Below, in pieces: positions 1 to 64,000 of a stretch of DNA of 64,000 bases (the first letter of the stretch is position 1; each line of letters begins with the position of its first letter). The position numbers and the translations under genes were made by a program. Below the pieces are notes generated by a model that saw only the letters and a list, made by a program, of their open reading frames with translations, did no database searches and was not told the origin of the DNA. Source of the stretch: Allobosea lupini. Its GTDB lineage: Bacteria; Pseudomonadota; Alphaproteobacteria; Rhizobiales; Beijerinckiaceae. The stretch lies in the NCBI RefSeq assembly GCF_900109525.1, contig NZ_FOAN01000007.1, positions 62,001 to 126,000 on the forward strand, given 5' to 3'.

Positions 1-748
1 CAACCGGCGCGTCGACGAACTGCTCGCGCTCGTCGGCCTGCCCGAACAGAGCAAGAAGTACCCGATCCAGCTCTCGGGCGGGCAGCAGCAGCGCGTGGCT
101 CTCGCCCGCGCGCTGGCGACCGCGCCGGAGCTGCTGCTGCTCGACGAGCCGCTCTCGGCGCTCGACGCCAAGGTCAGGATCAGGCTGCGCGACGAGATGC
201 GCTCTCTCCAGCAGCGGCTCGGCGTAACCACGATCATGGTCACCCACGACCAGGAGGAGGCCCTCGCCATGGCCGACCGCATCGTCGTGATGAGCAATGG
301 CGCCGTCGAGCAGGTCGGCACGCCCGAGGAGATCTATCGCCACCCGGGCACGCCTTTCGTCGCCGATTTCGTCGGCCACATGACCTTCCTCGATGCCGTC
401 GTCACCGGGCCGGGCCAGGTGCGCGTCGGCGAGCTCGACCTGCTCGTCGCCAATGCCGCGCCTTTCAGCGTGGGCACGCCGGTGCGGCTCGCCATGCGTC
501 CCGAGGAGGTCCGCACCCGCTCGATCACGGCCGAGACCCCGAACCGCTTCGATGCGACGATCGGCGATCTCTCCTTCCTCGGATCCTATTGCCGGGCGCA
601 TCTGGAGCCGACGCATTCGCGCTCGACGCGGATCGCAGCCGATTTCTCGACCAATGCGATGCGCGATCTCGGCATCCAGCCGGGACAGGTGCGCACGGTC
701 GCCTTTCCGCCGGAGGCGCTGCATGTCTTTGCCGGGGGCAGTCGATGA
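1..748 (+). CDS. ABC transporter ATP-binding protein, aminophosphonate type (5' end missing)
   Basis: This is the C-terminal ~248 residues of an ABC ATPase; the Walker A part lies before the window and the frame is open from base 2. The signature [15 protein letters not shown], the Walker B LLLLDEPLSALD and the switch His in VTHDQEEA are all visible, followed by a TOBE-like tail. Such ATPases (PotA/FbpC/CysA type, including the PhnT2 group) energise uptake with a binding protein and permease. The permease start overlaps this stop in an ATGA at 745-748, so the two are translationally coupled. Substrate is inferred from the permease family and from the pbfA-like gene downstream. The binding protein is probably upstream, outside the window. 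Confidence 0.93.
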   Translation, partial: NRRVDELLALVGLPEQSKKYPIQLSGGQQQRVALARALATAPELLLLDEPLSALDAKVRIRLRDEMRSLQQRLGVTTIMVTHDQEEALAMADRIVVMSNGAVEQVGTPEEIYRHPGTPFVADFVGHMTFLDAVVTGPGQVRVGELDLLVANAAPFSVGTPVRLAMRPEEVRTRSITAETPNRFDATIGDLSFLGSYCRAHLEPTHSRSTRIAADFSTNAMRDLGIQPGQVRTVAFPPEALHVFAGGSR

Positions 749-2460
749 GCCATGCCGCGACACCGCTCACGATGACAAATGCCACCGTGAAGCTCTCGCC
801 GCCGCGGCTCAGCGAACGCCATGTCGCCGGCGTGCTGATTCTGGCGCTTTGCGCGGTGCTCATCCTGATCATCGCCTTGCCGCTCTGGGCGCTGCTGTCC
901 AAGAGCCTCGAGGATACCCAAGGCCGCTTCGTCGGGCTGGCGAACTTCGTCAGCTACGCCACGACGCCGACGCTGCTCTCCTCGCTGACCAACAGCCTGC
1001 TCGTTGCCAGCGTCACCACGGGAATCGTGCTGCCGCTCGCCTTTCTCTACGCCTACGCCCTGCGCCGCAGCTGCATTCCCGGCCGCGGGCTGTTCTATGC
1101 CGCGGCGATGGTGCCGGTCTTCGCACCCTCGCTGCTGTCGGGCCTCGCGCTGATCTACATCTTCGGCAATCAGGGCCTGCTCAAATCCTGGATGATGGGC
1201 GCTTCGCTCTACGGGCCGGTCGGCATCATCGCCGCCGAGGCGCTCTACAGCTTCCCCCATGCCGTGCTGATCCTGGTGACGGCGCTCGGCCTCTCGGACG
1301 GCCGCCTGCGCGAGGCGGCCGAGGCGATGGGCACGACGCGCTGGCGCATCTTCCACACGATCACGCTGCCGGGCGCGCGCTACGGCGTGATCAGCGCGGC
1401 CTTCGTGGTCTTCACGCTGGTGATCACCGATTTCGGCATTCCCAAGGTGATCGGCGGGCAGTTCAGCGTGCTCGCGACCGACGCCTATCGCCAGGTCGTC
1501 GGGCAGCAGAACTTCCCGATGGGCGCCGTCGTCGGCATCATCCTCCTGGTGCCGGCCGTGCTCGCCTTCTTCGTCGACCGCGCCGTCCAGCGCCGCCAGA
1601 GCGCAATGCTCTCGGCCCGCGCTGTGCCCTATGCGCCGCGGCCAGACAAGCGACGCGACCTCACGCTCCTCGGCTTCGTCAGCCTGACGGCGCTCGCCAT
1701 CGTTGGGCCCTACGGCATCGCGATCTGGGGCTCCTTCGTCAAATACTGGCCCTATAACCTCTCGCTGACGCTGAACAATTACGACTTTGCCGCCGTCGAT
1801 CCCGAGGGCTGGTCGACCTATGGCAACTCGCTGCTGCTGGCCTCGCTGACGGCGGTGATCGGCACGGCGCTGATCTTCACCGGCGCCTATCTGATCGAGA
1901 AGCTGAAGCTGTTCCCGCGCCTGCGCGCCTTCGCGCAGTTCCTGGCGATGCTGCCGATGGCGGTACCCGGGCTCGTGCTCGGCCTCGGCTATGTCTTCTT
2001 CTTCAACGCCGGCTGGAATCCGCTCAACGCTCTCTACGGCACCCTGACCATCCTGGTGATCAACACCATCGCCCATTTCTACACGGTCGGGCACATCACC
2101 GCCCTGACCAGCCTGAAGCAGATCGACAGCGAATTCGAATCGGTCTCGGCCTCGCTCAAGGTGCCGTTCTGGTCGACCTTCCGGCGTGTCACCGCACCGA
2201 TCTGCCTGCCGGCGATCCTCGACATCGCCGTCTATGTCTTCGTCAACGCGCTGACCACGGTCTCGGCCGTGATCTTCCTCTATGGTGCCGACACCAAGCT
2301 CGCCTCGATCGCCATCGTCCACATGGACGAAGCCGGCGCCATCGCCTCGGCCGCCGGCATGGCGAGTGTGATCATGCTGACCGCCATCGCCGTGAAGCTC
2401 GCCCATGTCGGGCTCGATCGGCTGGTATTCGGCCGCCTGCAACGCTGGCGCCAGCGCTAG
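745..2460 (+). CDS. Fused two-domain ABC permease, putative 2-aminoethylphosphonate transporter
   Basis: 571 residues with two tandem permease modules, like FbpB/PhnU2-type proteins in which both membrane halves are one chain. The first EAA loop is visible around AAEAMGTTRWRIFHTI, the second around SASLKVPFWSTFRRV; about 12 membrane segments are expected. It would form the inner-membrane channel for the preceding ATPase. The start was set at the ATG overlapping the ATPase stop; the longer open frame to 589 only overlaps the ATPase. Specificity for 2-aminoethylphosphonate or its 1-hydroxy derivative is inferred from family resemblance and from the ammonia-lyase-like gene at 5197; iron or polyamines cannot be excluded from the sequence alone. 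Confidence 0.9.
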   Translation: MSHAATPLTMTNATVKLSPPRLSERHVAGVLILALCAVLILIIALPLWALLSKSLEDTQGRFVGLANFVSYATTPTLLSSLTNSLLVASVTTGIVLPLAFLYAYALRRSCIPGRGLFYAAAMVPVFAPSLLSGLALIYIFGNQGLLKSWMMGASLYGPVGIIAAEALYSFPHAVLILVTALGLSDGRLREAAEAMGTTRWRIFHTITLPGARYGVISAAFVVFTLVITDFGIPKVIGGQFSVLATDAYRQVVGQQNFPMGAVVGIILLVPAVLAFFVDRAVQRRQSAMLSARAVPYAPRPDKRRDLTLLGFVSLTALAIVGPYGIAIWGSFVKYWPYNLSLTLNNYDFAAVDPEGWSTYGNSLLLASLTAVIGTALIFTGAYLIEKLKLFPRLRAFAQFLAMLPMAVPGLVLGLGYVFFFNAGWNPLNALYGTLTILVINTIAHFYTVGHITALTSLKQIDSEFESVSASLKVPFWSTFRRVTAPICLPAILDIAVYVFVNALTTVSAVIFLYGADTKLASIAIVHMDEAGAIASAAGMASVIMLTAIAVKLAHVGLDRLVFGRLQRWRQR

Positions 2461-2479
2461 CTCCGCCGGACGCGTCGCC

Positions 2480-4144
2480 ATGACCGGACAGACGCCGACC
2501 CAGATCCTGCTCGCGCTCGCCGGCGAGGTCGCGCTGCTGCTCTGGAGCGTGCAGATGGTGACGGCGGGCATCTCCGCCGCTTTCGGCAGCCGCCTGCGCG
2601 CCGTGCTGGCGACCGGCCTCGACAGCCGCTGGCGGGCCTTCGGGGCCGGCGTACTGGTGACGGCGGGCCTGCAATCCAGCACAGCCACGGCGATGATGAT
2701 CGCCTCCTTCTCGGGAGCGGGACTGATCGCGCTCGCGCCGGCGCTGGCGATGATGCTCGGCGCCAATGTCGGCACGACGCTGATCGTCCAGTTCGTCAGC
2801 TTTGATACGAGCACGCTCGTGCCGCTGCTGATCCTGGCGGGCTACGCCGGCATGCGGCGCTTCGGACGGTTGCCCGCCCGCGAAATGGCGAAGGCGCTCT
2901 TCGGCCTCGGCCTGATGCTTTTGTCGCTGCGGCTGATGCAGGGCACGATGGGGCCGGTCGAGCATTCGCAGGTGCTGCGCACGGTGCTCGGCTCGCTCTC
3001 CGGCGACCCGCTGATCGCGCTGCTGCTGGCGGCGGGGCTCAGCTTCGCCGCCCATTCCTCGCTCGCCGCGATCCTGATCGTGATGAGCCTTGCCGCCACC
3101 GGCGTGATCGGCACGCCGACCATGCTCGCGATGGTGCTGGGCTGCAATCTCGGCACGGCGATGAACCCGCTCGTCCAGGCGCTCAAGGGCAATGCCGCGG
3201 CGCGCCGGGTGCCGCTCGGCAATATCGCCAACCGGGTCCTGGGCTGCCTGCTCGGATTGGTTCTGCTGCCCTTGCTGACCCGGCTCGTCGAGCAGCTTGC
3301 TCTTGCGCCTGCGCAGGCGGCGGCCTTGTTCCATCTCGCCTTCAACCTGGCGATGGCGGCGCTCTTCCTCGTGCCGCTGCCGGCGATCGCGCGGCTGCTG
3401 ATGCGCGTCATGCCCGAGCCTGCCCCGGAGACCGATCCGTCGCGCTCGCGCTATCTCGACAAGGCCGCTCTGGCGACGCCGACGATCGCACTCTCCAATG
3501 CGACGCGCGAGGTGCTGCGCATGGTCGATGTCGTCGACGACATGCTGAAGTCCTCGCTCTCGGCCTTCGAAGGCGATGATCTCGCGCGCGTCACTGCAGT
3601 GAGCCGCGCCGACGACGTGCTCGACAGCCTGTTCAACCATATCCAACTCTATGTCGGCGCGATCCCCCGGACGGCCCTGTCGGAAGCCGATGAACGCCGG
3701 CTCTCGGCGGTGCTGGTGCTGGCGATCAACCTCGAACATATCGGCGATATCGTCGAAAAGAACCTGATGCAGATGGCCGGGCAGCGCATCCACGACCAGC
3801 GCCGGCTGCCGCCCGAGGCGCTGGAGCGCATCGCCGACATGCACCAACGGTTGCGCGATCACCTGCGCCTTGCGATCACCGTCTTCATCTCCGAGGACGA
3901 GATGACGGCGCGCCGCATCATCCGCGAGAAGGAGACTTTTCGCGAGCTGGAACGCGAGGCGATCGAGTCCCATCTCGCCGAGATGCGCACCGGCCAGCGC
4001 GAGGCCGTCGTCGTCAGCGCACTGCAGCTCGACATCACCCGCGACCTCAAGCGGATCGACGCCCACATCGCCGCGACCGTGCACGGGCTGCTGGAGCAGA
4101 AGGGCGCTCTGATCGGCAGCAGGCTCCTGCGCGCGGCGGAGTGA
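2480..4144 (+). CDS. Na+/phosphate cotransporter family protein with PhoU-like C-terminal domain
   Basis: 554 residues. Two inverted NptA/PNaS-type repeats are visible: LQSSTATAMMIASFSGAG (~residue 64) followed by MLGANVGTT, then AHSSLAAILIVMS followed by LGCNLGTAMNP. Residues ~345-545 form a helical PhoU-like region (SALSAFEGDDLARV..., INLEHIGDIVEKNL). The family moves phosphate across the inner membrane; the E. coli homologue YjbB was described as an exporter. The ATG at 2480 lies 19 bp after the permease stop, so it probably belongs to the same operon; an in-frame ATG at 2405 lies inside the permease and was not used. In an aminophosphonate operon, export of surplus Pi from C-P cleavage is a plausible role (inference). 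Confidence 0.9.
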   Translation: MTGQTPTQILLALAGEVALLLWSVQMVTAGISAAFGSRLRAVLATGLDSRWRAFGAGVLVTAGLQSSTATAMMIASFSGAGLIALAPALAMMLGANVGTTLIVQFVSFDTSTLVPLLILAGYAGMRRFGRLPAREMAKALFGLGLMLLSLRLMQGTMGPVEHSQVLRTVLGSLSGDPLIALLLAAGLSFAAHSSLAAILIVMSLAATGVIGTPTMLAMVLGCNLGTAMNPLVQALKGNAAARRVPLGNIANRVLGCLLGLVLLPLLTRLVEQLALAPAQAAALFHLAFNLAMAALFLVPLPAIARLLMRVMPEPAPETDPSRSRYLDKAALATPTIALSNATREVLRMVDVVDDMLKSSLSAFEGDDLARVTAVSRADDVLDSLFNHIQLYVGAIPRTALSEADERRLSAVLVLAINLEHIGDIVEKNLMQMAGQRIHDQRRLPPEALERIADMHQRLRDHLRLAITVFISEDEMTARRIIREKETFRELEREAIESHLAEMRTGQREAVVVSALQLDITRDLKRIDAHIAATVHGLLEQKGALIGSRLLRAAE

Positions 4145-4154
4145 AGGAGAACGC

Positions 4155-5054
4155 CTAAGCGACTCTGTTTCCGGCCTGTTCAGGCCGGCTGCGCAGCGCC
4201 TGCGCGGTCGCGAAGAAGGCCTGTATCGCCTTGCTGTTGCGGCGCTCATGCAGGCAGATCAGCGTCTCGCGCATCAGGAGCGGCGGGCCGTCGAGGGTGA
4301 TGCGGGCAAGGCGCGGATCGTCCTCGCCGAATTCCGCCGCCGAGACGAAGCCGATCCCGCCGCCCGCGGCCACGATCGCCCCGACAGCCTCGCGTCCTTC
4401 CGCTTCCACTGCGTAACTGAGCGCGATGCCGCTCTCCGCCGCCCGCTGCTCCAGCATCTGGCGGGTGCGCGAGCCGGCCTCGCGCATGATCAGCGGCCAG
4501 TCACTGAGCTCAGCCAGCGAAAGGCTCGCCCGAATGGCAGCTGGGTGGCTGCGGGCTGCAAAGGCGATGATCGGCGAGACATTGAGCGGCAGCACCTCGA
4601 AAGGGCGCTCATCACCGAGTTCGCCGAGCACGCCGATATCGGCTTCGTAGCCGGTCAGCATCTCGACGATGCTGCCGGTATTGCCGCGCGCGACGCTGAT
4701 CTGGATGCCGGGATGGCGCTTGCGGAAGGCGGTGAGCACGTCGAGCACGTGCTGGACGGAATCGGCGACAATCCGCAGCGAGCCCGTCCGCAGCGAGCGC
4801 TCTTCCTGCAGCAGCTCCAGCGCCTCGCCTTCGGCGCCGAACAGGCGGTGGGTGACGGCGAGCAGCCGGTGGCCCGCCGGGGTCATGACGATCTGGCGAT
4901 GGCGCCGGCTGAATAGCGCGACGTCGTACTCCTCCTCCAGCCGCCGGACCTGGTCGGAGATGGCCGGCTGGGTGAGGTGCAGCGCCTGCGCTGCCTTCGA
5001 GAAGCCGCCCGACAGCGCGACCTGGTGAAAGGCTCGGAGCTGGACATAGCGCAT
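4155..5054 (-). CDS. LysR family transcriptional regulator (aminophosphonate locus)
   Basis: 299 residues. N-terminal winged HTH (MRYVQLRAFHQVALSGGFSKAAQALHLTQPAISDQVRRLE) and a C-terminal periplasmic-binding-like effector domain. It converges on the Na/Pi gene (10 bp between stops) and is divergent from the pbfA-like gene. The 142-bp divergent gap holds a clear LysR-type dyad at 5097-5118, so it very probably regulates pbfA and itself; control of the transporter operon would need another promoter upstream of the window. Resembles LysR proteins found with phosphonate-use genes; the effector is unknown. Confidence 0.93.
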   Translation of the reverse strand: MRYVQLRAFHQVALSGGFSKAAQALHLTQPAISDQVRRLEEEYDVALFSRRHRQIVMTPAGHRLLAVTHRLFGAEGEALELLQEERSLRTGSLRIVADSVQHVLDVLTAFRKRHPGIQISVARGNTGSIVEMLTGYEADIGVLGELGDERPFEVLPLNVSPIIAFAARSHPAAIRASLSLAELSDWPLIMREAGSRTRQMLEQRAAESGIALSYAVEAEGREAVGAIVAAGGGIGFVSAAEFGEDDPRLARITLDGPPLLMRETLICLHERRNSKAIQAFFATAQALRSRPEQAGNRVA

Positions 5055-5096
5055 GCGACTGGGACCTGTGTGGAGGGTGCCGCACGATATCGCTGA

Positions 5097-5118
5097 AATT
5101 TATGGATGGATATAAATT
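5097..5118. promoter_or_regulatory. LysR operator-like inverted repeat between lysR and pbfA
   Basis: AATTTAT-N8-ATAAATT, a perfect 7-bp dyad of 22 bp in an otherwise GC-rich stretch, 42 bp upstream of the lysR start and about 78 bp before the pbfA start. Position, length and AT-rich arms match a LysR-type recognition site (T-N11-A class). Confidence 0.7.
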
Positions 5119-5196
5119 AACGATTTTTCAGATCGTTCGGTTGCCGCCATTCTGCATCCCGTCGCACCGTGCCGGGGCGTGAAACGGGAACCGCTC

Positions 5197-6558
5197 ATGC
5201 GCGCCGAAGCTTCCGCGATCATCCACACCGAGGGCGAATCCAACACCTCTGCCGCACGCAGCGGCTGGAACGCCGGCATCGGCGACGAGGCGACGCGCGA
5301 GCTGCTGGCGCGCGATTCCGCCGCCTTCCTGCACCAGAGCCTGTCGAGCCCCTGTCTCACCGCCATGGCCAAGGCGGAAGGCATCTGGATCGAGGACACG
5401 ATGGGGCGGCGCTACATGGATTTCCATGGCAACAGCGTCCACCATATCGGCTACGGGCACCCCCGCCTCAAGGAGGCGATCAAGAAGCAGCTCGACGATC
5501 TCTGCTTTTCGCCGCGCCGCTTCACCTGCGAGCCGGCGGTCGAGCTTGCCGAGACGCTCGGGCGGCTGGCGCCGGGCGATCTCGGCAAGGTGCTCTTCAC
5601 CACCGGCGGTTCGGATGCGATCGAGGTGGCGCTGCGGCTCGCGCGTGCCGCCACCGGGCGGTTCAAAACCCTGTCCTTCTGGGACGCCTTCCACGGCGCC
5701 GGTTTCGGCGCCTCCAGCGTCGGCGGCGAAGCGACCTTCCGCTCCGGCATCGCCGGCCCGCTTCTCCCCGGCGCCGAGCACGTCGCGCCCTGGGGCACCC
5801 GCAACTGCGCCTATGGCCACGACAATCTCGAAGATTCCGCCCGCGCCTGCGCCAAGATGATCTCCTATGTGCTGGCGAGGGAGGGGGATGTCGCTGCCGT
5901 CGTCGCCGAGCCGATGCGGGCGACGCCCTATCCGCCGGCAGCGGGCTTCTGGAAGAGCGTGCGCGAGGCCTGCGACCGGCACGGCACGCTGCTGATCTTC
6001 GACGAGATCCCGACCGGGCTCGGCAAGACCGGGCGCTTCTTCGCCCATGAGCATGACGGAGTGCAGCCGGACATGGTCGTGCTCGGCAAGGCGCTGGGCG
6101 GGGGCATCCTGCCGATCGCCGCGGTCATCGCCCGTCGCGATCTCGACGTCGCCGGCGGCTACGCCATCGGCCACTACACGCATGAGAAGAACCCGGTCAC
6201 CACGCGCGCGGCGCTGACGACGATCGCGATCATCCGCGAAGAAGGCCTGACCGAGCGGGCGGCCGAGCTCGGCGCCCATGCGATGGACCGCCTGCGGAGT
6301 TTCAGCGAGCGTTGCCCCTCAATCGGCGATGTCCGGGGGCGCGGCCTGCTGTTCGGGGTCGAACTGGTCAAGGACCGCGCTGACTTCACCCCCGACAATG
6401 CTCTGGCCGAGCGCGTCTATTATCGCTGCCTCGAAGGCGGGCTGAGCTTCAAGATCAGCCAGGGCAACATCCTCACCCTGTCGCCGCCGATGGTGATCGC
6501 CCGCGCCGAACTCGACCGCGCGCTCGACATCGTCGGGCAGGCGATTCTCGCAGGCTGA
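5197..6558 (+). CDS. pbfA: PLP-dependent (R)-1-hydroxy-2-aminoethylphosphonate ammonia-lyase-like protein
   Basis: 453 residues, class III aminotransferase fold. The PLP lysine is in VLGKALGGG (K298), the aspartate in LLIFDEIPTG, and GGSDAIEVALRLAR forms the cofactor phosphate region. Members of this clade next to AEP-type transporters include PbfA, which eliminates ammonia from 1-hydroxy-2-aminoethylphosphonate to give phosphonoacetaldehyde; ordinary AEP transaminase (PhnW) belongs to a different fold class. The ATG at 5197 was chosen because GGGAA lies 6 bases before it; a GTG at 5179 has no good ribosome site. It opens an operon with the dehydrogenase 7 bp downstream. Other omega-aminotransferase activities remain possible. 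Confidence 0.85.
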   Translation: MRAEASAIIHTEGESNTSAARSGWNAGIGDEATRELLARDSAAFLHQSLSSPCLTAMAKAEGIWIEDTMGRRYMDFHGNSVHHIGYGHPRLKEAIKKQLDDLCFSPRRFTCEPAVELAETLGRLAPGDLGKVLFTTGGSDAIEVALRLARAATGRFKTLSFWDAFHGAGFGASSVGGEATFRSGIAGPLLPGAEHVAPWGTRNCAYGHDNLEDSARACAKMISYVLAREGDVAAVVAEPMRATPYPPAAGFWKSVREACDRHGTLLIFDEIPTGLGKTGRFFAHEHDGVQPDMVVLGKALGGGILPIAAVIARRDLDVAGGYAIGHYTHEKNPVTTRAALTTIAIIREEGLTERAAELGAHAMDRLRSFSERCPSIGDVRGRGLLFGVELVKDRADFTPDNALAERVYYRCLEGGLSFKISQGNILTLSPPMVIARAELDRALDIVGQAILAG

Positions 6559-6565
6559 GGGGGCG

Positions 6566-7579
6566 ATGATGAAGGCTGTCCGCACCGACCGCGAGCTGGA
6601 ATGCCCTGAGATCGACGCCGGCCTGCGCGCCCGCGGCGTCGAGCTCGTCACGCTGCCCGACGGCATTTCCGAGGAGGCGCTGGCGCGGGAGGTCGCTGAG
6701 GCCGACCTTCTGCTGATGTGCTACACGCCGGTCACCGAGCGGGTGATCGCCGCGGCCGGCAGGCTGAAGGGCATCGTCAAATACGGCGTCGGCATCGACG
6801 CGATCGATATCCCCGCGGCGATGGCGCGCGGCATCCCGGTGGTCAACGTGCCTGACTATGCCGAGGAGACGGTTGCGGAAGGCGCCTTCGCCCTGATGAT
6901 CGCGCTCGCCCGGCGCATGCCGGAGATTGGCCGCACCATGCAGAGCGAGGGCTGGGTCTGGCCGGCGCAGCGCTGGCTCGGCCGTGACATCGCCGGCGCG
7001 ACGCTCGGGCTCGTCGGTGCCGGCAAGATCGGGCGAAGCATGGCGCGGATGGCCGGGCAGGGCTTTCGCGCCCGCGTCCTCGGTTACGATCCGCATGTCG
7101 ACACCGCGACCATGGCCGCCGCGGGTATCGAGAAAATCGATGATCTCCACGCGATGCTGCGGCAATGCGACTTCGTCTCGCTGCATTGCGTCCTGAACGA
7201 TGCGACCCGCCATGCCATCGGCCAGGCGGAACTCGCCTGCCTCAAGCCCGGCGCCATCCTCGTCAATGTCTCGCGCGGTGCGCTGATCGACGAGGCGGCA
7301 CTGGTCGAGGCGGTGCTGGCCGGCCGGCTCGGCGGGGTCGGCCTCGATGTCTACAGCCAGGAACCGCTCGCCCGGCAGGGCCATCCGCTCAGCCCGCTCT
7401 TCGGGCGCGACGACGTCATCCTGTTCCCGCACCTGACCTTTTTCACCGCCGAGGCGATGCGGCGCCTTTCCGACGATACGCTGGCGCGCTGCTTCGAGGT
7501 CCTGGACGGCAAACCGGTGCAGATCCGCTCGCACGATCCGCGCCTGCGGGCGCAGACGCGCAACGTCGTGTTCGCCTGA
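6566..7579 (+). CDS. D-isomer specific 2-hydroxyacid dehydrogenase, NAD(P)-dependent
   Basis: 337 residues. Split catalytic domain with a central Rossmann fold: nucleotide motif LVGAGKIG, catalytic Arg in NVSRGALID, Glu in YSQEPLA, and His in FPHLTFFT. The family interconverts 2-keto and 2-hydroxy acids. It follows the pbfA-like gene by 7 bp behind GAGGGGG, so they are co-transcribed. What it does in aminophosphonate breakdown is not known to me; a phosphono-hydroxyacid/ketoacid substrate is a guess. It is convergent with folD, 32 bp away. The start may equally be the second ATG at 6569. Confidence 0.9.
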   Translation: MMKAVRTDRELECPEIDAGLRARGVELVTLPDGISEEALAREVAEADLLLMCYTPVTERVIAAAGRLKGIVKYGVGIDAIDIPAAMARGIPVVNVPDYAEETVAEGAFALMIALARRMPEIGRTMQSEGWVWPAQRWLGRDIAGATLGLVGAGKIGRSMARMAGQGFRARVLGYDPHVDTATMAAAGIEKIDDLHAMLRQCDFVSLHCVLNDATRHAIGQAELACLKPGAILVNVSRGALIDEAALVEAVLAGRLGGVGLDVYSQEPLARQGHPLSPLFGRDDVILFPHLTFFTAEAMRRLSDDTLARCFEVLDGKPVQIRSHDPRLRAQTRNVVFA

Positions 7580-7611
7580 GATAGAGGCTCCGGGCAAGCC
7601 GGCTGTGGCGA

Positions 7612-8505
7612 TCAGCCGTCAGCTTGCGCTGATATCGGTGCTCTCGCGACCTTGCCGGCGATCCGCTCGGCAGCAGAAACAGTGTTCACCAGCAACATGG
7701 TGACCGTCATCGGACCGACGCCGCCCGGCACTGGCGTTATATAGGATGCCTTGGCCCTGACTGCGTCGAAGTCGACGTCGCCGAGCAGTTTGCCCTGCGG
7801 GTCGCGGTTGATGCCGACATCGATCACCACCGCACCGGTGCGGACCATTTGCGCTCCGATCAGCCTGGGCACGCCGGCGGCGACGACCAGTATGTCGGCA
7901 AGGATGGTGTACTGTGCGAGGTCCCGCGTCTTGGCATGGCACACCGAAACGGTCGCATCGCGCGCCATCATCATCAGGGCCATCGGCTTGCCCACGATGT
8001 TGCTGGCCCCGACGATCGTGACATTTCGCCCCTCGACCGGAATCGCGGCGTGATCGAGCATGCGCATGACGCCATAGGGCGTGCAGGGTGAGAAGATCGT
8101 TCGGCCGACGACCAGCCCGCCGACATTGTAGAGGTGGAAGCCGTCGACATCCTTGTCGACCGATATCGTCCGCAGAACGGCCTGGATGTCATGGTGAGGT
8201 GGCAGCGGCAGCTGGACGAGGATTCCGTGGATGTCCGGAGATCGGTTCAGCTGCTCGATCTCATGGATGAGGCCATCTGCCGGGATGTCCGTGCCGAAGC
8301 GCAGGAGCGTGGACCTGATGCCGACCTCGGCACAGGCGCGTACCTTGTTGTCGACATAGACGCGCGAGGCCGTGTTCTCACCGACGAGGATCACGACCAG
8401 ATGCGGAACGACACCGGCACTCGCGGCCAGATCGGCGACCCGCAAAGAGGTCTCGGCACGGATGTCGCGCGCGATCTCGCGGCCGTCGAGGATGCGGGCT
8501 CCCAC
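7612..8505 (-). CDS. folD: Bifunctional methylenetetrahydrofolate dehydrogenase/methenyl-THF cyclohydrolase
   Basis: 297 residues, full length for FolD. Catalytic Tyr50 and Lys54 lie in SRVYVDNKVRAC; DKDVDGFHLYNVG and PVPGGVGPMTVTML are the family signatures. Converts 5,10-methylene-THF through methenyl-THF to 10-formyl-THF. The nucleotide loop reads VGASNIVGKP, with Ala166 where most FolD proteins have Arg (GRSNIVGKP), a position near the NADP 2'-phosphate, so cofactor preference may differ. Last gene of the dimethylglycine-dehydrogenase/purU/folD operon (10 bp after purU), where it would process methylene-THF from N-methyl oxidation; a housekeeping copy is probably elsewhere. Confidence 0.95.
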   Translation of the reverse strand: MGARILDGREIARDIRAETSLRVADLAASAGVVPHLVVILVGENTASRVYVDNKVRACAEVGIRSTLLRFGTDIPADGLIHEIEQLNRSPDIHGILVQLPLPPHHDIQAVLRTISVDKDVDGFHLYNVGGLVVGRTIFSPCTPYGVMRMLDHAAIPVEGRNVTIVGASNIVGKPMALMMMARDATVSVCHAKTRDLAQYTILADILVVAAGVPRLIGAQMVRTGAVVIDVGINRDPQGKLLGDVDFDAVRAKASYITPVPGGVGPMTVTMLLVNTVSAAERIAGKVARAPISAQADG

Positions 8506-8515
8506 GCCGGTGCTC

Positions 8516-9421
8516 CTAGCGGAAGATCACGGTGCGGCGGCCGGCCAGCATCACCCGCCGTTCAACATGCAGGCGCAGCGCGCGTGCCAACACCACCGCC
8601 TCGATATCGCGCCCCACGCTGACGAGATCGTCCGGAGCGAGCGAATGATCGGCACGCCCGACGTCCTGGTCGATGATCGGGCCTTCGTCGAGATCCGGGG
8701 TGACGTAGTGCGCGGTCGCTCCAATCAGCTTCACGCCGCGATCATAGGCCTGATGATAAGGTTTCGCGCCCTTGAAGCTCGGCAGGAACGAGTGATGGAT
8801 GTTGATCGCCCGCCCGTCGAGCGCGCGACAGAGGTCGTTGGAAAGCACCTGCATGTAGCGGGCGAGCACGACCAGTGAGGAACTGGTCTCCGCGACGATT
8901 TCGAGCAGCCGTGCTTCCTGCTCGGCCTTGTTGGCAGGCGTGACCGGCAGATGGTGGAAAGGGATATCGTAGCTGCGCGCCAATGCCTCGAAATCACGAT
9001 GGTTGGAGACGATGGCGGGGATTTCGATGTTGAGATTGCCCGTGGCCTGCCGGAACAGCAGGTCGTTCAGGCAATGTCCGAAGCGGGAAACCATCAGGAG
9101 CACGCGCGCGGGGGCGGCGGCTTCGATCGCGTCCCACTCCATGCGAAAGGTGCCGGCGACACCGTCGAACTCGCGTTTGAACGCGGCCTTGTCGAAGCCC
9201 TCGCCCGTCGCGAAGGCGACGCGCATGAAAAAGCGGCCGTCGCGCGGATCGCTGAACTATGCGCTCTCCAGAATATTGCAGCCATGGCGGTAGAGCACGC
9301 CGCTGACGGCATGGACGATGCCCGGGCGATCCTCGCAGGACAGCGTCAGGATACGGTCAGGCTTCTGCACCTTGAAGTCCCGCACCTGGGTCGGGACATG
9401 CGGGGAATGAGCGTCGGCCAT
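8516..9421 (-). pseudogene. purU: Formyltetrahydrofolate deformylase with an in-frame amber codon
   Basis: Hydrolyses 10-formyl-THF to formate and THF. Translation from the ATG at 9421 gives an N-terminal ACT domain (ILTLSCEDRPGIVHAVSGVL ... GCNILESA), then TAG at codon 55 (9259-9257), then the frame continues without shift as FSDPRDGRFFMRVAF and the formyltransferase domain, with INIHHSFLPSF and the DLDEGPIIDQDV loop intact. PurU proteins normally have Gln in ESAQFSD, so this is a single CAG-to-TAG change. The rest (236 codons from M66 at 9226) is undamaged, so this may be recent inactivation, suppression, restart at M66, or a sequencing error. The start lies 3 bp after the dehydrogenase stop. 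Confidence 0.88.
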
Positions 9422-9424
9422 GGT

Positions 9425-11854
9425 CTACGTCCTCTGGCCTGGCTTGCGGTCGAGCGGCGCGGCAAGGCTGGCCGTGACGGGGACCGTCGTGCCGGCGAGG
9501 TCGATCGTCCATTCGCGCGCGTCAAGCCAGGCCTGGTCGATCGGCTCGTGGCTTTCGGCCCAGCCGAGTGCCACGATTCCGTCCATGGTCGCTCCGAACG
9601 CCGCCGAGGTGATCTCGCCGACCGGCCTGCCGTTCGCCAGGATCGCCTCGCCGCCCCAGGCCATCTGCTCGCTCGGGCGCGGCCCGACCAGTGCGATGAG
9701 GCGTTTCGTGCGGGTAGCCGACTTGGCCGCGACCAGCGCCTCGCGGCCGAGAAAATCGCCCTTGTTCAGCTTCACCGCGAAGCCGAGCCCGGTCTCAAAG
9801 GGGTTGACGTCGGGCGTAAGCTCGCGGCCCCAGGCCCGGAAGCCCTTCTCGATGCGCAGCGAGTCGACGGCGTAGTAGCCGACATCGACGAGGCCGAGAT
9901 CGGCGCCGGCCTCGTGCAGGGCGTCGTAGATCGCGGCTGCGAACTCGGCGGGGACATAGAGCTCGAATCCATCGCCGAGATAGGAGCGGCGGCAGGCCCA
10001 TGTCGTGGCGTAGCCGATCGTGATCTGGCGGATGGCGTTGGCCGGAAAGTCGGCTAGGTCGAACGAGGTCGGCGAGACGCGAGCCAGGATCTCCGGCACC
10101 TTCGGGCCGCAGAGCGAGAGCACGGCATAAGCCGAGGTCACGTCCGTCAGCGTCACGCCGACGGGAAGCTGGCGCCGGATCCAGTGGGCGTCGCGGGTCG
10201 CCTGTGCAGTGCCGGTCAGGAGCAGATAGGTATCGGGCGCGATGCGGGCGGCGGTGAGATCGCTCTCGAAGGTGCCGCGCGTATTGAGCAAGGCGGTGTA
10301 GACGGAGGTGCCGACCGGCACGGCGACGTCGTTGGCCGCAAGGTGCTGCAGCGCGGCCTCGGCCTGCGGCCCCTGCAGCAGGAACTTGGCGAAGCTGCTC
10401 ATGTCGACGAGGCCGGCGGCCTCGCGGCAGGCGCGATGCTCGGCGGCGACCGTCTCGAACCAGTTCTGCGGGCCGAAGGAGTAGCCGATCGTGCGCTCGT
10501 CTTCGCTCCGGGCGAAGTAGTTGGCGCGCTCCCAGCCCATCTTCGAGCCGAAGACGGCGCCCTTGGCGGCGAGGCGGTCATAGAGCGGCGAGCGCCGGAA
10601 CGGCCTGGCGGTATCGAGCTCGCGGTTCGGCCAGGGCATGGCGTAGTGCAGGCCGAGCGTTTCCTTGATCCGATCCTTCAGCCAGGCCGGATTGTTGTTG
10701 AAATCGGCGAAGCGGCGGATGTCGACTGGCCAGAGATCGCTTGTCGCCTCGCCGGCGACGATCCATTCGGCGAGTGCGCGGCCGGCGCCGCCGGCCGAGG
10801 CGATGCCCATCGAGTTGAAGCCCGCGCCGACATAGACGCCGGCGACCTCCGGGGCCTCGCCGAGCAGGAAGTTGTTGTCGGGCGTGAAGCTCTCGGGACC
10901 GTTGAGGAAGGTCTTGATCAGCGCGGTCTCGAGAGCCGGCACGCGCTGCAGCGCGTTCTCCATCAGGATCGCGAACTGGTCCCAGTCGTCGGGCAGGAGC
11001 TGGAATTCGAACGGGTAGGGGATGCCGTCCATGCCCCAGGGCTTGGCGTCCGGCTCGAAGCCGCCCATGACGAGGCCGCCGACCTCCTCCTTGTAGTAGG
11101 TGTAGCCGTCGGGATCGCGCATCACCGGCAGATCGGGCGTCACGCCCTCGATCTTGCCGGTGACGATGTACATGTGCTCGGCCGAATGCAGCGGCACCGA
11201 GACGCCGCACATCCGCCCGACCTCGCGCGACCACTGCCCGGCGCAGATCGCCAGCACCTCGCATTCGACCCGGCCCTGGTCGGTAAGCACGGCCTTGACC
11301 CGGCCCTTGTCGGTCTCGACGCCGGTGACGCGGATGCCCTCGCGCACGATCGCGCCGCCATTGCGGGCACCGCGCGCCAGCGCCTGTGTGATGTCGGCGG
11401 GATTGGCCTTGCCGTCGCCGGGCAGCCAGACGCCGCCGACGAGGTCGTCGGTGCGCATCACCGGCCATTTGTCGCCGGCCTCCTTCGGGCTGAGCTCCTC
11501 GATCTCGACGCCCTGGGCGCGGGCCGCCGAGATCGTCCGGCGCAGCTGCGTCATGCGTTCGGGCGTGCGGGCGACCGAGACCGAGCCGCAGCGCTTCCAG
11601 CCGGTTGCGAGTTCGGTTTCGCTCTCGAGCGAGGCATAGAGCTCTGTCGAATAGCGGATCAGCCGCGTCATGCTGGACTGGCTGCGCAACTGGCCCACCA
11701 GGCCGGCCGCATGCCAGGTCGTGCCGCAGGACAGGCGCCCCTGCTCCAGCAGCAGCACGTCGCGCCAGCCGAGCTTGGTCAGGTGATAGGCGAGCGAGCA
11801 GCCGATGATGCCGCCGCCGATGATGACGACACGGGACTGGGTGGGAATGGACAT
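9425..11854 (-). CDS. FAD-dependent dimethylglycine/sarcosine dehydrogenase (DAO + GcvT domains)
   Basis: 809 residues. N-terminal DAO-type FAD domain with VVIIGGGIIGCSLAYHL and the His48 of GTTWHAAG, the residue that binds FAD covalently in dimethylglycine and sarcosine dehydrogenases. From ~residue 430 a GcvT-like folate-binding half follows (glycine-cleavage T-protein and its C-terminal barrel). It oxidatively demethylates an N-methyl glycine and passes the one-carbon unit to THF as 5,10-methylene-THF. purU and folD directly downstream fit removal of that unit as formate or formyl-THF. Dimethylglycine versus sarcosine cannot be separated here. Its Shine-Dalgarno sequence lies in a hairpin (11859-11877). 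Confidence 0.92.
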   Translation of the reverse strand: MSIPTQSRVVIIGGGIIGCSLAYHLTKLGWRDVLLLEQGRLSCGTTWHAAGLVGQLRSQSSMTRLIRYSTELYASLESETELATGWKRCGSVSVARTPERMTQLRRTISAARAQGVEIEELSPKEAGDKWPVMRTDDLVGGVWLPGDGKANPADITQALARGARNGGAIVREGIRVTGVETDKGRVKAVLTDQGRVECEVLAICAGQWSREVGRMCGVSVPLHSAEHMYIVTGKIEGVTPDLPVMRDPDGYTYYKEEVGGLVMGGFEPDAKPWGMDGIPYPFEFQLLPDDWDQFAILMENALQRVPALETALIKTFLNGPESFTPDNNFLLGEAPEVAGVYVGAGFNSMGIASAGGAGRALAEWIVAGEATSDLWPVDIRRFADFNNNPAWLKDRIKETLGLHYAMPWPNRELDTARPFRRSPLYDRLAAKGAVFGSKMGWERANYFARSEDERTIGYSFGPQNWFETVAAEHRACREAAGLVDMSSFAKFLLQGPQAEAALQHLAANDVAVPVGTSVYTALLNTRGTFESDLTAARIAPDTYLLLTGTAQATRDAHWIRRQLPVGVTLTDVTSAYAVLSLCGPKVPEILARVSPTSFDLADFPANAIRQITIGYATTWACRRSYLGDGFELYVPAEFAAAIYDALHEAGADLGLVDVGYYAVDSLRIEKGFRAWGRELTPDVNPFETGLGFAVKLNKGDFLGREALVAAKSATRTKRLIALVGPRPSEQMAWGGEAILANGRPVGEITSAAFGATMDGIVALGWAESHEPIDQAWLDAREWTIDLAGTTVPVTASLAAPLDRKPGQRT

Positions 11855-11858
11855 GGGA

Positions 11859-11877
11859 TGCCTCCGCGATGGAGGCA
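11859..11877 (-). promoter_or_regulatory. Hairpin occluding the ribosome binding site of the dehydrogenase gene
   Basis: On the minus strand the leader reads TGCCTCC-N5-GGAGGCA, then 4 bases, then the ATG at 11854. It is a perfect 7-bp stem with a 5-base loop. The 3' arm contains GGAGG, a perfect Shine-Dalgarno sequence 6 bases from the start codon, so the stem hides the ribosome site. A DeoR operator role for the same dyad is also possible. Confidence 0.55.
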
Positions 11878-11928
11878 GTCTAGCGGGCTTGATTCATAAA
11901 ACAACAAAAAACCACAAAAACGGTCAAA

Positions 11929-12699
11929 CTAGGAAATGCGTACTGCGACCCCCCTTTCCGCCAGTTTCGTGGCGATGGGCGCAGGGAGAGCCTGGTCGAC
12001 GAGAAGGCCGGCGAACGGCGCGTCGCCGCCGATGCGGCTGGGCAGGACGAGTCCGAACTTGCTGGCGTCGGCCATCAGGAAGCCCTGCTCGGCCGCGCCC
12101 AGCAGCGCGCCGCGGATCGATGCCCCGGCGCGGGTGTAGTCGGTGAGGTGGCCATCCGGACCGACGCCGCCGACGCTGACGAAAGCGATGTCGGCAGAGA
12201 GGCGCGCGATCGCCCGCAAGGTCTCCGCGCCGCTGGTCGCATCCTCGTTGCGGTCGAACTCGCCGCCGATCAGGAAGACCCGGGCGTCGGCCAGCCGGCT
12301 GGCCAGCCGCGCATTCTCGAGCGAGGTGGTGTGGACGACCAGCCGCTTGCGGTCCGACCGCGCCAAAGCGCGTGCCAGGGCTTCGGTCGTCGTGCCGGAA
12401 TCGAGCAGGACGGTCATGCCGTCACCGAGCAGCGAGACCGCGAGATCGGCGATCTTCTCCTTGCCCGTGCGGTTTACCGTCCGGCGGCTGGCGAAGGAGG
12501 CCTCCGAACGCTCGTGCCGGACCGCGCCGCCATGGACAACCAAGAGCAGGCCGTCTGCGGAGAGGGCCTTGAGATCGCGCCGAACCGTCTCGCGCGAGAC
12601 ATCGAGCGACTGGGCGAGCTCCTCGACCGTCACCGAGCCCTGCTTGTCGAGAGTTGCGAGGATGGCCTGGTGCCGCCGCGCAGCGATGTCGCGTGTCAT
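11929..12699 (-). CDS. DeoR/GlpR family transcriptional regulator
   Basis: 256 residues. N-terminal DeoR HTH (RHQAILATLDKQGSVTVEELAQSLDVSRETVRRDLKAL) and a C-terminal sugar-phosphate-isomerase-like sensor domain with DSGTTTEALARAL and FVSVGGVGPDGHLTDY. DeoR proteins usually repress sugar or polyol genes and sense a phosphorylated metabolite. It sits 74 bp upstream of the dehydrogenase gene on the same strand and is the obvious candidate regulator of the dehydrogenase-purU-folD operon, although a DeoR protein for methylglycine use is unusual. The gap holds an AT-rich stretch that could be a separate promoter. Confidence 0.92.
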   Translation of the reverse strand: MTRDIAARRHQAILATLDKQGSVTVEELAQSLDVSRETVRRDLKALSADGLLLVVHGGAVRHERSEASFASRRTVNRTGKEKIADLAVSLLGDGMTVLLDSGTTTEALARALARSDRKRLVVHTTSLENARLASRLADARVFLIGGEFDRNEDATSGAETLRAIARLSADIAFVSVGGVGPDGHLTDYTRAGASIRGALLGAAEQGFLMADASKFGLVLPSRIGGDAPFAGLLVDQALPAPIATKLAERGVAVRIS

Positions 12700-12823
12700 G
12701 GAGGCGAGACCGGAAATCCTAGCCAGCGAGGGAATAGACCCGATCGGACATATGGAGTTGATCGGCGCTTGGCAATCGAAGCGGCGCTGGGCGGCAGACG
12801 CGCTCTGCTATCTCAATTTTACG

Positions 12824-12855
12824 CATCGATTACGATTTAAACGTATAAGTTGCAT
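12824..12855 (+). promoter_or_regulatory. AT-rich promoter-like element shared with the GumC operon
   Basis: CATCGATT at 12824-12831 and TATAAGTTGCAT at 12844-12855, 62 bp upstream of the GNAT-like gene. The same two blocks (CATCGATT, TATAAGTGCAT) occur at 16460-16494 before the GumC gene with 4 bases more spacing. The surroundings are much richer in A+T than the neighbouring genes. Confidence 0.4.
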
Positions 12856-12916
12856 AAGGCGAGACTATCCAACCAAGCATATGCGTCCGTGGCCTCGCCC
12901 GATGCCAGGAGCTTCG

Positions 12917-14056
12917 ATGTCGCTGCTTGAACCGCTAACAGCCACGCAAGTGCGCTCCCCGCGCAAGGGCACTGTCAGGCCGATGACCGGGGCGGATGTG
13001 CCCGCAGTCGCCCGGTTGTTCCTGAAGGTCTTCAGGGGGGCGGACAAGCCGGCGGATCAGGAGCTTCAGCACTATCTCTGTACCCTGGCCCTGGCCTCTC
13101 CGTCCCATGACGAGACGCTGTGCACGCACGTCTACGAGCAGCAGGACGGACGTATCCGCAGCGCGCTGCTGGCCGTGCCGATGCGGTTCGTCGCCTGCGG
13201 AACGGTGCTGCCGGGTAGGCTTCTCGGCGTCTTCATGACCGATGCCGAGAAGGAGGCCGCCGGAGCGGCGCAGCTCATCCTCGCCCTGCGGCCGAAGCGA
13301 GCCGATTTCGCCTTCTGCGACAGCGCCTCGCCGACGAGCCGCGACCATCTCCTCGCGATCGGCGGCAGGTCGATCCCGGTGCAGAACCTGGAATGGGTGC
13401 GCAGCTTTCGTCCCGCAGGGGCCCTTGCCTGGCGCGTTGCCGAGCGCTTCCTGGGTGGCAGGCGCTTCGGACTATCCATCCTCATACGCCCTCTCGACAG
13501 CCTGTTGCGGCGCAGATTGCCGGCGCAGGACGCCGCGGAAGCGGGCGCCGCCGAGGTCGTCGAGATGTCCGTTCCGGATTTCCTCGTACAGGCGCCCCGG
13601 CTCGTCGCCCATTACGCGGTGCGCCCGCTCTGGAGCGAGGAGGAGCTCTCCTGGCTGATCGCGCTGGCGGCGCAGAATACAAGGCTAGGCATCTTCACGA
13701 TCCGCGGCGTCGTCGATCGCGCCGGAGCGGTGATCGGCAGCTTCGTCTACTACGCGGCGCCCGGGCGCTGTGCGCATGTCCTCAACGTGCTGTCGCTGCC
13801 GGGCCGCGAGCGCGCCGTCCTCGACGCGATGTTCCGCCATCTCGACCAGACCGGCCATGTCCAGGCGCGGGGGCGCGCTCAGCCCGCTCTGATGGCCGGG
13901 CTCTCCTTGCAACGCTGGCTCGTCTTCCGCCACCGGGCCTTCGTGGTCGCGCTGACGCGCGTTCCGGAGATCAACGACGCAATCGCGCGCGGCGATGTCT
14001 ATGTCGGCGGCCTCGCCGGCGAGGACTGGAGCCGGCTCCTCGGCGATTTCCACTGA
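12917..14056 (+). CDS. Unknown protein with GNAT-like features, exopolysaccharide cluster
   Basis: 379 residues. The N-terminal part (VRPMTGADVPAVARLFLKVF) has the opening of GNAT acyltransferases, and residues ~245-330 (TIRGVVDRAGAVIGSFVYYAAPGRCAHVLNVLS) look like a second such half. No signal peptide or membrane segment. Its start was set by AGGAG 5 bases before the ATG at 12917; upstream in-frame ATGs at 12881 and 12902 lack such a site. It is 10 bp from the GT2 gene and so probably acts with it, perhaps adding an acyl group to a sugar or lipid-linked intermediate (inference). I cannot name the family firmly. Confidence 0.78.
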   Translation: MSLLEPLTATQVRSPRKGTVRPMTGADVPAVARLFLKVFRGADKPADQELQHYLCTLALASPSHDETLCTHVYEQQDGRIRSALLAVPMRFVACGTVLPGRLLGVFMTDAEKEAAGAAQLILALRPKRADFAFCDSASPTSRDHLLAIGGRSIPVQNLEWVRSFRPAGALAWRVAERFLGGRRFGLSILIRPLDSLLRRRLPAQDAAEAGAAEVVEMSVPDFLVQAPRLVAHYAVRPLWSEEELSWLIALAAQNTRLGIFTIRGVVDRAGAVIGSFVYYAAPGRCAHVLNVLSLPGRERAVLDAMFRHLDQTGHVQARGRAQPALMAGLSLQRWLVFRHRAFVVALTRVPEINDAIARGDVYVGGLAGEDWSRLLGDFH

Positions 14057-14066
14057 GGCTGGTGCG

Positions 14067-15065
14067 ATGGCGGTCTCGGTCATCCTCAAGACGCTCAACG
14101 AGGAAGCAAGGATCGGCGCCGCGATCGAGAGCGTTCTGGCGGCACTCGATGGGATCGGCGGCGAAGTCATCGTCGCCGATGGCGGTTCGCGCGACCGCAC
14201 GCTGGCCGTTGCCACCAGCTATCCCATCCAGGTCGTCCAGCTCGAGCCGACCATTCGCCCGAGCTGCGGCATCGGCCCCCAGCTCGGCTTCCAGTATAGC
14301 CGCGAGCCGTTCATCTGCCTGATGGACGGCGACATGCTGCTCGATCCCGGCTTCCTGCCCGAAGCGCTCGCCTATCTCTCGACCCATCCGCGTGCCGCCG
14401 GCGTGACCGGCCATGTCGAGGAGATGAACGACACCAGCCTCGAATATGTCAGGCGCGGGCGCCGGGTCTCGCCGGAGAACCGGATCGGCACGATCGACCG
14501 GATGAATGGCGGCGGCCTCTATCGCCGGGAGGCGGTCGAGCAGGCCGGCTATCTCTCGGATCGCAACCTGCACGGCTACGAGGAGTTCGACCTCGGCCTG
14601 CGCCTGCGGGCGCAGGGCTGGACCCTGCATCGTCTCGACCGCCGCTTCGTCCGCCATTTCGGCCATGCGATCAACGCCTATGCGCTGCTGCTGCGGCGCT
14701 GGAAATCGGGCTATCTGCGTGGGATCGGCGAAGTGCTGCGTGCCGCGCTCGGCAAGCCGCAATGGCCGCGTCTCGTCGAAGAGCTTCCGGAGCTGAAGCT
14801 TTGGGGCGTGGTCTATTTCTGGCTGGCTGCGATGGTCGCATTACCCTTCGTGCTGCCGAGCCCGGTCATCGCGCTCGCCATCGACCTCGCCCTGATCGTC
14901 GGCATCGTCGGTGTCATGAGCCTGCGGCAGAAGAGCTTGTCGCTCGGCCTCTATGCGGTCGTCGCCTGGCTGTTCCATGCCGCTGCCTTGCCGCTTGGCT
15001 TTATCCAGGCGCGCAAGGCGCCGGGGGCCTGGATCGAGAGCCGGGTCGTCAACGAGGGGTCATGA
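14067..15065 (+). CDS. Glycosyltransferase family 2 protein
   Basis: 332 residues. GT-A fold: VSVILKTLNEEARIGAAIESVLAAL at the N-terminus, EVIVADGGSRDRT, then the DxD motif in CLMDGDMLLDPGF, and a base-like ED/EF region at GYEEFDLGLRLRAQGW. Two to three hydrophobic segments near the C-terminus (from ~residue 250) suggest it is tethered to the inner membrane. It adds a sugar to the growing exopolysaccharide unit. The 3' end overlaps the convergent flippase gene by 6 bp. Confidence 0.93.
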   Translation: MAVSVILKTLNEEARIGAAIESVLAALDGIGGEVIVADGGSRDRTLAVATSYPIQVVQLEPTIRPSCGIGPQLGFQYSREPFICLMDGDMLLDPGFLPEALAYLSTHPRAAGVTGHVEEMNDTSLEYVRRGRRVSPENRIGTIDRMNGGGLYRREAVEQAGYLSDRNLHGYEEFDLGLRLRAQGWTLHRLDRRFVRHFGHAINAYALLLRRWKSGYLRGIGEVLRAALGKPQWPRLVEELPELKLWGVVYFWLAAMVALPFVLPSPVIALAIDLALIVGIVGVMSLRQKSLSLGLYAVVAWLFHAAALPLGFIQARKAPGAWIESRVVNEGS

Positions 15066-16376
15066 GGGCACGGGGCTCGCCTCAACGGGTCCCGCCGCTT
15101 GCAGGCGGCTCTTCCGAGCGAGGCGGAGCAGGACCACCCAGGCGGCGATGACGATGGCGACCTCGATGACATAGAGCGCGACGAAGGTGCCGACCGGCGC
15201 CGCCAGCCAGGTCGCGACCGCGATGACGACACTGCCCGCAAGATTGGCGCTGTTCAGGATCAAGGCCCGCGCATCCTGACGTCCCGAGGCGCCCAGCAGG
15301 TCGACAGCGGCAGCCCATGCGCCGACGAGGATGATGGTGCCGCAGAGGCAGCGGAGGAAAAACGGGAGATCACGATAGTCGCGGCCGAACAGGGCAGGAA
15401 GCCAGGGTGCCAGCACGAACAGCGTGAGCGCTGTCGTAACGCCGAGGGCGACCGCCGCAAGCAGGGCCCGCCTGGCCGTGGGCAAGGCGAGATGCAGGCC
15501 GTCGCGGCTTTCGCGCGCCAGGCGCGGATAGAGCAGCCGGTTGAGCGCGTCGATCGCGAGGTAGCTTGCGTCCATGATCCGCCTGGCGACGCCATAGCTG
15601 CCGACCGTCTCGATCGGGGTGAACAGGCCGATGACCAGCAGGTCGACATTGGAACGGACGGCCCGCCCGACGAATTGCGATGCGAACAGCAGGCCGGCGC
15701 GCAGTTCCTCGTGCAGGATCGCGAGCCGTGGCCGGCCGAGGGGCGAGAGCCAGATGGCCCCAAGTAAAGCGTAGAGAAGATTGCCGCCGCACTGCCAGAG
15801 CGCCCAGTCCGACAGGCTCGACACCTTGAACAGCAGGCAGGCGAGGGCGGCCGTGACCATGCGCGCGGCAGCAAAGCCGATGACCGCGCGGTTGGCGGCC
15901 TGAATCTGTCCGAGGCCGAGGAAGACGGTCTCGACCAGCAGGATCAGCCGCACGAGAACGACATTGCCGAGGAACAGCAGCGCCAGGGTCGGCATGTCGA
16001 CCGAAGGGCCTGAGCCCAGGCGGGCCCAGGACGACATCCCCGCGACACCGCCGGCGACGAGGGCGGCTCCGCTCAGGCCGATCAACAGAAGATTGTGGCC
16101 GAGCAGACCCGGATAGCTCCCGGGGTCGCGCGAGACCCGGCGCAGCAGGCAATCGGACGCCCCCAGTCCACAGATCTGAACCGCAATCGCGGTCACGGCC
16201 GAAATCTGCACGAACAGACCGAACTCGGCCGGGCCGAGGGCGCGCGCCAGGATGGCGAAGGTCACGAGCTGCGAGAGAGCGGCCGATGCCAGGGATCCAC
16301 CCGACAGGACGTAGCTGACGAGGGTGGGGCGGTGGGAGCGAATGATCCGGCCGATGTCCTTCCTGTCTTTCCCCAA
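15060..16376 (-). CDS. Polysaccharide flippase (Wzx-like, MATE/MOP superfamily)
   Basis: 438 residues, almost wholly hydrophobic, with ~12-14 predicted membrane helices. It opens GKDRKDIGRIIRSHRPTLVSYVLSGGSLASAALSQLVTFAILARALGPAEFGLF, the typical start of Wzx/RfbX proteins. It would flip undecaprenyl-diphosphate-linked oligosaccharide to the periplasm. It runs opposite to the rest of the cluster and shares a 358-bp divergent promoter region with the GumC gene. Confidence 0.92.
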   Translation of the reverse strand: MGKDRKDIGRIIRSHRPTLVSYVLSGGSLASAALSQLVTFAILARALGPAEFGLFVQISAVTAIAVQICGLGASDCLLRRVSRDPGSYPGLLGHNLLLIGLSGAALVAGGVAGMSSWARLGSGPSVDMPTLALLFLGNVVLVRLILLVETVFLGLGQIQAANRAVIGFAAARMVTAALACLLFKVSSLSDWALWQCGGNLLYALLGAIWLSPLGRPRLAILHEELRAGLLFASQFVGRAVRSNVDLLVIGLFTPIETVGSYGVARRIMDASYLAIDALNRLLYPRLARESRDGLHLALPTARRALLAAVALGVTTALTLFVLAPWLPALFGRDYRDLPFFLRCLCGTIILVGAWAAAVDLLGASGRQDARALILNSANLAGSVVIAVATWLAAPVGTFVALYVIEVAIVIAAWVVLLRLARKSRLQAAGPVEASPVPS

Positions 16377-16734
16377 TGCATCCCTCTGAAGCCAGCTTGG
16401 CGGCCTGCCCGTTAAGGTAAACGTTTAATTAAGATATCTATCTATGGTTGTATTTTGATCATCGATTTCGAATTACTGCAACCTATAAGTGCATGCGTGA
16501 AGACATCGCGAAGATGGGGAGTTCCATGATCACGATCGCGGCCATTGGCCCTGTTCCGGTCTTCGCCATTGCTGGTCCGGCAGGGTCTGCGCGGGCAAGG
16601 CGTATCTTCCTACGCTCTGGTCACGTCGCGCTGCAGCGGCACGTCTTCGACATTCTCAGGCTCGGGCCGGTGGAGCTGAAGCGTAGCTCCGCGACGTCCA
16701 AGGCGTGCGCGCCCTCTCGCTGACGCAGGTTGCC
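16377..16734. other. Divergent promoter region between flippase and GumC genes
   Basis: About 358 bp. The first ~120 bp are strikingly AT-rich, with a TAAACGTTTA palindrome at 16418-16427 and the promoter-like element at 16460-16494. A short open frame starting ATG 16526 behind GGGGAG and ending at 16723 (65 codons) has no recognisable relatives and a non-coding look; I do not call it a gene. Confidence 0.5.
16460..16494 (+). promoter_or_regulatory. AT-rich promoter-like element upstream of the GumC operon
   Basis: CATCGATT at 16460-16467 and TATAAGTGCAT at 16484-16494, matching the blocks at 12824-12855 with 24 instead of 20 bp between block starts. It precedes the GumC start by ~240 bp. 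Confidence 0.4.
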
Positions 16735-18168
16735 ATGTACCTCACGACCGACAGCAACAGGATACGTCACGGGGACGACGTCGCTTATCGCGCGGTCACC
16801 GAACCGGTCTCTTCGCCCGTCCCCACGATGTCGGCCCTCCAGGTGCTGGGCTGGCTGCTGCGCGGCTGGCCCTGGTTGCTGGTCGCCGCGCTCATCGGCG
16901 CCGTCGCGGCCCTCGGCGTCACGCGCCTGCTGACGCCACGCTTCACCGCGACGACGGAGCTGACGATCGCGCCGTCCAACCTGCTGATCGCCCCGAACGA
17001 CCTCTATGCGGCGAATGCGCAGAGCGACAGCCAGATCCTGGATGTCGAGAGCAAGATGCGGATGATCACCTCGGGCAACGTCCTGCGCCGGGTCGTCGAC
17101 CAGCTCCAGCTGAAGACCGCCCCCGAATTTGCCGGCAAGCCGCTGCTGTTCGGTCTTCTGGGCGTATCCGACCGCCAGCGCGCCGATGGGTCCGATCTCG
17201 CCGCCATGCTGGCGCGGCGCATCACCGTCGCTCGGCAGGAACGCTCCTATGTCGTCTCCCTGTCGGTCTGGGCGAGCGATGCGGTGCTGGCGGCCCGGCT
17301 CGCAAACGCCATCGCCGAGACCTTTCGCGACGAGGTCGTGCGTGCCGATGCGGAGCGGGTCGGGCGTGCGGCGCAGGGGCTGACCGCCCGGCTCGGCGAA
17401 ATCAAGACCGCAGCGGCCGAGGCGGAGGACCGGGTCGAAGCCTTCCGCCGCGACCATGGCCTGCAACAGAACGCCTCCAAGCAGCCGCTCAGCGCGGAGG
17501 CGCTGGAGCGGATGAGCGGCAAGCTGACCGACGCCAAGGCGCGGCTCGCCGAGGCGGAGGCGCGCTATGCCGAGGTCTCGCGCGCGCTCTCGCAGCATGG
17601 CGTGCAGGGCGGCGGCGTCCAGTCGCAGACCCTGGCCGGGCTGCTCGCCGACGAGGCGGCCCTGCGCCGGCAGGTGGCGGTGCTGTCCAAGACACTGGGT
17701 CCACGCCATCCCTCGCTGGTGAGCGTGCTGACCGAGGCCGATGCGCTGGCCAAGGCGATCAGGTCGGAGACCGAGCGGCTGCGGCGCACGGCGCGCATCG
17801 AGGTCGACCAGGCCCGCAAGGCGCTCGATGCGCTGACCGGCGAGACGCGTTTGCTGCGCGGCAGCGTCTCGGTCGACGACCAGGCGCAGGTGAAGCTGCG
17901 CGAGCTGGAGCGCGAGGCTGCCGCCAGGACCGCGCTCTACCAGACCTTTCTGACCCGGGCGGGCGAGGCGGCCCAGCGCCAGCAGATCGACGCCACGGAT
18001 GTCCGCGTGATCACCGCCGCGTCCGCCCCGTCGCGCGCGACCTGGCCGCCCCGTCCGATCGTCGCGGCGGCGGCCGGCCTGCTGCTCGGCCTGCTGCTCT
18101 CGGCGGGAGCGCTCCTGGGGCGCGGCTATCTCGGTGAAGTCCGGTCCGGCAGGAGTGCAGCGCCATGA
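16735..18168 (+). CDS. GumC/Wzz family polysaccharide chain-length and export protein
   Basis: 477 residues. One membrane helix near residues 45-65 (WPWLLVAALIGAVAALGV), a long periplasmic region with coiled coil (LTARLGEIKTAAAEAEDRVEAF ... LSDAKARLAEAEARYAEV), the conserved LGPRHPSL motif, and a second helix near the end (IVAAAAGLLLGLLLSAGALL). There is no C-terminal tyrosine kinase domain, so it is a PCP-2b/GumC type without BY-kinase. It sets chain length and links to an outer-membrane exporter. The ATG at 16735 was chosen; a GTG at 16705 would add 10 residues. Overlaps the next gene by 4 bp. Confidence 0.93.
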   Translation: MYLTTDSNRIRHGDDVAYRAVTEPVSSPVPTMSALQVLGWLLRGWPWLLVAALIGAVAALGVTRLLTPRFTATTELTIAPSNLLIAPNDLYAANAQSDSQILDVESKMRMITSGNVLRRVVDQLQLKTAPEFAGKPLLFGLLGVSDRQRADGSDLAAMLARRITVARQERSYVVSLSVWASDAVLAARLANAIAETFRDEVVRADAERVGRAAQGLTARLGEIKTAAAEAEDRVEAFRRDHGLQQNASKQPLSAEALERMSGKLTDAKARLAEAEARYAEVSRALSQHGVQGGGVQSQTLAGLLADEAALRRQVAVLSKTLGPRHPSLVSVLTEADALAKAIRSETERLRRTARIEVDQARKALDALTGETRLLRGSVSVDDQAQVKLRELEREAAARTALYQTFLTRAGEAAQRQQIDATDVRVITAASAPSRATWPPRPIVAAAAGLLLGLLLSAGALLGRGYLGEVRSGRSAAP

Positions 18169-19490
18169 CACAGGCCATCGAGAGGCGCGAGACGTCGAGC
18201 GTCGGCACTCTGGGGCCAGTGCTCTTCACGGCGACGCTGCTGTTCTATCTGGTCACGCTGACGCCGTTCATCGATCTGTCGGCAGCCGACGCGAACGCCG
18301 CCGCGACCGCGAAGTCGAATACGATCAACCAGCTCATCTATCTTTGCCTGACCATGGCGCTGTGGCTGACCGTCTTCGCCTCGCCCTCGCGCGGTCTGGT
18401 GGCGCGGCCGCGCGGTCTCCTGATCGTGCTGCTGGTCTGGTTCGCGGTGGTGTCTGCGTTCTCGGCCCAGCCGGATCTCGCGCTCAAGCGCGTCTTCCTG
18501 GCGATGCTGACGATCGTGAACGGCAGCATCCTGCTGCTCCTGCCCCGCTCCGAACGGCAGTTCGCCGGCATGCTCGCGTTCTGCTGCCTCGGCGCGCTCG
18601 GGCTCGCCTATGCCGGCGTCGCCCTGATGCCGCAGCTGGCGATCCACCAGGCCAGCGAGGTCCGCGAGTCGATGAATGCCGGATTCTGGCGCGGCCATTT
18701 CGCCCACAAGAACGTGGCGGCCGCGGCCATGGTGATCATCAGCTTCGCCGGGCTCTATCTGTTCAGCACCGGCCGGCGGGCCCTCGGCGGGTTGGTGGTG
18801 CTGCTGGCGCTCGTCTTCCTGACCCGTACCGGCGGAAAATCCGCCGCCATGGCCTTGCCCGGCATCCTCGCCATCGCCTGGGTGTTCGAGCGCTGGCGGG
18901 CCGTCCGCATCCCGATGGTCGTGCTGGGCATCGCTGCGGTCAACATCCTGACGATCGGCTGCTCGGTGTCCCCAACCATGCGCGAGCTGGTCGCGCAGCT
19001 CGGCATCGATCCGAGCTTCACCAATCGCACGGACATCTGGAAGATCGGCGCCGGCGCCGCGGTGGACAATCCGCTGACCGGCTATGGCTTCCAGCTGTTC
19101 TGGCAGACCGATGCGATGGTCCACAAGGGCGGCGCCGCGGCGAGCTGGGCCTTCGCCGCCTTCAACGGCCACAACGCCTATCTCGACATGGCGATCACCA
19201 CGGGGCTGCCCGGCCTCGCGCTGACGTTGGTGCTGCTGGTCTGGCTGCCGCTGCGCGACATCGCCCGGGCCGAGGCGACAGCGAACGACCCCGCTTTGAC
19301 GCGCCTCTTCGTGCGGATCTGGCTCTACGGAATCCTGGTCGCCTGCGTCGAAAGCCTGTTCTTCCAGTCGGGAAGCCTGATCTGGTTCATGCTGGTCGTC
19401 GCGATCTTCGGCCTGCATCTGCAGGCCAATGCGCACGAGATCCGCGAGCCGGCCCAGCATCGCCACCGCGTGGAGCCAATCCATGCGTAG
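18165..19490 (+). CDS. O-antigen ligase/polymerase family protein (Wzy-like)
   Basis: 441 residues, ~11-12 membrane helices with one large periplasmic loop, carrying the Wzy_C-like stretch with RNGHF/HNAYLDM features (FRGHFAHKNVAAAAMVI at ~residue 175 and FNGHNAYLDMAITTGLPGL at ~330). It would polymerise repeat units in the periplasm. Start overlaps the GumC stop (ATGA), end overlaps the deacetylase start. Confidence 0.92.
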   Translation: MTQAIERRETSSVGTLGPVLFTATLLFYLVTLTPFIDLSAADANAAATAKSNTINQLIYLCLTMALWLTVFASPSRGLVARPRGLLIVLLVWFAVVSAFSAQPDLALKRVFLAMLTIVNGSILLLLPRSERQFAGMLAFCCLGALGLAYAGVALMPQLAIHQASEVRESMNAGFWRGHFAHKNVAAAAMVIISFAGLYLFSTGRRALGGLVVLLALVFLTRTGGKSAAMALPGILAIAWVFERWRAVRIPMVVLGIAAVNILTIGCSVSPTMRELVAQLGIDPSFTNRTDIWKIGAGAAVDNPLTGYGFQLFWQTDAMVHKGGAAASWAFAAFNGHNAYLDMAITTGLPGLALTLVLLVWLPLRDIARAEATANDPALTRLFVRIWLYGILVACVESLFFQSGSLIWFMLVVAIFGLHLQANAHEIREPAQHRHRVEPIHA

Positions 19491-20298
19491 CGCCTTCACG
19501 CCGCCAGTCCAGCCGGAGCGCATCGCCCGTCTGCCGGCCCTGATCGACCGCTTTGCCGGCCGCCTCGAGAACCGGCTGCTGCGGGCCGCGCCCTGGCAGG
19601 TCATGCAGGTGCAGACCCGGGAGCCGATCGTCTCCTTCACTTTCGACGACGTGCCCGCCTCCGCCTTTGAGGCGGGCGCTGCGATCCTCGAAGCGGATGG
19701 CGTGCGCGGCACCTTCTACATCTCGGGCGGCCTCGCCGGGCGCATCGAGCCGGGCCGCACCCTGATCGACCAGTCGGGCTGCCGGGAACTCGCCGCCCGC
19801 GGCCACGAGATCGGCTGCCATACCCATGCGCATCGCGACCTGCGTCATGTCGACGGCGAGGCCCTGGTCGATGACCTCGCCCGCAATGCCCGCTATCTCC
19901 AGTCGATCGACCCCAGGTCCGGCCGGCGCAACTTCGCCTATCCCTACAACAGCGGCTCGTTCGGAACGCGGGCGATCCTCGCCGATACCTTCCGCACCTG
20001 CCGGGCCGGAGGGGAGGGGATCAATCGCGGCCCGACGGACCCGGTCTTCCTGCGCGCGGTCGAGATCCGGCAGCCGCAGCGGCATGTGCTCGGTCTCGCG
20101 CGCTGGATCGACGCCGTGGTCGCCAAACCCGGCTGGCTGATCTTCTTCACCCACGACATCGCGCCGCGGCCCACACCCTATGGCTGCACGGCTCCCGGCT
20201 TCCGGCTGCTGGTCGGCTATGCGCTGGCGCGCGGCTGCCGGGTGCTGACCGTCGATGCAGCGCTCGACCACATGGGCTTGCGGGAGCAGATGCCATGA
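19483..20298 (+). CDS. Polysaccharide deacetylase family protein (NodB-like)
   Basis: 271 residues. NodB-fold motifs: SFTFDDVPAS (the Asp-Asp pair), the zinc motif GHEIGCHTHAHRDL, FAYPYNSGSFG, and FFTHDIAP. It removes N- or O-acetyl groups from sugars. No clear signal peptide, so it may act on the lipid-linked unit in the cytoplasm. Start at the ATG overlapping the Wzy stop; 4-bp overlap with the next gene. Confidence 0.92.
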   Translation: MRSAFTPPVQPERIARLPALIDRFAGRLENRLLRAAPWQVMQVQTREPIVSFTFDDVPASAFEAGAAILEADGVRGTFYISGGLAGRIEPGRTLIDQSGCRELAARGHEIGCHTHAHRDLRHVDGEALVDDLARNARYLQSIDPRSGRRNFAYPYNSGSFGTRAILADTFRTCRAGGEGINRGPTDPVFLRAVEIRQPQRHVLGLARWIDAVVAKPGWLIFFTHDIAPRPTPYGCTAPGFRLLVGYALARGCRVLTVDAALDHMGLREQMP

Positions 20299-21521
20299 CG
20301 CGCGCCCGGCGGCTCCTGGCCATCAACAACTACTTCTATCGCCGCGGCGGCGCAGAAAGCGTCTTCCTCGATCATATCGACCTGTTCACCGCAGCCGGCT
20401 GGGAGGTCGTGCCCTTCGCGATGCAGCACCCGGCCAATCTGCCGAGTGCCTGGTCGGAGTATTTCGTCTCCGAGATCGAATATGGCGGGACGGGCGGCCC
20501 GCTAACCAAGGTCAGGCAGGCGGCCAAGGTGATCTATTCGCTGGAGGCGCGCCGGAAGATCCGGGCCCTGATCGGGCGGGCGCCGCCGACAATCGCGCAT
20601 GCCCACAATGTCTACCACCACATCTCACCGTCGATCTTCGGCGCCCTCAAGGCGCAGGGCGTGCCGCTGGTGATGACGGCACATGACCTGAAGCTCGCCT
20701 GCCCGGCTTACAAGATGCTGAGCCACGGCCGCGTCTGCGAACGCTGCCATGGCGGGCGCATCCACAACGTCCTGCTCCGTCGCTGCGTCAAGGAGTCTAT
20801 CGTGGTGAGCGGGCTCGTCCTGCTCGAGACGCTGGTCCATCGCAGCTTCGGCCTCTACCGCAACACGATCGACCGCCTGATCGCGCCGAGCCGCTTCTAT
20901 CGCGACAAGCTGGTGGAATGGGGCTGGGATGCGGGCCGCGTCGGCTACATTCCCAACAGCATCGATGCGAAGGCCTATTCGCCGGCCACGCATGAAGGAG
21001 ATTACGTCGTCTATGCCGGCCGGCTCGCTCCGGAAAAGGGGCTGGCGACCCTGGTGCGCGCCGTCGCGCTTTCGCATCAGCGACTGGTGCTGGCTGGCAG
21101 TGGCCCCGAGGAGCAGACCTTGCGCAAGCTCGCGGGGGAGCTCGGCGCCGATGTCGCCTTCACCGGCCATCTCGACAGGCCGGCGCTGAAGCGGGTGATC
21201 GGCGAGGCACGGGCGCTGGTCCTCCCCTCCGAATGGTACGAGAACGCGCCGATCAGCGTCCTCGAAGCCTATGCGCTCGGTCGTCCGGTCATCGGCACGC
21301 GGATCGGTGGCATTCCCGAGCTGATCGCGGATGGTGAGACCGGCTCCCTCGTGGAGCCCGGCAACGCCGCGATGCTGGCCGAGGCGCTCGCCGGGCTGGC
21401 GAGCCTTCCATCCTCCGCTCGTGCCGCGATGGGCGCGACCGGCCGCGACTGGGTCGCCCGGGAGTTCTCGTCCGGCAATTACCGCGACCGCACCATGGCT
21501 CTCTACGAGGCGCTGCGCTGA
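20295..21521 (+). CDS. Glycosyltransferase family 4 protein
   Basis: 408 residues, GT-B fold. N-terminal acceptor domain (LLAINNYFYRRGGAESVFLDH), and the C-terminal donor domain with VVYAGRLAPEKGLATLVRAV and the E-x7-E motif PSEWYENAPISVLEAYALG. A Cys-rich insert near residues 135-160 (LACPAYKMLSHGRVCERCHGG) recurs in some GT4 exopolysaccharide enzymes. Ends at the A of the next start codon (TGATG). Confidence 0.93.
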   Translation: MTRARRLLAINNYFYRRGGAESVFLDHIDLFTAAGWEVVPFAMQHPANLPSAWSEYFVSEIEYGGTGGPLTKVRQAAKVIYSLEARRKIRALIGRAPPTIAHAHNVYHHISPSIFGALKAQGVPLVMTAHDLKLACPAYKMLSHGRVCERCHGGRIHNVLLRRCVKESIVVSGLVLLETLVHRSFGLYRNTIDRLIAPSRFYRDKLVEWGWDAGRVGYIPNSIDAKAYSPATHEGDYVVYAGRLAPEKGLATLVRAVALSHQRLVLAGSGPEEQTLRKLAGELGADVAFTGHLDRPALKRVIGEARALVLPSEWYENAPISVLEAYALGRPVIGTRIGGIPELIADGETGSLVEPGNAAMLAEALAGLASLPSSARAAMGATGRDWVAREFSSGNYRDRTMALYEALR

Positions 21522-22735
21522 TGTACACGCTGATACCGCCCCTTGGCGCAAGGCCGTCCGAACGCAGCGTGATCTTCGTCGGCCTGCGCGGCGTCCCCGA
21601 GATCCAGGGCGGGGTCGAAACCCATGTCGCGGCGATCTCGGCGCGGCTGGCTGAGCGCGGCTGGCGGGTCGAGGTGCTCGGCCGCGCGCCCTATCTGCGC
21701 TCGCGGCGGCCCTATAGCTGGAAGGGCGTCACCGTCACACCAGTCTGGGCGCCACGCTCGCGCAGCTTCGAGGCGCTGGCGCATACGGCGCTCGGCCTGA
21801 TCGTCGCGGCCCGGCGCAATCCGGACCTCGTCCACATCCATGCGATCGGGCCGGCTTTGCTGACCCCGCTTGCGCGCCTGCTCGGCCTCCATGTCGTGGT
21901 GACCCATCACGGCTTCGATTATGAGCGCCAGAAATGGGGGCGCCTGGCCAAAGCCGTCCTGCGGGCGGGCGAAGCGATGGGCATGCTGTTCTCCCATGCC
22001 AATATTGGCGTGTCGAAAGGGATCGTCGACAGCGTCCGCCATAGGTTCGGCGTCGGAGCGACCTTCATCCCGAACGGTGTCGAGAATCCGTTCCCGCAGC
22101 AGGACATGTCGTGTCTCGACCGGCTCACCGTCGCGCCGCGCCGCTATGTCCTCAGCGTCGGCAGGATCGTCGAGGAGAAGCGGCATCTCGACCTGATCCA
22201 GGCTTTCGAGCGCCTCGGCGATCCCAGTCTCAAGCTCGTCATCGCCGGCACGGCCGACCATGCCGGGCGCTATCAGCACGCCGTCGAGGCGGCGGCCGCG
22301 GCGACGCCCGGCGTGGTGATGGCCGGGTTCCAGCGTGGCGAGGCGCTGTCCCAGCTCTACCGGCATGCCGGGCTGTTCGTCCTCCCCTCGAGCCATGAGG
22401 GCATGCCGATGGTGCTGCTGGAGGCCCTGAGCTACGGCGCGCCCTGCCTCGCCAGCGACATCGATGCCAATCTCGCACTCGCCCTCGGGCAGGACAGCTA
22501 TTTCCCTCTCGGCGATGTCGATGCGCTCGCGCGAGCGATGCGGGTAAAGCTCGCTGCACCCAACCCGGCCGAGGGCGCGCAGCGCGCCGCCCGGGTGCTC
22601 GATTCCTTCGGTTGGGGCGCGATCGTCGACCGCACCACGGAGGTCTACGAGAGTGCGCTTCTCGGCTGGCGGGTGGGCAAGGCGCGCCATGGCAGAGCCG
22701 CCTTCCGTTCACGTGTCGAGTTCGGAGGCCGATGA
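21521..22735 (+). CDS. Glycosyltransferase family 4 protein
   Basis: 404 residues, GT-B fold: FVGLRGVPEIQGGVETHVAAI at the N-terminus (as in WcaI/RfaB-like rhamnosyl- and mannosyltransferases), VLSVGRIVEEKRHLDLIQAF and the E-x7-E region SSHEGMPMVLLEALSYG in the donor domain. Start and stop overlap both neighbours. Confidence 0.93.
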   Translation: MYTLIPPLGARPSERSVIFVGLRGVPEIQGGVETHVAAISARLAERGWRVEVLGRAPYLRSRRPYSWKGVTVTPVWAPRSRSFEALAHTALGLIVAARRNPDLVHIHAIGPALLTPLARLLGLHVVVTHHGFDYERQKWGRLAKAVLRAGEAMGMLFSHANIGVSKGIVDSVRHRFGVGATFIPNGVENPFPQQDMSCLDRLTVAPRRYVLSVGRIVEEKRHLDLIQAFERLGDPSLKLVIAGTADHAGRYQHAVEAAAAATPGVVMAGFQRGEALSQLYRHAGLFVLPSSHEGMPMVLLEALSYGAPCLASDIDANLALALGQDSYFPLGDVDALARAMRVKLAAPNPAEGAQRAARVLDSFGWGAIVDRTTEVYESALLGWRVGKARHGRAAFRSRVEFGGR

Positions 22736-23640
22736 TGCCGCCATCCCTGCGCAACCTCGAAATGACGATCCTGGGCCTCGGCTTCCTCGGCCTGGCCTGG
22801 GGCAAGAGCAGGCTGGGCGGCTACACCACGCCGAACGGCGTGGCGAAGGCCGACGAGGAGGGCAAGGTCGCCTATCTCCTCGACATCTTCGCCTCGCTGC
22901 GCCGCTTCCTGCCGCCGCAATTCGACCTGCGCGGGCGCGATGTGCTGGAGCTGAGCCCCGGCTCCTCACGCGGCAATGGTGCGCTCTTCCTGGCGCTCGG
23001 CGCACGCTCCTATCACGCGATCGACGTCTTCGATCTCGCCGGGGGCGAGGACCCGGCCTTCTATGGCAGGCTGCTCGACCGCTTTCCCGAAGGCCGCGAG
23101 GCCGACCGGGAGCGGGCCCGGGTTCTCGTCGGCACCTCCGGGCCGCGCGAGTTCGGCTATGCCGTCGGGCGGGATTTCGACATCCCGCGCCTGGCCGAGG
23201 GGCGGAGCTTCGACCTGATCGTCAGCTGCGCCGCATTCGAGCACTACGACGATCCTGCGGAGGCGATCGTCAGCCTGACGCAGGTCGCCCGGCCCGGCTG
23301 CAGAACCGTCCACATCATCGATCTGCAGACGCATTCGCGCTGGATCCGCGAGCACGACCCGAACAACATCTATCGCTATCCCGAGCGGCTCTACCGGCTC
23401 TTCCGGTTTCCCGGCCAGCCGAACCGCCTGCGTCCAGCCGACTATGTCGGCTGTTTCGCGGCGCAGGGCTGGAGCGATGTCCGCTTCGCGCCGTCGCGCG
23501 TCATCGATCCCGCGCTGCGTGAGGTATCGCTGCTGGGCCTCGCCGCGCCCTTCGCCGGCCGGGACGACATGAGCATCCTCGATGGCGTCCTGACGGCGCT
23601 TTATCCCGGCCCGGGTGGCGATCGGGGGACGGCGTCATGA
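22732..23640 (+). CDS. SAM-dependent class I methyltransferase, exopolysaccharide cluster
   Basis: 302 residues. SAM-binding motif I is DVLELSPGSSRGNGALFLALGA, followed by an acidic motif II (YHAIDVFDLAG) and FDLIVSCAAFEHYDDPAEAI, the usual post-motif of small-molecule and sugar methyltransferases. Probably methylates a sugar residue or a chain end, which in other systems can terminate growth (inference). Two adjacent in-frame ATGs at 22732 and 22735 are both possible starts. Confidence 0.88.
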   Translation: MMPPSLRNLEMTILGLGFLGLAWGKSRLGGYTTPNGVAKADEEGKVAYLLDIFASLRRFLPPQFDLRGRDVLELSPGSSRGNGALFLALGARSYHAIDVFDLAGGEDPAFYGRLLDRFPEGREADRERARVLVGTSGPREFGYAVGRDFDIPRLAEGRSFDLIVSCAAFEHYDDPAEAIVSLTQVARPGCRTVHIIDLQTHSRWIREHDPNNIYRYPERLYRLFRFPGQPNRLRPADYVGCFAAQGWSDVRFAPSRVIDPALREVSLLGLAAPFAGRDDMSILDGVLTALYPGPGGDRGTAS

Positions 23641-24872
23641 CCAGCCGCCGCTCCGTTCTCGGCAGTCTCGCCGGTATCACCGCATTGGCCTCCCTTGGGA
23701 TACGGCCAGGGGCGGCCGGAACCGGCAGCGACATCCCGCCGTTCCGCCGCGGCATCGGCGTCTCGCATGCGCTGGGCTGGGCGCAGGTCGAGGCCGACGG
23801 CTCCTATGGCGAGGCGCCGTTCTCGGGCCCGCGCTTCCGCTTCGGCCGGGCCCAGCGGCAGGCGATCCGGGCCGCGGGCTTCGATTTCGTGCGGTTGGCG
23901 GTCGACGTCGGACCTTTCCTGGCGTTTACGGGAGTGGCACGCGACAAGCTCGACGAGTTCCTCATCGGCACCGTGCGCGACCTCGTCGATGCCGATCTCG
24001 GCGTGATTGTCGACCTGCATCCGAGCGCGATGAACCCGGCCTATCGGCCTGCCGCGCTGACCGCAGGCGTCCAGACGGCGAACTTCCAGGCCGCTCTCGT
24101 CCTGCTGCAGCGCCTGGCCGGACAGCTGGAACGGCTTGCGCAGGGCAGGGCGGCCCGGCTCGCGCTTGAACTGATGAACGAGCCCGAACTGCCGCAGGCG
24201 GCCTGGCAACCGATGCTGGAAGCCGCCTACCGGGCCGCGCGCAGTGGCTCGGCGACGCTGCCGCTCGTGCTGGGCGGCGGTTCCATGAACGCACCTGCGG
24301 CGCTCTCCGAACTCGATATGCGGCCGTTCGCCGGGGATACCCGGCTGATCTATACCTATCACGACTATTCGCCATGGCAGTTCACCCATCAGGGCGTGCG
24401 CGGAAATCCCGCCTTCGCGCTGGATGCGATCGCCTATCCGGCGCCGCCCTCGGCAGCGGCGATGATCACTGCGAGCCGGCGGCGCATGAAAGAGCTTGCC
24501 CTCGACGGCGCGGCATTGGCGCAGGCAGGACAGGCGAAGCGCACTCTTGCGCGTTACGCGGGCTTCGATCGCTCGATCCTGGAGCAAACTTTCCGGCAGG
24601 TGAGCGCCTGGCGCAGTGCGCAGCGCCTGCCAGCCCATGCCATCCTGCTCGGCGAGTTCGGGGTGCACCGGACGCCCTTTATGAATACGCCCGAGGGGGC
24701 AGCGGCGCGCGAGCGCTGGCTGCGTGACATGCGCGAGCTGGCCGAGGCGCATGGCTTCGCCTGGGCTTGCTGGACCTATGTGGGGCCGGGCGGTTTCGCG
24801 CTCGCGGAGGATGAGACGGGGCCGGGTTTCGATGCGGCGACGCGCCGCGCACTGGGGCTCCGATCCCCATGA
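23637..24872 (+). CDS. Glycoside hydrolase family 5 (cellulase-like), exported
   Basis: 411 residues. An N-terminal SRRSVLGSLAGITALASLG with Ala-rich cleavage region looks like a Tat signal. The GH5 barrel follows: catalytic acid/base Glu182 in ELMNEPELPQ, YHDYSPWQF (~241), and nucleophile Glu340 in ILLGEFGVHR. Such enzymes in exopolysaccharide operons trim or release chains in the periplasm. Overlaps neighbours by 4 bp at both ends. Specificity (beta-1,4-glucan or other) is not readable. Confidence 0.9.
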   Translation: MTSRRSVLGSLAGITALASLGIRPGAAGTGSDIPPFRRGIGVSHALGWAQVEADGSYGEAPFSGPRFRFGRAQRQAIRAAGFDFVRLAVDVGPFLAFTGVARDKLDEFLIGTVRDLVDADLGVIVDLHPSAMNPAYRPAALTAGVQTANFQAALVLLQRLAGQLERLAQGRAARLALELMNEPELPQAAWQPMLEAAYRAARSGSATLPLVLGGGSMNAPAALSELDMRPFAGDTRLIYTYHDYSPWQFTHQGVRGNPAFALDAIAYPAPPSAAAMITASRRRMKELALDGAALAQAGQAKRTLARYAGFDRSILEQTFRQVSAWRSAQRLPAHAILLGEFGVHRTPFMNTPEGAAARERWLRDMRELAEAHGFAWACWTYVGPGGFALAEDETGPGFDAATRRALGLRSP

Positions 24873-26368
24873 GCGCCGCGATGCCCCGGCAGCGCCATGC
24901 CAATCTTGACGCTTTGCGCGCGATTGCGGCGCTCGCCGTGATGGTCGAGCACATGTTCGGCGACCTCATCAGGCAGGTCCCGTCCGCGGCGGGCCCGATG
25001 AGCACGCTCGCTCAGTCGCTTGTCGAGACTCTCAGCCTTGGCCGCTTCGGCGTGGCGCTGTTCTTCCTGGTCAGCGGTTTCGTCGTGCCGTTCAGCATCG
25101 ACGGCGAGCGGCCGCTCCGGCATTTCGCGATCTCGCGGCTGTTCCGGCTCTATCCGGCGTTCTGGCTGGCGCTGGCGGTGCTGACGGCTATGTCCTGGCT
25201 CGCCGGTGACATGCCGAGCACTGCAATGGTGCTGGCCAACCTGACCATGGCCCCACCGCTCTTCGGCCAGCCCTGGCTCTCTCCGATCCACTGGACCCTG
25301 TTCGTCGAGCTCTTGTTCTACGGTCTCGTCGCGCTGCTGTTCACGGCGGGGGCGCTGCGACAGGTCGGCACCCTGCTCGCCCTGAGCCTTGCCCTGATCG
25401 CCGCGACGGTGCTGCCGGTGCAATTGCGCGTGCACGGCTTCGCCGACCTGCCGGTCCAGTATCTCGGCCTGCATCTGTCCTTCCTGCTCCTGGGCCTGCT
25501 ACTGCGGCTGTGGCTGGTGGAGAGAAGGCGCGGAGCGGGGCTCCCAGCGCTGGTTCTCGTGCTTGCGCAGCTCGCGGGGGTGCTCTCGGTCGCGCAGTTC
25601 TCGCTGGCGCGCGGCGATAATTTCATCATCGAGGGGCTGAGGCCTGTCCTGGCCGCTTACCTGCTGGCTGTCGCGGTCTTCCTCGCCGCGATCAGACTGG
25701 AGTGGCCGCGTTCCGCGCTGCTCGCGCGGATCGGGCTGACCAGCTATTCGATGTATCTGTTCCATGGGGTGGTGAACGCGCTCGTCTATCGCGTCCTGCC
25801 CCTGACCGGAGAGCTCGGTGACATCGTCACGATGCTGGTTTGCGCGGGCCTTACCCTGGCGATCTCCTGGCTGGTCTATCAGACGGTCGAGCGTCCGATG
25901 ATCGCGTTCGGGCGCCGGATCGCGTCGCCGCAGAACGGCGTCGCCCTCGTCTCGTCGTCGCGGGGAACCGATGGGTTCAAGGGGCGCGCGGAATCACCTA
26001 GAGCAATTCCGCAATTCTCCGAATCGCGAAAGTGCTCTAGGTCTTTGTTTTATCGCATTTTCTTCACGCGAACCGGTGTCCGCTTCGCTCGAAAATGCTC
26101 TAGGCCACTTGGCGGGACCCACGCCGGGAAACAGGACACAATGCTTCACCCGCCATCCGATTATCGCGCTGTCAGGCGTGGCGACGGGCCCTTGCCTGCG
26201 CGGGAGCAGGGCTTGCCGCTGCTCGACATCCCCATCGGAGCCATTCCGAGCACACATCCCGGTGGCAGGCTTGTCAGCGCGGTCCTTGGCATCGCGATCG
26301 CCGCCGTCACGCTGAGCTGGTTCGCTCTGCTCGGCTATGTCGGGTGGAAGATCGCGGAGTCGTTGTGA
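24869..26368 (+). CDS. OafA-type acyltransferase, C-terminus altered by a repeat insertion
   Basis: 499 residues as read. Residues ~10-360 are a membrane acyltransferase-3 domain (LDALRAIAALAVMVEHMFGD, with ~10 helices, and SYSMYLFHGVVNALVYRVLP), which moves acyl groups from the cytoplasm onto extracytoplasmic sugars. At ~residue 376 the frame enters a 108-bp palindromic repeat and exits in frame into a tail ending with one membrane helix. The tail has its own in-frame ATG at 26141 that could begin an independent 75-residue membrane protein. The original stop codon of the acyltransferase was therefore probably lost or moved. Confidence 0.85.
   Translation: MSAAMPRQRHANLDALRAIAALAVMVEHMFGDLIRQVPSAAGPMSTLAQSLVETLSLGRFGVALFFLVSGFVVPFSIDGERPLRHFAISRLFRLYPAFWLALAVLTAMSWLAGDMPSTAMVLANLTMAPPLFGQPWLSPIHWTLFVELLFYGLVALLFTAGALRQVGTLLALSLALIAATVLPVQLRVHGFADLPVQYLGLHLSFLLLGLLLRLWLVERRRGAGLPALVLVLAQLAGVLSVAQFSLARGDNFIIEGLRPVLAAYLLAVAVFLAAIRLEWPRSALLARIGLTSYSMYLFHGVVNALVYRVLPLTGELGDIVTMLVCAGLTLAISWLVYQTVERPMIAFGRRIASPQNGVALVSSSRGTDGFKGRAESPRAIPQFSESRKCSRSLFYRIFFTRTGVRFARKCSRPLGGTHAGKQDTMLHPPSDYRAVRRGDGPLPAREQGLPLLDIPIGAIPSTHPGGRLVSAVLGIAIAAVTLSWFALLGYVGWKIAESL
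25997..26104. repeat. Short palindromic intergenic-type repeat inside the acyltransferase frame
   Basis: Bounded by CCTAGAGC (25997) and GCTCTAGG (26097-26104), with another GCTCTAGG at 26034-26041. The right half holds a nested dyad, GCATTTTC (26055-26062) with GAAAATGC (26091-26098) and inside it GCGAA/TTCGC. From memory, near-identical sequence with this GCATTTTC...GAAAATGC core is scattered widely in Hyphomicrobiales genomes. No second copy was seen in this window. Confidence 0.8.
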
Positions 26369-26381
26369 GCGCGCGGAGCGG

Positions 26382-28313
26382 TCAACCGGCCGAGGTCTGC
26401 GGCAGCATGAAAGCAGCGAAGAACGCAGCCAGGGCGGCGTGATCGTCGAGCGGCAGGATGTTCGCGACGTATTGGTCGGGCCGCACGATCACCAGGCAGC
26501 CGCGCTCGCGGTCGATCCCGCGCAGGTCGAAGATGTCCCAGCCGCTTTTGAAGTCGGGGCAGAACACCTTTTCGTAGTCGATCAGGCCGAGGCGGCCCTT
26601 GCGCGGCAAGAGCAGGCTCGGCAGCGCCTCGACGGCGACCTCGCGGTGAGGCTGCTGCAGGATCGCGCGCAGGTCGATGATCGCGTCGATATCCTGCGCT
26701 GGTTGGGTGTAGCGACGCAGGGGCAATGCCGGCGAGGTTGCCAGGGCCTCGCACAGCGTGCGCAGGCGTGACGTCGGCGCGGAAGGATCAGCCCTGTCGG
26801 CGAAGGCGTAGAGGCGCCAGCGGCCATCGGCCTGCGCGACATGGCCGAGCTCGACCGGCTTGGCGTCGCCGAGCCGAATCACCGGCGCGGACTGGAAGCG
26901 CGCTCCGATAGGCAACCCCGTCGCCAGATGCGCATGAGTGGACTGGCGCGTCAGGACGGAGGGCGCGTAGCGGGTCGCGGTTCCCGCGGTGTAGCGGCCG
27001 TGCCTGACGAAATAGGCCTCGACCTCCTTGGGGTCGACGCCGTCGCCGGTCTCCGAAGTCTTGAGGGGGGCGCTCAGCATCTTCGCCCATTCGCGGTCGA
27101 AGTCGATCAGCTCCTTGGCGATGGCCTGGCGCTCGGCCGAGTAGCTGTGCAGCAATTCCGGCGGGCATTGCCCGCGCAGCACCGCGGCCAGCTTCCAGCC
27201 GAGGTTGAAGGCGTCCTGCATCGAGACGTTCATGCCTTGGCCGGCCTTGGGGCTGTGGGTATGGCAGGCATCGCCGGCGATGAAGACGGCTGGCAGGCGT
27301 TGGTCCAGCTCGCCTGCCGGCACGTCGTCGAACTTGTCGCAGAGGCGCTGGCCGATCTCGTAGACCGACCACCAGGCGACCTCCTTCACCTCGAAGCTGT
27401 AGGGACGCAGGATGCGCTGTGCTGCGGAGATCAGGTGATCAACGCCGATGTTGCGGCTCGCGACCCGCTCGTTTGCGGCGAGCTTGTCGAGCTCGACATA
27501 GATCCGGATCAGATAGCCGCCCTCGCGGGGAATGATGATGATCGTGCCTTCGCCGGCCGACTGGATCAGCGCCTTCAGCCGCACATCCGGGAAATCGGTG
27601 ACGGCGAGGACGTCCATGACGCCCCAGGCCTGATTGGCGGAATCGCCTTCGAGGGTGCGGCCGATCGATTTGCGTACGGCGCTGCGCGCGCCGTCGCAGC
27701 CGACGACATAGCGCGCCCGGACGGTCTCGATCTCACCCTCATGCGCGGGATCGACGCGCTCCAGCCGCACTGTCACCGGATGCGACGCGGCGTGGTCGAT
27801 CTCGAGGTCGATCAGGCGGCGCGAATAATCGGGTTCCAGCCGGCTTGGCGAGCGCCGCATCACGTCGAGGAAGAAATCGTGGATCCGTGCCTGGTTCAGG
27901 ATCACATGCGGGAATTCGGAGAGCCCGTCCTCGACGTCCTGGATGCGCCCGCTGCGGGTGATCGCCTCCGGCCGTTTCGCGTCGGGCTTCCAGAACACGG
28001 TCTCGTTGACCCAGTAGCTTTCCTTCAGCACCCGCTCGGAGAAGCCGAAGGCATCGAACATCTCGATGGTGCGGCAGGCGATGCCATCTGCCTGGCCCAG
28101 CTCCAGCGGCCCCGGCTTCTGCTCGACGATCCGCGTGGTGATCTCGGGAAAGGCCGAGAGCTGCGCCGCGAGCGTCAGTCCGGCCGGGCCGCAGCCGACG
28201 ATCAGGACATCGACTTCCTGTGGCAGGGCGTCCCGGGCGGAGGACGCAAGATCGGTGGCAGGCTCGGAGACGGAAGGATCGCCGGTCCGGAAGCCGTTGA
28301 GATGGAACTGCAT
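26382..28313 (-). CDS. mobA: 3-hydroxybenzoate 4-monooxygenase
   Basis: 643 residues, the usual length. FAD motif VDVLIVGCGPAGLTL (~residues 35-47), the second FAD motif FIAGDACHTHSPKAGQGMN, and a C-terminal thioredoxin-like phenol-hydroxylase domain. The N-terminus (MQFHLNGFRTGDP) and blocks such as QADGIACRTIEMFDAF resemble MobA of Comamonas, which turns 3-hydroxybenzoate into protocatechuate using NADPH and O2. The start at 28313 was chosen on that resemblance; the open frame to 28529 overlaps the aldolase gene. It lies 55 bp after that gene and is likely transcribed with it. Another meta-substituted phenol acid is possible. Confidence 0.9.
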   Translation of the reverse strand: MQFHLNGFRTGDPSVSEPATDLASSARDALPQEVDVLIVGCGPAGLTLAAQLSAFPEITTRIVEQKPGPLELGQADGIACRTIEMFDAFGFSERVLKESYWVNETVFWKPDAKRPEAITRSGRIQDVEDGLSEFPHVILNQARIHDFFLDVMRRSPSRLEPDYSRRLIDLEIDHAASHPVTVRLERVDPAHEGEIETVRARYVVGCDGARSAVRKSIGRTLEGDSANQAWGVMDVLAVTDFPDVRLKALIQSAGEGTIIIIPREGGYLIRIYVELDKLAANERVASRNIGVDHLISAAQRILRPYSFEVKEVAWWSVYEIGQRLCDKFDDVPAGELDQRLPAVFIAGDACHTHSPKAGQGMNVSMQDAFNLGWKLAAVLRGQCPPELLHSYSAERQAIAKELIDFDREWAKMLSAPLKTSETGDGVDPKEVEAYFVRHGRYTAGTATRYAPSVLTRQSTHAHLATGLPIGARFQSAPVIRLGDAKPVELGHVAQADGRWRLYAFADRADPSAPTSRLRTLCEALATSPALPLRRYTQPAQDIDAIIDLRAILQQPHREVAVEALPSLLLPRKGRLGLIDYEKVFCPDFKSGWDIFDLRGIDRERGCLVIVRPDQYVANILPLDDHAALAAFFAAFMLPQTSAG

Positions 28314-28368
28314 GGCGGCGACCTTCGGTGATGCAGGACGATTGGGAGGACCGAACGCGACCGGCGTC

Positions 28369-29151
28369 TCAGCGCCGGCGGGCGCGGGCCTGTTCGAGCC
28401 ACATCTCCCAGGGGCGGTGGACCTGCGCCTCGATGCTGGCGACGCAGGCGCGGCTTTCGCCCTCCGTGAGATAGGTGACTTCGCCGAGCTGCATCGCCTG
28501 GAGCTGATAGCGCGCATTGAGCTCGGCATAGACCGCGCGGTAGACCGCCTGCTTGATCGAGCCGCCGACCACGGTCGAGCCGTGGCCGCGCATCAGGACG
28601 ATGTCGTGCCCGTCGAAATGCTCCGCCAGCGCCCGGCCGAGCTGGTTGTTGCTGATCAGCAGGTCGGTGGCATCGCCCCCGGCCTCGCGAATCTCGAAGA
28701 CCGGCGCGCCTTGGCCGACGAAGCCGGCCATGTGGAACATCGCCCGGAGCCGGGTTCCCTTGACGACGCTGAGCGGCACGATCGAATGCGAGTGACTGTG
28801 GATCACCGCCATCACATCCGGGCGCCTGCGGAAGATCTCGGCGTGGATGAAGCGCTCGAGATAGACCTTGCGGCCATTGGCGTTCACCGCCTCGCCGTCG
28901 AGCGTGAACTCGACGATGTCCTCGGCGGCGACCCGGCTCGGCGCCATGTTGCGCGCCAGCAAGAAGCGGTCGGGGCGCTTGTCGTGGCGCACGCTGATAT
29001 GGCCGAACGCGTCGACGACGCCCTGGTCGAACAGGATGTGGTTGGCCGAAACGAGCTCCTCGACGATCTCAGGCGAGGGCGCGACCGAGGCGGTGGCCGT
29101 GTCGGCCAGGTCGACGGCGATGGGCTGGTTGCCATGGTCAGACGTGCACAT
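28369..29151 (-). CDS. Class II aldolase/adducin family protein
   Basis: 260 residues. Divalent-metal ligands of the fold are visible: HSHSH in VIHSHSHSIVPL and the later His in MRGHGSTVVGG, plus the Glu in LERFIHAEIF. Members include fuculose-phosphate aldolases, but those in aromatic clusters are often decarboxylases of dihydroxyphthalate or ring-cleavage products. First gene of the operon with mobA, so a role in making or handling a hydroxybenzoate, perhaps decarboxylation of a phthalate-like acid to 3-hydroxybenzoate, is an attractive inference. Divergent from marR with a palindromic operator ~200 bp upstream. Confidence 0.88.
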   Translation of the reverse strand: MCTSDHGNQPIAVDLADTATASVAPSPEIVEELVSANHILFDQGVVDAFGHISVRHDKRPDRFLLARNMAPSRVAAEDIVEFTLDGEAVNANGRKVYLERFIHAEIFRRRPDVMAVIHSHSHSIVPLSVVKGTRLRAMFHMAGFVGQGAPVFEIREAGGDATDLLISNNQLGRALAEHFDGHDIVLMRGHGSTVVGGSIKQAVYRAVYAELNARYQLQAMQLGEVTYLTEGESRACVASIEAQVHRPWEMWLEQARARRR

Positions 29152-29595
29152 TGCTCGCTCTCTCCGAAATCGACTTGATCGAAACGACCAGCCGGACCCG
29201 CCAATCAGGCGGTGGCCGCCTGGTCGGGGTGACGGTCAGAGAGGCTGAAGGAATGCAGGGGCTACCAGCCGCTGCACGAGCGGCGCCAGCTTGCCAGCGC
29301 CTTTGAAGGCACTGGAACCAACCTCCCATCCGGCGATCTCTGAAAATCGTCCGTATACTGATTAACAGGATACGCGCAGATTTTCCGGTGTCAACCGGGG
29401 CCGAACGGTGAGTGCGTTAGTGTTCGGTTCGGACAAGCCTGAGGCGGGGCGCTTTGACCGCTTACGGATTGAAAGCATACGATCTATAGCGGCGAGGCAG
29501 CGATCGAGCCGAGCAGGCTTCGCCTGACGAAGAGCCGGCGACACGAATAATCGAGCGGCGGAATCCACCCGTTGCCCCACCAAGGCAAAGCGACG
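29152..29595. other. Divergent control region between the aldolase-mobA operon and marR
   Basis: About 444 bp without a convincing gene. It contains the operator-like palindrome at 29353-29373 and a lone GCATAC half site near 29476. Open frames here are short, lack ribosome sites and resemble no family. Confidence 0.5.
29353..29373. promoter_or_regulatory. Putative MarR operator upstream of the aldolase-mobA operon
   Basis: GTATACTG-N5-CAGGATAC, an 8-bp dyad with one mismatch. It matches the palindrome at 30177-30197 (before the Bug protein gene) at 15 of 21 positions when aligned end to end. Both flank the marR gene, so MarR is the natural ligand. Confidence 0.6.
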
Positions 29596-30078
29596 ATGGC
29601 GATGGACGATATCTATCATATGCCCGGCCATCTCATCCGGCGCGCGCAGCAGATCGCCGTCTCGCTCTTTCTGGAGGAATGCGCGCCGGTCGACCTGACT
29701 CCTGTCCAGTTCGCGGCGCTGGTCACGGTGCGCGACAATCCCGGCATCGACGCCACCCGCCTCTCGGCGCTCGTCGCCTTCGACCGCTCGACGCTCGGCA
29801 ATGTGCTGGAACGCATGGAGGCCAAGGAGCTGATCCAGCGTTCGGGCAGCAAGGACGACAAGCGGATCAAGGTTCTGCACCTGTCACCGAAGGGCGAGCG
29901 CATCCTGGAGGAAGCCGGGCCGCTGGCGCAGCGGGCGCAGGAGCGCATCCTCGCCCCGCTAGCGCCGGAGGATCGCGAGATCTTCATGCGCATGCTCGGG
30001 CAACTCGTCGAACTCAACAACGAAGCCTCCCGCGTGCCATTGCGCCTTGACGCAGTTCGCTCATCCGACGCCGCCTGA
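29596..30078 (+). CDS. MarR family transcriptional regulator
   Basis: 160 residues. Winged helix with LTPVQFAALVTVRDNPGIDATRLSALVAFDRSTLGNVLERMEAKELIQRSGSKDDKR, the classic MarR core, and helices for dimerisation at both ends. MarR proteins of aromatic clusters repress until a phenolic acid binds. It sits between two genes sets that share an operator-like palindrome, so it probably controls aldolase-mobA and the Bug gene. Start ATG 29596; a TTG at 29572 is possible. Confidence 0.93.
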   Translation: MAMDDIYHMPGHLIRRAQQIAVSLFLEECAPVDLTPVQFAALVTVRDNPGIDATRLSALVAFDRSTLGNVLERMEAKELIQRSGSKDDKRIKVLHLSPKGERILEEAGPLAQRAQERILAPLAPEDREIFMRMLGQLVELNNEASRVPLRLDAVRSSDAA

Positions 30079-30176
30079 GAGCGCGGCTTCCAACATTGCG
30101 ATTGGGCCGAAGCGACCGCGCGACTCCGTTTCGCCGGGGTCAGGCGGCTCACTGTTTGACAGCATCAAGATACGAT

Positions 30177-30197
30177 GCATACTGATAATAAGTATGC
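30177..30197. promoter_or_regulatory. Putative MarR operator upstream of the Bug protein gene
   Basis: GCATACT-N7-AGTATGC, a perfect 7-bp dyad of 21 bp, related to the site at 29353-29373. It is ~150 bp before the Bug gene and 100 bp after marR. Confidence 0.6.
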
Positions 30198-30349
30198 GTC
30201 CTTGTTTCGCGAAGTGAGCGGCAAGAGCACCTGCCGGCACAGCCTTGCCGTGCCGGGTGCTGCTGCAAGTCGAGATTGAGGACCACAGACTGCTTTTCGA
30301 ACCGAACCCGAGAACCGCGAGCAACGCGGCCCAATCCGGAGGAAACCAA

Positions 30350-31309
30350 GTGATCATCACACGACGTGCCACCCTGACGGGGCTCGCTGGCGCCGCGCTC
30401 GCGCCCCGTGCCGCCTTCGCCCAACGCAAGATCGTCAGGCTGATCGTGCCCGCTGCGGCGGGCGGCGCGATCGACGTGATCGGCCGGCTCTACGCCCAGC
30501 GCGTTGCGCCGGCACTCGACGAGTCCTGGGTGGTCGAGAACAAGGCCGGCGCGAGCAACACGCTGGGCGCGGCCGAGGTCGCGCGCGCTGCGCCCGATGG
30601 CACGACCTATCTCACCAATGCCGACATCCACATCATGGCCAGGCATGTGATGCGCAGCGTGTCCTATGACCCGCTTGCCGATTTCACGCCCATCTCGCGC
30701 TTCGCGATGTCGCCGATGGTGCTGATCGGCTCGACGAAGACGCCAGAGACCCTGCCGGCGCTGATCGCGCAGATGAAGGCGAAGCCGACCGAGTATACCT
30801 TTGCCAATTCCGGGCTTGGCAGCATGGGCCACCTCGCCACCGAGAGCTTCAAGCTCCGCACCGGCACGAGCGCCGAGCTGGTCAACTATCGCGGCACGGC
30901 CCCGGCCATCACCGATGTCGTCGCCGGCCAGGTGCCGCTGATGGTCGCCCCGCTCGGCTCGGCGCTGTCCTTCATCACCGACGGAAAAGTGCGGGCCTTC
31001 GCGATCATGGGGGCGCAGCGCAGCAAGCTGCTGCCGAACGTGCCGACCGCCGGCGAGCAGGGCTTGTCCGATCTCAACTTCACGCTCTGGTACGGTCTCT
31101 GGGGGCCGAAGGGCCTGCCGGCCGAGACGGTGCAGCGGGTCAACGCAACGGTGCAGGCCGCCTCGAAGGATCGCGAGATCGTCGAGAAGCTGACGGCGCT
31201 CGGTGCGGAGGCCGTGACCGAGGATCCCGCGAGCTTTGCCAAGTTCATCGAGGCCGAGATCCAGCGCGCCAACCGTGTGGTCGAGGAAGCCGGCATCAAG
31301 CCGGGCTGA
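30350..31309 (+). CDS. Tripartite tricarboxylate transporter solute-binding protein (Bug/TctC)
   Basis: 319 residues from a GTG start preceded by GGAGGA. It opens ITRRATLTGLAGAALAPRAAFAQ, a twin-arginine-like signal. Then IVRLIVPAAAGGAIDVIGRLYAQ, GAEVARAAPDGTTYLTNAD and VPTAGEQG, all hallmarks of the Bug family. These are periplasmic high-affinity binders of carboxylates and aromatic acids. No TctA/TctB membrane partner lies nearby, as is common for Bug orphans. Context with mobA and the shared operator suggest a hydroxybenzoate-type ligand. Confidence 0.92.
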   Translation: MIITRRATLTGLAGAALAPRAAFAQRKIVRLIVPAAAGGAIDVIGRLYAQRVAPALDESWVVENKAGASNTLGAAEVARAAPDGTTYLTNADIHIMARHVMRSVSYDPLADFTPISRFAMSPMVLIGSTKTPETLPALIAQMKAKPTEYTFANSGLGSMGHLATESFKLRTGTSAELVNYRGTAPAITDVVAGQVPLMVAPLGSALSFITDGKVRAFAIMGAQRSKLLPNVPTAGEQGLSDLNFTLWYGLWGPKGLPAETVQRVNATVQAASKDREIVEKLTALGAEAVTEDPASFAKFIEAEIQRANRVVEEAGIKPG

Positions 31310-31422
31310 TTGAGCGAGCCCTGCAGCTTTAGCGCGTCCACGCTCGCCTGGGCGCGTTACTCGGCGTTGAAAACAGCCGATCACGCTTCGCATCGCCTCC
31401 TGGATCGATTACGTTGTCTAAA

Positions 31423-31437
31423 ATCTGAGATTCAGAT
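31423..31437. promoter_or_regulatory. Palindrome upstream of the XRE regulator gene
   Basis: ATCTGA-N3-TCAGAT, a perfect dyad 23 bp before the start codon; it contains TGAGATT, which recurs twice at 32409-32436 before the MFS gene. Likely autoregulatory site. Confidence 0.5.
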
Positions 31438-31460
31438 GATGCGGCAGGTGAGGCGGCTCG

Positions 31461-32384
31461 ATGGCAATCCGGTTCGAGGACATCGGTGAGCGGCTGAAAG
31501 CCTACCGCCTGGGGCGCGGGCTGCTGGCCGAGGACGTCGCCGAACGTCTCGGGATCTCGCGGGCGGCGGTCTACCGGATCGAAGCCGGCGGCGTGGTCAA
31601 GATCGAGACCCTGGAGCGGTTGGCGACGCTGCTGGAGACGACCGTCGCCTCGCTGCTCGGGGCAGGGGTCGAGTACTATTCAAGCCCGCTCAGCTATTTC
31701 GAGCGCATGCGGCAGATCGAGGAGCAGGCGGACCAGGTCGTCGCGCATTTCCCGCCGCTATCGTACCTCCTGACCTCGGATGGCTATTCTGCCCATTTGC
31801 GGCAGACCCTGGTGGAGGCGCTGCCGCCCCATGTCGTCCGAGATCAGGCCGTGGCCGAGATCGACGCGATCATCGCGATCCTCGACGAGCGCAAGAATGC
31901 CCGCAAGCGCCGCCGGCTGAGCGTCGTCAATTTCGTAAACGTCCTCGAGATCGAGCGCTGGCTGAAGCTTGGCGTCGTCGGACGCTTCAACCTGCCCGTT
32001 GCCGAGCAGGCCCGGCGACGCCTGGCCGCGCGCGTCGAGGTCGAGCATCTGATCGGGCTCATCGAGAGCGAGCCGATGGGCGTGCAGATCGGCCTGATCG
32101 AGGAGACGGTGCCGAACATCACCTTCCAGCTTTTCCGGACGGCGGAAAAGACGCTGCTGGGGCTGAGCCCGTTCCGCCTCGGCGGCGAGTTGCCGAATCT
32201 GCGGTCCGGGATCGCCATGCTGACGGCGGATGAGGAGCCGGTACGCCTCTACGAGGACATCGCCGACGGGCTCTGGCGCCGGGCCCTCAAGGGCAGCGAG
32301 GCCGGGGCGGTGCTGCGGGCGACGCTCGATCGCTCGGCGATCGCGCAGGTGCCGCCAAAGGAAGCGTCGTCGGAGCTGGTCTGA
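31461..32384 (+). CDS. XRE family (HTH_3) transcriptional regulator with C-terminal sensor region
   Basis: 307 residues. HTH in residues ~8-60 (IGERLKAYRLGRGLLAEDVAERLGISRAAVYRIEAGGVVKIETLERLATLL). The long C-terminal part, ~240 residues, is not a cupin and I do not recognise a domain; it may bind a metabolite. It is directly upstream of the MFS-pyrK-pyrD-amidohydrolase-pyrE operon, with related TGAGATT repeats before both transcripts, and is likely its regulator. Confidence 0.9.
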   Translation: MAIRFEDIGERLKAYRLGRGLLAEDVAERLGISRAAVYRIEAGGVVKIETLERLATLLETTVASLLGAGVEYYSSPLSYFERMRQIEEQADQVVAHFPPLSYLLTSDGYSAHLRQTLVEALPPHVVRDQAVAEIDAIIAILDERKNARKRRRLSVVNFVNVLEIERWLKLGVVGRFNLPVAEQARRRLAARVEVEHLIGLIESEPMGVQIGLIEETVPNITFQLFRTAEKTLLGLSPFRLGGELPNLRSGIAMLTADEEPVRLYEDIADGLWRRALKGSEAGAVLRATLDRSAIAQVPPKEASSELV

Positions 32385-32408
32385 AGCCGCCCGAGCAGTC
32401 TGTCGCAA

Positions 32409-32436
32409 AATTGAGATTGTTCTTGCAATTGAGATT
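32409..32436 (+). promoter_or_regulatory. Direct repeat upstream of the MFS-pyr operon
   Basis: AATTGAGATT occurs at 32409-32418 and 32427-32436, exactly 18 bp apart, in an AT-rich stretch about 240 bp before the MFS start. Related to the dyad at 31423-31437. Confidence 0.5.
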
Positions 32437-32675
32437 TCTGCGTGACATAGGGGAATGACACGATGGCGCCGGCCTTCCGGTGCCGTAGCGGATTTCCCGC
32501 GGTCGACCTTGATGTCTCGACTGCCAAGCGGCGCAGCCAAGCGCCCCGGGAAAGCGGGCGAGGGCCCAAACTCCAACCGTCTTGAGACCGGCCGGCAGCC
32601 GCGCGCGGGAGCGCGCGCTGGTGCTTTGGCGTTTTGGTGCGCATCGCAAAGAAAAACAGAACGGGGAACTTCACC

Positions 32676-33923
32676 GTGAGTGACAACCAGGCCGCCATGG
32701 GCGGCTCCATCGCCCTATCCTCTCCGACCGAAGTCGACGGCAAGGCCCGCAAGGCGCTCTGGGGCGCCGCGATCGGCTATGCCATGGACGGCTTCGACCT
32801 GCTGATCCTCGGCTTCATGCTGCGGACGATCTCCGCCGACCTGCAGCTGACCCAGGGCCAGGCCGCCTCGCTCGTCACCGCCACGCTGATCGGCGCGGTG
32901 CTGGGCGGCATCGGCTTCGGCATGCTGTCGGACCGCATCGGCCGCGTCCGAGTCCTGACCTGGACGATCGTCCTCTTCGCCGTCTTCACCGGCATGTGCG
33001 CGCTGGCGCAGGGCTATTGGGACCTGCTGATCTACCGCACCATCGCGGGCCTCGGCCTTGGTGGCGAATTCGGCATCGGCATGGCGCTGGTCGCCGAAGC
33101 CTGGCCAGCGTCGAAGCGGGCGCGCGCCTCCTCCTATGTCGGCCTCGGCTGGCAGGTCGGGGTGCTTGCCGCGGCGATCGCGACCCCGATCCTGCTGCCG
33201 ACGATCGGCTGGCGCGGCATGTTCGCCATCGGCATCCTGCCGGCGGTCGCCGCCTATTTCATCCGCCATTCCCTGCATGAGCCGGAGGTCTTCGTCGCCC
33301 GCAGCAAGGACCGGCCCAAGGAGTCGGCGCTGCGCCTGCTGGTCAAGGACTGGGACACGACGAAGCTGAGCCTCGGCATGGTCGTGCTCTGCTCGGTCCA
33401 GAACTTCGGCTATTACGGCGTGATGATCTGGTTGCCGAACTACCTGGCGACCCGCTTCGGCTTCGCCCTGACGCAGTCGGCCGTCTGGACCTCGGTGACC
33501 ATCGCCGGCATGGCGGTCGGCATCTACGCCTTCGGCCATATCGCCGACCGGATCGGGCGCCGCCCGGCCTTCTTCGGCTACATGCTCGGCGCGGCCGTGA
33601 TGGTCATCGTCTATTCGCGGCTGACCGACCCGTTCCAGCTCCTTGTCGCCGGTGCGGTGATGGGCTTCTTCGTCAACGGCATGCTCGGCGGCTATGGCGC
33701 GCTGATCAGCGAGCTGTTCCCTACCGCCGCCCGCGCGACGGCCCAGAACGTGCTGTTCAATATCGGGCGCGGCGTCGGTGGCTTCGGTCCGCTCGTGGTC
33801 GGGACGATCGCGGCGGCCTACAGCTTCGAGATGGCGATCGCCTTGCTGGCGACGCTCTACGTGCTCGACATCCTCGCCATGTGGTTCCTGATTCCGGAGC
33901 GGCGTGGCGCCGAACTCGCCTGA
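32676..33923 (+). CDS. MFS transporter, aromatic acid:H+ symporter-like
   Basis: 415 residues, 12 helices. AAHS/MHS-type motifs: GYAMDGFDLLILGFM in helix 1, GMLSDRIGRVRVL in loop 2-3, GLGLGGEFGIGMALVAEAWP in helix 4-5, GHIADRIGRRPAFF in loop 8-9. The start is a GTG at 32676 with GGGGA upstream; ATG 32697 is an alternative. It begins the operon with pyrK, pyrD, amidohydrolase and pyrE (16 bp gap), so a pyrimidine-related acid such as orotate or dihydroorotate is the likely cargo (inference; dicarboxylate and aromatic acids are commoner cargo in the family). Confidence 0.9.
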   Translation: MSDNQAAMGGSIALSSPTEVDGKARKALWGAAIGYAMDGFDLLILGFMLRTISADLQLTQGQAASLVTATLIGAVLGGIGFGMLSDRIGRVRVLTWTIVLFAVFTGMCALAQGYWDLLIYRTIAGLGLGGEFGIGMALVAEAWPASKRARASSYVGLGWQVGVLAAAIATPILLPTIGWRGMFAIGILPAVAAYFIRHSLHEPEVFVARSKDRPKESALRLLVKDWDTTKLSLGMVVLCSVQNFGYYGVMIWLPNYLATRFGFALTQSAVWTSVTIAGMAVGIYAFGHIADRIGRRPAFFGYMLGAAVMVIVYSRLTDPFQLLVAGAVMGFFVNGMLGGYGALISELFPTAARATAQNVLFNIGRGVGGFGPLVVGTIAAAYSFEMAIALLATLYVLDILAMWFLIPERRGAELA

Positions 33924-33939
33924 GCGCAGGGATTTCGTG

Positions 33940-34812
33940 ATGTCGATCCAACGCGATCAGTCGCTGGCGACACCCGTTGCCGCCATCGGCGGCGGGAGCT
34001 CTCCGGCACCGTGGAAGGCGACGATCGTCGCGGAGCTCGTCGAGGTCGTCCGCAACGAGGCTGTGAACGCCGAATATCGGCATCTCGTGGTGAACTGCGG
34101 CAAGGAGGCCGCGGCGGCCCAGCCGGGGCAGTTCTTCCAGCTGCTCTGTCCACAGCCGGCCGGCGAGCAGCCATTCCTGCGCCGGCCGATGAGCCTTTAC
34201 GGAGCCGATCCCGACAAGCGGCAGGTCGCGTTTCTCTACAAGGTGACCGGCGCCGGCACGCGCGGTCTCGATACGCTGAAGCCGGGCGACCGGCTCGACA
34301 TCATGGGGCCTCTCGGTGTCGGCTTCACGCTCGACCCGGCATGGCGCCACATCGTCGCCGTCGGGCGCGGCGCGGGACTGGCGACGCTCGCCCCGCTGGC
34401 CAGGGCGGCGAGGGCCAATGGCACGCAGGTGACGGCGGTCTTCAGCGCGAGGCGCCCGGAGCTGCTCGTCTCGGTCGAGCTCTTCCAGCGCCATGGTGCC
34501 GACGTCATCGCCGTCACCGACGCCGAGCAGACCAGCGGGCCCGCCAATGTCGAGCGCATTCTGCGCCGTCAGATTGCCGAGGGTCGCTGCGACGCCTTCT
34601 TCACCTGCGGCTCAAGCCGGCTGATGCGGGTGCAGCAGCGCCTGGCGCGCGAGTTCGGGCTGCCCGGCCAGGTCGCGATGGAGCAGCAGATGGCCTGCGG
34701 AATCGGGCTTTGCTACTGCTGCGTGCGCGACTTCAACGTCAACGGCGAGATCGTCAACCGGCGCGTCTGCTGGGACGGCCCGGTCTTCGACCTGATGGAG
34801 GCGCTGCCATGA
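33940..34812 (+). CDS. pyrK: Dihydroorotate dehydrogenase B electron-transfer subunit
   Basis: 290 residues. FAD-binding region RRPMSLYG (~residue 80), NAD region GRGAGLATLAPLARAA, and C-terminal [2Fe-2S] cysteines spaced C-x4-C-x2-C-x15-C in CGIGLCYCCVRDF...VC, as in PyrK. It carries electrons between PyrD and NAD+. The Rossmann glycine motif reads GRGAGLA rather than the more usual GGGIGxA. Its stop overlaps the pyrD start. Confidence 0.92.
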   Translation: MSIQRDQSLATPVAAIGGGSSPAPWKATIVAELVEVVRNEAVNAEYRHLVVNCGKEAAAAQPGQFFQLLCPQPAGEQPFLRRPMSLYGADPDKRQVAFLYKVTGAGTRGLDTLKPGDRLDIMGPLGVGFTLDPAWRHIVAVGRGAGLATLAPLARAARANGTQVTAVFSARRPELLVSVELFQRHGADVIAVTDAEQTSGPANVERILRRQIAEGRCDAFFTCGSSRLMRVQQRLAREFGLPGQVAMEQQMACGIGLCYCCVRDFNVNGEIVNRRVCWDGPVFDLMEALP

Positions 34813-35771
34813 GCGCGGCCGGAACGATCGACCTCTCCGTCAGGATCGGTGGGCTGACCCTGCGCAATCCGGTGATGCCGGCCTCGGGCACCTTCGCCGA
34901 GGGGCTGGAGAAGGTGATGGACTTCAACCGGCTCGGCGCCTTCGTCACCAAGACGATCACGCGCGAACTGCGCGCCGGCAATCCGCTGCCGCGCGTGGTC
35001 GAGCGACCGGGCGGGCTGATCAACGCCATCGGCATCCCCTCGAAGGGCGTAACCTATTTCATCGAGACGACCATGCCGCATTACGCGGCCTATGACACGC
35101 CGCTGGTCGTCTCGATCTCGGCCCCGACGGCGGAAGGCTTCGCCAGCCTCGCCGCCGAGCTCTCGATCCCCGGCATCGCCGCGATCGAGGCCAACATCTC
35201 CTGTCCGAACATCGAGGAGGACGGCAAGGCCTTCGCGATGCGGGCGGAATCGACTGAGAAGGTCACGCGCGAACTCCGTAGGGCGACAAAGCTGCCGCTC
35301 TGGGTCAAGCTGACGCCCAATACCGGCGACGTGCCGGAGGTTGCGCGCGCCGCCGAGGCGGCGGGCGCCGATGCGGTCGTGGTCGCCAACACCATCCTGT
35401 CGATGGCGATCGACCTCAAGAGCTTCAAGCCCTGCCTCGGCAACATCATGGGAGGGCTGTCGGGGCCGGCGATCAAGCCGATCGTGCTGCGCCAGGTCTT
35501 CCAATGCGCCAAGGCGGTGACAATCCCGGTGATCGGCTGCGGCGGCATCGCCACCGCCGAGGACGCGGTCGAGTACATGCTCGCCGGGGCCAGCGCGGTT
35601 CAGGTCGGCACCGCGACCTTCCTGCAGCCGGCGGCGATGACGACGATCATCGACGGGCTTGCGGCGTTTTGCCTGCGCCGCGAGATCCCGCGCGTCGCCG
35701 ACCTGATCCGGGGCGTCGTGATCGAGGAGGCCGACGAGCCCGATCTCGCCTGGCTGGACCCGGTCTCGTGA
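34809..35771 (+). CDS. pyrD: Dihydroorotate dehydrogenase, class 1B catalytic subunit
   Basis: 320 residues. TIM barrel with FMN signatures: PVMPASGTF, NAIGIPSKG, the catalytic Cys in ANISCPNIEEDG, WVKLTPN, GGLSGPAIKP and PVIGCGGIATAEDAVEYMLAGA. The Cys base (rather than Ser) and adjacent PyrK mark class 1B, which is NAD-linked and reversible. Most alphaproteobacteria make UMP with a class 2 membrane enzyme, so this is probably an accessory copy. Overlaps the following GTG start by 4 bp. Confidence 0.93.
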   Translation: MSAAGTIDLSVRIGGLTLRNPVMPASGTFAEGLEKVMDFNRLGAFVTKTITRELRAGNPLPRVVERPGGLINAIGIPSKGVTYFIETTMPHYAAYDTPLVVSISAPTAEGFASLAAELSIPGIAAIEANISCPNIEEDGKAFAMRAESTEKVTRELRRATKLPLWVKLTPNTGDVPEVARAAEAAGADAVVVANTILSMAIDLKSFKPCLGNIMGGLSGPAIKPIVLRQVFQCAKAVTIPVIGCGGIATAEDAVEYMLAGASAVQVGTATFLQPAAMTTIIDGLAAFCLRREIPRVADLIRGVVIEEADEPDLAWLDPVS

Positions 35772-37063
35772 GCGCGCAAGCGGCCGAGATGCGCAACGTC
35801 TTCAGCGGCGACGCGGGCGATCAGGCCCTTGCTGAAGCGCTGTTCGATGCCTTGCGCGAAGCGACGGGTGACGGGGTCGGCATCACGCGCGAGGCCTATA
35901 GCGAGCGCGAGTCGCTGGCGCTCGACCTCGTCGAGGCGAAAGCGCGCGAGCTCGGCTTCGCGACAGAACGCGATGCCGGCGCCAATCTCGTCGTCACGCT
36001 GCCGGGCCGCGAGCCGGAGCTGCCCTTCCTCGCCTGCGGCTCGCATCTCGATTCCGTGCCGCAGGGCGGCAATTTCGACGGTGCGGCCGGCGTCATCGCC
36101 GGGCTCGCCATCATCGCCCGCTTCAAGGAGGAGGGGTTCGTCCCGCGCCGGACGATCAAGGTCTACGGCCTGCGCGGAGAGGAAAGCTCCCGCTTCGGCC
36201 GGGCCTATATGGGCTCCAGTGCCCTGTTTGGGGCACTCTCCGCCGCCGATCTTGCCGTGCGCGACCATGCGAGCGGGCGCACTCTTGCGGAGTGCATGGC
36301 CTCCGTCGGCGTCGACATCGCCCGCGTCAAAAAGGGCGAGCCGCTGCTCGATCCTGCCACCATCGCGGCCTGGATCGAACTGCATATCGAGCAGGGGCCG
36401 GTGCTGGTCGCGCGGGATCTGCCTGTTGGAATCGTCACCGGCATCCGCGGCAACGTCCGCCATCGCGAGGTCGAATGCCTGGGCGAGGCCGGCCATTCCG
36501 GCGCGGTTCCGCGCTGGCTCCGGCGCGACGCGGTCTTCGCCACCGCCGAACTGGTAACCCATCTCGACCGGCACTGGCGCACCTTGCTGGAACGCGGCCG
36601 CGACGTGGTCGTGACCGCCGGCGTGCTCGGCACCGATCCGCAGGAGCACGCCATCGCGCGCATTCCCGGCACGGTGCGCTTCTCCTTCGAGGTGCGCAGC
36701 CAGAGCCGCGAGACGCTTGAGGCCTTCTACGATCTCTTCGTCTCGGAATGCGCCCTGATCGGCGAGGAAAGGGGGGTCGCGTTCCGTGTCGATCGCCGGC
36801 TCGAATCCGCGCCTGCCGTGATGGATGCCGGCTGGATCGCCAGGCTCAAGGCCGCCGCCCGCGATCTCGGCCTGCCCGACGAGGACATCCCGAGCGGGGC
36901 GGGCCATGATGCGGCGGTCTTCGCCAATGCCGGTATCCCCAGCGCGATGATCTTCGTGCGCAACCAGAACGGTTCGCATAATCCGGATGAGGCGATGGCG
37001 ATCGACGATTTCCTTGCCGGGATCGCGGTGATGCGGGATGCCATCAGGGAGGCGGTGCGATGA
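35768..37063 (+). CDS. M20-family N-carbamoyl-L-amino acid hydrolase/allantoate amidohydrolase-like
   Basis: 431 residues. Metal ligands stand in GSHLDSVPQGGNFDGAAGV, RGEESSRFG, ELHIEQGPVL and NGSHNPDEAM, the pattern of hydantoinase/carbamoylase enzymes (N-carbamoyl amino acid + water to amino acid + CO2 + NH3). Lying between pyrD and pyrE it might hydrolyse N-carbamoyl-L-aspartate (ureidosuccinate); ureidopropionate or allantoate are alternatives. GTG start overlaps pyrD; a later ATG at 35789 is possible. Confidence 0.9.
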   Translation: MSAQAAEMRNVFSGDAGDQALAEALFDALREATGDGVGITREAYSERESLALDLVEAKARELGFATERDAGANLVVTLPGREPELPFLACGSHLDSVPQGGNFDGAAGVIAGLAIIARFKEEGFVPRRTIKVYGLRGEESSRFGRAYMGSSALFGALSAADLAVRDHASGRTLAECMASVGVDIARVKKGEPLLDPATIAAWIELHIEQGPVLVARDLPVGIVTGIRGNVRHREVECLGEAGHSGAVPRWLRRDAVFATAELVTHLDRHWRTLLERGRDVVVTAGVLGTDPQEHAIARIPGTVRFSFEVRSQSRETLEAFYDLFVSECALIGEERGVAFRVDRRLESAPAVMDAGWIARLKAAARDLGLPDEDIPSGAGHDAAVFANAGIPSAMIFVRNQNGSHNPDEAMAIDDFLAGIAVMRDAIREAVR

Positions 37064-37740
37064 GCGCGAACGAGATCGGCCGCGAGGTCGCCGAGCTCCT
37101 GTTCAGGGCTGGCGCCATCCATGTCAGCCGCCAGCAGCCGTTCATCCTGGCCGCCGGCTGGGCGAGCCCGGTGTATGTCGATGTCCGCCTGCTGCTCGGC
37201 GATCCTGGCTTACGCCAGGCGGTCAGCGAGCTCGCTGCCCGCTATGCGGCCGCGACTTTTCCGCCGGGCAGCTTCGACGTGATCGCCGGCGCCGAGACAG
37301 CCGGCATTCCGTTCGCGGCCTGGCTTGCCGACAGGCTGGCGCTAAAGCTGCGTTATGTCCGCAAGCGCCCGCTCGGCATCGGCCGCAACGCCCAGGTCGA
37401 GGGCGGGCCGGTCGAGGGCCTGCGCGTCCTCCTGATGGACGACCTGACGACCGATGGCGGCAGCAAGCTCAATTTCGTGCGCGGCCTGCGCGCTGCAGGG
37501 GCTGAGGTCGAGCACGTCCTGACGATCTTCTACCACGACGCCTTCCCCAGCGCCGGCGAGCGGTTGAGAGAGGCCGGCCTGACGCTGCATGCCCTGGCGA
37601 ACTGGGGCGATGTCCTTCGGGCCGGGGCCGATAACGGCCTTTCGCCGGAGGATCGTGCCGAGATCGAGCGCTTCCTGGCCGATCCCGTCGCCTGGTCGAC
37701 CCGCCATGGCGGCCGTGCCCGCCTCGCGCCGCGCAACTGA
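37060..37740 (+). CDS. pyrE: Orotate phosphoribosyltransferase
   Basis: 226 residues. The PRPP loop VLLMDDLTTDGGSK (residues 123-136) is textbook, with IAGAETAGIPFAAWLAD and YVRKRPLGIGRNAQVEG for substrate binding. Makes OMP from orotate and PRPP. Overlaps the hydrolase stop by 4 bp. As part of this cassette it may feed imported or reoxidised orotate to pyrimidine nucleotides, or it may be the only pyrE of the cell. Confidence 0.93.
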   Translation: MSANEIGREVAELLFRAGAIHVSRQQPFILAAGWASPVYVDVRLLLGDPGLRQAVSELAARYAAATFPPGSFDVIAGAETAGIPFAAWLADRLALKLRYVRKRPLGIGRNAQVEGGPVEGLRVLLMDDLTTDGGSKLNFVRGLRAAGAEVEHVLTIFYHDAFPSAGERLREAGLTLHALANWGDVLRAGADNGLSPEDRAEIERFLADPVAWSTRHGGRARLAPRN

Positions 37741-37790
37741 GCCGCAATCCGCTCCACCCCACCCCGAGGCCGCGATCTGGCGGAGATGAC

Positions 37791-38096
37791 ATGAACGAGC
37801 TTCTGAACTGGCTGCAGCAGCAGAAGGGCAGCCTTCGCACCTATATCGAGTTCCAGGACCGGGCACTGGCCCTGCGCGCGAACGCGCCCGAGCAGGCTGC
37901 GCTGCTGCGCCTGCTCGCCGATCTCGCCGGCCGCTTCGTCGAGACCTATGATCGTCAGCCGCTGTCCGCCGGGATCGCCGCCCAGGCGCTGGATCGGCTC
38001 ACCGACTTTCTCGGCAGGGCCGTCGGCGGAAGCGCTGGCGACCCGGCGAGCCAGCTGGCATTGCTCAACAAGATCGGGACCAGCGAGCTCGCCTGA
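37791..38096 (+). CDS. Small protein of unknown function after pyrE
   Basis: 101 residues, acidic-to-neutral, helical, no signal peptide or membrane helix (MNELLNWLQQQKGSLRTYIE ... LDRLTDFLGRAVG). GGAG lies 5 bases before the ATG and it follows pyrE by 50 bp on the same strand, so it is likely the last gene of the operon. No family is recognised. Confidence 0.7.
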   Translation: MNELLNWLQQQKGSLRTYIEFQDRALALRANAPEQAALLRLLADLAGRFVETYDRQPLSAGIAAQALDRLTDFLGRAVGGSAGDPASQLALLNKIGTSELA

Positions 38097-38128
38097 TCGC
38101 GGGCGCGCCCCCTTCGTCGCTCTGCCTG

Positions 38129-38872
38129 TCAGTCCACCTGGACGTCTTCCGATCCGGCCCTGACCAGATAGGTCACGGCTCCGGCGCTCATCAAGGCGAG
38201 GCAGAACCAGGTCAGCACATAGACGAGATGGCTGTTGCGGAAGCTGACCTGGGTCATGCCGCCTTGCGGCAGCGGGCCGGGCTCGGCGCTGGCGTCGGCA
38301 TCGACGAAATAGGGGGCGACCTGGCCGAGCTGCCGCGCCGACGCGATCGCCGCCACGTCGCGCGAATACCAGCGGCCGGCTGCGGGATCGTTGCTGCGCA
38401 GGAAGCCGCCGCCGGGCTCGCTCAGTCTGAGAAGCCCGGTCAGTCTGGTCTCGCCTCCGGGCGTCTTGCGCCGTGCCTCGGGGGCACGCCTGTCCTCCGG
38501 CACGAAGCCGCGATTGACGAGGACGGTGAAGCCTGCATCGGCCCGGAACGGCGCCAGCACCCAGAAGCCGGGGCCGCGCTCGGTCACCGCCATGGTCAGC
38601 GTTTCGGCTGCGTCGAGATAGCGGCCCTGCAGGGTGACGCGGCGATATTCGTCCGCCTGGGCTGAGATCGCGGGCCAGTCCGCCGGGCCGGGTGCGGCGA
38701 CCGGCGCCGCCCGCAAGCGTTCCTCGACGCGGGCGATCAGGTCGAGCTTCCAGCTCCGCCGCTGGACCTGCCAGGCGCCGAGCCCGGCGCAGACGAGGGC
38801 GATCAGGCAGAGCCCGGCGATGAAGATCGCCCGAAAGGCGCCGCCGCGCCGTCGCTCAGCGCCGGCAGACAT
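38129..38872 (-). CDS. SURF1 family protein
   Basis: 247 residues. Two terminal membrane helices (FIAGLCLIALVCAGLGAWQVQRR near residue 15; YVLTWFCLALMSAGAVTYLV near the end) around a periplasmic domain with RVTLQGRYL, VNRGFVP and a C-terminal NxHxxYxLTWF motif, diagnostic for SURF1. Assists heme-copper oxidase assembly, and in cyo operons replaces nothing else known. The start was placed at the ATG 38872, 11 bp after cyoD; longer open frame overlaps cyoD. Last gene of the cyo operon. Confidence 0.92.
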   Translation of the reverse strand: MSAGAERRRGGAFRAIFIAGLCLIALVCAGLGAWQVQRRSWKLDLIARVEERLRAAPVAAPGPADWPAISAQADEYRRVTLQGRYLDAAETLTMAVTERGPGFWVLAPFRADAGFTVLVNRGFVPEDRRAPEARRKTPGGETRLTGLLRLSEPGGGFLRSNDPAAGRWYSRDVAAIASARQLGQVAPYFVDADASAEPGPLPQGGMTQVSFRNSHLVYVLTWFCLALMSAGAVTYLVRAGSEDVQVD

Positions 38873-38883
38873 ATGCCTTAGCC

Positions 38884-39273
38884 TCACATCCGGTGCATGT
38901 CCGGCATCATGTTGGCGTTGAGGTGGAACATCACCCAGAGCGAGCCGGCCAGCGCGATCGCGACGACGATGATCGTGAAGATCAACGCCAGCATGGTCCA
39001 CCCGCCCTCCGAGCGGCCATTCATGTGCAGGAAGTAGACCATGTGCACGACAATCTGCGCGGCGGCGAAGAGCATGATCACGATCGCCGTCAGGGTCGAG
39101 TCGCCGAGCACGTCGTTCATGACGAGCCAGAACGGGATCGCGGTCAGGACGACCGAGAGCAGGAAGCCGGTGACGTAGCCGCGCATGCTGCCATGCGCCG
39201 CGCCATGGGCATCGTGCCCGTCATGATGGGCGTCGTGATGGCCGCCCTGCGCCTCTGCCTGGTTCTGGCTCAT
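38884..39273 (-). CDS. cyoD: Cytochrome o ubiquinol oxidase subunit IV
   Basis: 129 residues. His-rich N-terminal segment ([19 protein letters not shown]) then three helices with [19 protein letters not shown] and [15 protein letters not shown], the CyoD signature. Start ATG 39273 overlaps the cyoC stop by 4 bp. Confidence 0.95.
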
Positions 39274-39902
39274 TTCAGCACGCCCATCAGGTAGACGAAG
39301 GTGAAGACGCCGATCCAGACGACGTCGAGGAAGTGCCAGAACATGGAAAGGCACATCAGCCGGCGCCGATTGGCCTCGATCAGCCCGTGCTTCGAGACCT
39401 GCGTCATCAGCACGCCCAGCCAGATCAGGCCGAAGGTGACATGCAGGCCGTGGGTGCCGACCAGCGTGAAGAAGGAGGAGAGGAAGGCGCTGCGCATCGG
39501 CGTCGCGCCTTCGTGGATCAGGTGGGCGAACTCGTAGAGCTCGATGCCAAGGAAGGCGAGGCCGAAGACGGCGGTGACGGCGAGCCAGCCCTGCACCGCC
39601 GCTTGCCGGCCCTTGTCCATCGCCAGCATGGCAAAGCCATAGGTGATCGAGGAGAACAGCAGCATGGCGGTGTTGACCGCGACCAGCTTCAGGTCGAACA
39701 GGTCGGCGCCGGATGGTCCCGCCGCGTAATTGCGCCCGAGCACGCCATAGGTCGCGAAGAGGACCGCGAAGACCAGGCAGTCGCTCATCAGGTAGAGCCA
39801 GAAGCCCAGCATGGTCGAGCCGCCCGGATGCGCGTGCTCTTCCTCGGTGACGTAGAATGCCGGGGCGGTGCCTGCGGCCTGCGCTGTCGCCTTAGCCATC
39901 AT
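39270..39902 (-). CDS. cyoC: Cytochrome o ubiquinol oxidase subunit III
   Basis: 210 residues, five helices. [22 protein letters not shown] and [15 protein letters not shown] match CyoC. Starts 7 bp after cyoB with GAGGGG before a double ATG (39902/39899). Confidence 0.95.
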
Positions 39903-39909
39903 CCGCCCC

Positions 39910-41910
39910 TCAGGCCCGGGCCAGAAGCTGGGTCCGCGCATCTTCCGCCTGCACCACCTCGTCGGCGGGAATGTGGAAGTCGCGGTCGTAGTTGAAGGTA
40001 TGGATGATCACGGCGGCGAGCACGGCGACGAAGGAGAGCGCCGCCAGCCACCAGATGTACCAGATCAGGGCGAAGCCGCAGATCGTCGCCAGCCCGGCGA
40101 TGATCACGCCGGCCCCGGTGTTCCTGGGCATGTGGATCGGCCGGAAGCCGGCGAGCGGGCGGGTATAGCCGCGCTTCTTCATGTCGGCCCAAGCGTCGAG
40201 GTCGTACACGATCGGCGTGAAGGCGAAATTGTAGGCCGGCGGCGGCGAGGAGGTCGACCATTCCAGCGTGCGCCCGTCCCAGGGATCGCCGGTTGTATCG
40301 CGCAGCCGCTCGCGGCGCAGGATGCTGACGCCGATCTGGATCAGGAAGCAGGCGATGCCGAGAGCGATCAGCACCGCGCCGAGTGCCGCGATCACGAACC
40401 AGATCTGCAGCGAGGGGTCCTCGAAGCGGCTGAGACGGCGCGTCACGCCCATCAGGCCGAGGATGTAGAGCGGCATGAAGGCGACGTAGAAGCCGATCAC
40501 CCAGAACCAGAAGGAGAGGACACCCCAGAACCGGTCGAGCTTGAAGCCGAAGGCCTTGGGGAACCAGTAGGCGACGCCGGCGAAGACGCCGAAGACCACG
40601 CCGCCGATGATGACGTTATGGAAATGGGCGATCAGGAAGAGGCTGTTGTGCAGCACGAAATCGGCCGGCGGCACCGCGAGCATGACGCCGGTCATGCCGC
40701 CGATGACGAAGGTGATCATGAAGGCGAGCAGCCACATCATCGGCAACTCGAAGCGGATGCGGCCACGATACATCGTGAAGAGCCAGTTGAAGATCTTCGC
40801 GCCCGTCGGGATCGAGATGATCATCGTGGTGATGCCGAAGAAGGAGTTCACGCTGGCGCCCGAGCCCATCGTGAAGAAGTGATGCAGCCAGACCAGGTAG
40901 GACAGGATGGTGATCACCACCGTCGCATAGACCATCGAGGCGTAGCCAAAGAGGCGCTTGCCGCAGAAGGTCGAGGCCACCTCGGAATAGACGCCGAAGA
41001 TCGGCAGGATCAGGATGTAGACCTCCGGGTGGCCCCAGATCCAGATCAGGTTCACGTACATCATCGGATTGCCGCCGAGATCGTTCGTGAAGAAGTTGGT
41101 GCCGACATAGCGGTCGAGCGTCAGCAGGGCGAGGGTCGCCGCCAGGATCGGGAAAGTCGCGACGATCAGTACGTTGGTGCACAGCGACGTCCAGGTGAAG
41201 ACCGGCATCTTCATCATGTCCATGCCGGGCGCGCGCATCTTGACGATGGTCGCGATCAGGTTGACGCCGGACAAGGTCGTACCGATGCCTGCGATCTGCA
41301 GGCCCCAGAGATAATAGTCCATGCCTACCCCGGGCGAGTAGGCGGCCCCCGACAGCGGCGGATAGGCGAGCCAGCCGACCTTGGCGAACTCGCCGATGAA
41401 GAGCGAGGCCATGATCAGTACGGCGCCGCCGACCGTCATCCAGAAGCTGAAATTGTTGAGGAAGGGAAAGGCGACGTCACGCGCGCCGATCTGCAGCGGC
41501 ACGACGTAGTTCATCAGGCCGGTGACGAAGGGCATCGCCACGAAGAAGATCATGATCACGCCATGGGCGGTGAAGATCTGGTCGTAATGGTGGGGTGGCA
41601 GATAGCCCTCGTTGCCGGCGAAGGCGATCGCCTGCTGGCCGCGCATCATCAGCGCGTCGGCAAAGCCCCGCAGCAGCATGACGACGCCGAGGATCATGTA
41701 CATGATCCCGATCTTCTTGTGGTCCACGCTGGTGAACCAGTCGTGCCAGAGATAGCCCCAGAGCTTGTAGCGCGTAATCAGCGCCAGCAGCACGAGCCCG
41801 CCGAGCAGGACGACGGCGAAGGTCCCGATCAGGATCGGCTCGTGATAGGGGATCGCCTCGAGGGTGAAGCGTCCGAAGAGGAACTTCCACCAGTCGGGAT
41901 AGGAGGTCAT
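39910..41910 (-). CDS. cyoB: Cytochrome o ubiquinol oxidase subunit I
   Basis: 666 residues, full length. Heme-copper oxidase signatures: [22 protein letters not shown] (CuB His and cross-linked Tyr), LHHFFTMG, and [14 protein letters not shown] for the heme ligands. Transfers electrons from ubiquinol to O2 and pumps protons. Start ATG 41910 has AGGAGG-like sequence nearby; the same frame stays open far upstream without meaning. Confidence 0.97.
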
Positions 41911-41924
41911 GCTCGCCTCGCGGC

Positions 41925-43055
41925 TCAGTTGACGGCGCGGGCGGTCACGCCCGCGGCGCCGTAGACATCGGTCGGCGTGCAGATCGCCATCACGAACGGG
42001 CGCGGCGGCAGCGGCTGGCCGCCGCGGCGCACGTTCTTGTCGTATTCGAGCGCCGCGACGGTATGGATGCCCTCCTTGCCGCCGCCGCCCTTGGCGTCCA
42101 TCGCCATCATGTCGCGCGTGCACATCTTGGCGCGATCGACGCACATGTTGAGGATGGCCGTGAAGAGATCGGACGGGATGTCGCGGAAATAGCGGACGGG
42201 CTCGCGCTCGCTCGGCCGTTCCAGCACGAGATATTCCTCGCGCCCGAGCGTACTGCCGCCCCGGATCGCGCCCTGCACCCACTCGCCGAAAGCCGCATCG
42301 TCGACGCCGCGGAAGCGGAAGCGCATGTCGGAGAAGCCGGCGCCGCTGTAATTGGCCGAGAAGCCCTCGAACTCGCCGGGATGGTTGATCACGGCGTTGA
42401 GCTTGGTCTGCATGCCGGGCATGGCGTAGATCTGGCCGGCGAGCGCGGGGATGAACAGCGAGTTCATCACCGCGGAGGAGGTGATGCGGAACTCGATCGG
42501 CTGGTCGACCGGCGCCACCACCTCGTTGAGCGAGGCGATGCCCTGCGCCGGGTAGATGAACAGCCATTTCCAGTCGAGCGCGACGACCTGGATCACCAGC
42601 GGCTGCTTCCTGACCGCGGCGCTGCCTGCGCGCGCCTCGGCGATCGGCTTGCCGGCGGCGATGCGATTGAGCGGCCGGTAGGGATCGAGCAGATGCGTGC
42701 CCATCCAGGTCATTGCGCCGATGACGATGATGATCAGCAGAGGCACCGACCAGATCACCACCTCGAGCGGCAGCGAATGGTTCCAGTCGGGATCGTAGCT
42801 TGCCTTGGCCGAGGCGCGGTAGCGCCAGGCAAAGAAGATCGTCAGCGCCATCACCGGGACGATGACGAGCAGCATCAGCGCGGTGGAGGCCAGCAGCAAG
42901 TTTCTCTGCTGCAGTGCAATATCGCCTGACGGGGCCAGCAGCACCCATTGGCAGCCGCCGAGCAGCGCGAAAAGCGGCAGAACCGCTAAGATTCGAAAGA
43001 TCCGCAAGAGAGTCGAAGCCTCCCCGTTCCGGGAACTGACGTTCTCTAGGTCCAT
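41925..43055 (-). CDS. cyoA: Cytochrome o ubiquinol oxidase subunit II
   Basis: 376 residues. Lipoprotein signal with lipobox LLGGC, two helices, and a cupredoxin domain. Where cytochrome c oxidases have CuA ligands this reads [11 protein letters not shown], without Cys, as expected of a quinol oxidase. DWKWLFIYP and [16 protein letters not shown] are conserved. Start at 43055 chosen (GAAAG before it); an ATG at 43079 would add eight residues. First gene of cyoABCD-surf1, and divergent from the MFS gene. No cyoE (heme O synthase) is in the operon. Confidence 0.96.
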
Positions 43056-43191
43056 TCTTTCGCGCCGCACATAAGACAATCTGTCCCATTGCGGCAGTTT
43101 GACGTGTTGCTTCTATCCACCGTATCCATTTGTCAGAGGTGCGGGCAAGTCCGGTCTCTCCGGGCGGCCGCCAGCTTAGGAATTCGCGGTC

Positions 43192-44517
43192 ATGAGCGCT
43201 GACGCGACGATCCAGCCATCGGCCCTTCCGGCGGAAGATCACGGGAAGGACCACGTCAGCCCGGCCGATATCGCGCTCGGCGTCATCATCGGGCGAACCT
43301 CGGAATATTTCGACTTCTTCGTCTTCGGCCTCGGCTGCGTGCTGGTCTTCCCCGAGCTCGTCTTCCCGTTCGTCGACCGACTCACCGGCACGCTCTACGC
43401 GTTCGGCATCTTCGCGCTCGCCTTCGTGACGCGCCCGCTCGGCTCGGTGCTGTTCTTCGCGATCGACCGCAATTACGGCCGCACGACCAAGCTCACCGCG
43501 GCGCTCTTCCTGCTCGGTGGCTCGACCGCCGCCATCGCCTTCCTGCCGGGCTATCAGACGATCGGCATCTGGTCCTGCGTCATCCTCGCCGCCTTCCGCC
43601 TGCTGCAGGGCATCGCGCTCGGCGGCGCCTGGGATGGCCTGTCCTCGCTGCTGGCGCTGAACGCGCCGGCCAACCGGCGTGGCTGGTACACCATGCTGCC
43701 GCAACTCGGGGCGCCCTTCGGCTTCATCCTCGCCGCCGGGCTCTTCGCCTATTTCGAGGGCGCGCTCTCGAAGGAGGATTTCCTCGGCTGGGGCTGGCGC
43801 TACCCCTTCTTCGTCGCCCTGACGATCAACGTCGTCGCCCTGTTCGCCCGCCTGCGCATGGTGGCGACCCATGAGTTCGCGGAGCTGATGACAACGCGCG
43901 AGCTCATGCCGATGCCGGTTTCGGAGCTGATCCGCGTCCATGGCCGCACGCTCATCCTCGGCGCTTTCGTGCCGCTGGCGAGCTTTGCGCTCTTCCATCT
44001 CGTCACGATCTTCCCGGTGAGCTGGATCAACCTCTTCACCAGCCGCTCGGTCTCGGAGTTCCTGCTGGTGCAGGCCGCCGGCGGCGTCGTCGGCGCCGGG
44101 GCGATCGTCACCTCCGGCCTGGTCGCCGACCAGATCGGCCGCCGCAAAACGCTGCTGCTGTCCGGCGCGATGATCGGGCTGTTCAGCCTGTCCAGCATCA
44201 TAGCGCCGCTGCTTTTCGGCGACAGCCAGGCCGGGCAGACGATCTATGTGATCATCGGCTTCGGGCTGCTCGGCCTCTCCTACGGCCAGACGGCCGGCGC
44301 GGTCGCCTCGAGTTTCGGCCAGCAATACCGCTACACCGGCGCGGCCCTGACCTCCGATCTTGCCTGGCTGCTCGGCGCGGGCTTCGCGCCGCTGGTCGCG
44401 CTCACGGTCTCGAGCGCCTTCGGCCTCGCCTGGGTCGGTGTCTATCTGTTGTCCGGCGCGCTCTGCACGCTGGCGGCGCTGGCGATCGATCGGCGGATGG
44501 AAGCGCGCTACGGATGA
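43192..44517 (+). CDS. MFS transporter next to the cyo operon
   Basis: 441 residues, 12 helices, metabolite:H+ symporter type: [22 protein letters not shown] in helix 1 (usually xxEWYDF), [22 protein letters not shown] in helices 4-5, and [16 protein letters not shown] in loop 8-9. Such a gene divergent from cyoA recurs in Rhizobiales-type genomes. Cargo unknown. Confidence 0.92.
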
Positions 44518-44547
44518 GTGCTGCGCGCGAGGAGCAGTTGCCCTCGT

Positions 44548-45504
44548 TCAGTCGAGGGCGCTGGCTTGTCGGCTGACATTGCTCAGGAAAAGCCGGATTT
44601 CGTCGGCGAGCCAGTCGCGCACCGCGCGGACCTTCGGGTGATCCTGATTGCCCGGACGATAGACCAGATCGTAGCCACGTTCGGCTTTGAGCGTCAGCTT
44701 GGGGAAGGGCGCGACGAGGCGCCCGGCCGCAAGGTCTTCCGCGACGAGCATGCTGCGCCCGAGCGCCACGCCTTCGCCGCGTAGTGCGGCTTCGATCGCG
44801 AGGCTGCCATGGCTGTAGGCCGGACCGCGGCTGCGGAGCTGTGCCAGGCCTGCCAGCGCAAACCACTGCTCCCAGTTCGCCAGCATGCGATCCTCATGCA
44901 GCAAGGTGCCTCGCGCCAGCTCTGCCGGCGAGGCTCCGGCGCCGATCTTGCTCGCGTAAGCAGGACTGCACACCGGCGTGACCATCTCGTCGAGGATGCG
45001 TTCCGCCACCGCGTTCGGATACTGCCCGGCGCCGTAGCGCACGGCGGCGTCGATGCGCCCGTCGGAGAGATCGACATTGATGTCGGTCACGTCGAGATGG
45101 ACGTCATAATCCGGGAGGCGGACCATCAGCCGGTGCAGGCGCGGCGCCAGCCATTTGCTGGCTAGCGACACGCTCGTGCTCAGAGTGAGGCGCGTCCCCG
45201 TGTTTAGGCTGCGCAAGCGTTCGGCCTCCCGCGTCAGCTCCGCGAGGCTACGGGCGACGACGGCGAGAAACGTGGCACCCGCCTCGGTCAGCACGATCCG
45301 CCGGGTCAGGCGCTCGAACAGGGGAACGCCGAGATGCGCTTCCAGCGTCTTGATGTGACGGCTGACCGCTCCGTGGGTGAGGTTCAGCTCCTGCGCCGCC
45401 AGGGTCATGCTCGACAGCCGCCCGGCCGCTTCGAAAGCGCGGAGCGTCTGCAGCGGCGGAAGGCGGGCGAACAACGATACCATGCGTGAGTTTTGCTCAC
45501 TCAT
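44548..45504 (-). CDS. LysR family transcriptional regulator (GcvA-like)
   Basis: 318 residues. HTH in PLQTLRAFEAAGRLSSMTLAAQELNLTHGAVSRHIKTLEAHLG; effector domain with LSTSVSLASKWLAPRLHRL. GcvA/AmpR-like group. Divergent from the EamA transporter gene 100 bp away with a perfect 17-bp palindrome between them, so it controls that gene and probably itself. Start at 45504; 45483 is an alternative. Confidence 0.92.
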   Translation of the reverse strand: MSEQNSRMVSLFARLPPLQTLRAFEAAGRLSSMTLAAQELNLTHGAVSRHIKTLEAHLGVPLFERLTRRIVLTEAGATFLAVVARSLAELTREAERLRSLNTGTRLTLSTSVSLASKWLAPRLHRLMVRLPDYDVHLDVTDINVDLSDGRIDAAVRYGAGQYPNAVAERILDEMVTPVCSPAYASKIGAGASPAELARGTLLHEDRMLANWEQWFALAGLAQLRSRGPAYSHGSLAIEAALRGEGVALGRSMLVAEDLAAGRLVAPFPKLTLKAERGYDLVYRPGNQDHPKVRAVRDWLADEIRLFLSNVSRQASALD

Positions 45505-45511
45505 GGCGTGA

Positions 45512-45528
45512 CGACAAATGATTTGTCG
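45512..45528. promoter_or_regulatory. Perfect 17-bp palindrome in the LysR/EamA divergent promoter
   Basis: CGACAAAT-G-ATTTGTCG, 7 bp upstream of the lysR start and 77 bp before the EamA gene. Both symmetric and AT-centred, in line with a LysR recognition site; its closeness to lysR suggests negative autoregulation. Confidence 0.7.
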
Positions 45529-45604
45529 CGCGACGTCGGAAGACCTAGAGCCTGCGCTCACGCGACGCCTCCGCAGCGTGGCCCGGACGCATGAAGACCG
45601 CCCC

Positions 45605-46519
45605 ATGAGCCAAACGGCGCTGGCCACCCGCTACAGCCTCTCCGTCGGCAGCTTCGCGGCGATGCTGCTGCTTGCGCTGATGTGGGGCGTCTCGATCCCG
45701 ATCACCAAGCTCGGCCTGCTCACGCTGCCGCCGCTGACACTGACCGCTTTGCGCTTCGGGATCGCCCTGCCGCTGCTGTTCCTGCTCGTCGTTGGCAAGC
45801 AGCGCCTGCCGCGCCGGGCGTTGCCTCGCGTCGCCGCTCTCGGCGTGCTCGGCATCGGCATCGGACAGGTGGCGCAGACCTTCGGCGTCGTCGGCACCTC
45901 GGCCTCGGTCGCGACGATCATCTCCGCGACCATCCCGATCTTCGTCGTCGTCTTCGCGGCGATGCGGCTGCGGCAATCGGTGTCCGGCCTGCAGGCGCTG
46001 GGGCTGCTGGCGGCCTTCGCCGGGATCGCCTTGGTCGCGTCCGGGCGCGGCGATGCGGCTGTCGCGACATCGCAGACCACGCTGACCGGCGCGGCGCTGG
46101 TGCTGCTTTCGGCGCTGACGATCGCCTTCTACTATGTCTGGAGCGTCGAGCTGACCGAGCAGTACGGCACCGCCACCGTCGCCGCCTGGAGCACCGTCTT
46201 CGGCTTCCTGGCGCTGCTGCCCTGGGCGGCCTGGGAGATGTGGCATGTGCCGTTCCAGGTGACTGGCACGGGCCTCGCGACGGCGGTCTATCTCGGCATC
46301 GTCGTGACGGTGGCCGGCCTGTTCCTATGGCTGCATCTGCTGCGCACGGTGCCGGCGCGCATTGCCGCCGGCATCCAGTACCTGCAGCCGGTCGTCGGCG
46401 TTGCCACGGCGGCCGTCATGTTCGGCGACGAGCTCGGACTGTTCTTCGTGCTCGGCGTGCTGCTGGTGCTCGGCGGGCTTGCGCTCACCGTGACCGAGCG
46501 GCGCAAGGCGGCGGCTTAG
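45605..46519 (+). CDS. EamA/DMT-superfamily transporter (RhaT/YdcZ-like)
   Basis: 304 residues, ten helices in two EamA repeats: ALMWGVSIPITKLGLLTLPPLTLTALRFG in the first, VLLSALTIAFYYVWSVELTEQYG beginning the second, and YLQPVVGVATAAVMFGDELG near the end. These proteins export amino acids, purines or other metabolites. Paired with a divergent LysR gene. Start ATG 45605. Confidence 0.92.
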   Translation: MSQTALATRYSLSVGSFAAMLLLALMWGVSIPITKLGLLTLPPLTLTALRFGIALPLLFLLVVGKQRLPRRALPRVAALGVLGIGIGQVAQTFGVVGTSASVATIISATIPIFVVVFAAMRLRQSVSGLQALGLLAAFAGIALVASGRGDAAVATSQTTLTGAALVLLSALTIAFYYVWSVELTEQYGTATVAAWSTVFGFLALLPWAAWEMWHVPFQVTGTGLATAVYLGIVVTVAGLFLWLHLLRTVPARIAAGIQYLQPVVGVATAAVMFGDELGLFFVLGVLLVLGGLALTVTERRKAAA

Positions 46520-46529
46520 CTGGGCCCCG

Positions 46530-46976
46530 TCAGCTCTCGAAATAGGCGGTGTTGCGCCCGCCGATCATGATGTCCCAGGAATAGAGAGTCTCGCCCTCCG
46601 CACCCTGTCCGACGCGGTTGCCGAAATGGCGCCCTTGCGCCTCGCCGAGCAGTATGAACATCGGGTCGCGGGCAAGATGCGGATCGCCTTGGAAATACAT
46701 CTGGGCGATGAGGCGCGCCGAGCCGCCGCGGATCGAGACATGGACATGGGCCGGGCGCCAGCGGTCGATGTCCGGTCGTGCCAGATAGGAGCCCGGCATG
46801 ATGGTGCGGAAGCGATAGCGGCCGGTTTCGTCGGTCATGGTCCGGCCGAAGCCGAGAAAGTTAGGGTCGAGCCGCTCGCGCACCGGGTCCTTCACATGGG
46901 TGCAGCGCCCCCATTTATTGGCGTTCCAGATATCGACCAAGGTATTGCGGACAGGGCGGCCGAACTCGTCGAGGCA
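46530..46976 (-). pseudogene. Intradiol ring-cleavage dioxygenase remnant (5' half missing)
   Basis: The C-terminal ~149 codons of a protocatechuate 3,4-dioxygenase beta-like protein; intact ones have ~230-240. Homology starts at CLDEFGRPVRNTLVDIWNAN, right at the junction with the BKACE fragment, and a TGA follows 9 bases upstream in frame. The two iron His are present in WRPAHVHVS, but the first iron Tyr, normally in AGRYxH, is Cys here (GRCTH, codon 46904-46902). No proper start codon or ribosome site. It would have opened the ring of protocatechuate or a catechol. Confidence 0.85.
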
Positions 46977-46978
46977 CG

Positions 46979-47473
46979 CTCGACCTCAACACCATGTTCT
47001 CAGGGACCGCGGTGGTGATCAACACGCCCCGCAACGTCACCGAGATGGCGCGGCGCATCTATGCGGCCGGAGTCCTGCCCGAGCTGGAGCTGTTCGATGG
47101 CGGCGACCTGCAACTCGCCAAGGCGTTGCAGGCGGATGGCGTGCTGCGCAATCCGCTATTGATCCAAATCGTGCTCGGGGTGCGCTACGGTGCGATCCCG
47201 AACCCGCAGACTCTGGTCTATTTCGCCTCGCAATTGCCGCCGGACTGCATCTGGGCGGCCTTCGGTATCGGCCGGCACGAGGTCCCGCTGCTGGCGCAGG
47301 CCTTCCTGCTCGGCGGCCATGTCCGCGTCGGGCTTGAGGACAATGTCTATATCCGCAAGGGCGTGCTGGCGCGGGACAATGCCGAGCTGGTCGAGAAGGC
47401 CGGCACGATCATCGAGAACCTGGGCGGTGCGCTCGCGACGCCGGCCGAGGCGCGGACAATCCTCGGCCTTTAG
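46979..47473 (+). pseudogene. BKACE (beta-keto acid cleavage enzyme, DUF849) remnant, 5' half missing
   Basis: Only the last ~164 residues of a ~300-residue enzyme. Similarity begins at LDLNTMFSGTAVVINTPRNV; then FGIGRHEVPLLAQAFLLGGHVRVGLEDNVYI (with the zinc Glu) and the normal C-terminus follow. The N-terminal His-x-His zinc pair is lost, so no activity is expected. The break coincides within a few bases with that of the divergent dioxygenase remnant. Confidence 0.87.
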
Positions 47474-48262
47474 CCCAGCCGTTCGGAGCTTCGCCTGGCC
47501 GTGGCCCTGACCGCCGTGAGGTAGCGGCCGTCGATCTGGTCGAGGTCGAAGGCGGAGTCCGGGCCGGAGATATCGATCGCCGCGACGACCGTGCCGCGCC
47601 GGTCGATGATCGGGGCCGAGATCGAGCTGCCGGCCGCCTCCATCACGCCGCGGCTGACGACATGGCCACGCGCGTCCGCCGCTTCGACCGTTTCGATCAG
47701 CCCCGGTGTCGAGGTCGGCGCCTCGCTGGTCAGCGGCACGAAGCGCTCCTTGCGGAAGAGCTCCTCCAGTTCCGCCTGCGGCAGCCCGACAGCAGCAGCC
47801 AGCCCATCGGCGAGGCGTAGGCCGGTACGCGCGAGCCGACATTCATGTTGCTGAGGAAGCCCGAGCGGGTCTGCACGCAGCTGAGATAGAGCACGTCGCG
47901 CTCGTCGCGGATCGCCAGATGCGCCGAGACCAGGGTCTCATCGCGCAGCGCCTCCAGTTCGGGGCGGGCGATCTCGATGATGTCCTTCAAGGCCAGGAAG
48001 GCGAAGCCGATATTGAGGACGCGCGGGCCGAGCGCGAACTGCTTCGACTGCTCCTCCTCGAGGAAGCCCATGTGCCGGAGCGTATAGATCAGGCGGAAGA
48101 CCGAGGAGCGCGTCAGGCCGAGCTCCGAGGCGATCTCGGTGATGCTCAGCGGCCGGCGCGCAGCCGCGACGATTTCGAGGACACGCAGGCCGCGATGCAG
48201 ACCGGGCACGAAATAGACCGCGTGGTTCTTGTGCTGCGTTTCCGCACCGCCGCGTCGTCCAT
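47470..48262 (-). pseudogene. IclR family regulator broken by frameshifts
   Basis: HTH in GLHRGLRVLEIVAAARRPLSITEIASELGLTRSSVFRLIYTL, then the effector domain up to ASPMGWLLLSG, where the frame is lost at ~47785 (one base short in a GGG run). It resumes one frame over as LPQAELEELFRKERFVPLTSEAP through the normal end at 47470. A second shift near ~48225 is likely: the natural start ATG 48262 (MDDAAVRKRSTR) leads into NHAVYFVPGLHRG only if one base is added. In the reading given, only a GTG at 48209 starts the HTH frame. It probably regulated the neighbouring BKACE/dioxygenase genes. Confidence 0.82.
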
Positions 48263-48367
48263 GCGTTGCCTATCCGCCTCGGGGGTCACCGTTCCATTTG
48301 CATGTAAAGCAGTTGGGCGCTGCGGTCACGTGCGGGCGAGGCATGCAAAGGGCGTATGCTGCCGCCA

Positions 48368-49780
48368 TCAGGCCGGTAGCACCTTGCCGGGGTTCATGAT
48401 GTTGTCGGGATCGAGGCTTGCCTTCAGAGTGCGCATCACCTCGACGGCGGCATCGCCATGCTCCTTGCGCAGGAACTTGGCCTTGCCGTAGCCGACACCG
48501 TGCTCGCCGGTGCAGGTCCCGCCGAGCTCGATGGCGCGGTTGACCAGGAGCCCGTTCAGCCGCTCGGCCTCGCGGATCTCCTCGGGCGAATCCATCCTGA
48601 TCAGGAAGCCCATGTGGAAATTGCCGTCGCCGACATGGCCGAGCGCCGTCACCGGGAAAGGCGCGTCCTTGGCATGCTCCTTGATCTCGGTGATGCAGGC
48701 GGCGAGCTGGGAGATCGGCACGCAGGTGTCGGTGCCCCAGCTGCTGGCTCCGGGGCGCAAGGCGAGCAGCGCGTAATGCATGTTGTGCCTTGCCTGCCAG
48801 AGCTTGTTGCGCTCCTCGGCGCTGGTCGCGAAGCGCCAGCCCTCGCCGCCATGGCCTTCGGCGATCATCTGCACCATTTCGGCCTGCGAGACGACAGCTG
48901 CTTCCGTGCCGTGGAATTCGAGGAAGAGCGCGACCGTCTCGGGATAGCTCAGATTGTTGTGGCGGTTGATGGCGCGCATGCAGGTCTCGTCGAGCAGTTC
49001 GACGCGGGCGACCTGGATGCCGCACTGGATCGTCTCGATGGCGCAATTGACGGCGCTGGCGATGTCCGGGAAGGAGCAGACCGCGACCGAGCTCGCCTCC
49101 GGGATGCCGTAGAGCCGCAAGGTGATCTCGGTGATGACGCCGAGCGTGCCCTCCGAACCGACGAAGAGGCGGGTGAGGTCGTAGCCGGCCGAGGATTTGC
49201 GGGCGCGCCCGCCGGTCTTCAGAATGGTGCCGTCGGCGAGTACGACGGTGAGCGCCAGGACATTGTCCTTCATCGTGCCGTAGCGCACGGCATTGGTGCC
49301 AGAAGCGCGCGTCGCGGCCATGCCGCCGAGGGTGGCGTCGGCGCCGGGATCGACCGAGAAGAACAGGCCGGTATCGCGCAGATGCTCGTTGAGCTGCTTG
49401 CGGGTGACGCCGGCCTCGACCGTGCAGTCGAGATCCTCGGCATTGACCGCGGTGATCGCGTTCATGCGCGAGAGGTCGATGCAGACGCCGCCATGCAGCG
49501 CGACGACATGTCCTTCGAGCGAGGTGCCGGCACCGAACGGAATGACCGGGACCTTCGCCTGATGGCAGAGCTTGACGATGCTGCTCACCTCTTCGGTGGT
49601 CAGCGGATAGCAGACGACGTCGGGTGCCTTGGTCGGGTGATAGGATTCGCCATGGCCGTGATGCTCGCGTTCGCTGTCCGAGGTCGAGCAGCGCGGGCCG
49701 AGGAGCTCGCGCAGGGACGCTGTCAGGCCGTCGAGGGCGGGGTGCCGAGAGATGCCGGGCGTGGTGGCGGGGGCGTTCAT
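48368..49780 (-). CDS. FAD-binding dehydrogenase, D-lactate/D-2-hydroxyacid type (GlcD family)
   Basis: 470 residues. FAD-4/PCMH domain with VIPFGAGTSLEGHVVALHGGVCIDLSRMN and DPGADATLGGMAATRASGTNAVRYGTM, RLFVGSEGTLGVITEI, and the C-terminal oxidase domain with HVGDGNFHMGFL and GGTCTGEHGVGYGK (His metal/active-site residues). Oxidises a D-2-hydroxyacid such as D-lactate, passing electrons to cytochrome or quinone. Start ATG 49780 with GAGG before it; ATG 49807 also possible. The stop is 106 bp from the broken iclR start. Confidence 0.92.
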   Translation of the reverse strand: MNAPATTPGISRHPALDGLTASLRELLGPRCSTSDSEREHHGHGESYHPTKAPDVVCYPLTTEEVSSIVKLCHQAKVPVIPFGAGTSLEGHVVALHGGVCIDLSRMNAITAVNAEDLDCTVEAGVTRKQLNEHLRDTGLFFSVDPGADATLGGMAATRASGTNAVRYGTMKDNVLALTVVLADGTILKTGGRARKSSAGYDLTRLFVGSEGTLGVITEITLRLYGIPEASSVAVCSFPDIASAVNCAIETIQCGIQVARVELLDETCMRAINRHNNLSYPETVALFLEFHGTEAAVVSQAEMVQMIAEGHGGEGWRFATSAEERNKLWQARHNMHYALLALRPGASSWGTDTCVPISQLAACITEIKEHAKDAPFPVTALGHVGDGNFHMGFLIRMDSPEEIREAERLNGLLVNRAIELGGTCTGEHGVGYGKAKFLRKEHGDAAVEVMRTLKASLDPDNIMNPGKVLPA

Positions 49781-49900
49781 GGGGTCTTCGATCCTCGTGC
49801 ACGTCATCGGCGCGGCTCTGGTGCAATCTCGGCCAGCCCAGCGTTTTCGGCCAGCGCCGATGCAGCATGAGCGCTCTGCACCGGCATGGGAAGTGCGGGG

Positions 49901-50779
49901 TCAGGCCGAATGGTCGCGCCTGGCGACGCCAAGCAGGTACTGGCCGTAGCTGCTCTTCGACAGCGCCTCACCGAGCGCGCGCAATTGCTCGCGATCGATC
50001 CAGCCGTTTTCGAAGGCGATCTCCTCCGGGCAGGCGATGCGGAAGCCCTGGCGGCGCTCCAGCGTGCGCACGAATTCCGAGGCTTCGATCAGGGATTCGG
50101 GCGTGCCGGTATCGAGCCAGGCATAGCCGCGGCCAAGCCGCTCGACATTGAGGGCGCCGCGTTCGAGATAGGCACGGTTGATGTCGGTGATCTCGAGCTC
50201 GCCGCGGGCCGAGGGCTTCAGCTTGCGGGCGATCTCGACCACCTGCTCGTCATAGAAATAGAGCCCGGTCACCGCCCAATGCGAGCGCGGCAGCTTGGGC
50301 TTCTCCTCGATCGAGAGGGCCTTGCCGGAGGTGTCGAACGAGACGACGCCATAGCGTTCGGGATCGCTGACGCGATAGGCGAAGACGGTGGCGCCCTGAT
50401 CACGGGCGGAGGCGCGGTGCAGCACGCCGGTGAGGCCGTCGCCATAATAGAGATTGTCGCCGAGGATCAGGGCGGAGCGGCCGCCGGCGACGAAATCGGC
50501 ACCGATATGATAGGCCTGCGCCAGGCCTTCCGGCTTCGGTTGGATCGCATAGGAGAGCTTGAGGCCCCAGCGCTCGCCGCTGCCGAACAGCGCCTCGAAG
50601 CGAGGCGCGTCCTCCGGCGTCGAGATGATCAGGATCTCGCGGATGCCGGCAAGCATCAGCGTCGAGAGCGGATAGTAGATCATCGGCTTGTCGTAGACGG
50701 GCAAAAGCTGCTTCGACGTCACCATGGTCATCGGGTGGAGCCGCGTGCCGCTGCCGCCGGCGAGGATGATCCCCTTCAT
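49901..50779 (-). CDS. rfbA: Glucose-1-phosphate thymidylyltransferase
   Basis: 292 residues, full length. Nucleotidyltransferase signature [18 protein letters not shown], then [40 protein letters not shown] and [13 protein letters not shown]. First step of dTDP-L-rhamnose synthesis. 10 bp after rfbD in the same operon; rfbB and rfbC are not in the window. Confidence 0.96.
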
Positions 50780-50789
50780 GATGGCTCCT

Positions 50790-51683
50790 TCAGCTTCGCG
50801 ATGGCGCGAGCAATGTGGCGACGCAGCTTTGCACGGAACCCTGCCAGGGCGGCAGGCACAGGCCATGGCGTGCCGCGAGCAGGCTGCAATCGAGCCTGGA
50901 ATTGCTCGGCCGGCGCGCGGGGGTAGGGTAGTCGATCGTGGCGATGCGCCTGACTCTGGCGCTCGGGCCGCCAAGTGCCGCAGAGGCTGCGAACACAGTC
51001 TCTGCCAGATCAGCCCAGCTTGCCTCGCCTGTGCCGGCGGCATGGAAGACGCCGCGGAGCGTCGCATCTTTGGGGCGGGCGACCAGCGTCTTAGCCATCG
51101 CGATGATCGTCTCGGCAAGGTCTGACGCGCTGGTCGGCGAGCCCAACTGGTCGGAGACGACGCCGACCTCGGCCCGGGTCTCAGCGAGGCGCAGCATGGT
51201 CTTCACGAAGTTTGCGCCATAGGGGCTGTAGACCCAGGCGGTCCGCAGGATGGTCCAGTCGGCGCCTGAGGCCATGACTGCATCCTCGCCGGCGAGCTTG
51301 GAGCGGCCATAGGCCGAGAGCGGAGCGGTGGCGTCGCTTTCGCGCCAGGGATGCGGCGCCATGCCGTCGAAGACGTAGTCGGTCGAGATCTGGATCAGCG
51401 GCACGCCGAGGGCCACAGCCGCCACGGCCACGGCACCGGCGCCAGCGCCGTTGATCCGCAGGGCGAGCTCCGGTTCGGTTTCGGCCCTGTCGACGGCGGT
51501 GTAGGCCGCGGCGTTGATGATGCAGTCGGGTTTTGCCGCTGCGAGTACCTGCTCAACGCCATTCGGCTGCGCCAGATCGAGCTCGGGCCGGCCGACCGGG
51601 ATCACGGTCACACCTGCCGCCTGCGCGCGAGCGAGAAGGGATTGGACGACCTGCCCGGTTCGTCCGGTCACGGCTATGCGCAT
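50790..51683 (-). CDS. rfbD: dTDP-4-dehydrorhamnose reductase
   Basis: 297 residues. NADP motif [37 protein letters not shown], and the SDR pair YGRSK. Final step of dTDP-L-rhamnose formation; paired with rfbA. Rhamnose could feed the exopolysaccharide cluster 25 kb upstream (inference). Confidence 0.95.
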
Positions 51684-51738
51684 CGGGCCTTCGCCATCGG
51701 AAGCATGGCGGTCGGTCTAGAGCATGCGCCTTGCGCGC

Positions 51739-52644
51739 TCAACCCGCGGCCTCGAAGCGGCGGGCCTCCTCGCAGAGCCAGGCGACCAGCGTGTCGAGGG
51801 CCGGGCTGCGCTCGCTCTGCGAATTGACGGTCAGCCAGCAGCCGGTCGCGCTGTCGAAATCGAGGCCGAGCGGATTGACCAGCGCGCCGGACGCCAGTTC
51901 CTCGGCGACATAGCAGCGTGGCGCGAGCGCGACCCCGAGCCCGGCGACGGCGGCGCGGATGATCACGGAATAGTAGCCGTAGCGCACGGTGTGGGCCGGC
52001 ACCGCGCCGCGCAGGCCGTGCGCCTCGGTGAACTCGGCCCAGAAGGTCGGCATCTGGAAATGCTGCAGCAGCGTCATCTTCTGGATGTCGGCTGCGCGGG
52101 CAAAGCCGCCCAGGCGTTCGAGCGCCGCAGGGGCTGCAACCAGCGCGACCCGCCGGCCGAAGAGATAATGCGACTCGCGATCCTGCCAGGGGCCGAAGCC
52201 GTGGACGATCTCGAGGTCGGCTTCCTCGATCTCGTTCTCGCTGACGAAATTGGTGAACTGGACGTCGATCTCGGGATGGGCCTGGGCGAATTCGGGGAAG
52301 CGCTCCATCAGCCAGCGCTCGCCGGCGATGGCGATCATGTGCAGCCGGATCGGCCGGCCGATCGCGGCACGCTCGGCGAGGCGGCGGGCGCCGCGCTCCA
52401 TCTGCTCGATCGCAGCCTCGGCATAAGGGCGATAGATCGTGCCGGCCTCGGTCGGCTTCAGCCCGGCGGGACTGCGCTCGAACAGCTCCGTGCCGAGATG
52501 GTCTTCCAGCGCCTGGATCTGCTTGGAAACGGCGCTCTGGGTCAGATGGACCTCGCCGGCCGCCTTCGCCGTCGAGCCGAGGCGGGCGACAGCGAGAAAG
52601 ACCCGGAGCGCCGTGGTCGACGGCGGGAGGTTGCGACCGGCCAA
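51739..52644 (-). CDS. LysR family transcriptional regulator (GcvA-like)
   Basis: 301 residues. HTH TTALRVFLAVARLGSTAKAAGEVHLTQSAVSKQIQALEDHLG, effector domain with RLHMIAIAGERWLMERFPEFAQAHPEIDVQF. Divergent from the C-N lyase gene by 97 bp, so it likely controls the lyase-ABC operon. No clean dyad was found in that gap. Confidence 0.92.
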   Translation of the reverse strand: MAGRNLPPSTTALRVFLAVARLGSTAKAAGEVHLTQSAVSKQIQALEDHLGTELFERSPAGLKPTEAGTIYRPYAEAAIEQMERGARRLAERAAIGRPIRLHMIAIAGERWLMERFPEFAQAHPEIDVQFTNFVSENEIEEADLEIVHGFGPWQDRESHYLFGRRVALVAAPAALERLGGFARAADIQKMTLLQHFQMPTFWAEFTEAHGLRGAVPAHTVRYGYYSVIIRAAVAGLGVALAPRCYVAEELASGALVNPLGLDFDSATGCWLTVNSQSERSPALDTLVAWLCEEARRFEAAG

Positions 52645-52741
52645 ACAGATATTCCTTCAGCGACTACCCTGGAGGAGATCGTTTCGTTTGCCGGTTGCGC
52701 GGTCAAGAGGGCAGTGTTTCAGGCAAGGGGAGACGAACATC

Positions 52742-54157
52742 ATGAACCAGACCACGCGCCTGTGGGGCGGCCGTTTCCGAAAGTCGCCGGATCCGCGCAT
52801 GATGAAGCTGTCGAGCGCGGGCGGTGCCCATGCCCGTCTCGCCCCGCAGGACATCGCCGGCGGCAAGGCCCATGCGGCCGAACTCGAACGCGCCGGACTG
52901 CTCAGCCAGGACGAGGCCAGGACCATCGTGGCAGCGCTCGAGGCGATTGCCGCCGATCTCGCCGCCGGGACGCTCGCGCCGGACGAGAGCGACGAGGACG
53001 TCCATACCTTCATCGAGCGCGTGCTGATCGCCCGCATCGGCGCGATCGGGGCCAAGCTCAGGGCCGGGCGCTCGCGCAACGACCAGGCCGCCAACAACCT
53101 GAAGCTCTATCTGCGCGCCGAGGCGCGCTCGATCGGCGCGATGCTGGCCGAACTGCTCGATGCCATCGCCGGCCAGGCCGAGCGGCATGCGGCCTCGGTC
53201 TGCCCCGGCTTCACCCATCTGCAGAGCGCCCAGCCCGTGACTTTCGGCCACTGGCTGATGGCGCATGGCCAGGCTCTGTCGCGCGACGCCTCCCGCCTGC
53301 AGGACTGGGAGAAGCGCTCCTCGCTCTCGCCGCTGGGTGCCGCCGCGCTGGCGGGATCGGCGATCGCCCTGACGCCCGAACTCAGCGCCAGGGCGCTCGG
53401 CTATGACGGCCCCTGCGAGAATTCGGTCGATGCCGTCGGCGCGCGCGACCATGTCGCGGAATTCCTGTTCGTCGCGGCGATGCTGGCGACCAACCTGTCG
53501 CGGCTGGCGGAAGAGGTCACGCTCTGGACCTCGCGCCAGTTCGGCTGGGTCGTGCTCGACGACGCCTTCGCGACCGGATCCTCGATCATGCCGCAGAAGA
53601 AGAACCCGGACATCGCCGAGATCTCGCGCGGCCGGGCGGCGCGCCTCACCGGCGATCTCGTCGCCATGCTGGGCGCGCTGAAGGGCCTGCCGCTCGCCTA
53701 TAACCGCGACCTCGCCGAGGACAAGCGTGCCGCCTTCGATGCGGTCGACGTGCTCGGCGAGGTGCTGCCGGCGTTCGCCGGGCTGATCGAGACGATGGAG
53801 GCACGCACCGACGTAATGCGGGCGCAGGCCGGTGCCGGTTTTGCGCTTGCGACCGAAGTCGCCGATCATCTCGCCCGCAAGGGCGTGCCCTTCGCCGAGG
53901 CGCATGAGATCAGCGGGGCGCTGGTGCGCTATTGCGAGGAGATGGGCCGCAAGCTCGAAGGGCTGGAGCCGGTGGAACTGCGTGCGATCGACCCACGCCT
54001 CGACGAGAGCGTTCTCGCGGTGCTGACGCTCGATGCGGCGGTAGCGGCGCGCAGCGGCTATGGCGGGACAGCGCCGGCGCGGGTCGCCGAGCAGATCGGC
54101 CGCTTCCGCGGCTGGCTCACCGGCTTCTCGCAGTGGACGAGGGAGCGCGCAGCATGA
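52742..54157 (+). CDS. Argininosuccinate-lyase-like C-N lyase (aspartase/fumarase superfamily)
   Basis: 471 residues, close to ArgH in length. Superfamily signatures: [32 protein letters not shown] and the flexible catalytic-Ser loop [15 protein letters not shown] (Ser280/281). Several conserved ArgH spots differ, e.g. [11 protein letters not shown] where most have LDAVSDRDF, and EDVHTFIE for EDVHMNIE. Operon context (ABC amino-acid permease, ATPase and binding protein directly downstream) suggests a catabolic lyase for an imported N-substituted aspartate, such as argininosuccinate or an aminodisuccinate like EDDS, whose lyase belongs to this group. Overlaps the permease by 4 bp. A housekeeping argH presumably lies elsewhere. 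Confidence 0.9.
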
Positions 54158-55047
54158 GCAGTGCAACCCAGACCATGCCGGATCGCGGCCTTGCCGAGCT
54201 CGCCGGCCTGACCATCGTGCCCAAGCGCTTCTACGGGCGCTGGGTCGCCGCGGCGGCGATCCTGTTCGTGCTCGCCTGGATCGTCAAGGCGTTCGCGCAG
54301 GGGCAGATCGCCTGGCCGGTGGTGGCGCAGTTCTTCACCGCGCCGGCCATCCTCGCCGGTCTCGTCAACACGTTGATCATGACCGTCTGCGCCATGGGGC
54401 TCGGCATCGTGCTCGGCGTGGTCTTCGCGATCATGTACATGTCGCCGAACCCGGTGCTGCGCGGCGTCGCGCTGTTCTATATCTGGTTCTTCCGCGGCAC
54501 GCCGCTGCTGCTGCAATTGCTGCTCTGGTTCAACCTGGCGCTGGTTTTCCCGACGATCGGCATTCCCGGCGTGGTCGAGTGGCGCACCATCGACATCATC
54601 GGGCCGTTCATGGCGACGCTGCTCGGCCTCGGCATGAACCAGGGCGCCTATACCGCCGAAGTGGTCCGCTCCGGCATCCTCTCGGTCGATCTCGGCCAGA
54701 CCGAAGCCGCCAAGGCGATCGGCATGACCCGGCTGACGACCTTGCGCCGGATCGTGCTGCCGCAGGCGATGCGGGTGATCATCCCGCCGGTCGGCAACGA
54801 GGTGATCAGCATGGTCAAGCTGACCTCGGTCGCCAGCGTGATCCAGTTCTCCGAGATCCTGCGCAATGCGCAGAACGTCTACTATGCCAATGCCCGCGTC
54901 ATCGAACTCCTGATCGTCGCGGCCGGCTGGTACCTGCTCGTCGTTACGCTCCTGCAGATCGGTCAGTTCTTCCTCGAACGCGCCTTCTCCAAGGGCCGGG
55001 GCGAGCGCCGCGCAAAGCCGCAGGTCGCCGAGGAGGCCGCCGCGTGA
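54154..55047 (+). CDS. Polar amino-acid ABC transporter permease
   Basis: 297 residues, HisM/GlnP type. Permease motif [16 protein letters not shown], the EAA loop [30 protein letters not shown] and five or six helices. As the only permease gene it would act as homodimer. Coupled to neighbours by 4-bp overlaps at both ends. Confidence 0.94.
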
Positions 55048-55817
55048 ACGCCCTGTCTCCGATCGTCGTCGCCGCCAGCGTCACCAAGCAGTTCGGCCCG
55101 CTGAAGGCGCTGAACAATGTCTCGCTCTCGGTCTTGCCGGGCGCCGTGCAATGCATCATCGGCCCGTCCGGCTCGGGCAAGTCGACGCTGCTGCGCTGCA
55201 TCAACCAGCTCGAGAAGATCGACGCCGGCGCGATCACCGTCGCCGGCGAGCTGATCGGCTATCGCCGCGTCGGCAACGAACTGCACGAACTCAGCGATGC
55301 CGAGATCGCGCGCCAGCGCCTCAAGACCGGCATGGTCTTCCAGCGCTTCAACCTCTTCAACCACATGACGGTGCTGCAGAACATCATCGAGGGGCCGCTC
55401 ACGGTGCTGAAGCGGCCGCGGCGCGAGATCGTCGCCGAGGGCATGGCGCTGCTCGAGCGCGTCGGCCTTTCCGAGAAGCGCGATTCCTATCCGATCGAGC
55501 TTTCGGGCGGCCAGCAGCAGCGCATCGCCATCGCCCGCGCGCTGGCGATGAAGCCGCAGGTGATGCTGTTCGACGAGCCGACTTCGGCGCTCGACCCGGA
55601 GCTCGTCGGCGAAGTGCTGAACGTGATGCGCGACCTCGCCGCCTCCGGCATGACCATGATCGTCGTGACCCACGAACTCGGCTTCGCCCGCGAGGTCGCG
55701 AGCGACGTCGTCTTCATGGACAAGGGCGAGATCGTCGAGCAGGGGCCGCCGCGGCAGGTGCTGGTTTCGCCTCAGCAGCCCCGCACCCGCGACTTCATCG
55801 CCGCCGTCCTCAAGTGA
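55044..55817 (+). CDS. Polar amino-acid ABC transporter ATP-binding protein
   Basis: 257 residues, GlnQ/HisP type. Walker [20 protein letters not shown]-loop [16 protein letters not shown], signature [15 protein letters not shown], Walker [16 protein letters not shown] and switch His [12 protein letters not shown]. Start is GTG overlapping the permease stop. Confidence 0.95.
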
Positions 55818-55861
55818 GCCAAGACCCAGTGAATCCAAGCAAAGACAAGAGGGAGACCACC

Positions 55862-56692
55862 ATGCTTCGCCTTTCGCTCGCCGCCGCGCTGCTCGCCGGC
55901 ACTGCGCTCGCCGCTCAGGCCCAGGCCCTGCCGGACCGGATCAAGGCCGCCGGCAAGATCGTCATCGCGACCCAGCCGAACTATGCGCCGATCGTCTACA
56001 AGGACCCGGCGACCAACCAGATGGCCGGCTTCGACTATGAGCTCGGCGAAGCCATCGCCAAGGAGCTCGGGGTCAAGGCCGAATGGCAGGACACTGCCTT
56101 CGCCCAGATGCTGCCCTCGCTGACGACCGGCCGCGTCGACATGGTGATGGCGGGGATGAGCGACCTGCCGGCGCGGCGCGAGACGGTCGATTTCGTCGAC
56201 TACATGGTCTCGGGCGCGCAGTTCTACACGGTCACTGCCTTCAAGGATTCGGTGAAGAGCGTCGAGGATCTCTGCGGCAAGAGCGTCGGTGCCAGCCGCT
56301 CGACCAATTGGCCCAAGCAGATCGGCGAGTGGAGCGATGCCAACTGCGTCGCCAAGGGCAAGCCGGCGATCACCGTGGTCGGCACCGAGGGGTCGGTCGA
56401 CGCTCGCACCCAGCTCAAGACGCAGCGCCTGCAGGGCGGCGTCCAGGGCAGCGAGACGATGACGCATTTCCAGAAGCTCGAGCCCAACACCTATATCCCG
56501 CTCGGCGAGCCCTTCACCCGTTCGTTGACCGGCATCCCGTTCCCGAAGACGGCCGAGGGCGGCCAACTGCGCGACGCGGTCAAGGGCGCGCTCGAGCGGC
56601 TGCAGGCGAGCGGCACCTATGACGCGCTGATCGCCAAGTATGTTCAGCCGAGCAACGCGCTGAAGCCGATCTCGGTCAACAAGGGCGAGTGA
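55862..56692 (+). CDS. Amino-acid ABC transporter substrate-binding protein
   Basis: 276 residues with a Sec signal (LRLSLAAALLAGTALAAQAQA). SBP_bac_3 fold: KIVIATQPNYAPIVYKDPATNQMAGFDYELGEAIAKELG and MVMAGMSDLPARRETVDFVDY. Two Cys (CGKS and ANCVAKG) may form a disulfide in the periplasm. Last gene of the lyase-ABC operon, followed by a strong terminator. Confidence 0.94.
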   Translation: MLRLSLAAALLAGTALAAQAQALPDRIKAAGKIVIATQPNYAPIVYKDPATNQMAGFDYELGEAIAKELGVKAEWQDTAFAQMLPSLTTGRVDMVMAGMSDLPARRETVDFVDYMVSGAQFYTVTAFKDSVKSVEDLCGKSVGASRSTNWPKQIGEWSDANCVAKGKPAITVVGTEGSVDARTQLKTQRLQGGVQGSETMTHFQKLEPNTYIPLGEPFTRSLTGIPFPKTAEGGQLRDAVKGALERLQASGTYDALIAKYVQPSNALKPISVNKGE

Positions 56693-56704
56693 TCGCTTGA
56701 CCCT

Positions 56705-56740
56705 GCCGGTCTCGGCGGCTTCGCTGCCGTCGAGACCGGC
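56705..56740 (+). terminator. Rho-independent terminator after the lyase-ABC operon
   Basis: GCCGGTCTCG (56705-56714) pairs perfectly with CGAGACCGGC (56731-56740). Further pairing inside gives a ~15-bp stem with one G-U and a 6-base loop, followed by GGTTTTCTC. It lies 13 bp after the binding protein stop. Confidence 0.85.
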
Positions 56741-56755
56741 GGTTTTCTCGCCGGC

Positions 56756-57664
56756 ATGCCCAGCGAGGAAAGCGTGCTGACCTTCCGCCAGATCGAGGTG
56801 TTCAAGGCGGTGATGGCGGCCGGCAGCCTCGCCGGCGCCGCGCGCGAATTGCGCATCGCGCAGCCGACGGTGACGCGGATGATCCTGCGCATGGAGGATC
56901 AGCTCGGCGCCAGGCTGTTCAACCGGGTCCGCAGCCGTTTGACCCCGACCCAGGAAGCGGCACGTTTCCTCGCCGAGATCGACCGCGCCTACGAGCAGAT
57001 GCGCTCGGCGGTGGAACGGGCGGCGCAGGCGGCGCTGCCGGAGCACTCGGTGTTCCGCTGCGGTGCTTCGCCCAGCATCGGCCGCGGCCTGGTTCCTGCG
57101 GCGCTGGCGCTGCTGGTCGAGCGCATGCCCGCCGTCTCCCTGCAACTCGACATCCTGACCGTCAGCCAGGTGCTGCCCTATCTGCTCGACGGTGCTGCCG
57201 ATGCTGCGGTGACGCTGTTTCCGGTGCTGCACCATGAGGTGGTCAGCACGCCGGTCGGCAATGGCCGGCCGATGCTGCTGGTGCCCGCCGGCATGGACAT
57301 ACCCTCTGCCGAAACAAGTCTCGCAGGCCTGGTCGATCGCGCCTGGATCGTTTTCCAGCCGCGCTCCGTCCATGGCGACATGGCAGCCGGCATCCTGTCC
57401 GATCACGGCTTGCGGCCGGCCCGAACGCATCTTGTGCGCTTCGCCGAGACGGCGGTCGCATTGGTCGAGGCCGGGGTCGGCGTCTGCATCGTCGACGAGT
57501 TCTCGGCGCGCGCCGCCGACATGTCTCGCTTGCGATGTCTGCCTGTGCCGACGACCCGGCGTTACGAAGCCTATCTGCACCGGCCGCTCGCCGCGCGTGG
57601 CGAGGTGACCGAACGGTTCGAGCAGTGCCTGAAGGATGAGCTGCGCGCAGGATCTATGCCTTAA
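56756..57664 (+). CDS. LysR family transcriptional regulator (OccR/NocR-like)
   Basis: 302 residues. HTH in LTFRQIEVFKAVMAAGSLAGAARELRIAQPTVTRMILRMEDQLG; effector domain with FRCGASPSIGRGLVPAALALL. Resembles the opine/arginine OccR-NocR-type group. It could serve the ABC-lyase operon behind it or the Bug-dehydrogenase operon ahead (86 bp downstream, same strand). The terminator in between favours the second. Confidence 0.92.
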   Translation: MPSEESVLTFRQIEVFKAVMAAGSLAGAARELRIAQPTVTRMILRMEDQLGARLFNRVRSRLTPTQEAARFLAEIDRAYEQMRSAVERAAQAALPEHSVFRCGASPSIGRGLVPAALALLVERMPAVSLQLDILTVSQVLPYLLDGAADAAVTLFPVLHHEVVSTPVGNGRPMLLVPAGMDIPSAETSLAGLVDRAWIVFQPRSVHGDMAAGILSDHGLRPARTHLVRFAETAVALVEAGVGVCIVDEFSARAADMSRLRCLPVPTTRRYEAYLHRPLAARGEVTERFEQCLKDELRAGSMP

Positions 57665-57750
57665 AGCTATAGCTGCTGCATGCAACGTCGCTTGAATCGG
57701 CGAGCCGGCTCCGTTTGAGTGCGCGCAGAAAAATCAGGGAGGATTGCAGC

Positions 57751-58728
57751 ATGCAGACGCGTCAACCGGCCGTGAGCCGTCGCTTCGTCCTGTCCGGCAT
57801 GGCGGCGACGCTGGCCTGCCCGGCACTGGCTCAATCCTATCCGGGCAAGCCCGTGAGCCTGATCGTCACCTTCGCGGCCGGTGGCGGCGTCGACGTCACT
57901 GCAAGGCTGATCGCCGAGTCTCTCAGCAGCATCCTCGGCCAGCGCGTCATCATCGACAATCGCGGCGGCGGCGCGACGATGACCGGCACGCAGGCCGTGA
58001 CCAAGGCCGACCCCGATGGCTACATGCTGCTCGCAGCCCCGACGACGATGGTGATCAACCCGGCGCTGCGGGCGAGCATGCCGTTCGACTGGCGCAACGA
58101 TCTCGTTCCGGTCGGGCTGATGGCCAAGCTGCCCTTCGTCGTGGTGACCCGGCCGAACTCGCCCGTGAACACGATGAAGGATCTGGAGGCGCTGGCGAAG
58201 CAGCGGCCCGAGCCCATCCTGTTCGCTTCGGGCGGCACCGGCACCGTCGCCCACCTCGCCGGCGAGCTCTTCGCCATGCGCACCGGCAGCAAGATGCAGC
58301 ATGTGCCCTATCGTGGCGAAGGCCCTTCGCTCGCCGATGTCGCGGGCGGCTCGCTCGACGTCACCTTCGCGACGCTGGCTGCGGTCGCAGGGCAGGTCGA
58401 GGGCGGTTCGCTGAAGGCGCTCGCCGTCACCACCAGCGAGCGCGCCGGCCTGCTGCCGAAGGTGCCGACCGTCGCCGAGCAGGGCTATGCCGATTTCGAC
58501 GTCTCCGCCTGGGTCGGCCTGATGGCGCCGAAGGGAACGCCGCCGGCGGTGATCGAAAAGCTGCGCGCCGCATTGGCGACGGCGCTGGGCGACGCCGAGC
58601 TCAGGCGCAAGCTCGAGGCCAGCGGCTCGATCCCCGCGGCCGTTGGCTTCGACTTCGACGGCTTCCTCAAGCGCGAGAGCGAAATCTGGAGCAAGGTCGT
58701 CAAGGAAGCCGGGGTCAAGGTCGACTAG
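57751..58728 (+). CDS. Tripartite tricarboxylate transporter solute-binding protein (Bug/TctC)
   Basis: 325 residues with strong AGGGAGGA before the ATG. A twin-arginine-like signal (SRRFVLSGMAATLACPALAQ) is followed by Bug motifs SLIVTFAAGGGVDVTARLIAE, DPDGYMLLAAPTTM and VPTVAEQGYADFDVSAWVGL. First gene of an operon with the dehydrogenase and unknown gene. Ligand unknown; the co-encoded dehydrogenase and BKACE suggest a hydroxy/keto acid. Confidence 0.93.
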   Translation: MQTRQPAVSRRFVLSGMAATLACPALAQSYPGKPVSLIVTFAAGGGVDVTARLIAESLSSILGQRVIIDNRGGGATMTGTQAVTKADPDGYMLLAAPTTMVINPALRASMPFDWRNDLVPVGLMAKLPFVVVTRPNSPVNTMKDLEALAKQRPEPILFASGGTGTVAHLAGELFAMRTGSKMQHVPYRGEGPSLADVAGGSLDVTFATLAAVAGQVEGGSLKALAVTTSERAGLLPKVPTVAEQGYADFDVSAWVGLMAPKGTPPAVIEKLRAALATALGDAELRRKLEASGSIPAAVGFDFDGFLKRESEIWSKVVKEAGVKVD

Positions 58729-58741
58729 ACGGGTTGCTGCA

Positions 58742-59746
58742 ATGCTCGCCATCCGCAAGGCCGCGCCTGAACCGGGGCTGATCTGTCATGAAGTCGAGGC
58801 GCCCGCTCTCTTGGGCGACGACGAGATGCTGATCCGCATCGAGGCTGCCGGTATCTGCGGCACCGATCTGCACATCGCCGATTGGACAGCGGGTTACGAG
58901 GCGATGACGAGCGCGATGCCGGTCACGCTCGGTCATGAATTCGCCGGCACGGTCGAGCGCGGCCCGTCAGAGTGGCTCGGACGGCGCGTGGTGGTCAGGC
59001 CCTCGGTGACCTGCGGACACTGCGAAGGCTGTCGGCAGCGCGGCGAGGATGGCTGCACGGCGCGGAGCGGTATCGGCATCCGGCGCAATGGCGGTTTCGC
59101 CAGCCTGGCGAGCGTGCCATCGCGCAACTGCGTGGCCGTGCCCGAAGGGCTGGACGCAGAACTCGCGGCTCTGACAGAACCGATGACGGTTGCGGCGCAG
59201 GCCGTGTCGCGTGCTGGTACAGTCGAGGGCAAGCGCGTGCTCGTGCTCGGCCCCGGACCGATCGGGCTCGGCGTCGCGCTCTTCGCCGAGCGGGCGGGAG
59301 CCGCGGCTTTGACGATAGCCGGACGCGACGACGCGGCGAGGCTGGCTTGCGCCCGTGCGCTTGGTTTCGGCGATACCAGGGATGCGCTCGCCGATGATGA
59401 ACCGCTAGCTCCCTCCGGCTATGACGTGATCTTCGAGGCGACCGGCGTGCCGGAGGTCGCGAGTGCGGCGCAGCGCCTCCTCGCGCCCGGCGGCGTGCTT
59501 GTGATCTGCGGCATCCATGCCCGGCCGGCCAGCTTCGACCTGACTGCGATGGTGCGGCTGGAGCAGGGCGTCATCGGCTCCTATCGTGCGCCGGTGGCGC
59601 GCTGGAGCGAGGTGGTCGCGGCGATAGCGGATGAACCCGAGCGCTTTCGCAGGCTGATCAGTCACCGCTTGCCGCTGGAGGACGCACTGGACGGCTTTGC
59701 ATTGATGCGCAACCGCACCGCGATCAAGGTGATGCTGCAGCCATGA
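58742..59746 (+). CDS. Zinc-dependent alcohol dehydrogenase, MDR family
   Basis: 334 residues. Catalytic zinc by Cys39 (AGICGTDLH) and His65-Glu66 (LGHEFAG); structural zinc by Cys91, 94, 97 and 105 (CGHCEGCRQRGEDGC). Nucleotide motif VLVLGPGPIGLGVALFAERAG. Threonine/sorbitol dehydrogenase-like; oxidises a secondary alcohol or hydroxyacid with NAD(P)+. 13 bp after the Bug gene and 4-bp overlap with the next. Confidence 0.92.
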   Translation: MLAIRKAAPEPGLICHEVEAPALLGDDEMLIRIEAAGICGTDLHIADWTAGYEAMTSAMPVTLGHEFAGTVERGPSEWLGRRVVVRPSVTCGHCEGCRQRGEDGCTARSGIGIRRNGGFASLASVPSRNCVAVPEGLDAELAALTEPMTVAAQAVSRAGTVEGKRVLVLGPGPIGLGVALFAERAGAAALTIAGRDDAARLACARALGFGDTRDALADDEPLAPSGYDVIFEATGVPEVASAAQRLLAPGGVLVICGIHARPASFDLTAMVRLEQGVIGSYRAPVARWSEVVAAIADEPERFRRLISHRLPLEDALDGFALMRNRTAIKVMLQP

Positions 59747-60360
59747 AAAGCAGCGCCTTCCTCGTCTTCGCCAATGATGTCGATCCGGCCCAGCGCGAGG
59801 CCTATGAACGCTGGCATGGCGGCCATCATGTTCCGCAGCGCTTCACGGTCCCGGGCATCCTGCGCGCCACGCGCTATCAGGCTGTTGGCGGCGGATCGCC
59901 CGACTATCTCACCGTCTATGATCTCGCCGACATCGCGGTACTGAATTCGCCGGAGTATCGTCGGCTCGCCGAGCACCCGGACGCGGTCACGCTGGCGATG
60001 CGCCCTTTCTTGCGCAACCCGTTGCGGCTCGCCTGCCATGCCATGGTCGGCGCCGATTGTCCGCATGGCGGCAGTCTCGTCATGCTGCGGATGGCTGATG
60101 CCAGCGCTGGGCGCGTGGCTGCATGGCTGGAGGCGGAGAGGCCCCCAACGATCAGGCTCGGCAGAACCGCGCCCGATGCCGGCGAGCATCCGATCATGGG
60201 GCAGGCCGCGATGTCGGAGGAGGCTGTCGCGCTCGTCTTTGCCGATACATCCGAGATGGCGCAGACCATGGCTGAGCGGATGCGGGATGCAATCCGGTCG
60301 GAGCCTCTGTCGGCCTCCCGCTCGGGTCTGCTCTACGAGCGGATCGAAAGCTTTTCCTGA
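59743..60360 (+). CDS. Unknown protein, ferredoxin-like-barrel (EthD-like) features
   Basis: 205 residues. Opens SSAFLVFANDVDPAQREAYERWHGGHHVPQRFTVPGILRATRYQAVGG, a layout typical of dimeric alpha/beta-barrel proteins (EthD/DUF4286 style, with the WHxxHVP core), and the C-terminal half may repeat the fold. Function not known; gene coupling (ATGA) to the dehydrogenase suggests an auxiliary or isomerase-type role. Confidence 0.85.
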   Translation: MKSSAFLVFANDVDPAQREAYERWHGGHHVPQRFTVPGILRATRYQAVGGGSPDYLTVYDLADIAVLNSPEYRRLAEHPDAVTLAMRPFLRNPLRLACHAMVGADCPHGGSLVMLRMADASAGRVAAWLEAERPPTIRLGRTAPDAGEHPIMGQAAMSEEAVALVFADTSEMAQTMAERMRDAIRSEPLSASRSGLLYERIESFS

Positions 60361-60398
60361 TGCAGCCGGCTAGTTCAAGCTGCGCGACGGCGGCGTTT

Positions 60399-60421
60399 GC
60401 GTTATACAGTTTGTATAACGC
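60399..60421. promoter_or_regulatory. Palindromic operator/promoter of the toxin-antitoxin pair
   Basis: GCGTTATAC-N5-GTATAACGC, a perfect 9-bp dyad of 23 bp, 17 bp before the antitoxin start. The TATA-rich arms probably overlap the -10 element, so binding of the antitoxin or the complex would repress it. Confidence 0.8.
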
Positions 60422-60438
60422 CGCTCAAGGAGCACGCC

Positions 60439-60699
60439 ATGAACAAGCCCGAAAAGCCTGTGGGCGAGCAGGCCATGGTCCTGCAGGTCCGCAAGATCGG
60501 AAATTCTGTCGGCATCATCCTGCCCAAGGAGCTGCTGGCGCGATTGAAGCTGGCCGAAGGCGACAAGCTGACGGTAGTCGAGCAGCCGGAGGGCGCCTTC
60601 AAGCTAACTCCCCGTGACGATCTGCACGAGCGCACCATGGCGATCGCCCGCAAGGCGATGAAGCAATACGCCAATGCGCTGCGCGAGCTAGCGAAATGA
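60439..60699 (+). CDS. AbrB/MazE-family antitoxin
   Basis: 86 residues. Swapped-hairpin AbrB domain: VRKIGNSVGIILPKELLARLKLAEGDKLTVV, followed by a short helical tail (DDLHERTMAIARKAMKQYANALRELAK) to cover the toxin. AAGGAG before the start. Neutralises Doc and represses the operon via the dyad at 60399-60421. Confidence 0.93.
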   Translation: MNKPEKPVGEQAMVLQVRKIGNSVGIILPKELLARLKLAEGDKLTVVEQPEGAFKLTPRDDLHERTMAIARKAMKQYANALRELAK

Positions 60700-61091
60700 C
60701 CGAGCCGTTCTGGCTCACAGCTGACGTTGTAGCCGATATCCACTCCGAGCAGTTGGCACTCTTCGGCGGCCCCGACGGCATTCGTGATCGGGGCTTGCTG
60801 GAATCCGCTCTGGCGCGGCCTATCAACCGCTTTGCCTATGGCGAGACCGACATGGCGGCGCTGGCCGCAGCCTATGCATTCGGCATCGCCAAGAACCATC
60901 CCTTCATCGACGGCAACAAGCGTGTCTCGCTGCTGGCGCTGATTATCTTCCTTCGGCTGAACGGGATCGAGTTCGCGCCGAGCGAGGCCGATGCCGCCGC
61001 CATCATCCTCGCACTCGCCGCCGGCGAGGTCGAGGAGGAGGGGCTGACGCGTTGGATCCGCGATAACTGGCCGAAGGACGCACCCCCATGA
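60696..61091 (+). CDS. doc: Death-on-curing (Doc) family toxin
   Basis: 131 residues. The Fic/Doc motif is HPFIDGNKR (His68 onward), with GIRDRGLLESALARPINRFAYGE and AYAFGIAKNHPF as family signatures. Doc of phage P1 phosphorylates elongation factor Tu. It overlaps both the antitoxin and the BKACE gene by 4 bases. Confidence 0.94.
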   Translation: MTEPFWLTADVVADIHSEQLALFGGPDGIRDRGLLESALARPINRFAYGETDMAALAAAYAFGIAKNHPFIDGNKRVSLLALIIFLRLNGIEFAPSEADAAAIILALAAGEVEEEGLTRWIRDNWPKDAPP

Positions 61092-61975
61092 AAACCCCGA
61101 TCTGGATCGAGGCCGCGATCAACGGGCCGTGGGGCAAGGAGCGCCAGCCCGGCATTCCGATCGCGATCCCCGACATCGTCGCCGACGGGATCGCTGCGGT
61201 CGAGGCCGGCGCCGCGATCGTCCACTTGCATGTCTACGATCTCGAGACCGGCCGCCAGCGCGACGATTGGGAACTCTATGCGCAAGCCATCGAGGGGATC
61301 AGGGCCAAGGTCGATGCGATCGTCTACCCGACGATCCCGATCCTCGGCTCCGGTTACGCCGGCGACATGATCGGCTCGGGCCGCTACACGCATCTGGAGG
61401 AATTGGCCAAGCGCGGCCTGGTCGAATGGGGCGTGCTCGATCCAGGCTCGTGCAACTGGACGACCTTCGCCGGCATCCCGGGCGGCGAGGCCGGCTTCAT
61501 CTACCAGAACCCCGGCGAGCATATCCGCGAGGGGATGGCGGTCGCGCAGGCGCACAGGATCCATCCGAGCTATGCGATCTACGAGCCCGGCTTCACCCGC
61601 CTGGGCGCGGCGCTTGCCAAGGCCTATCCCGGCATGCCGACGCCGATTTATCGTTTGATGTTCTCCGACGCCTTCGCCTGGGGCTTCCCGCCGAAGCCTT
61701 ATGCGCTGGAGGCCCATCTCGCCCTGCTGGCGGAGTGTGCGCCGCAGGCCCCGGTGATGATCGCCGGGCTCGGCGTCGACCTCAGCGAGATCGTCGCGCC
61801 CGCAGTCGCACGCGGCGTCCATGTCCGTGCCGGGCTGGAGGATGCGCCCTTCGGCGAGACGCGCAGCAATGCAGAGCTGATCGCCCACATGGTCCGAAAG
61901 GTCGAGGCGGCGGGAGGGCGCCCGGCGAGCGTGGCGGAGGTTCGGACGGATCTGCACATGAGGCGCGTCGCATAG
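61088..61975 (+). CDS. BKACE family beta-keto acid cleavage enzyme (DUF849)
   Basis: 295 residues. Zinc ligands His46 and His48 in AAIVHLHVYD and Glu251 in VRAGLEDAPFGE; TIPILGSGY and AGLGVDLSE line the site. Members condense a beta-keto acid with acetyl-CoA to give acetoacetate and a new CoA ester. Translation is coupled to doc (ATGA). The genes at 57751-60360 are probably its original operon partners, with dehydrogenase making a beta-keto acid from a hydroxy acid (inference). Confidence 0.93.
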   Translation: MKTPIWIEAAINGPWGKERQPGIPIAIPDIVADGIAAVEAGAAIVHLHVYDLETGRQRDDWELYAQAIEGIRAKVDAIVYPTIPILGSGYAGDMIGSGRYTHLEELAKRGLVEWGVLDPGSCNWTTFAGIPGGEAGFIYQNPGEHIREGMAVAQAHRIHPSYAIYEPGFTRLGAALAKAYPGMPTPIYRLMFSDAFAWGFPPKPYALEAHLALLAECAPQAPVMIAGLGVDLSEIVAPAVARGVHVRAGLEDAPFGETRSNAELIAHMVRKVEAAGGRPASVAEVRTDLHMRRVA

Positions 61976-62029
61976 CGATCCGATGACGCTGGCGAACCTG
62001 CCCGAGCAAAGCGCCCGCGGGTGCGCAAG

Positions 62030-63253
62030 CTACGAGAAGCGCGTCGTTTTGCCGGGCCAGCGCTTCGAGCCCAGCGACAATGCCACGCAGGGTCGTTCGA
62101 CGAGCCAATAGAAGCCCAACGACAGTGTCAGTACGAGCGCGAGACCGACGATCGCGCAAAGCAGAACCAGCGCCAGGAACGGCAGGTGTCTGTAGTGGTT
62201 GATGACGATCGGCATGGTGATCTGCAGAAGCTGCAGGTGAACCAGATAGATCGAGAAGGACGCGGTGCCGATTCTTGCCAGTGCCCGGTTGCTCATGGCG
62301 CGTCGGAAACCGGACTGCCCGGTCAGGCAGGCGAGCATTATCGCGGCGATAGCGGCGAGTTGCGCAGGGAGTTGCCACCATATCGGGCCGCACGGCGTAC
62401 CGAGGAGGATGAGCGCCAGGACCCCCAGCGATCCGACGGGCCATTTCATCGCCGGGGCGAGATCCACTGCCCGGCCGCGACTGCTCGCCGTGAATTCCGC
62501 CATCAGCGCGCCGATGGCGAAATAGGGCAGAAAAGCGAGGAGCGAGTACCGGATGCCGCGCGAGCCGTATGTCTCCGCGAGGATGGCGACGAGCACCGTC
62601 GTCGTCAGGAACAGCAGGCTCGTCACCACCCTGCCGTTTCGCTCGGAGGCTCTGCGATACCATCGCCACAGGGCCGGCCCGATGATCAGGAATTGGAAGT
62701 GGACCTCCAAGAACCATCCGGGTGGGAAAAGACGCGGGAACGAATCAAAAGCCAGGTCATGAACGTACAAAGCGCTCGTCACGAAGCTCAGAAATAATGA
62801 TTCCGGCGCTCCATAAAACTGATATGAACCAGCAGGTCTGTATCCTGTGATTGAAATCACTGCAAAAGTTGCGAATAGAACGATAAAATAGGGCGGCCAT
62901 AGCCGCGTAAGTCTATTTTTCAGAAGATTAAAATCATCGATTTTCGAATGATTTTTTGCCTCTTTCTCGATATATAAGATCAATGTGAAGCCGGTTATGC
63001 AGAACAGCAACCTGCAGCCGGAAAACGGCGTCGCCAGAATGCCAAGTAGCGACGTCTCGATCACATTGAGTGCTTCGCGACCGTAGAAGCGTTCGACGCG
63101 CTGCAGCAAATGGCCAATGACGACGATCAGGATCGCGACGCCGCGCAGTCCGGTGAGCTCCGGCAGATGCGTGCGGGTGAGGTCCGACGCCCGTCCCAGG
63201 AAGCCTGGCACGGCATCGACCGCGTAATAGCCGGCGATCCGGTTCGAGCGCAT
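62030..63253 (-). CDS. OafA-type membrane acyltransferase
   Basis: 407 residues, ~10 helices, acyltransferase-3 family: HLPELTGLRGVAILIVVIGHLLQRVERF at the start (the catalytic-type His), FYGAPESLFLSF, PPGWFLEVHFQFLIIGPALW, and IYLVHLQLLQIT near the end. Probably O-acetylates a surface sugar. The region 62770-63000 is strongly AT-rich compared with its neighbours, which suggests foreign origin of that part. 54 bp from the BKACE stop, convergent. Confidence 0.9.
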   Translation of the reverse strand: MRSNRIAGYYAVDAVPGFLGRASDLTRTHLPELTGLRGVAILIVVIGHLLQRVERFYGREALNVIETSLLGILATPFSGCRLLFCITGFTLILYIEKEAKNHSKIDDFNLLKNRLTRLWPPYFIVLFATFAVISITGYRPAGSYQFYGAPESLFLSFVTSALYVHDLAFDSFPRLFPPGWFLEVHFQFLIIGPALWRWYRRASERNGRVVTSLLFLTTTVLVAILAETYGSRGIRYSLLAFLPYFAIGALMAEFTASSRGRAVDLAPAMKWPVGSLGVLALILLGTPCGPIWWQLPAQLAAIAAIMLACLTGQSGFRRAMSNRALARIGTASFSIYLVHLQLLQITMPIVINHYRHLPFLALVLLCAIVGLALVLTLSLGFYWLVERPCVALSLGSKRWPGKTTRFS

Positions 63254-63738
63254 TCATCCTCGAGCGAAAGCGGAGCAAGGAACGCATCGGCACACACCGG
63301 ATCGCCAAGCGTCCCATCGAACGCGAGGTCGTGACCCGTTCCCTCGTCGAGGCATCGGGACTGTCGGGAACGTGGAGGCCACTTTCCGGTCCGATGCTTT
63401 CGCGACAGCCTGAACACCCTGGCATGCGCCGCCGATGACGATCCCCGCGAGCGGTATCGCCTGTCGCCAGCCTCTCCGATCGATCGCCGCCCCATTCACG
63501 TGTCCGCGGTGGGAGCGCCTGAATTCTGCCAGGCCTCTCTGGCCATGGCGATCACAGCAATAATTGTACCACTTTGGAACGCCGGGGCCGTTGGCGAGGG
63601 CAGGTTCGGAAAAGGCGACGATTCCGCACGATTGCGGCCCGGAAAGCGGCTGGCGGTGCGTCGCTGCAGCGATGGCTGCATTGGCACCGGCCGCCGCAGC
63701 CCCTACATGCTGCCTGTCACGACGTCAGTGAGTGCCTA
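63254..63738. other. Intergenic region without a convincing gene
   Basis: About 485 bp. Short open frames in several phases (e.g. 63254-63499 minus, with a signal-peptide-like start, and 63500-63739 plus) lack family resemblance. On the minus strand a coding-like run (LDEGTGHDLAFDGTLGDPVC) lies out of frame with the signal-like start, so a decayed small gene is possible. Confidence 0.4.
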
Positions 63739-64000
63739 ATGTCCGAACGCGACAGCGAAGCGAATCGATTCTCTGCCCGCGCGGCGCGCTATGCCCGTGT
63801 CGGCGCCAATGTCGGCGGGGTGGCGGCGCGGATCGCCGGCACCAAGCTGTTCGGGCTGGAGGGCCGCAACGCCACCAATGCCGAGGCGCTGGCCAAGGCG
63901 CTGGGCGGGCTGAAGGGGCCGCTGATGAAGGTGGCGCAGCTCGTCGCCACCATCCCCGACGTGGTGCCGCCGGAATACGCCGCCGAATTGCAGAAGCTTC
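63739..64000 (+). CDS. AarF/UbiB/ABC1-type kinase-like protein (3' end cut)
   Basis: The first ~87 residues (MSERDSEANRFSARAARYAR ... ALAKALGGLKGPLMKVAQLVATIPDVVPPEYAAELQKL). The KxGQ-like segment, here LKGPLMKVAQL, marks the N-terminal ABC1/UbiB region, before the kinase-like domain. Such proteins assist ubiquinone synthesis. Start ATG 63739 overlaps nothing known upstream. Confidence 0.85.
   Translation, partial: MSERDSEANRFSARAARYARVGANVGGVAARIAGTKLFGLEGRNATNAEALAKALGGLKGPLMKVAQLVATIPDVVPPEYAAELQKL

Follow-up and report, generated by a model that had tools for sequence, protein, structure and literature searches.

The breakdown of orotate belongs to classical biochemistry. In the orotate fermentation of Clostridium (Zymobacterium) oroticum, described in the 1950s, orotate is reduced in an NADH-linked step, the ring is opened to ureidosuccinate, and the latter is hydrolyzed to aspartate, CO2 and ammonia. 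In the open-licence PMC literature (subscription papers lie outside this scope) neither an orotate-catabolic operon nor a gene for a ureidosuccinase was found. The original prediction on the DNA analyzed here, that no orotate-use cassette of such make-up is known to be described from Alphaproteobacteria, agrees with this outcome. The DNA in question is a window of 64,000 nucleotides from Allobosea lupini (NZ_FOAN01000007.1, positions 62,001 to 126,000). It contains a cassette that is in all probability an accessory operon for orotate uptake and catabolism.

The genes for an XRE-family regulator, an MFS transporter, PyrK, PyrD, an M20-family carbamoylase and PyrE follow each other in the order originally claimed, all on the + strand. 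The tight joints were also confirmed, with an overlap of 4 bp each at PyrK/PyrD, PyrD/M20 and M20/PyrE. MFS and PyrK either overlap by 20 bp or are separated by 16 bp, depending on which PyrK start is used. The region delimited at first (31423..38096) also takes in an open reading frame for a 101-aa protein that had been left unnamed; the operator-like repeats, this small protein, the exchangeable transporters and the plasmid-borne relatives described below were likewise absent from the original prediction. For comparison, the 80 best named relatives of the window's PyrK were surveyed, 66 of which had enough flanking sequence and 59 of which were used for counts on either strand. The gene order of the cassette was found again in other genomes, and the cluster is therefore not due to chance. 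PyrK is accompanied by PyrD and, downstream, by an M20 hydrolase in all 66 relatives with enough flank, which rules out chance or mis-called genes. The cluster is genuine. An Rfam scan of the region gave no match at E <= 0.1. A sigma-70 scan gave 0 promoters, with 0.5 expected by chance, while terminator-like sites numbered 4, with 3.1 expected.

The assignment of the PyrD/PyrK pair to class 1B was borne out. PyrD (34809..35771, + strand) exceeds the cut-off of the model for the class 1B catalytic subunit (NF005574, 346.4 bits, cut-off 269) and can be aligned with 1ep1, including the motif NISCPN. A dihydropyrimidine dehydrogenase of the PreA type was ruled out, the PreA model NF006183 giving 139 bits versus a cut-off of 335. 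The adjacent PyrK-like electron-transfer subunit (33904 with a GTG or 33940 with an ATG start..34812, + strand) contains the iron-sulfur-binding domain PF10418 (45.3 bits, cut-off 23.9), and its cysteines 265, 270, 273 and 289 are invariant across 14 aligned sequences. Its score lies under every NCBIfam pyrK cut-off, those of the full-length models included; its best matches among solved structures include the PyrK chains 5ksw_B and 1ep3_B. The accessory orotate phosphoribosyltransferase PyrE (37060..37740, + strand) passes NF001729 (248.3 bits, cut-off 245) and misses a second model, TIGR00336 (94.6 bits versus 106.8).

Elsewhere in the same genome lie a pyrD of class 2, one further pyrE and a single pyrC. 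The cluster had been said to represent the housekeeping pyrimidine route if no second pyrD and pyrE existed; both are present, and the separate class 2 pyrD, pyrB, second pyrE and pyrC rule this route out. Among 16 genomes with a cassette-type PyrK, class 2 pyrD was found above cut-off in all 16 and pyrB also in all 16 (15 above cut-off), neither of them at the cassette. A TIGR00856 search detected no dihydroorotase in the window's cassette. C15 carries the other pyrE and the sole match above the TIGR00856 cut-off in the genome, a pyrC-type dihydroorotase. Since this is the only enzyme of its type in the genome, it would have to supply the ring-opening step of a breakdown pathway, and the proposed recourse to the housekeeping dihydroorotase is thus available.

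The hydrolase (35768..37063, + strand) belongs to the M20 hydantoinase/carbamoylase family (TIGR01879, 302.3 bits, cut-off 204). According to the equivalog models it is neither the N-carbamoyl-glutamate hydrolase ErtE (307 bits versus 520) nor the allantoate deiminase AllC (212 bits versus 597.75). A cassette signature consisting of Asn102, Arg136, Ser140 and Arg227-Gly-Asn229 is present in all 74 cassette proteins compared, and Arg249 in 71 of them; the signature is defined by contrast with three paralogues of the same genome and three PDB alignments only. On the basis of operon context and signature residues, the cassette M20 proteins are the best candidates for a ureidosuccinase (N-carbamoyl-L-aspartate amidohydrolase). 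The hydrolase had originally been noted where a dihydroorotase would be expected. It does not take over that enzyme's role but would act in the step that follows; 34 of the 66 relatives with enough flank have both enzymes. A tblastn search of plasmids with M20 returned 1234 records, nearly all below 60% identity and including other carbamoylases, and was not used as a count.

The transporter (32676..33923 from the likely GTG start, frame open from 32634, + strand) is an MFS protein (PF07690, 183.7 bits, above cut-off) resembling aromatic acid/H+ symporters. Its best NCBIfam match, TIGR00895, stays below the cut-off (314.4 versus 418.55 bits) and indicates resemblance only. The type of transporter differs among related loci, which have either an MFS protein as in the window or a TRAP system with a binding protein. 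The latter protein, encoded in 20 of the 80 loci, shares 59-67% identity with 4NN3 over the part aligned; PMC11668362 reports 4NN3 with orotic acid bound. A single-sequence structure model of a cassette DctP reached a pLDDT of 36 and was excluded from the evidence.

From gene content, order, conservation, homology and repeats we infer the substrate, direction and regulation of the pathway as follows. Orotate would be imported by the MFS protein and reduced with NADH to dihydroorotate by PyrK-PyrD working in reverse. A dihydroorotase, here the single chromosomal pyrC product and in about half of the close relatives an in-operon copy, would open the ring to give N-carbamoyl-L-aspartate, which the M20 hydrolase would cleave to aspartate, CO2 and ammonia. 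In some relatives an aspartase may then convert aspartate to fumarate, releasing a second ammonia; such an aspartate ammonia-lyase-like gene lies nearby in 9 of the 80 loci. Three cassette dihydroorotases that were scored (L055, L057 and L063) are all above the TIGR00856 cut-off, as is the aspartase of L069 above that of NF008909. Taken together, the relatives encode the series from orotate through dihydroorotate, N-carbamoyl-aspartate and aspartate to fumarate. Dihydroorotase, aspartase and TRAP system are all absent from the window's cassette itself, and these links are transferred from relatives. The role of PyrE in the cassette is a guess; it might divert a share of the orotate to OMP. Annotations of such genes in the records examined read dihydroorotate dehydrogenase, dihydroorotase, Zn-dependent hydrolase or hypothetical, labels that hide the pathway.

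Furthermore, the XRE-family regulator (31461..32384, + strand, 307 aa) has an N-terminal HTH domain (PF13560, 45.7 bits, cut-off 27), and its C-terminal part gave no family match. Upstream of its gene lies the operator-like site ATCTGAGATT (31423..31432, + strand), an exact copy of which is kept in 4 of 8 relatives examined. A tandem operator-like repeat, AATTGAGATT, occupies 32409..32436 on the + strand (32409-32418 and 32427-32436; 18 bp apart). In the 8 relatives examined, both of its copies are exact in 5, one copy is present in 2 and none in L084, and the repeat falls within the longest stretch of fully conserved columns in an alignment of 8 intergenic regions. The window contains 3 copies of the motif AWYTGAGATT, a number reached by 0 of 100 shuffles; the tandem form of the motif occurs once genome-wide (control 0). 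The 101-aa protein (37791..38096, + strand) is predicted to be all-helical (AlphaFold pLDDT 93). Pfam and NCBIfam gave no match, a Foldseek search with its AlphaFold model gave none at E <= 0.001, and the resemblance of the model to the CheA P1 or HPt-like fold is weak for helical bundles; by its sequence, this is a protein of no described family. Its profile matches 38 of the 80 loci, 25 of these 38 having built the profile. In the 59 loci counted, an XRE homologue lies <= 7.5 kb from PyrK in 36 and is absent from 23; XRE and the 101-aa protein occur together in 31, XRE alone in 5, the 101-aa protein alone in 0 and neither in 23. The regulator, with the 101-aa protein as its partner, would use TTGAGATT-type sites to control both the gene that encodes it and the operon headed by the transporter.

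The catabolic reading is slightly weakened by more distant loci that lack M20, namely 7 of 10 in a class sample (L056, L057, L059-L062 and L064); in L118, PyrC follows PyrD and no M20 is found within the 4.4 kb covered. The absence of XRE from 23 of 59 loci and the scores of MFS (TIGR00895) and PyrK below their cut-offs also speak against this reading. The compound catabolized might instead be a relative of orotate (dihydroorotate, carboxymethylhydantoin, N-carbamoyl-aspartate or a substituted orotate), with orotate only a side substrate. Some PyrK-PyrD pairs with the same kind of XRE lack M20 and lie beside molybdenum-hydroxylase-like and other genes, so that the pair can serve another route, and the specificity of the MFS protein is not fixed by its family match. 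However, the binding proteins similar to 4NN3 and the PyrE present in most loci counted both name orotate, and we regard this alternative as unlikely. Breakdown and salvage had both been considered originally. Salvage only, in which orotate is imported for conversion by PyrE to OMP, sparing de novo synthesis while PyrDK and the hydrolase tune pools, finds support in the frequency of PyrE (53 of 66 loci when only the same strand is counted, 52 of 59 with either strand), in its assignment above one cut-off, and in L057 with PyrK, PyrD, two PyrE and PyrC but without M20. Yet salvage alone would call for no more than a transporter plus the housekeeping PyrE, all 66 close relatives whose flanks are long enough have M20, and dihydroorotase and aspartase lead away from OMP, which makes it quite improbable. 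Among the relatives, gene content points to breakdown as the core (M20 in 66/66, dihydroorotase in 34/66, aspartase in 9/80), with salvage via PyrE as a frequent extra. Class 1B enzymes have a biosynthetic role in Gram-positive bacteria, and PyrC, PyrDK and PyrE are successive biosynthetic enzymes, but an alternative biosynthetic set for NAD-linked dihydroorotate oxidation when the quinone-linked PyrD fails is hardly credible for loci that have pyrB at no cassette in 16 genomes, in 66 of 66 cases a hydrolase whose activity would break the intermediate down, and importers, some with a binding protein close to 4NN3, which is reported with bound orotic acid.

Related clusters occur in many bacteria. 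A similar cassette was detected in 53 Klebsiella plasmid records, 49 of which carry at least part of lacYZ, and the Klebsiella stretch had no match in an E. coli collection. Among the 38 cassette rows listed, 6 mention milk or mastitis milk and 20 mention human samples; enrichment is not claimed. Judging from these plasmids, the trait appears to have spread between widely differing bacteria. As a wider picture, which is tentative and on balance a little short of probable, the cassette would be a modular proteobacterial operon leading from orotate to aspartate, in some cases to fumarate, with M20 as the so far unassigned ureidosuccinase and an XRE protein sensing orotate together with a small helical protein from a new family; the lacYZ-linked Klebsiella version would be part of an adaptation to milk, in which lactose and orotate are both present. 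The cassette offers a specific candidate gene, present in many species, for the ureidosuccinase step known from old biochemistry, as well as a regulator whose sites are named and a small protein of no described family.

When compared with known systems, the class 1B enzyme of Lactococcus lactis (1ep1-1ep3) likewise consists of PyrD and an iron-sulfur PyrK (E 6e-69 and 4e-24). It is biosynthetic, whereas the cassette pair adjoins a hydrolase and an importer and its PyrK scores under the curated cut-offs. The N-carbamoyl-L-amino acid hydrolases and allantoate amidohydrolases (3n5f, 1z2l; ErtE) have the family and the metal-site residues in common with the cassette M20, which is set apart from them by its own residue signature and by its scores under the ErtE and AllC cut-offs. 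The TRAP binding protein 4NN3 comes from Maridesulfovibrio salexigens; loci encoding a close match have a TRAP system where the window has an MFS carrier instead. The fermentation of C. oroticum comprises the same steps of reduction, ring opening and hydrolysis as those proposed for the cassette. In contrast to C. oroticum, the cassette occurs in proteobacteria, as what would be one regulated operon that also encodes an importer, PyrE and the small protein of no described family.

The plus strand of the window between positions 31423 and 38096 encodes an XRE regulator, an MFS carrier, PyrK, a class 1B PyrD, an M20-family hydrolase (hydantoinase/carbamoylase family, candidate ureidosuccinase), PyrE and, at 37791-38096, an ORF of 101 aa. 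The gene set named in the original prediction, which lacked only the last of these, is present in full on one strand, with overlaps of 4 bp at PyrK/PyrD, PyrD/M20 and M20/PyrE. PyrD matches NF005574 with 346 bits versus a cut-off of 269, and does not reach the PreA cut-off; its alignment with PyrDB of Lactococcus lactis includes the NISCPN segment. The iron-sulfur domain of PyrK exceeds its cut-off; of the full-length pyrK models, none was matched above its cut-off.

The cassette is accessory. Separate housekeeping pyrD, pyrE and pyrC genes, which the original prediction had proposed to look for, were found: a class 2 pyrD lies on contig C11, away from the cassette, and a second pyrE on contig C15, beside the sole pyrC-type dihydroorotase of the genome; pyrB is also on C15. 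The genus sample of 61 genomes contains 12 with a PyrK-like match, counting that of the window, and the class sample of 385 contains 16, of which 11 (again counting it) reach at least 50% identity. All 16 genomes with such a PyrK carry a class 2 pyrD above the cut-off at another place. Downstream of the cassette, by eye, cytochrome oxidase-type genes occupy the minus strand at 38129-44325. This cox region adjoins the cassette in the window, is about 10 kb away in two other genomes (G398 and G431) and nearly 1 Mb away in a third (G413), thus the position of the cassette is not fixed within the genus. Upstream, at 26382-31309, FAD-monooxygenase-like, class II aldolase-like, MarR and TctC genes are found. 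These also adjoin the cassette of locus L078, and MarR and TctC that of L068; the flanks of the remaining loci searched vary and gave no match to them above 60% identity.

For comparison, the best 80 of 352 relatives from a PyrK profile search of species genomes were examined; the counts describe this sample, in which genes were assigned from tblastn hits of a few reference proteins. Named close PyrK relatives are mostly Bosea, which very likely places the host in Bosea as well; L075, among the two nearest, comes from a bin labelled Methylobacterium. Of the 80 loci, 66 have 6.5 kb or more of downstream sequence (the other 14 were dropped for too little flank); PyrD and M20 are both encoded in 66/66, a dihydroorotase in 34/66 and PyrE, on the same strand, in 53/66. 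Among the 59 loci with both flanks (21 dropped for too little flank), PyrE is present on either strand in 52 and the XRE regulator in 36. Three of the dropped loci differ: L118 has MFS, PyrK, PyrD and then PyrC, with no M20 in the 4.4 kb downstream of PyrK, and L143 and L153 resemble a PyrK-PyrD type without M20. PyrE is present twice in the cassettes of L057, L082, L088 and L072 (the last at the same place as L080), and in L072 and L082 one copy is divergent. In L070 (G413) both the MFS match and the M20 match are broken into two pieces, which may reflect frameshifts or assembly errors.

In the more distant class sample, M20 was found in only three of ten loci (L055, L058 and L063), along with PyrE. 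The L063 cassette includes M20, PyrC and PyrE; two ORFs preceding its XRE gene (5712-6871 of that locus) resemble, by eye, the two parts of a split thiamine-diphosphate decarboxylase. L057 has PyrC with its PyrE pair, without M20. The other six (L056, L059-L062 and L064) hold, of these enzymes, PyrK and PyrD only, four of them with XRE, so that the pair serves other contexts too. L060-L062 and L064 have neither M20 nor PyrE; judged by eye, their XRE-PyrK-PyrD is combined with a 780-aa molybdenum-hydroxylase-like gene, in some also with repeat protein, deacetylase-like and TauD-like genes; possibly they represent another route using the same type of regulator.

The M20 proteins of the cassettes share a signature. 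In a comparison of 74 of them (the window's and 73 from the 80 loci, short or weaker matches dropped) with the small outgroup of three carbamoylase-family paralogues from the same genome, Asn102, Arg136, Ser140, Arg227, Gly228 and Asn229 are present in 74/74 and absent from the paralogues; Arg249 is found in 71/74. Arg136, two residues ahead of the Glu138-Glu139 pair, is replaced by Thr or Ala in three alignments with PDB proteins. A second carboxylate on the substrate, as in carbamoyl-aspartate, would explain the extra arginines. The TIGR00856 cut-off is exceeded by all three dihydroorotases scored (L055, L057 and L063). In 9 of 80 loci an aspartase-like gene was found in the vicinity of PyrK, directly 3' of PyrE in four with Bosea or Boseaceae titles (L078, L079, L082 and L083); the one copy scored, of L069 (same genome as L078), is above the NF008909 cut-off and below that of TIGR00839 (652/681 bits). 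Combined over the relatives, these enzymes would convert orotate via dihydroorotate, N-carbamoyl-aspartate and aspartate to fumarate.

Binding proteins encoded in some relatives point to orotate as well. Of the 59 loci with both flanks, 29 have MFS, 15 a TRAP system and 15 neither; an ABC system was seen in sequence in some of the last type (L094, L126). For the cassette DctP proteins of L055 (464 bits) and L121 (446 bits), the best match is 4nn3_A, a TRAP binding protein of Maridesulfovibrio salexigens stated in a passage of PMC11668362 to be bound to orotic acid; the runners-up score 172 and 168 bits, respectively. In 20 of 80 loci an encoded protein shares 59-67% identity with 4NN3 over the part aligned. 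TRAP and MFS genes interchange ahead of the same enzymes, occurring together in 0/59 loci within the limits used and in L146 in the wider flank. The window MFS therefore probably carries the same acid.

The 101-aa protein is proposed to be a partner of the XRE regulator. A profile built from the window and 25 loci detected it in 38 of 80 loci, including 13 beyond those that went into the profile. With both flanks present, XRE and the 101-aa protein occur together in 31/59, XRE alone in 5, neither in 23 and the 101-aa protein alone in 0, the significance of this co-occurrence being inflated by genome relatedness. No family match was found for the protein, and a global search gave at least 85 relatives, with a Pfam domain in none of the 85. 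Its model is all helical and confident (pLDDT 93), and structural comparison revealed no convincing relative. LysR-like genes lie 5' of PyrK in L101, L115 and L135 (by sequence) and L168 (annotated). Of the three copies of the motif AWYTGAGATT in the window, one lies 5' of XRE and two lie 5' of the MFS gene (shuffled windows: mean 0.07, three copies in 0/100). Among eight relatives, five keep both exact copies 5' of the MFS gene, two keep one and Paracoccus L084 none; the exact site 5' of XRE is kept in four. The tandem pair is the single such occurrence in the 6.1 Mb genome (reversed control 0) and lies within the longest invariant run of eight aligned intergenic regions. Between it and the likely MFS start is a leader of about 240 nt (32437-32675), with GC-rich stretches conserved in Bosea; an Rfam scan of this leader gave no match.

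The cassette is also found on plasmids of Variovorax, Nitratireductor and Roseomonas, and on a Klebsiella pneumoniae plasmid (L165; NZ_CP050823.1, 4537-11774) near lacY and lacZ. In the latter, MFS, PyrK, PyrD, M20, PyrC and XRE are accompanied by the small protein; the annotation lists hypothetical genes besides dihydroorotate dehydrogenase, pyrC and a Zn-dependent hydrolase. Its M20 carries the cassette signature, its regulator is 48% identical to the window XRE and its small protein is homologous to the 101-aa protein (profile E 3e-13). Among 72,556 plasmid records, this stretch matched 55, without exception from Klebsiella and at least 99% identical; 53 of them cover 80% or more of it. When extended over lac, at least 80%, and thus at least part of lacYZ, is covered in at least 49 records among the best 5000. 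Milk or mastitis milk is named in 6 of 38 cassette records among the matches listed. Since cow milk contains both orotate and lactose, one idea is that the lac-adjacent cassette may be tied to dairy.

Overall, judged from gene content and sequence, an orotate-catabolic operon is by far the best reading of the cassette. Neither the operon nor its spread, hydrolase gene or regulator pair was found described in searches of the open-licence literature; the chemistry of orotate breakdown is known from work on Clostridium oroticum.
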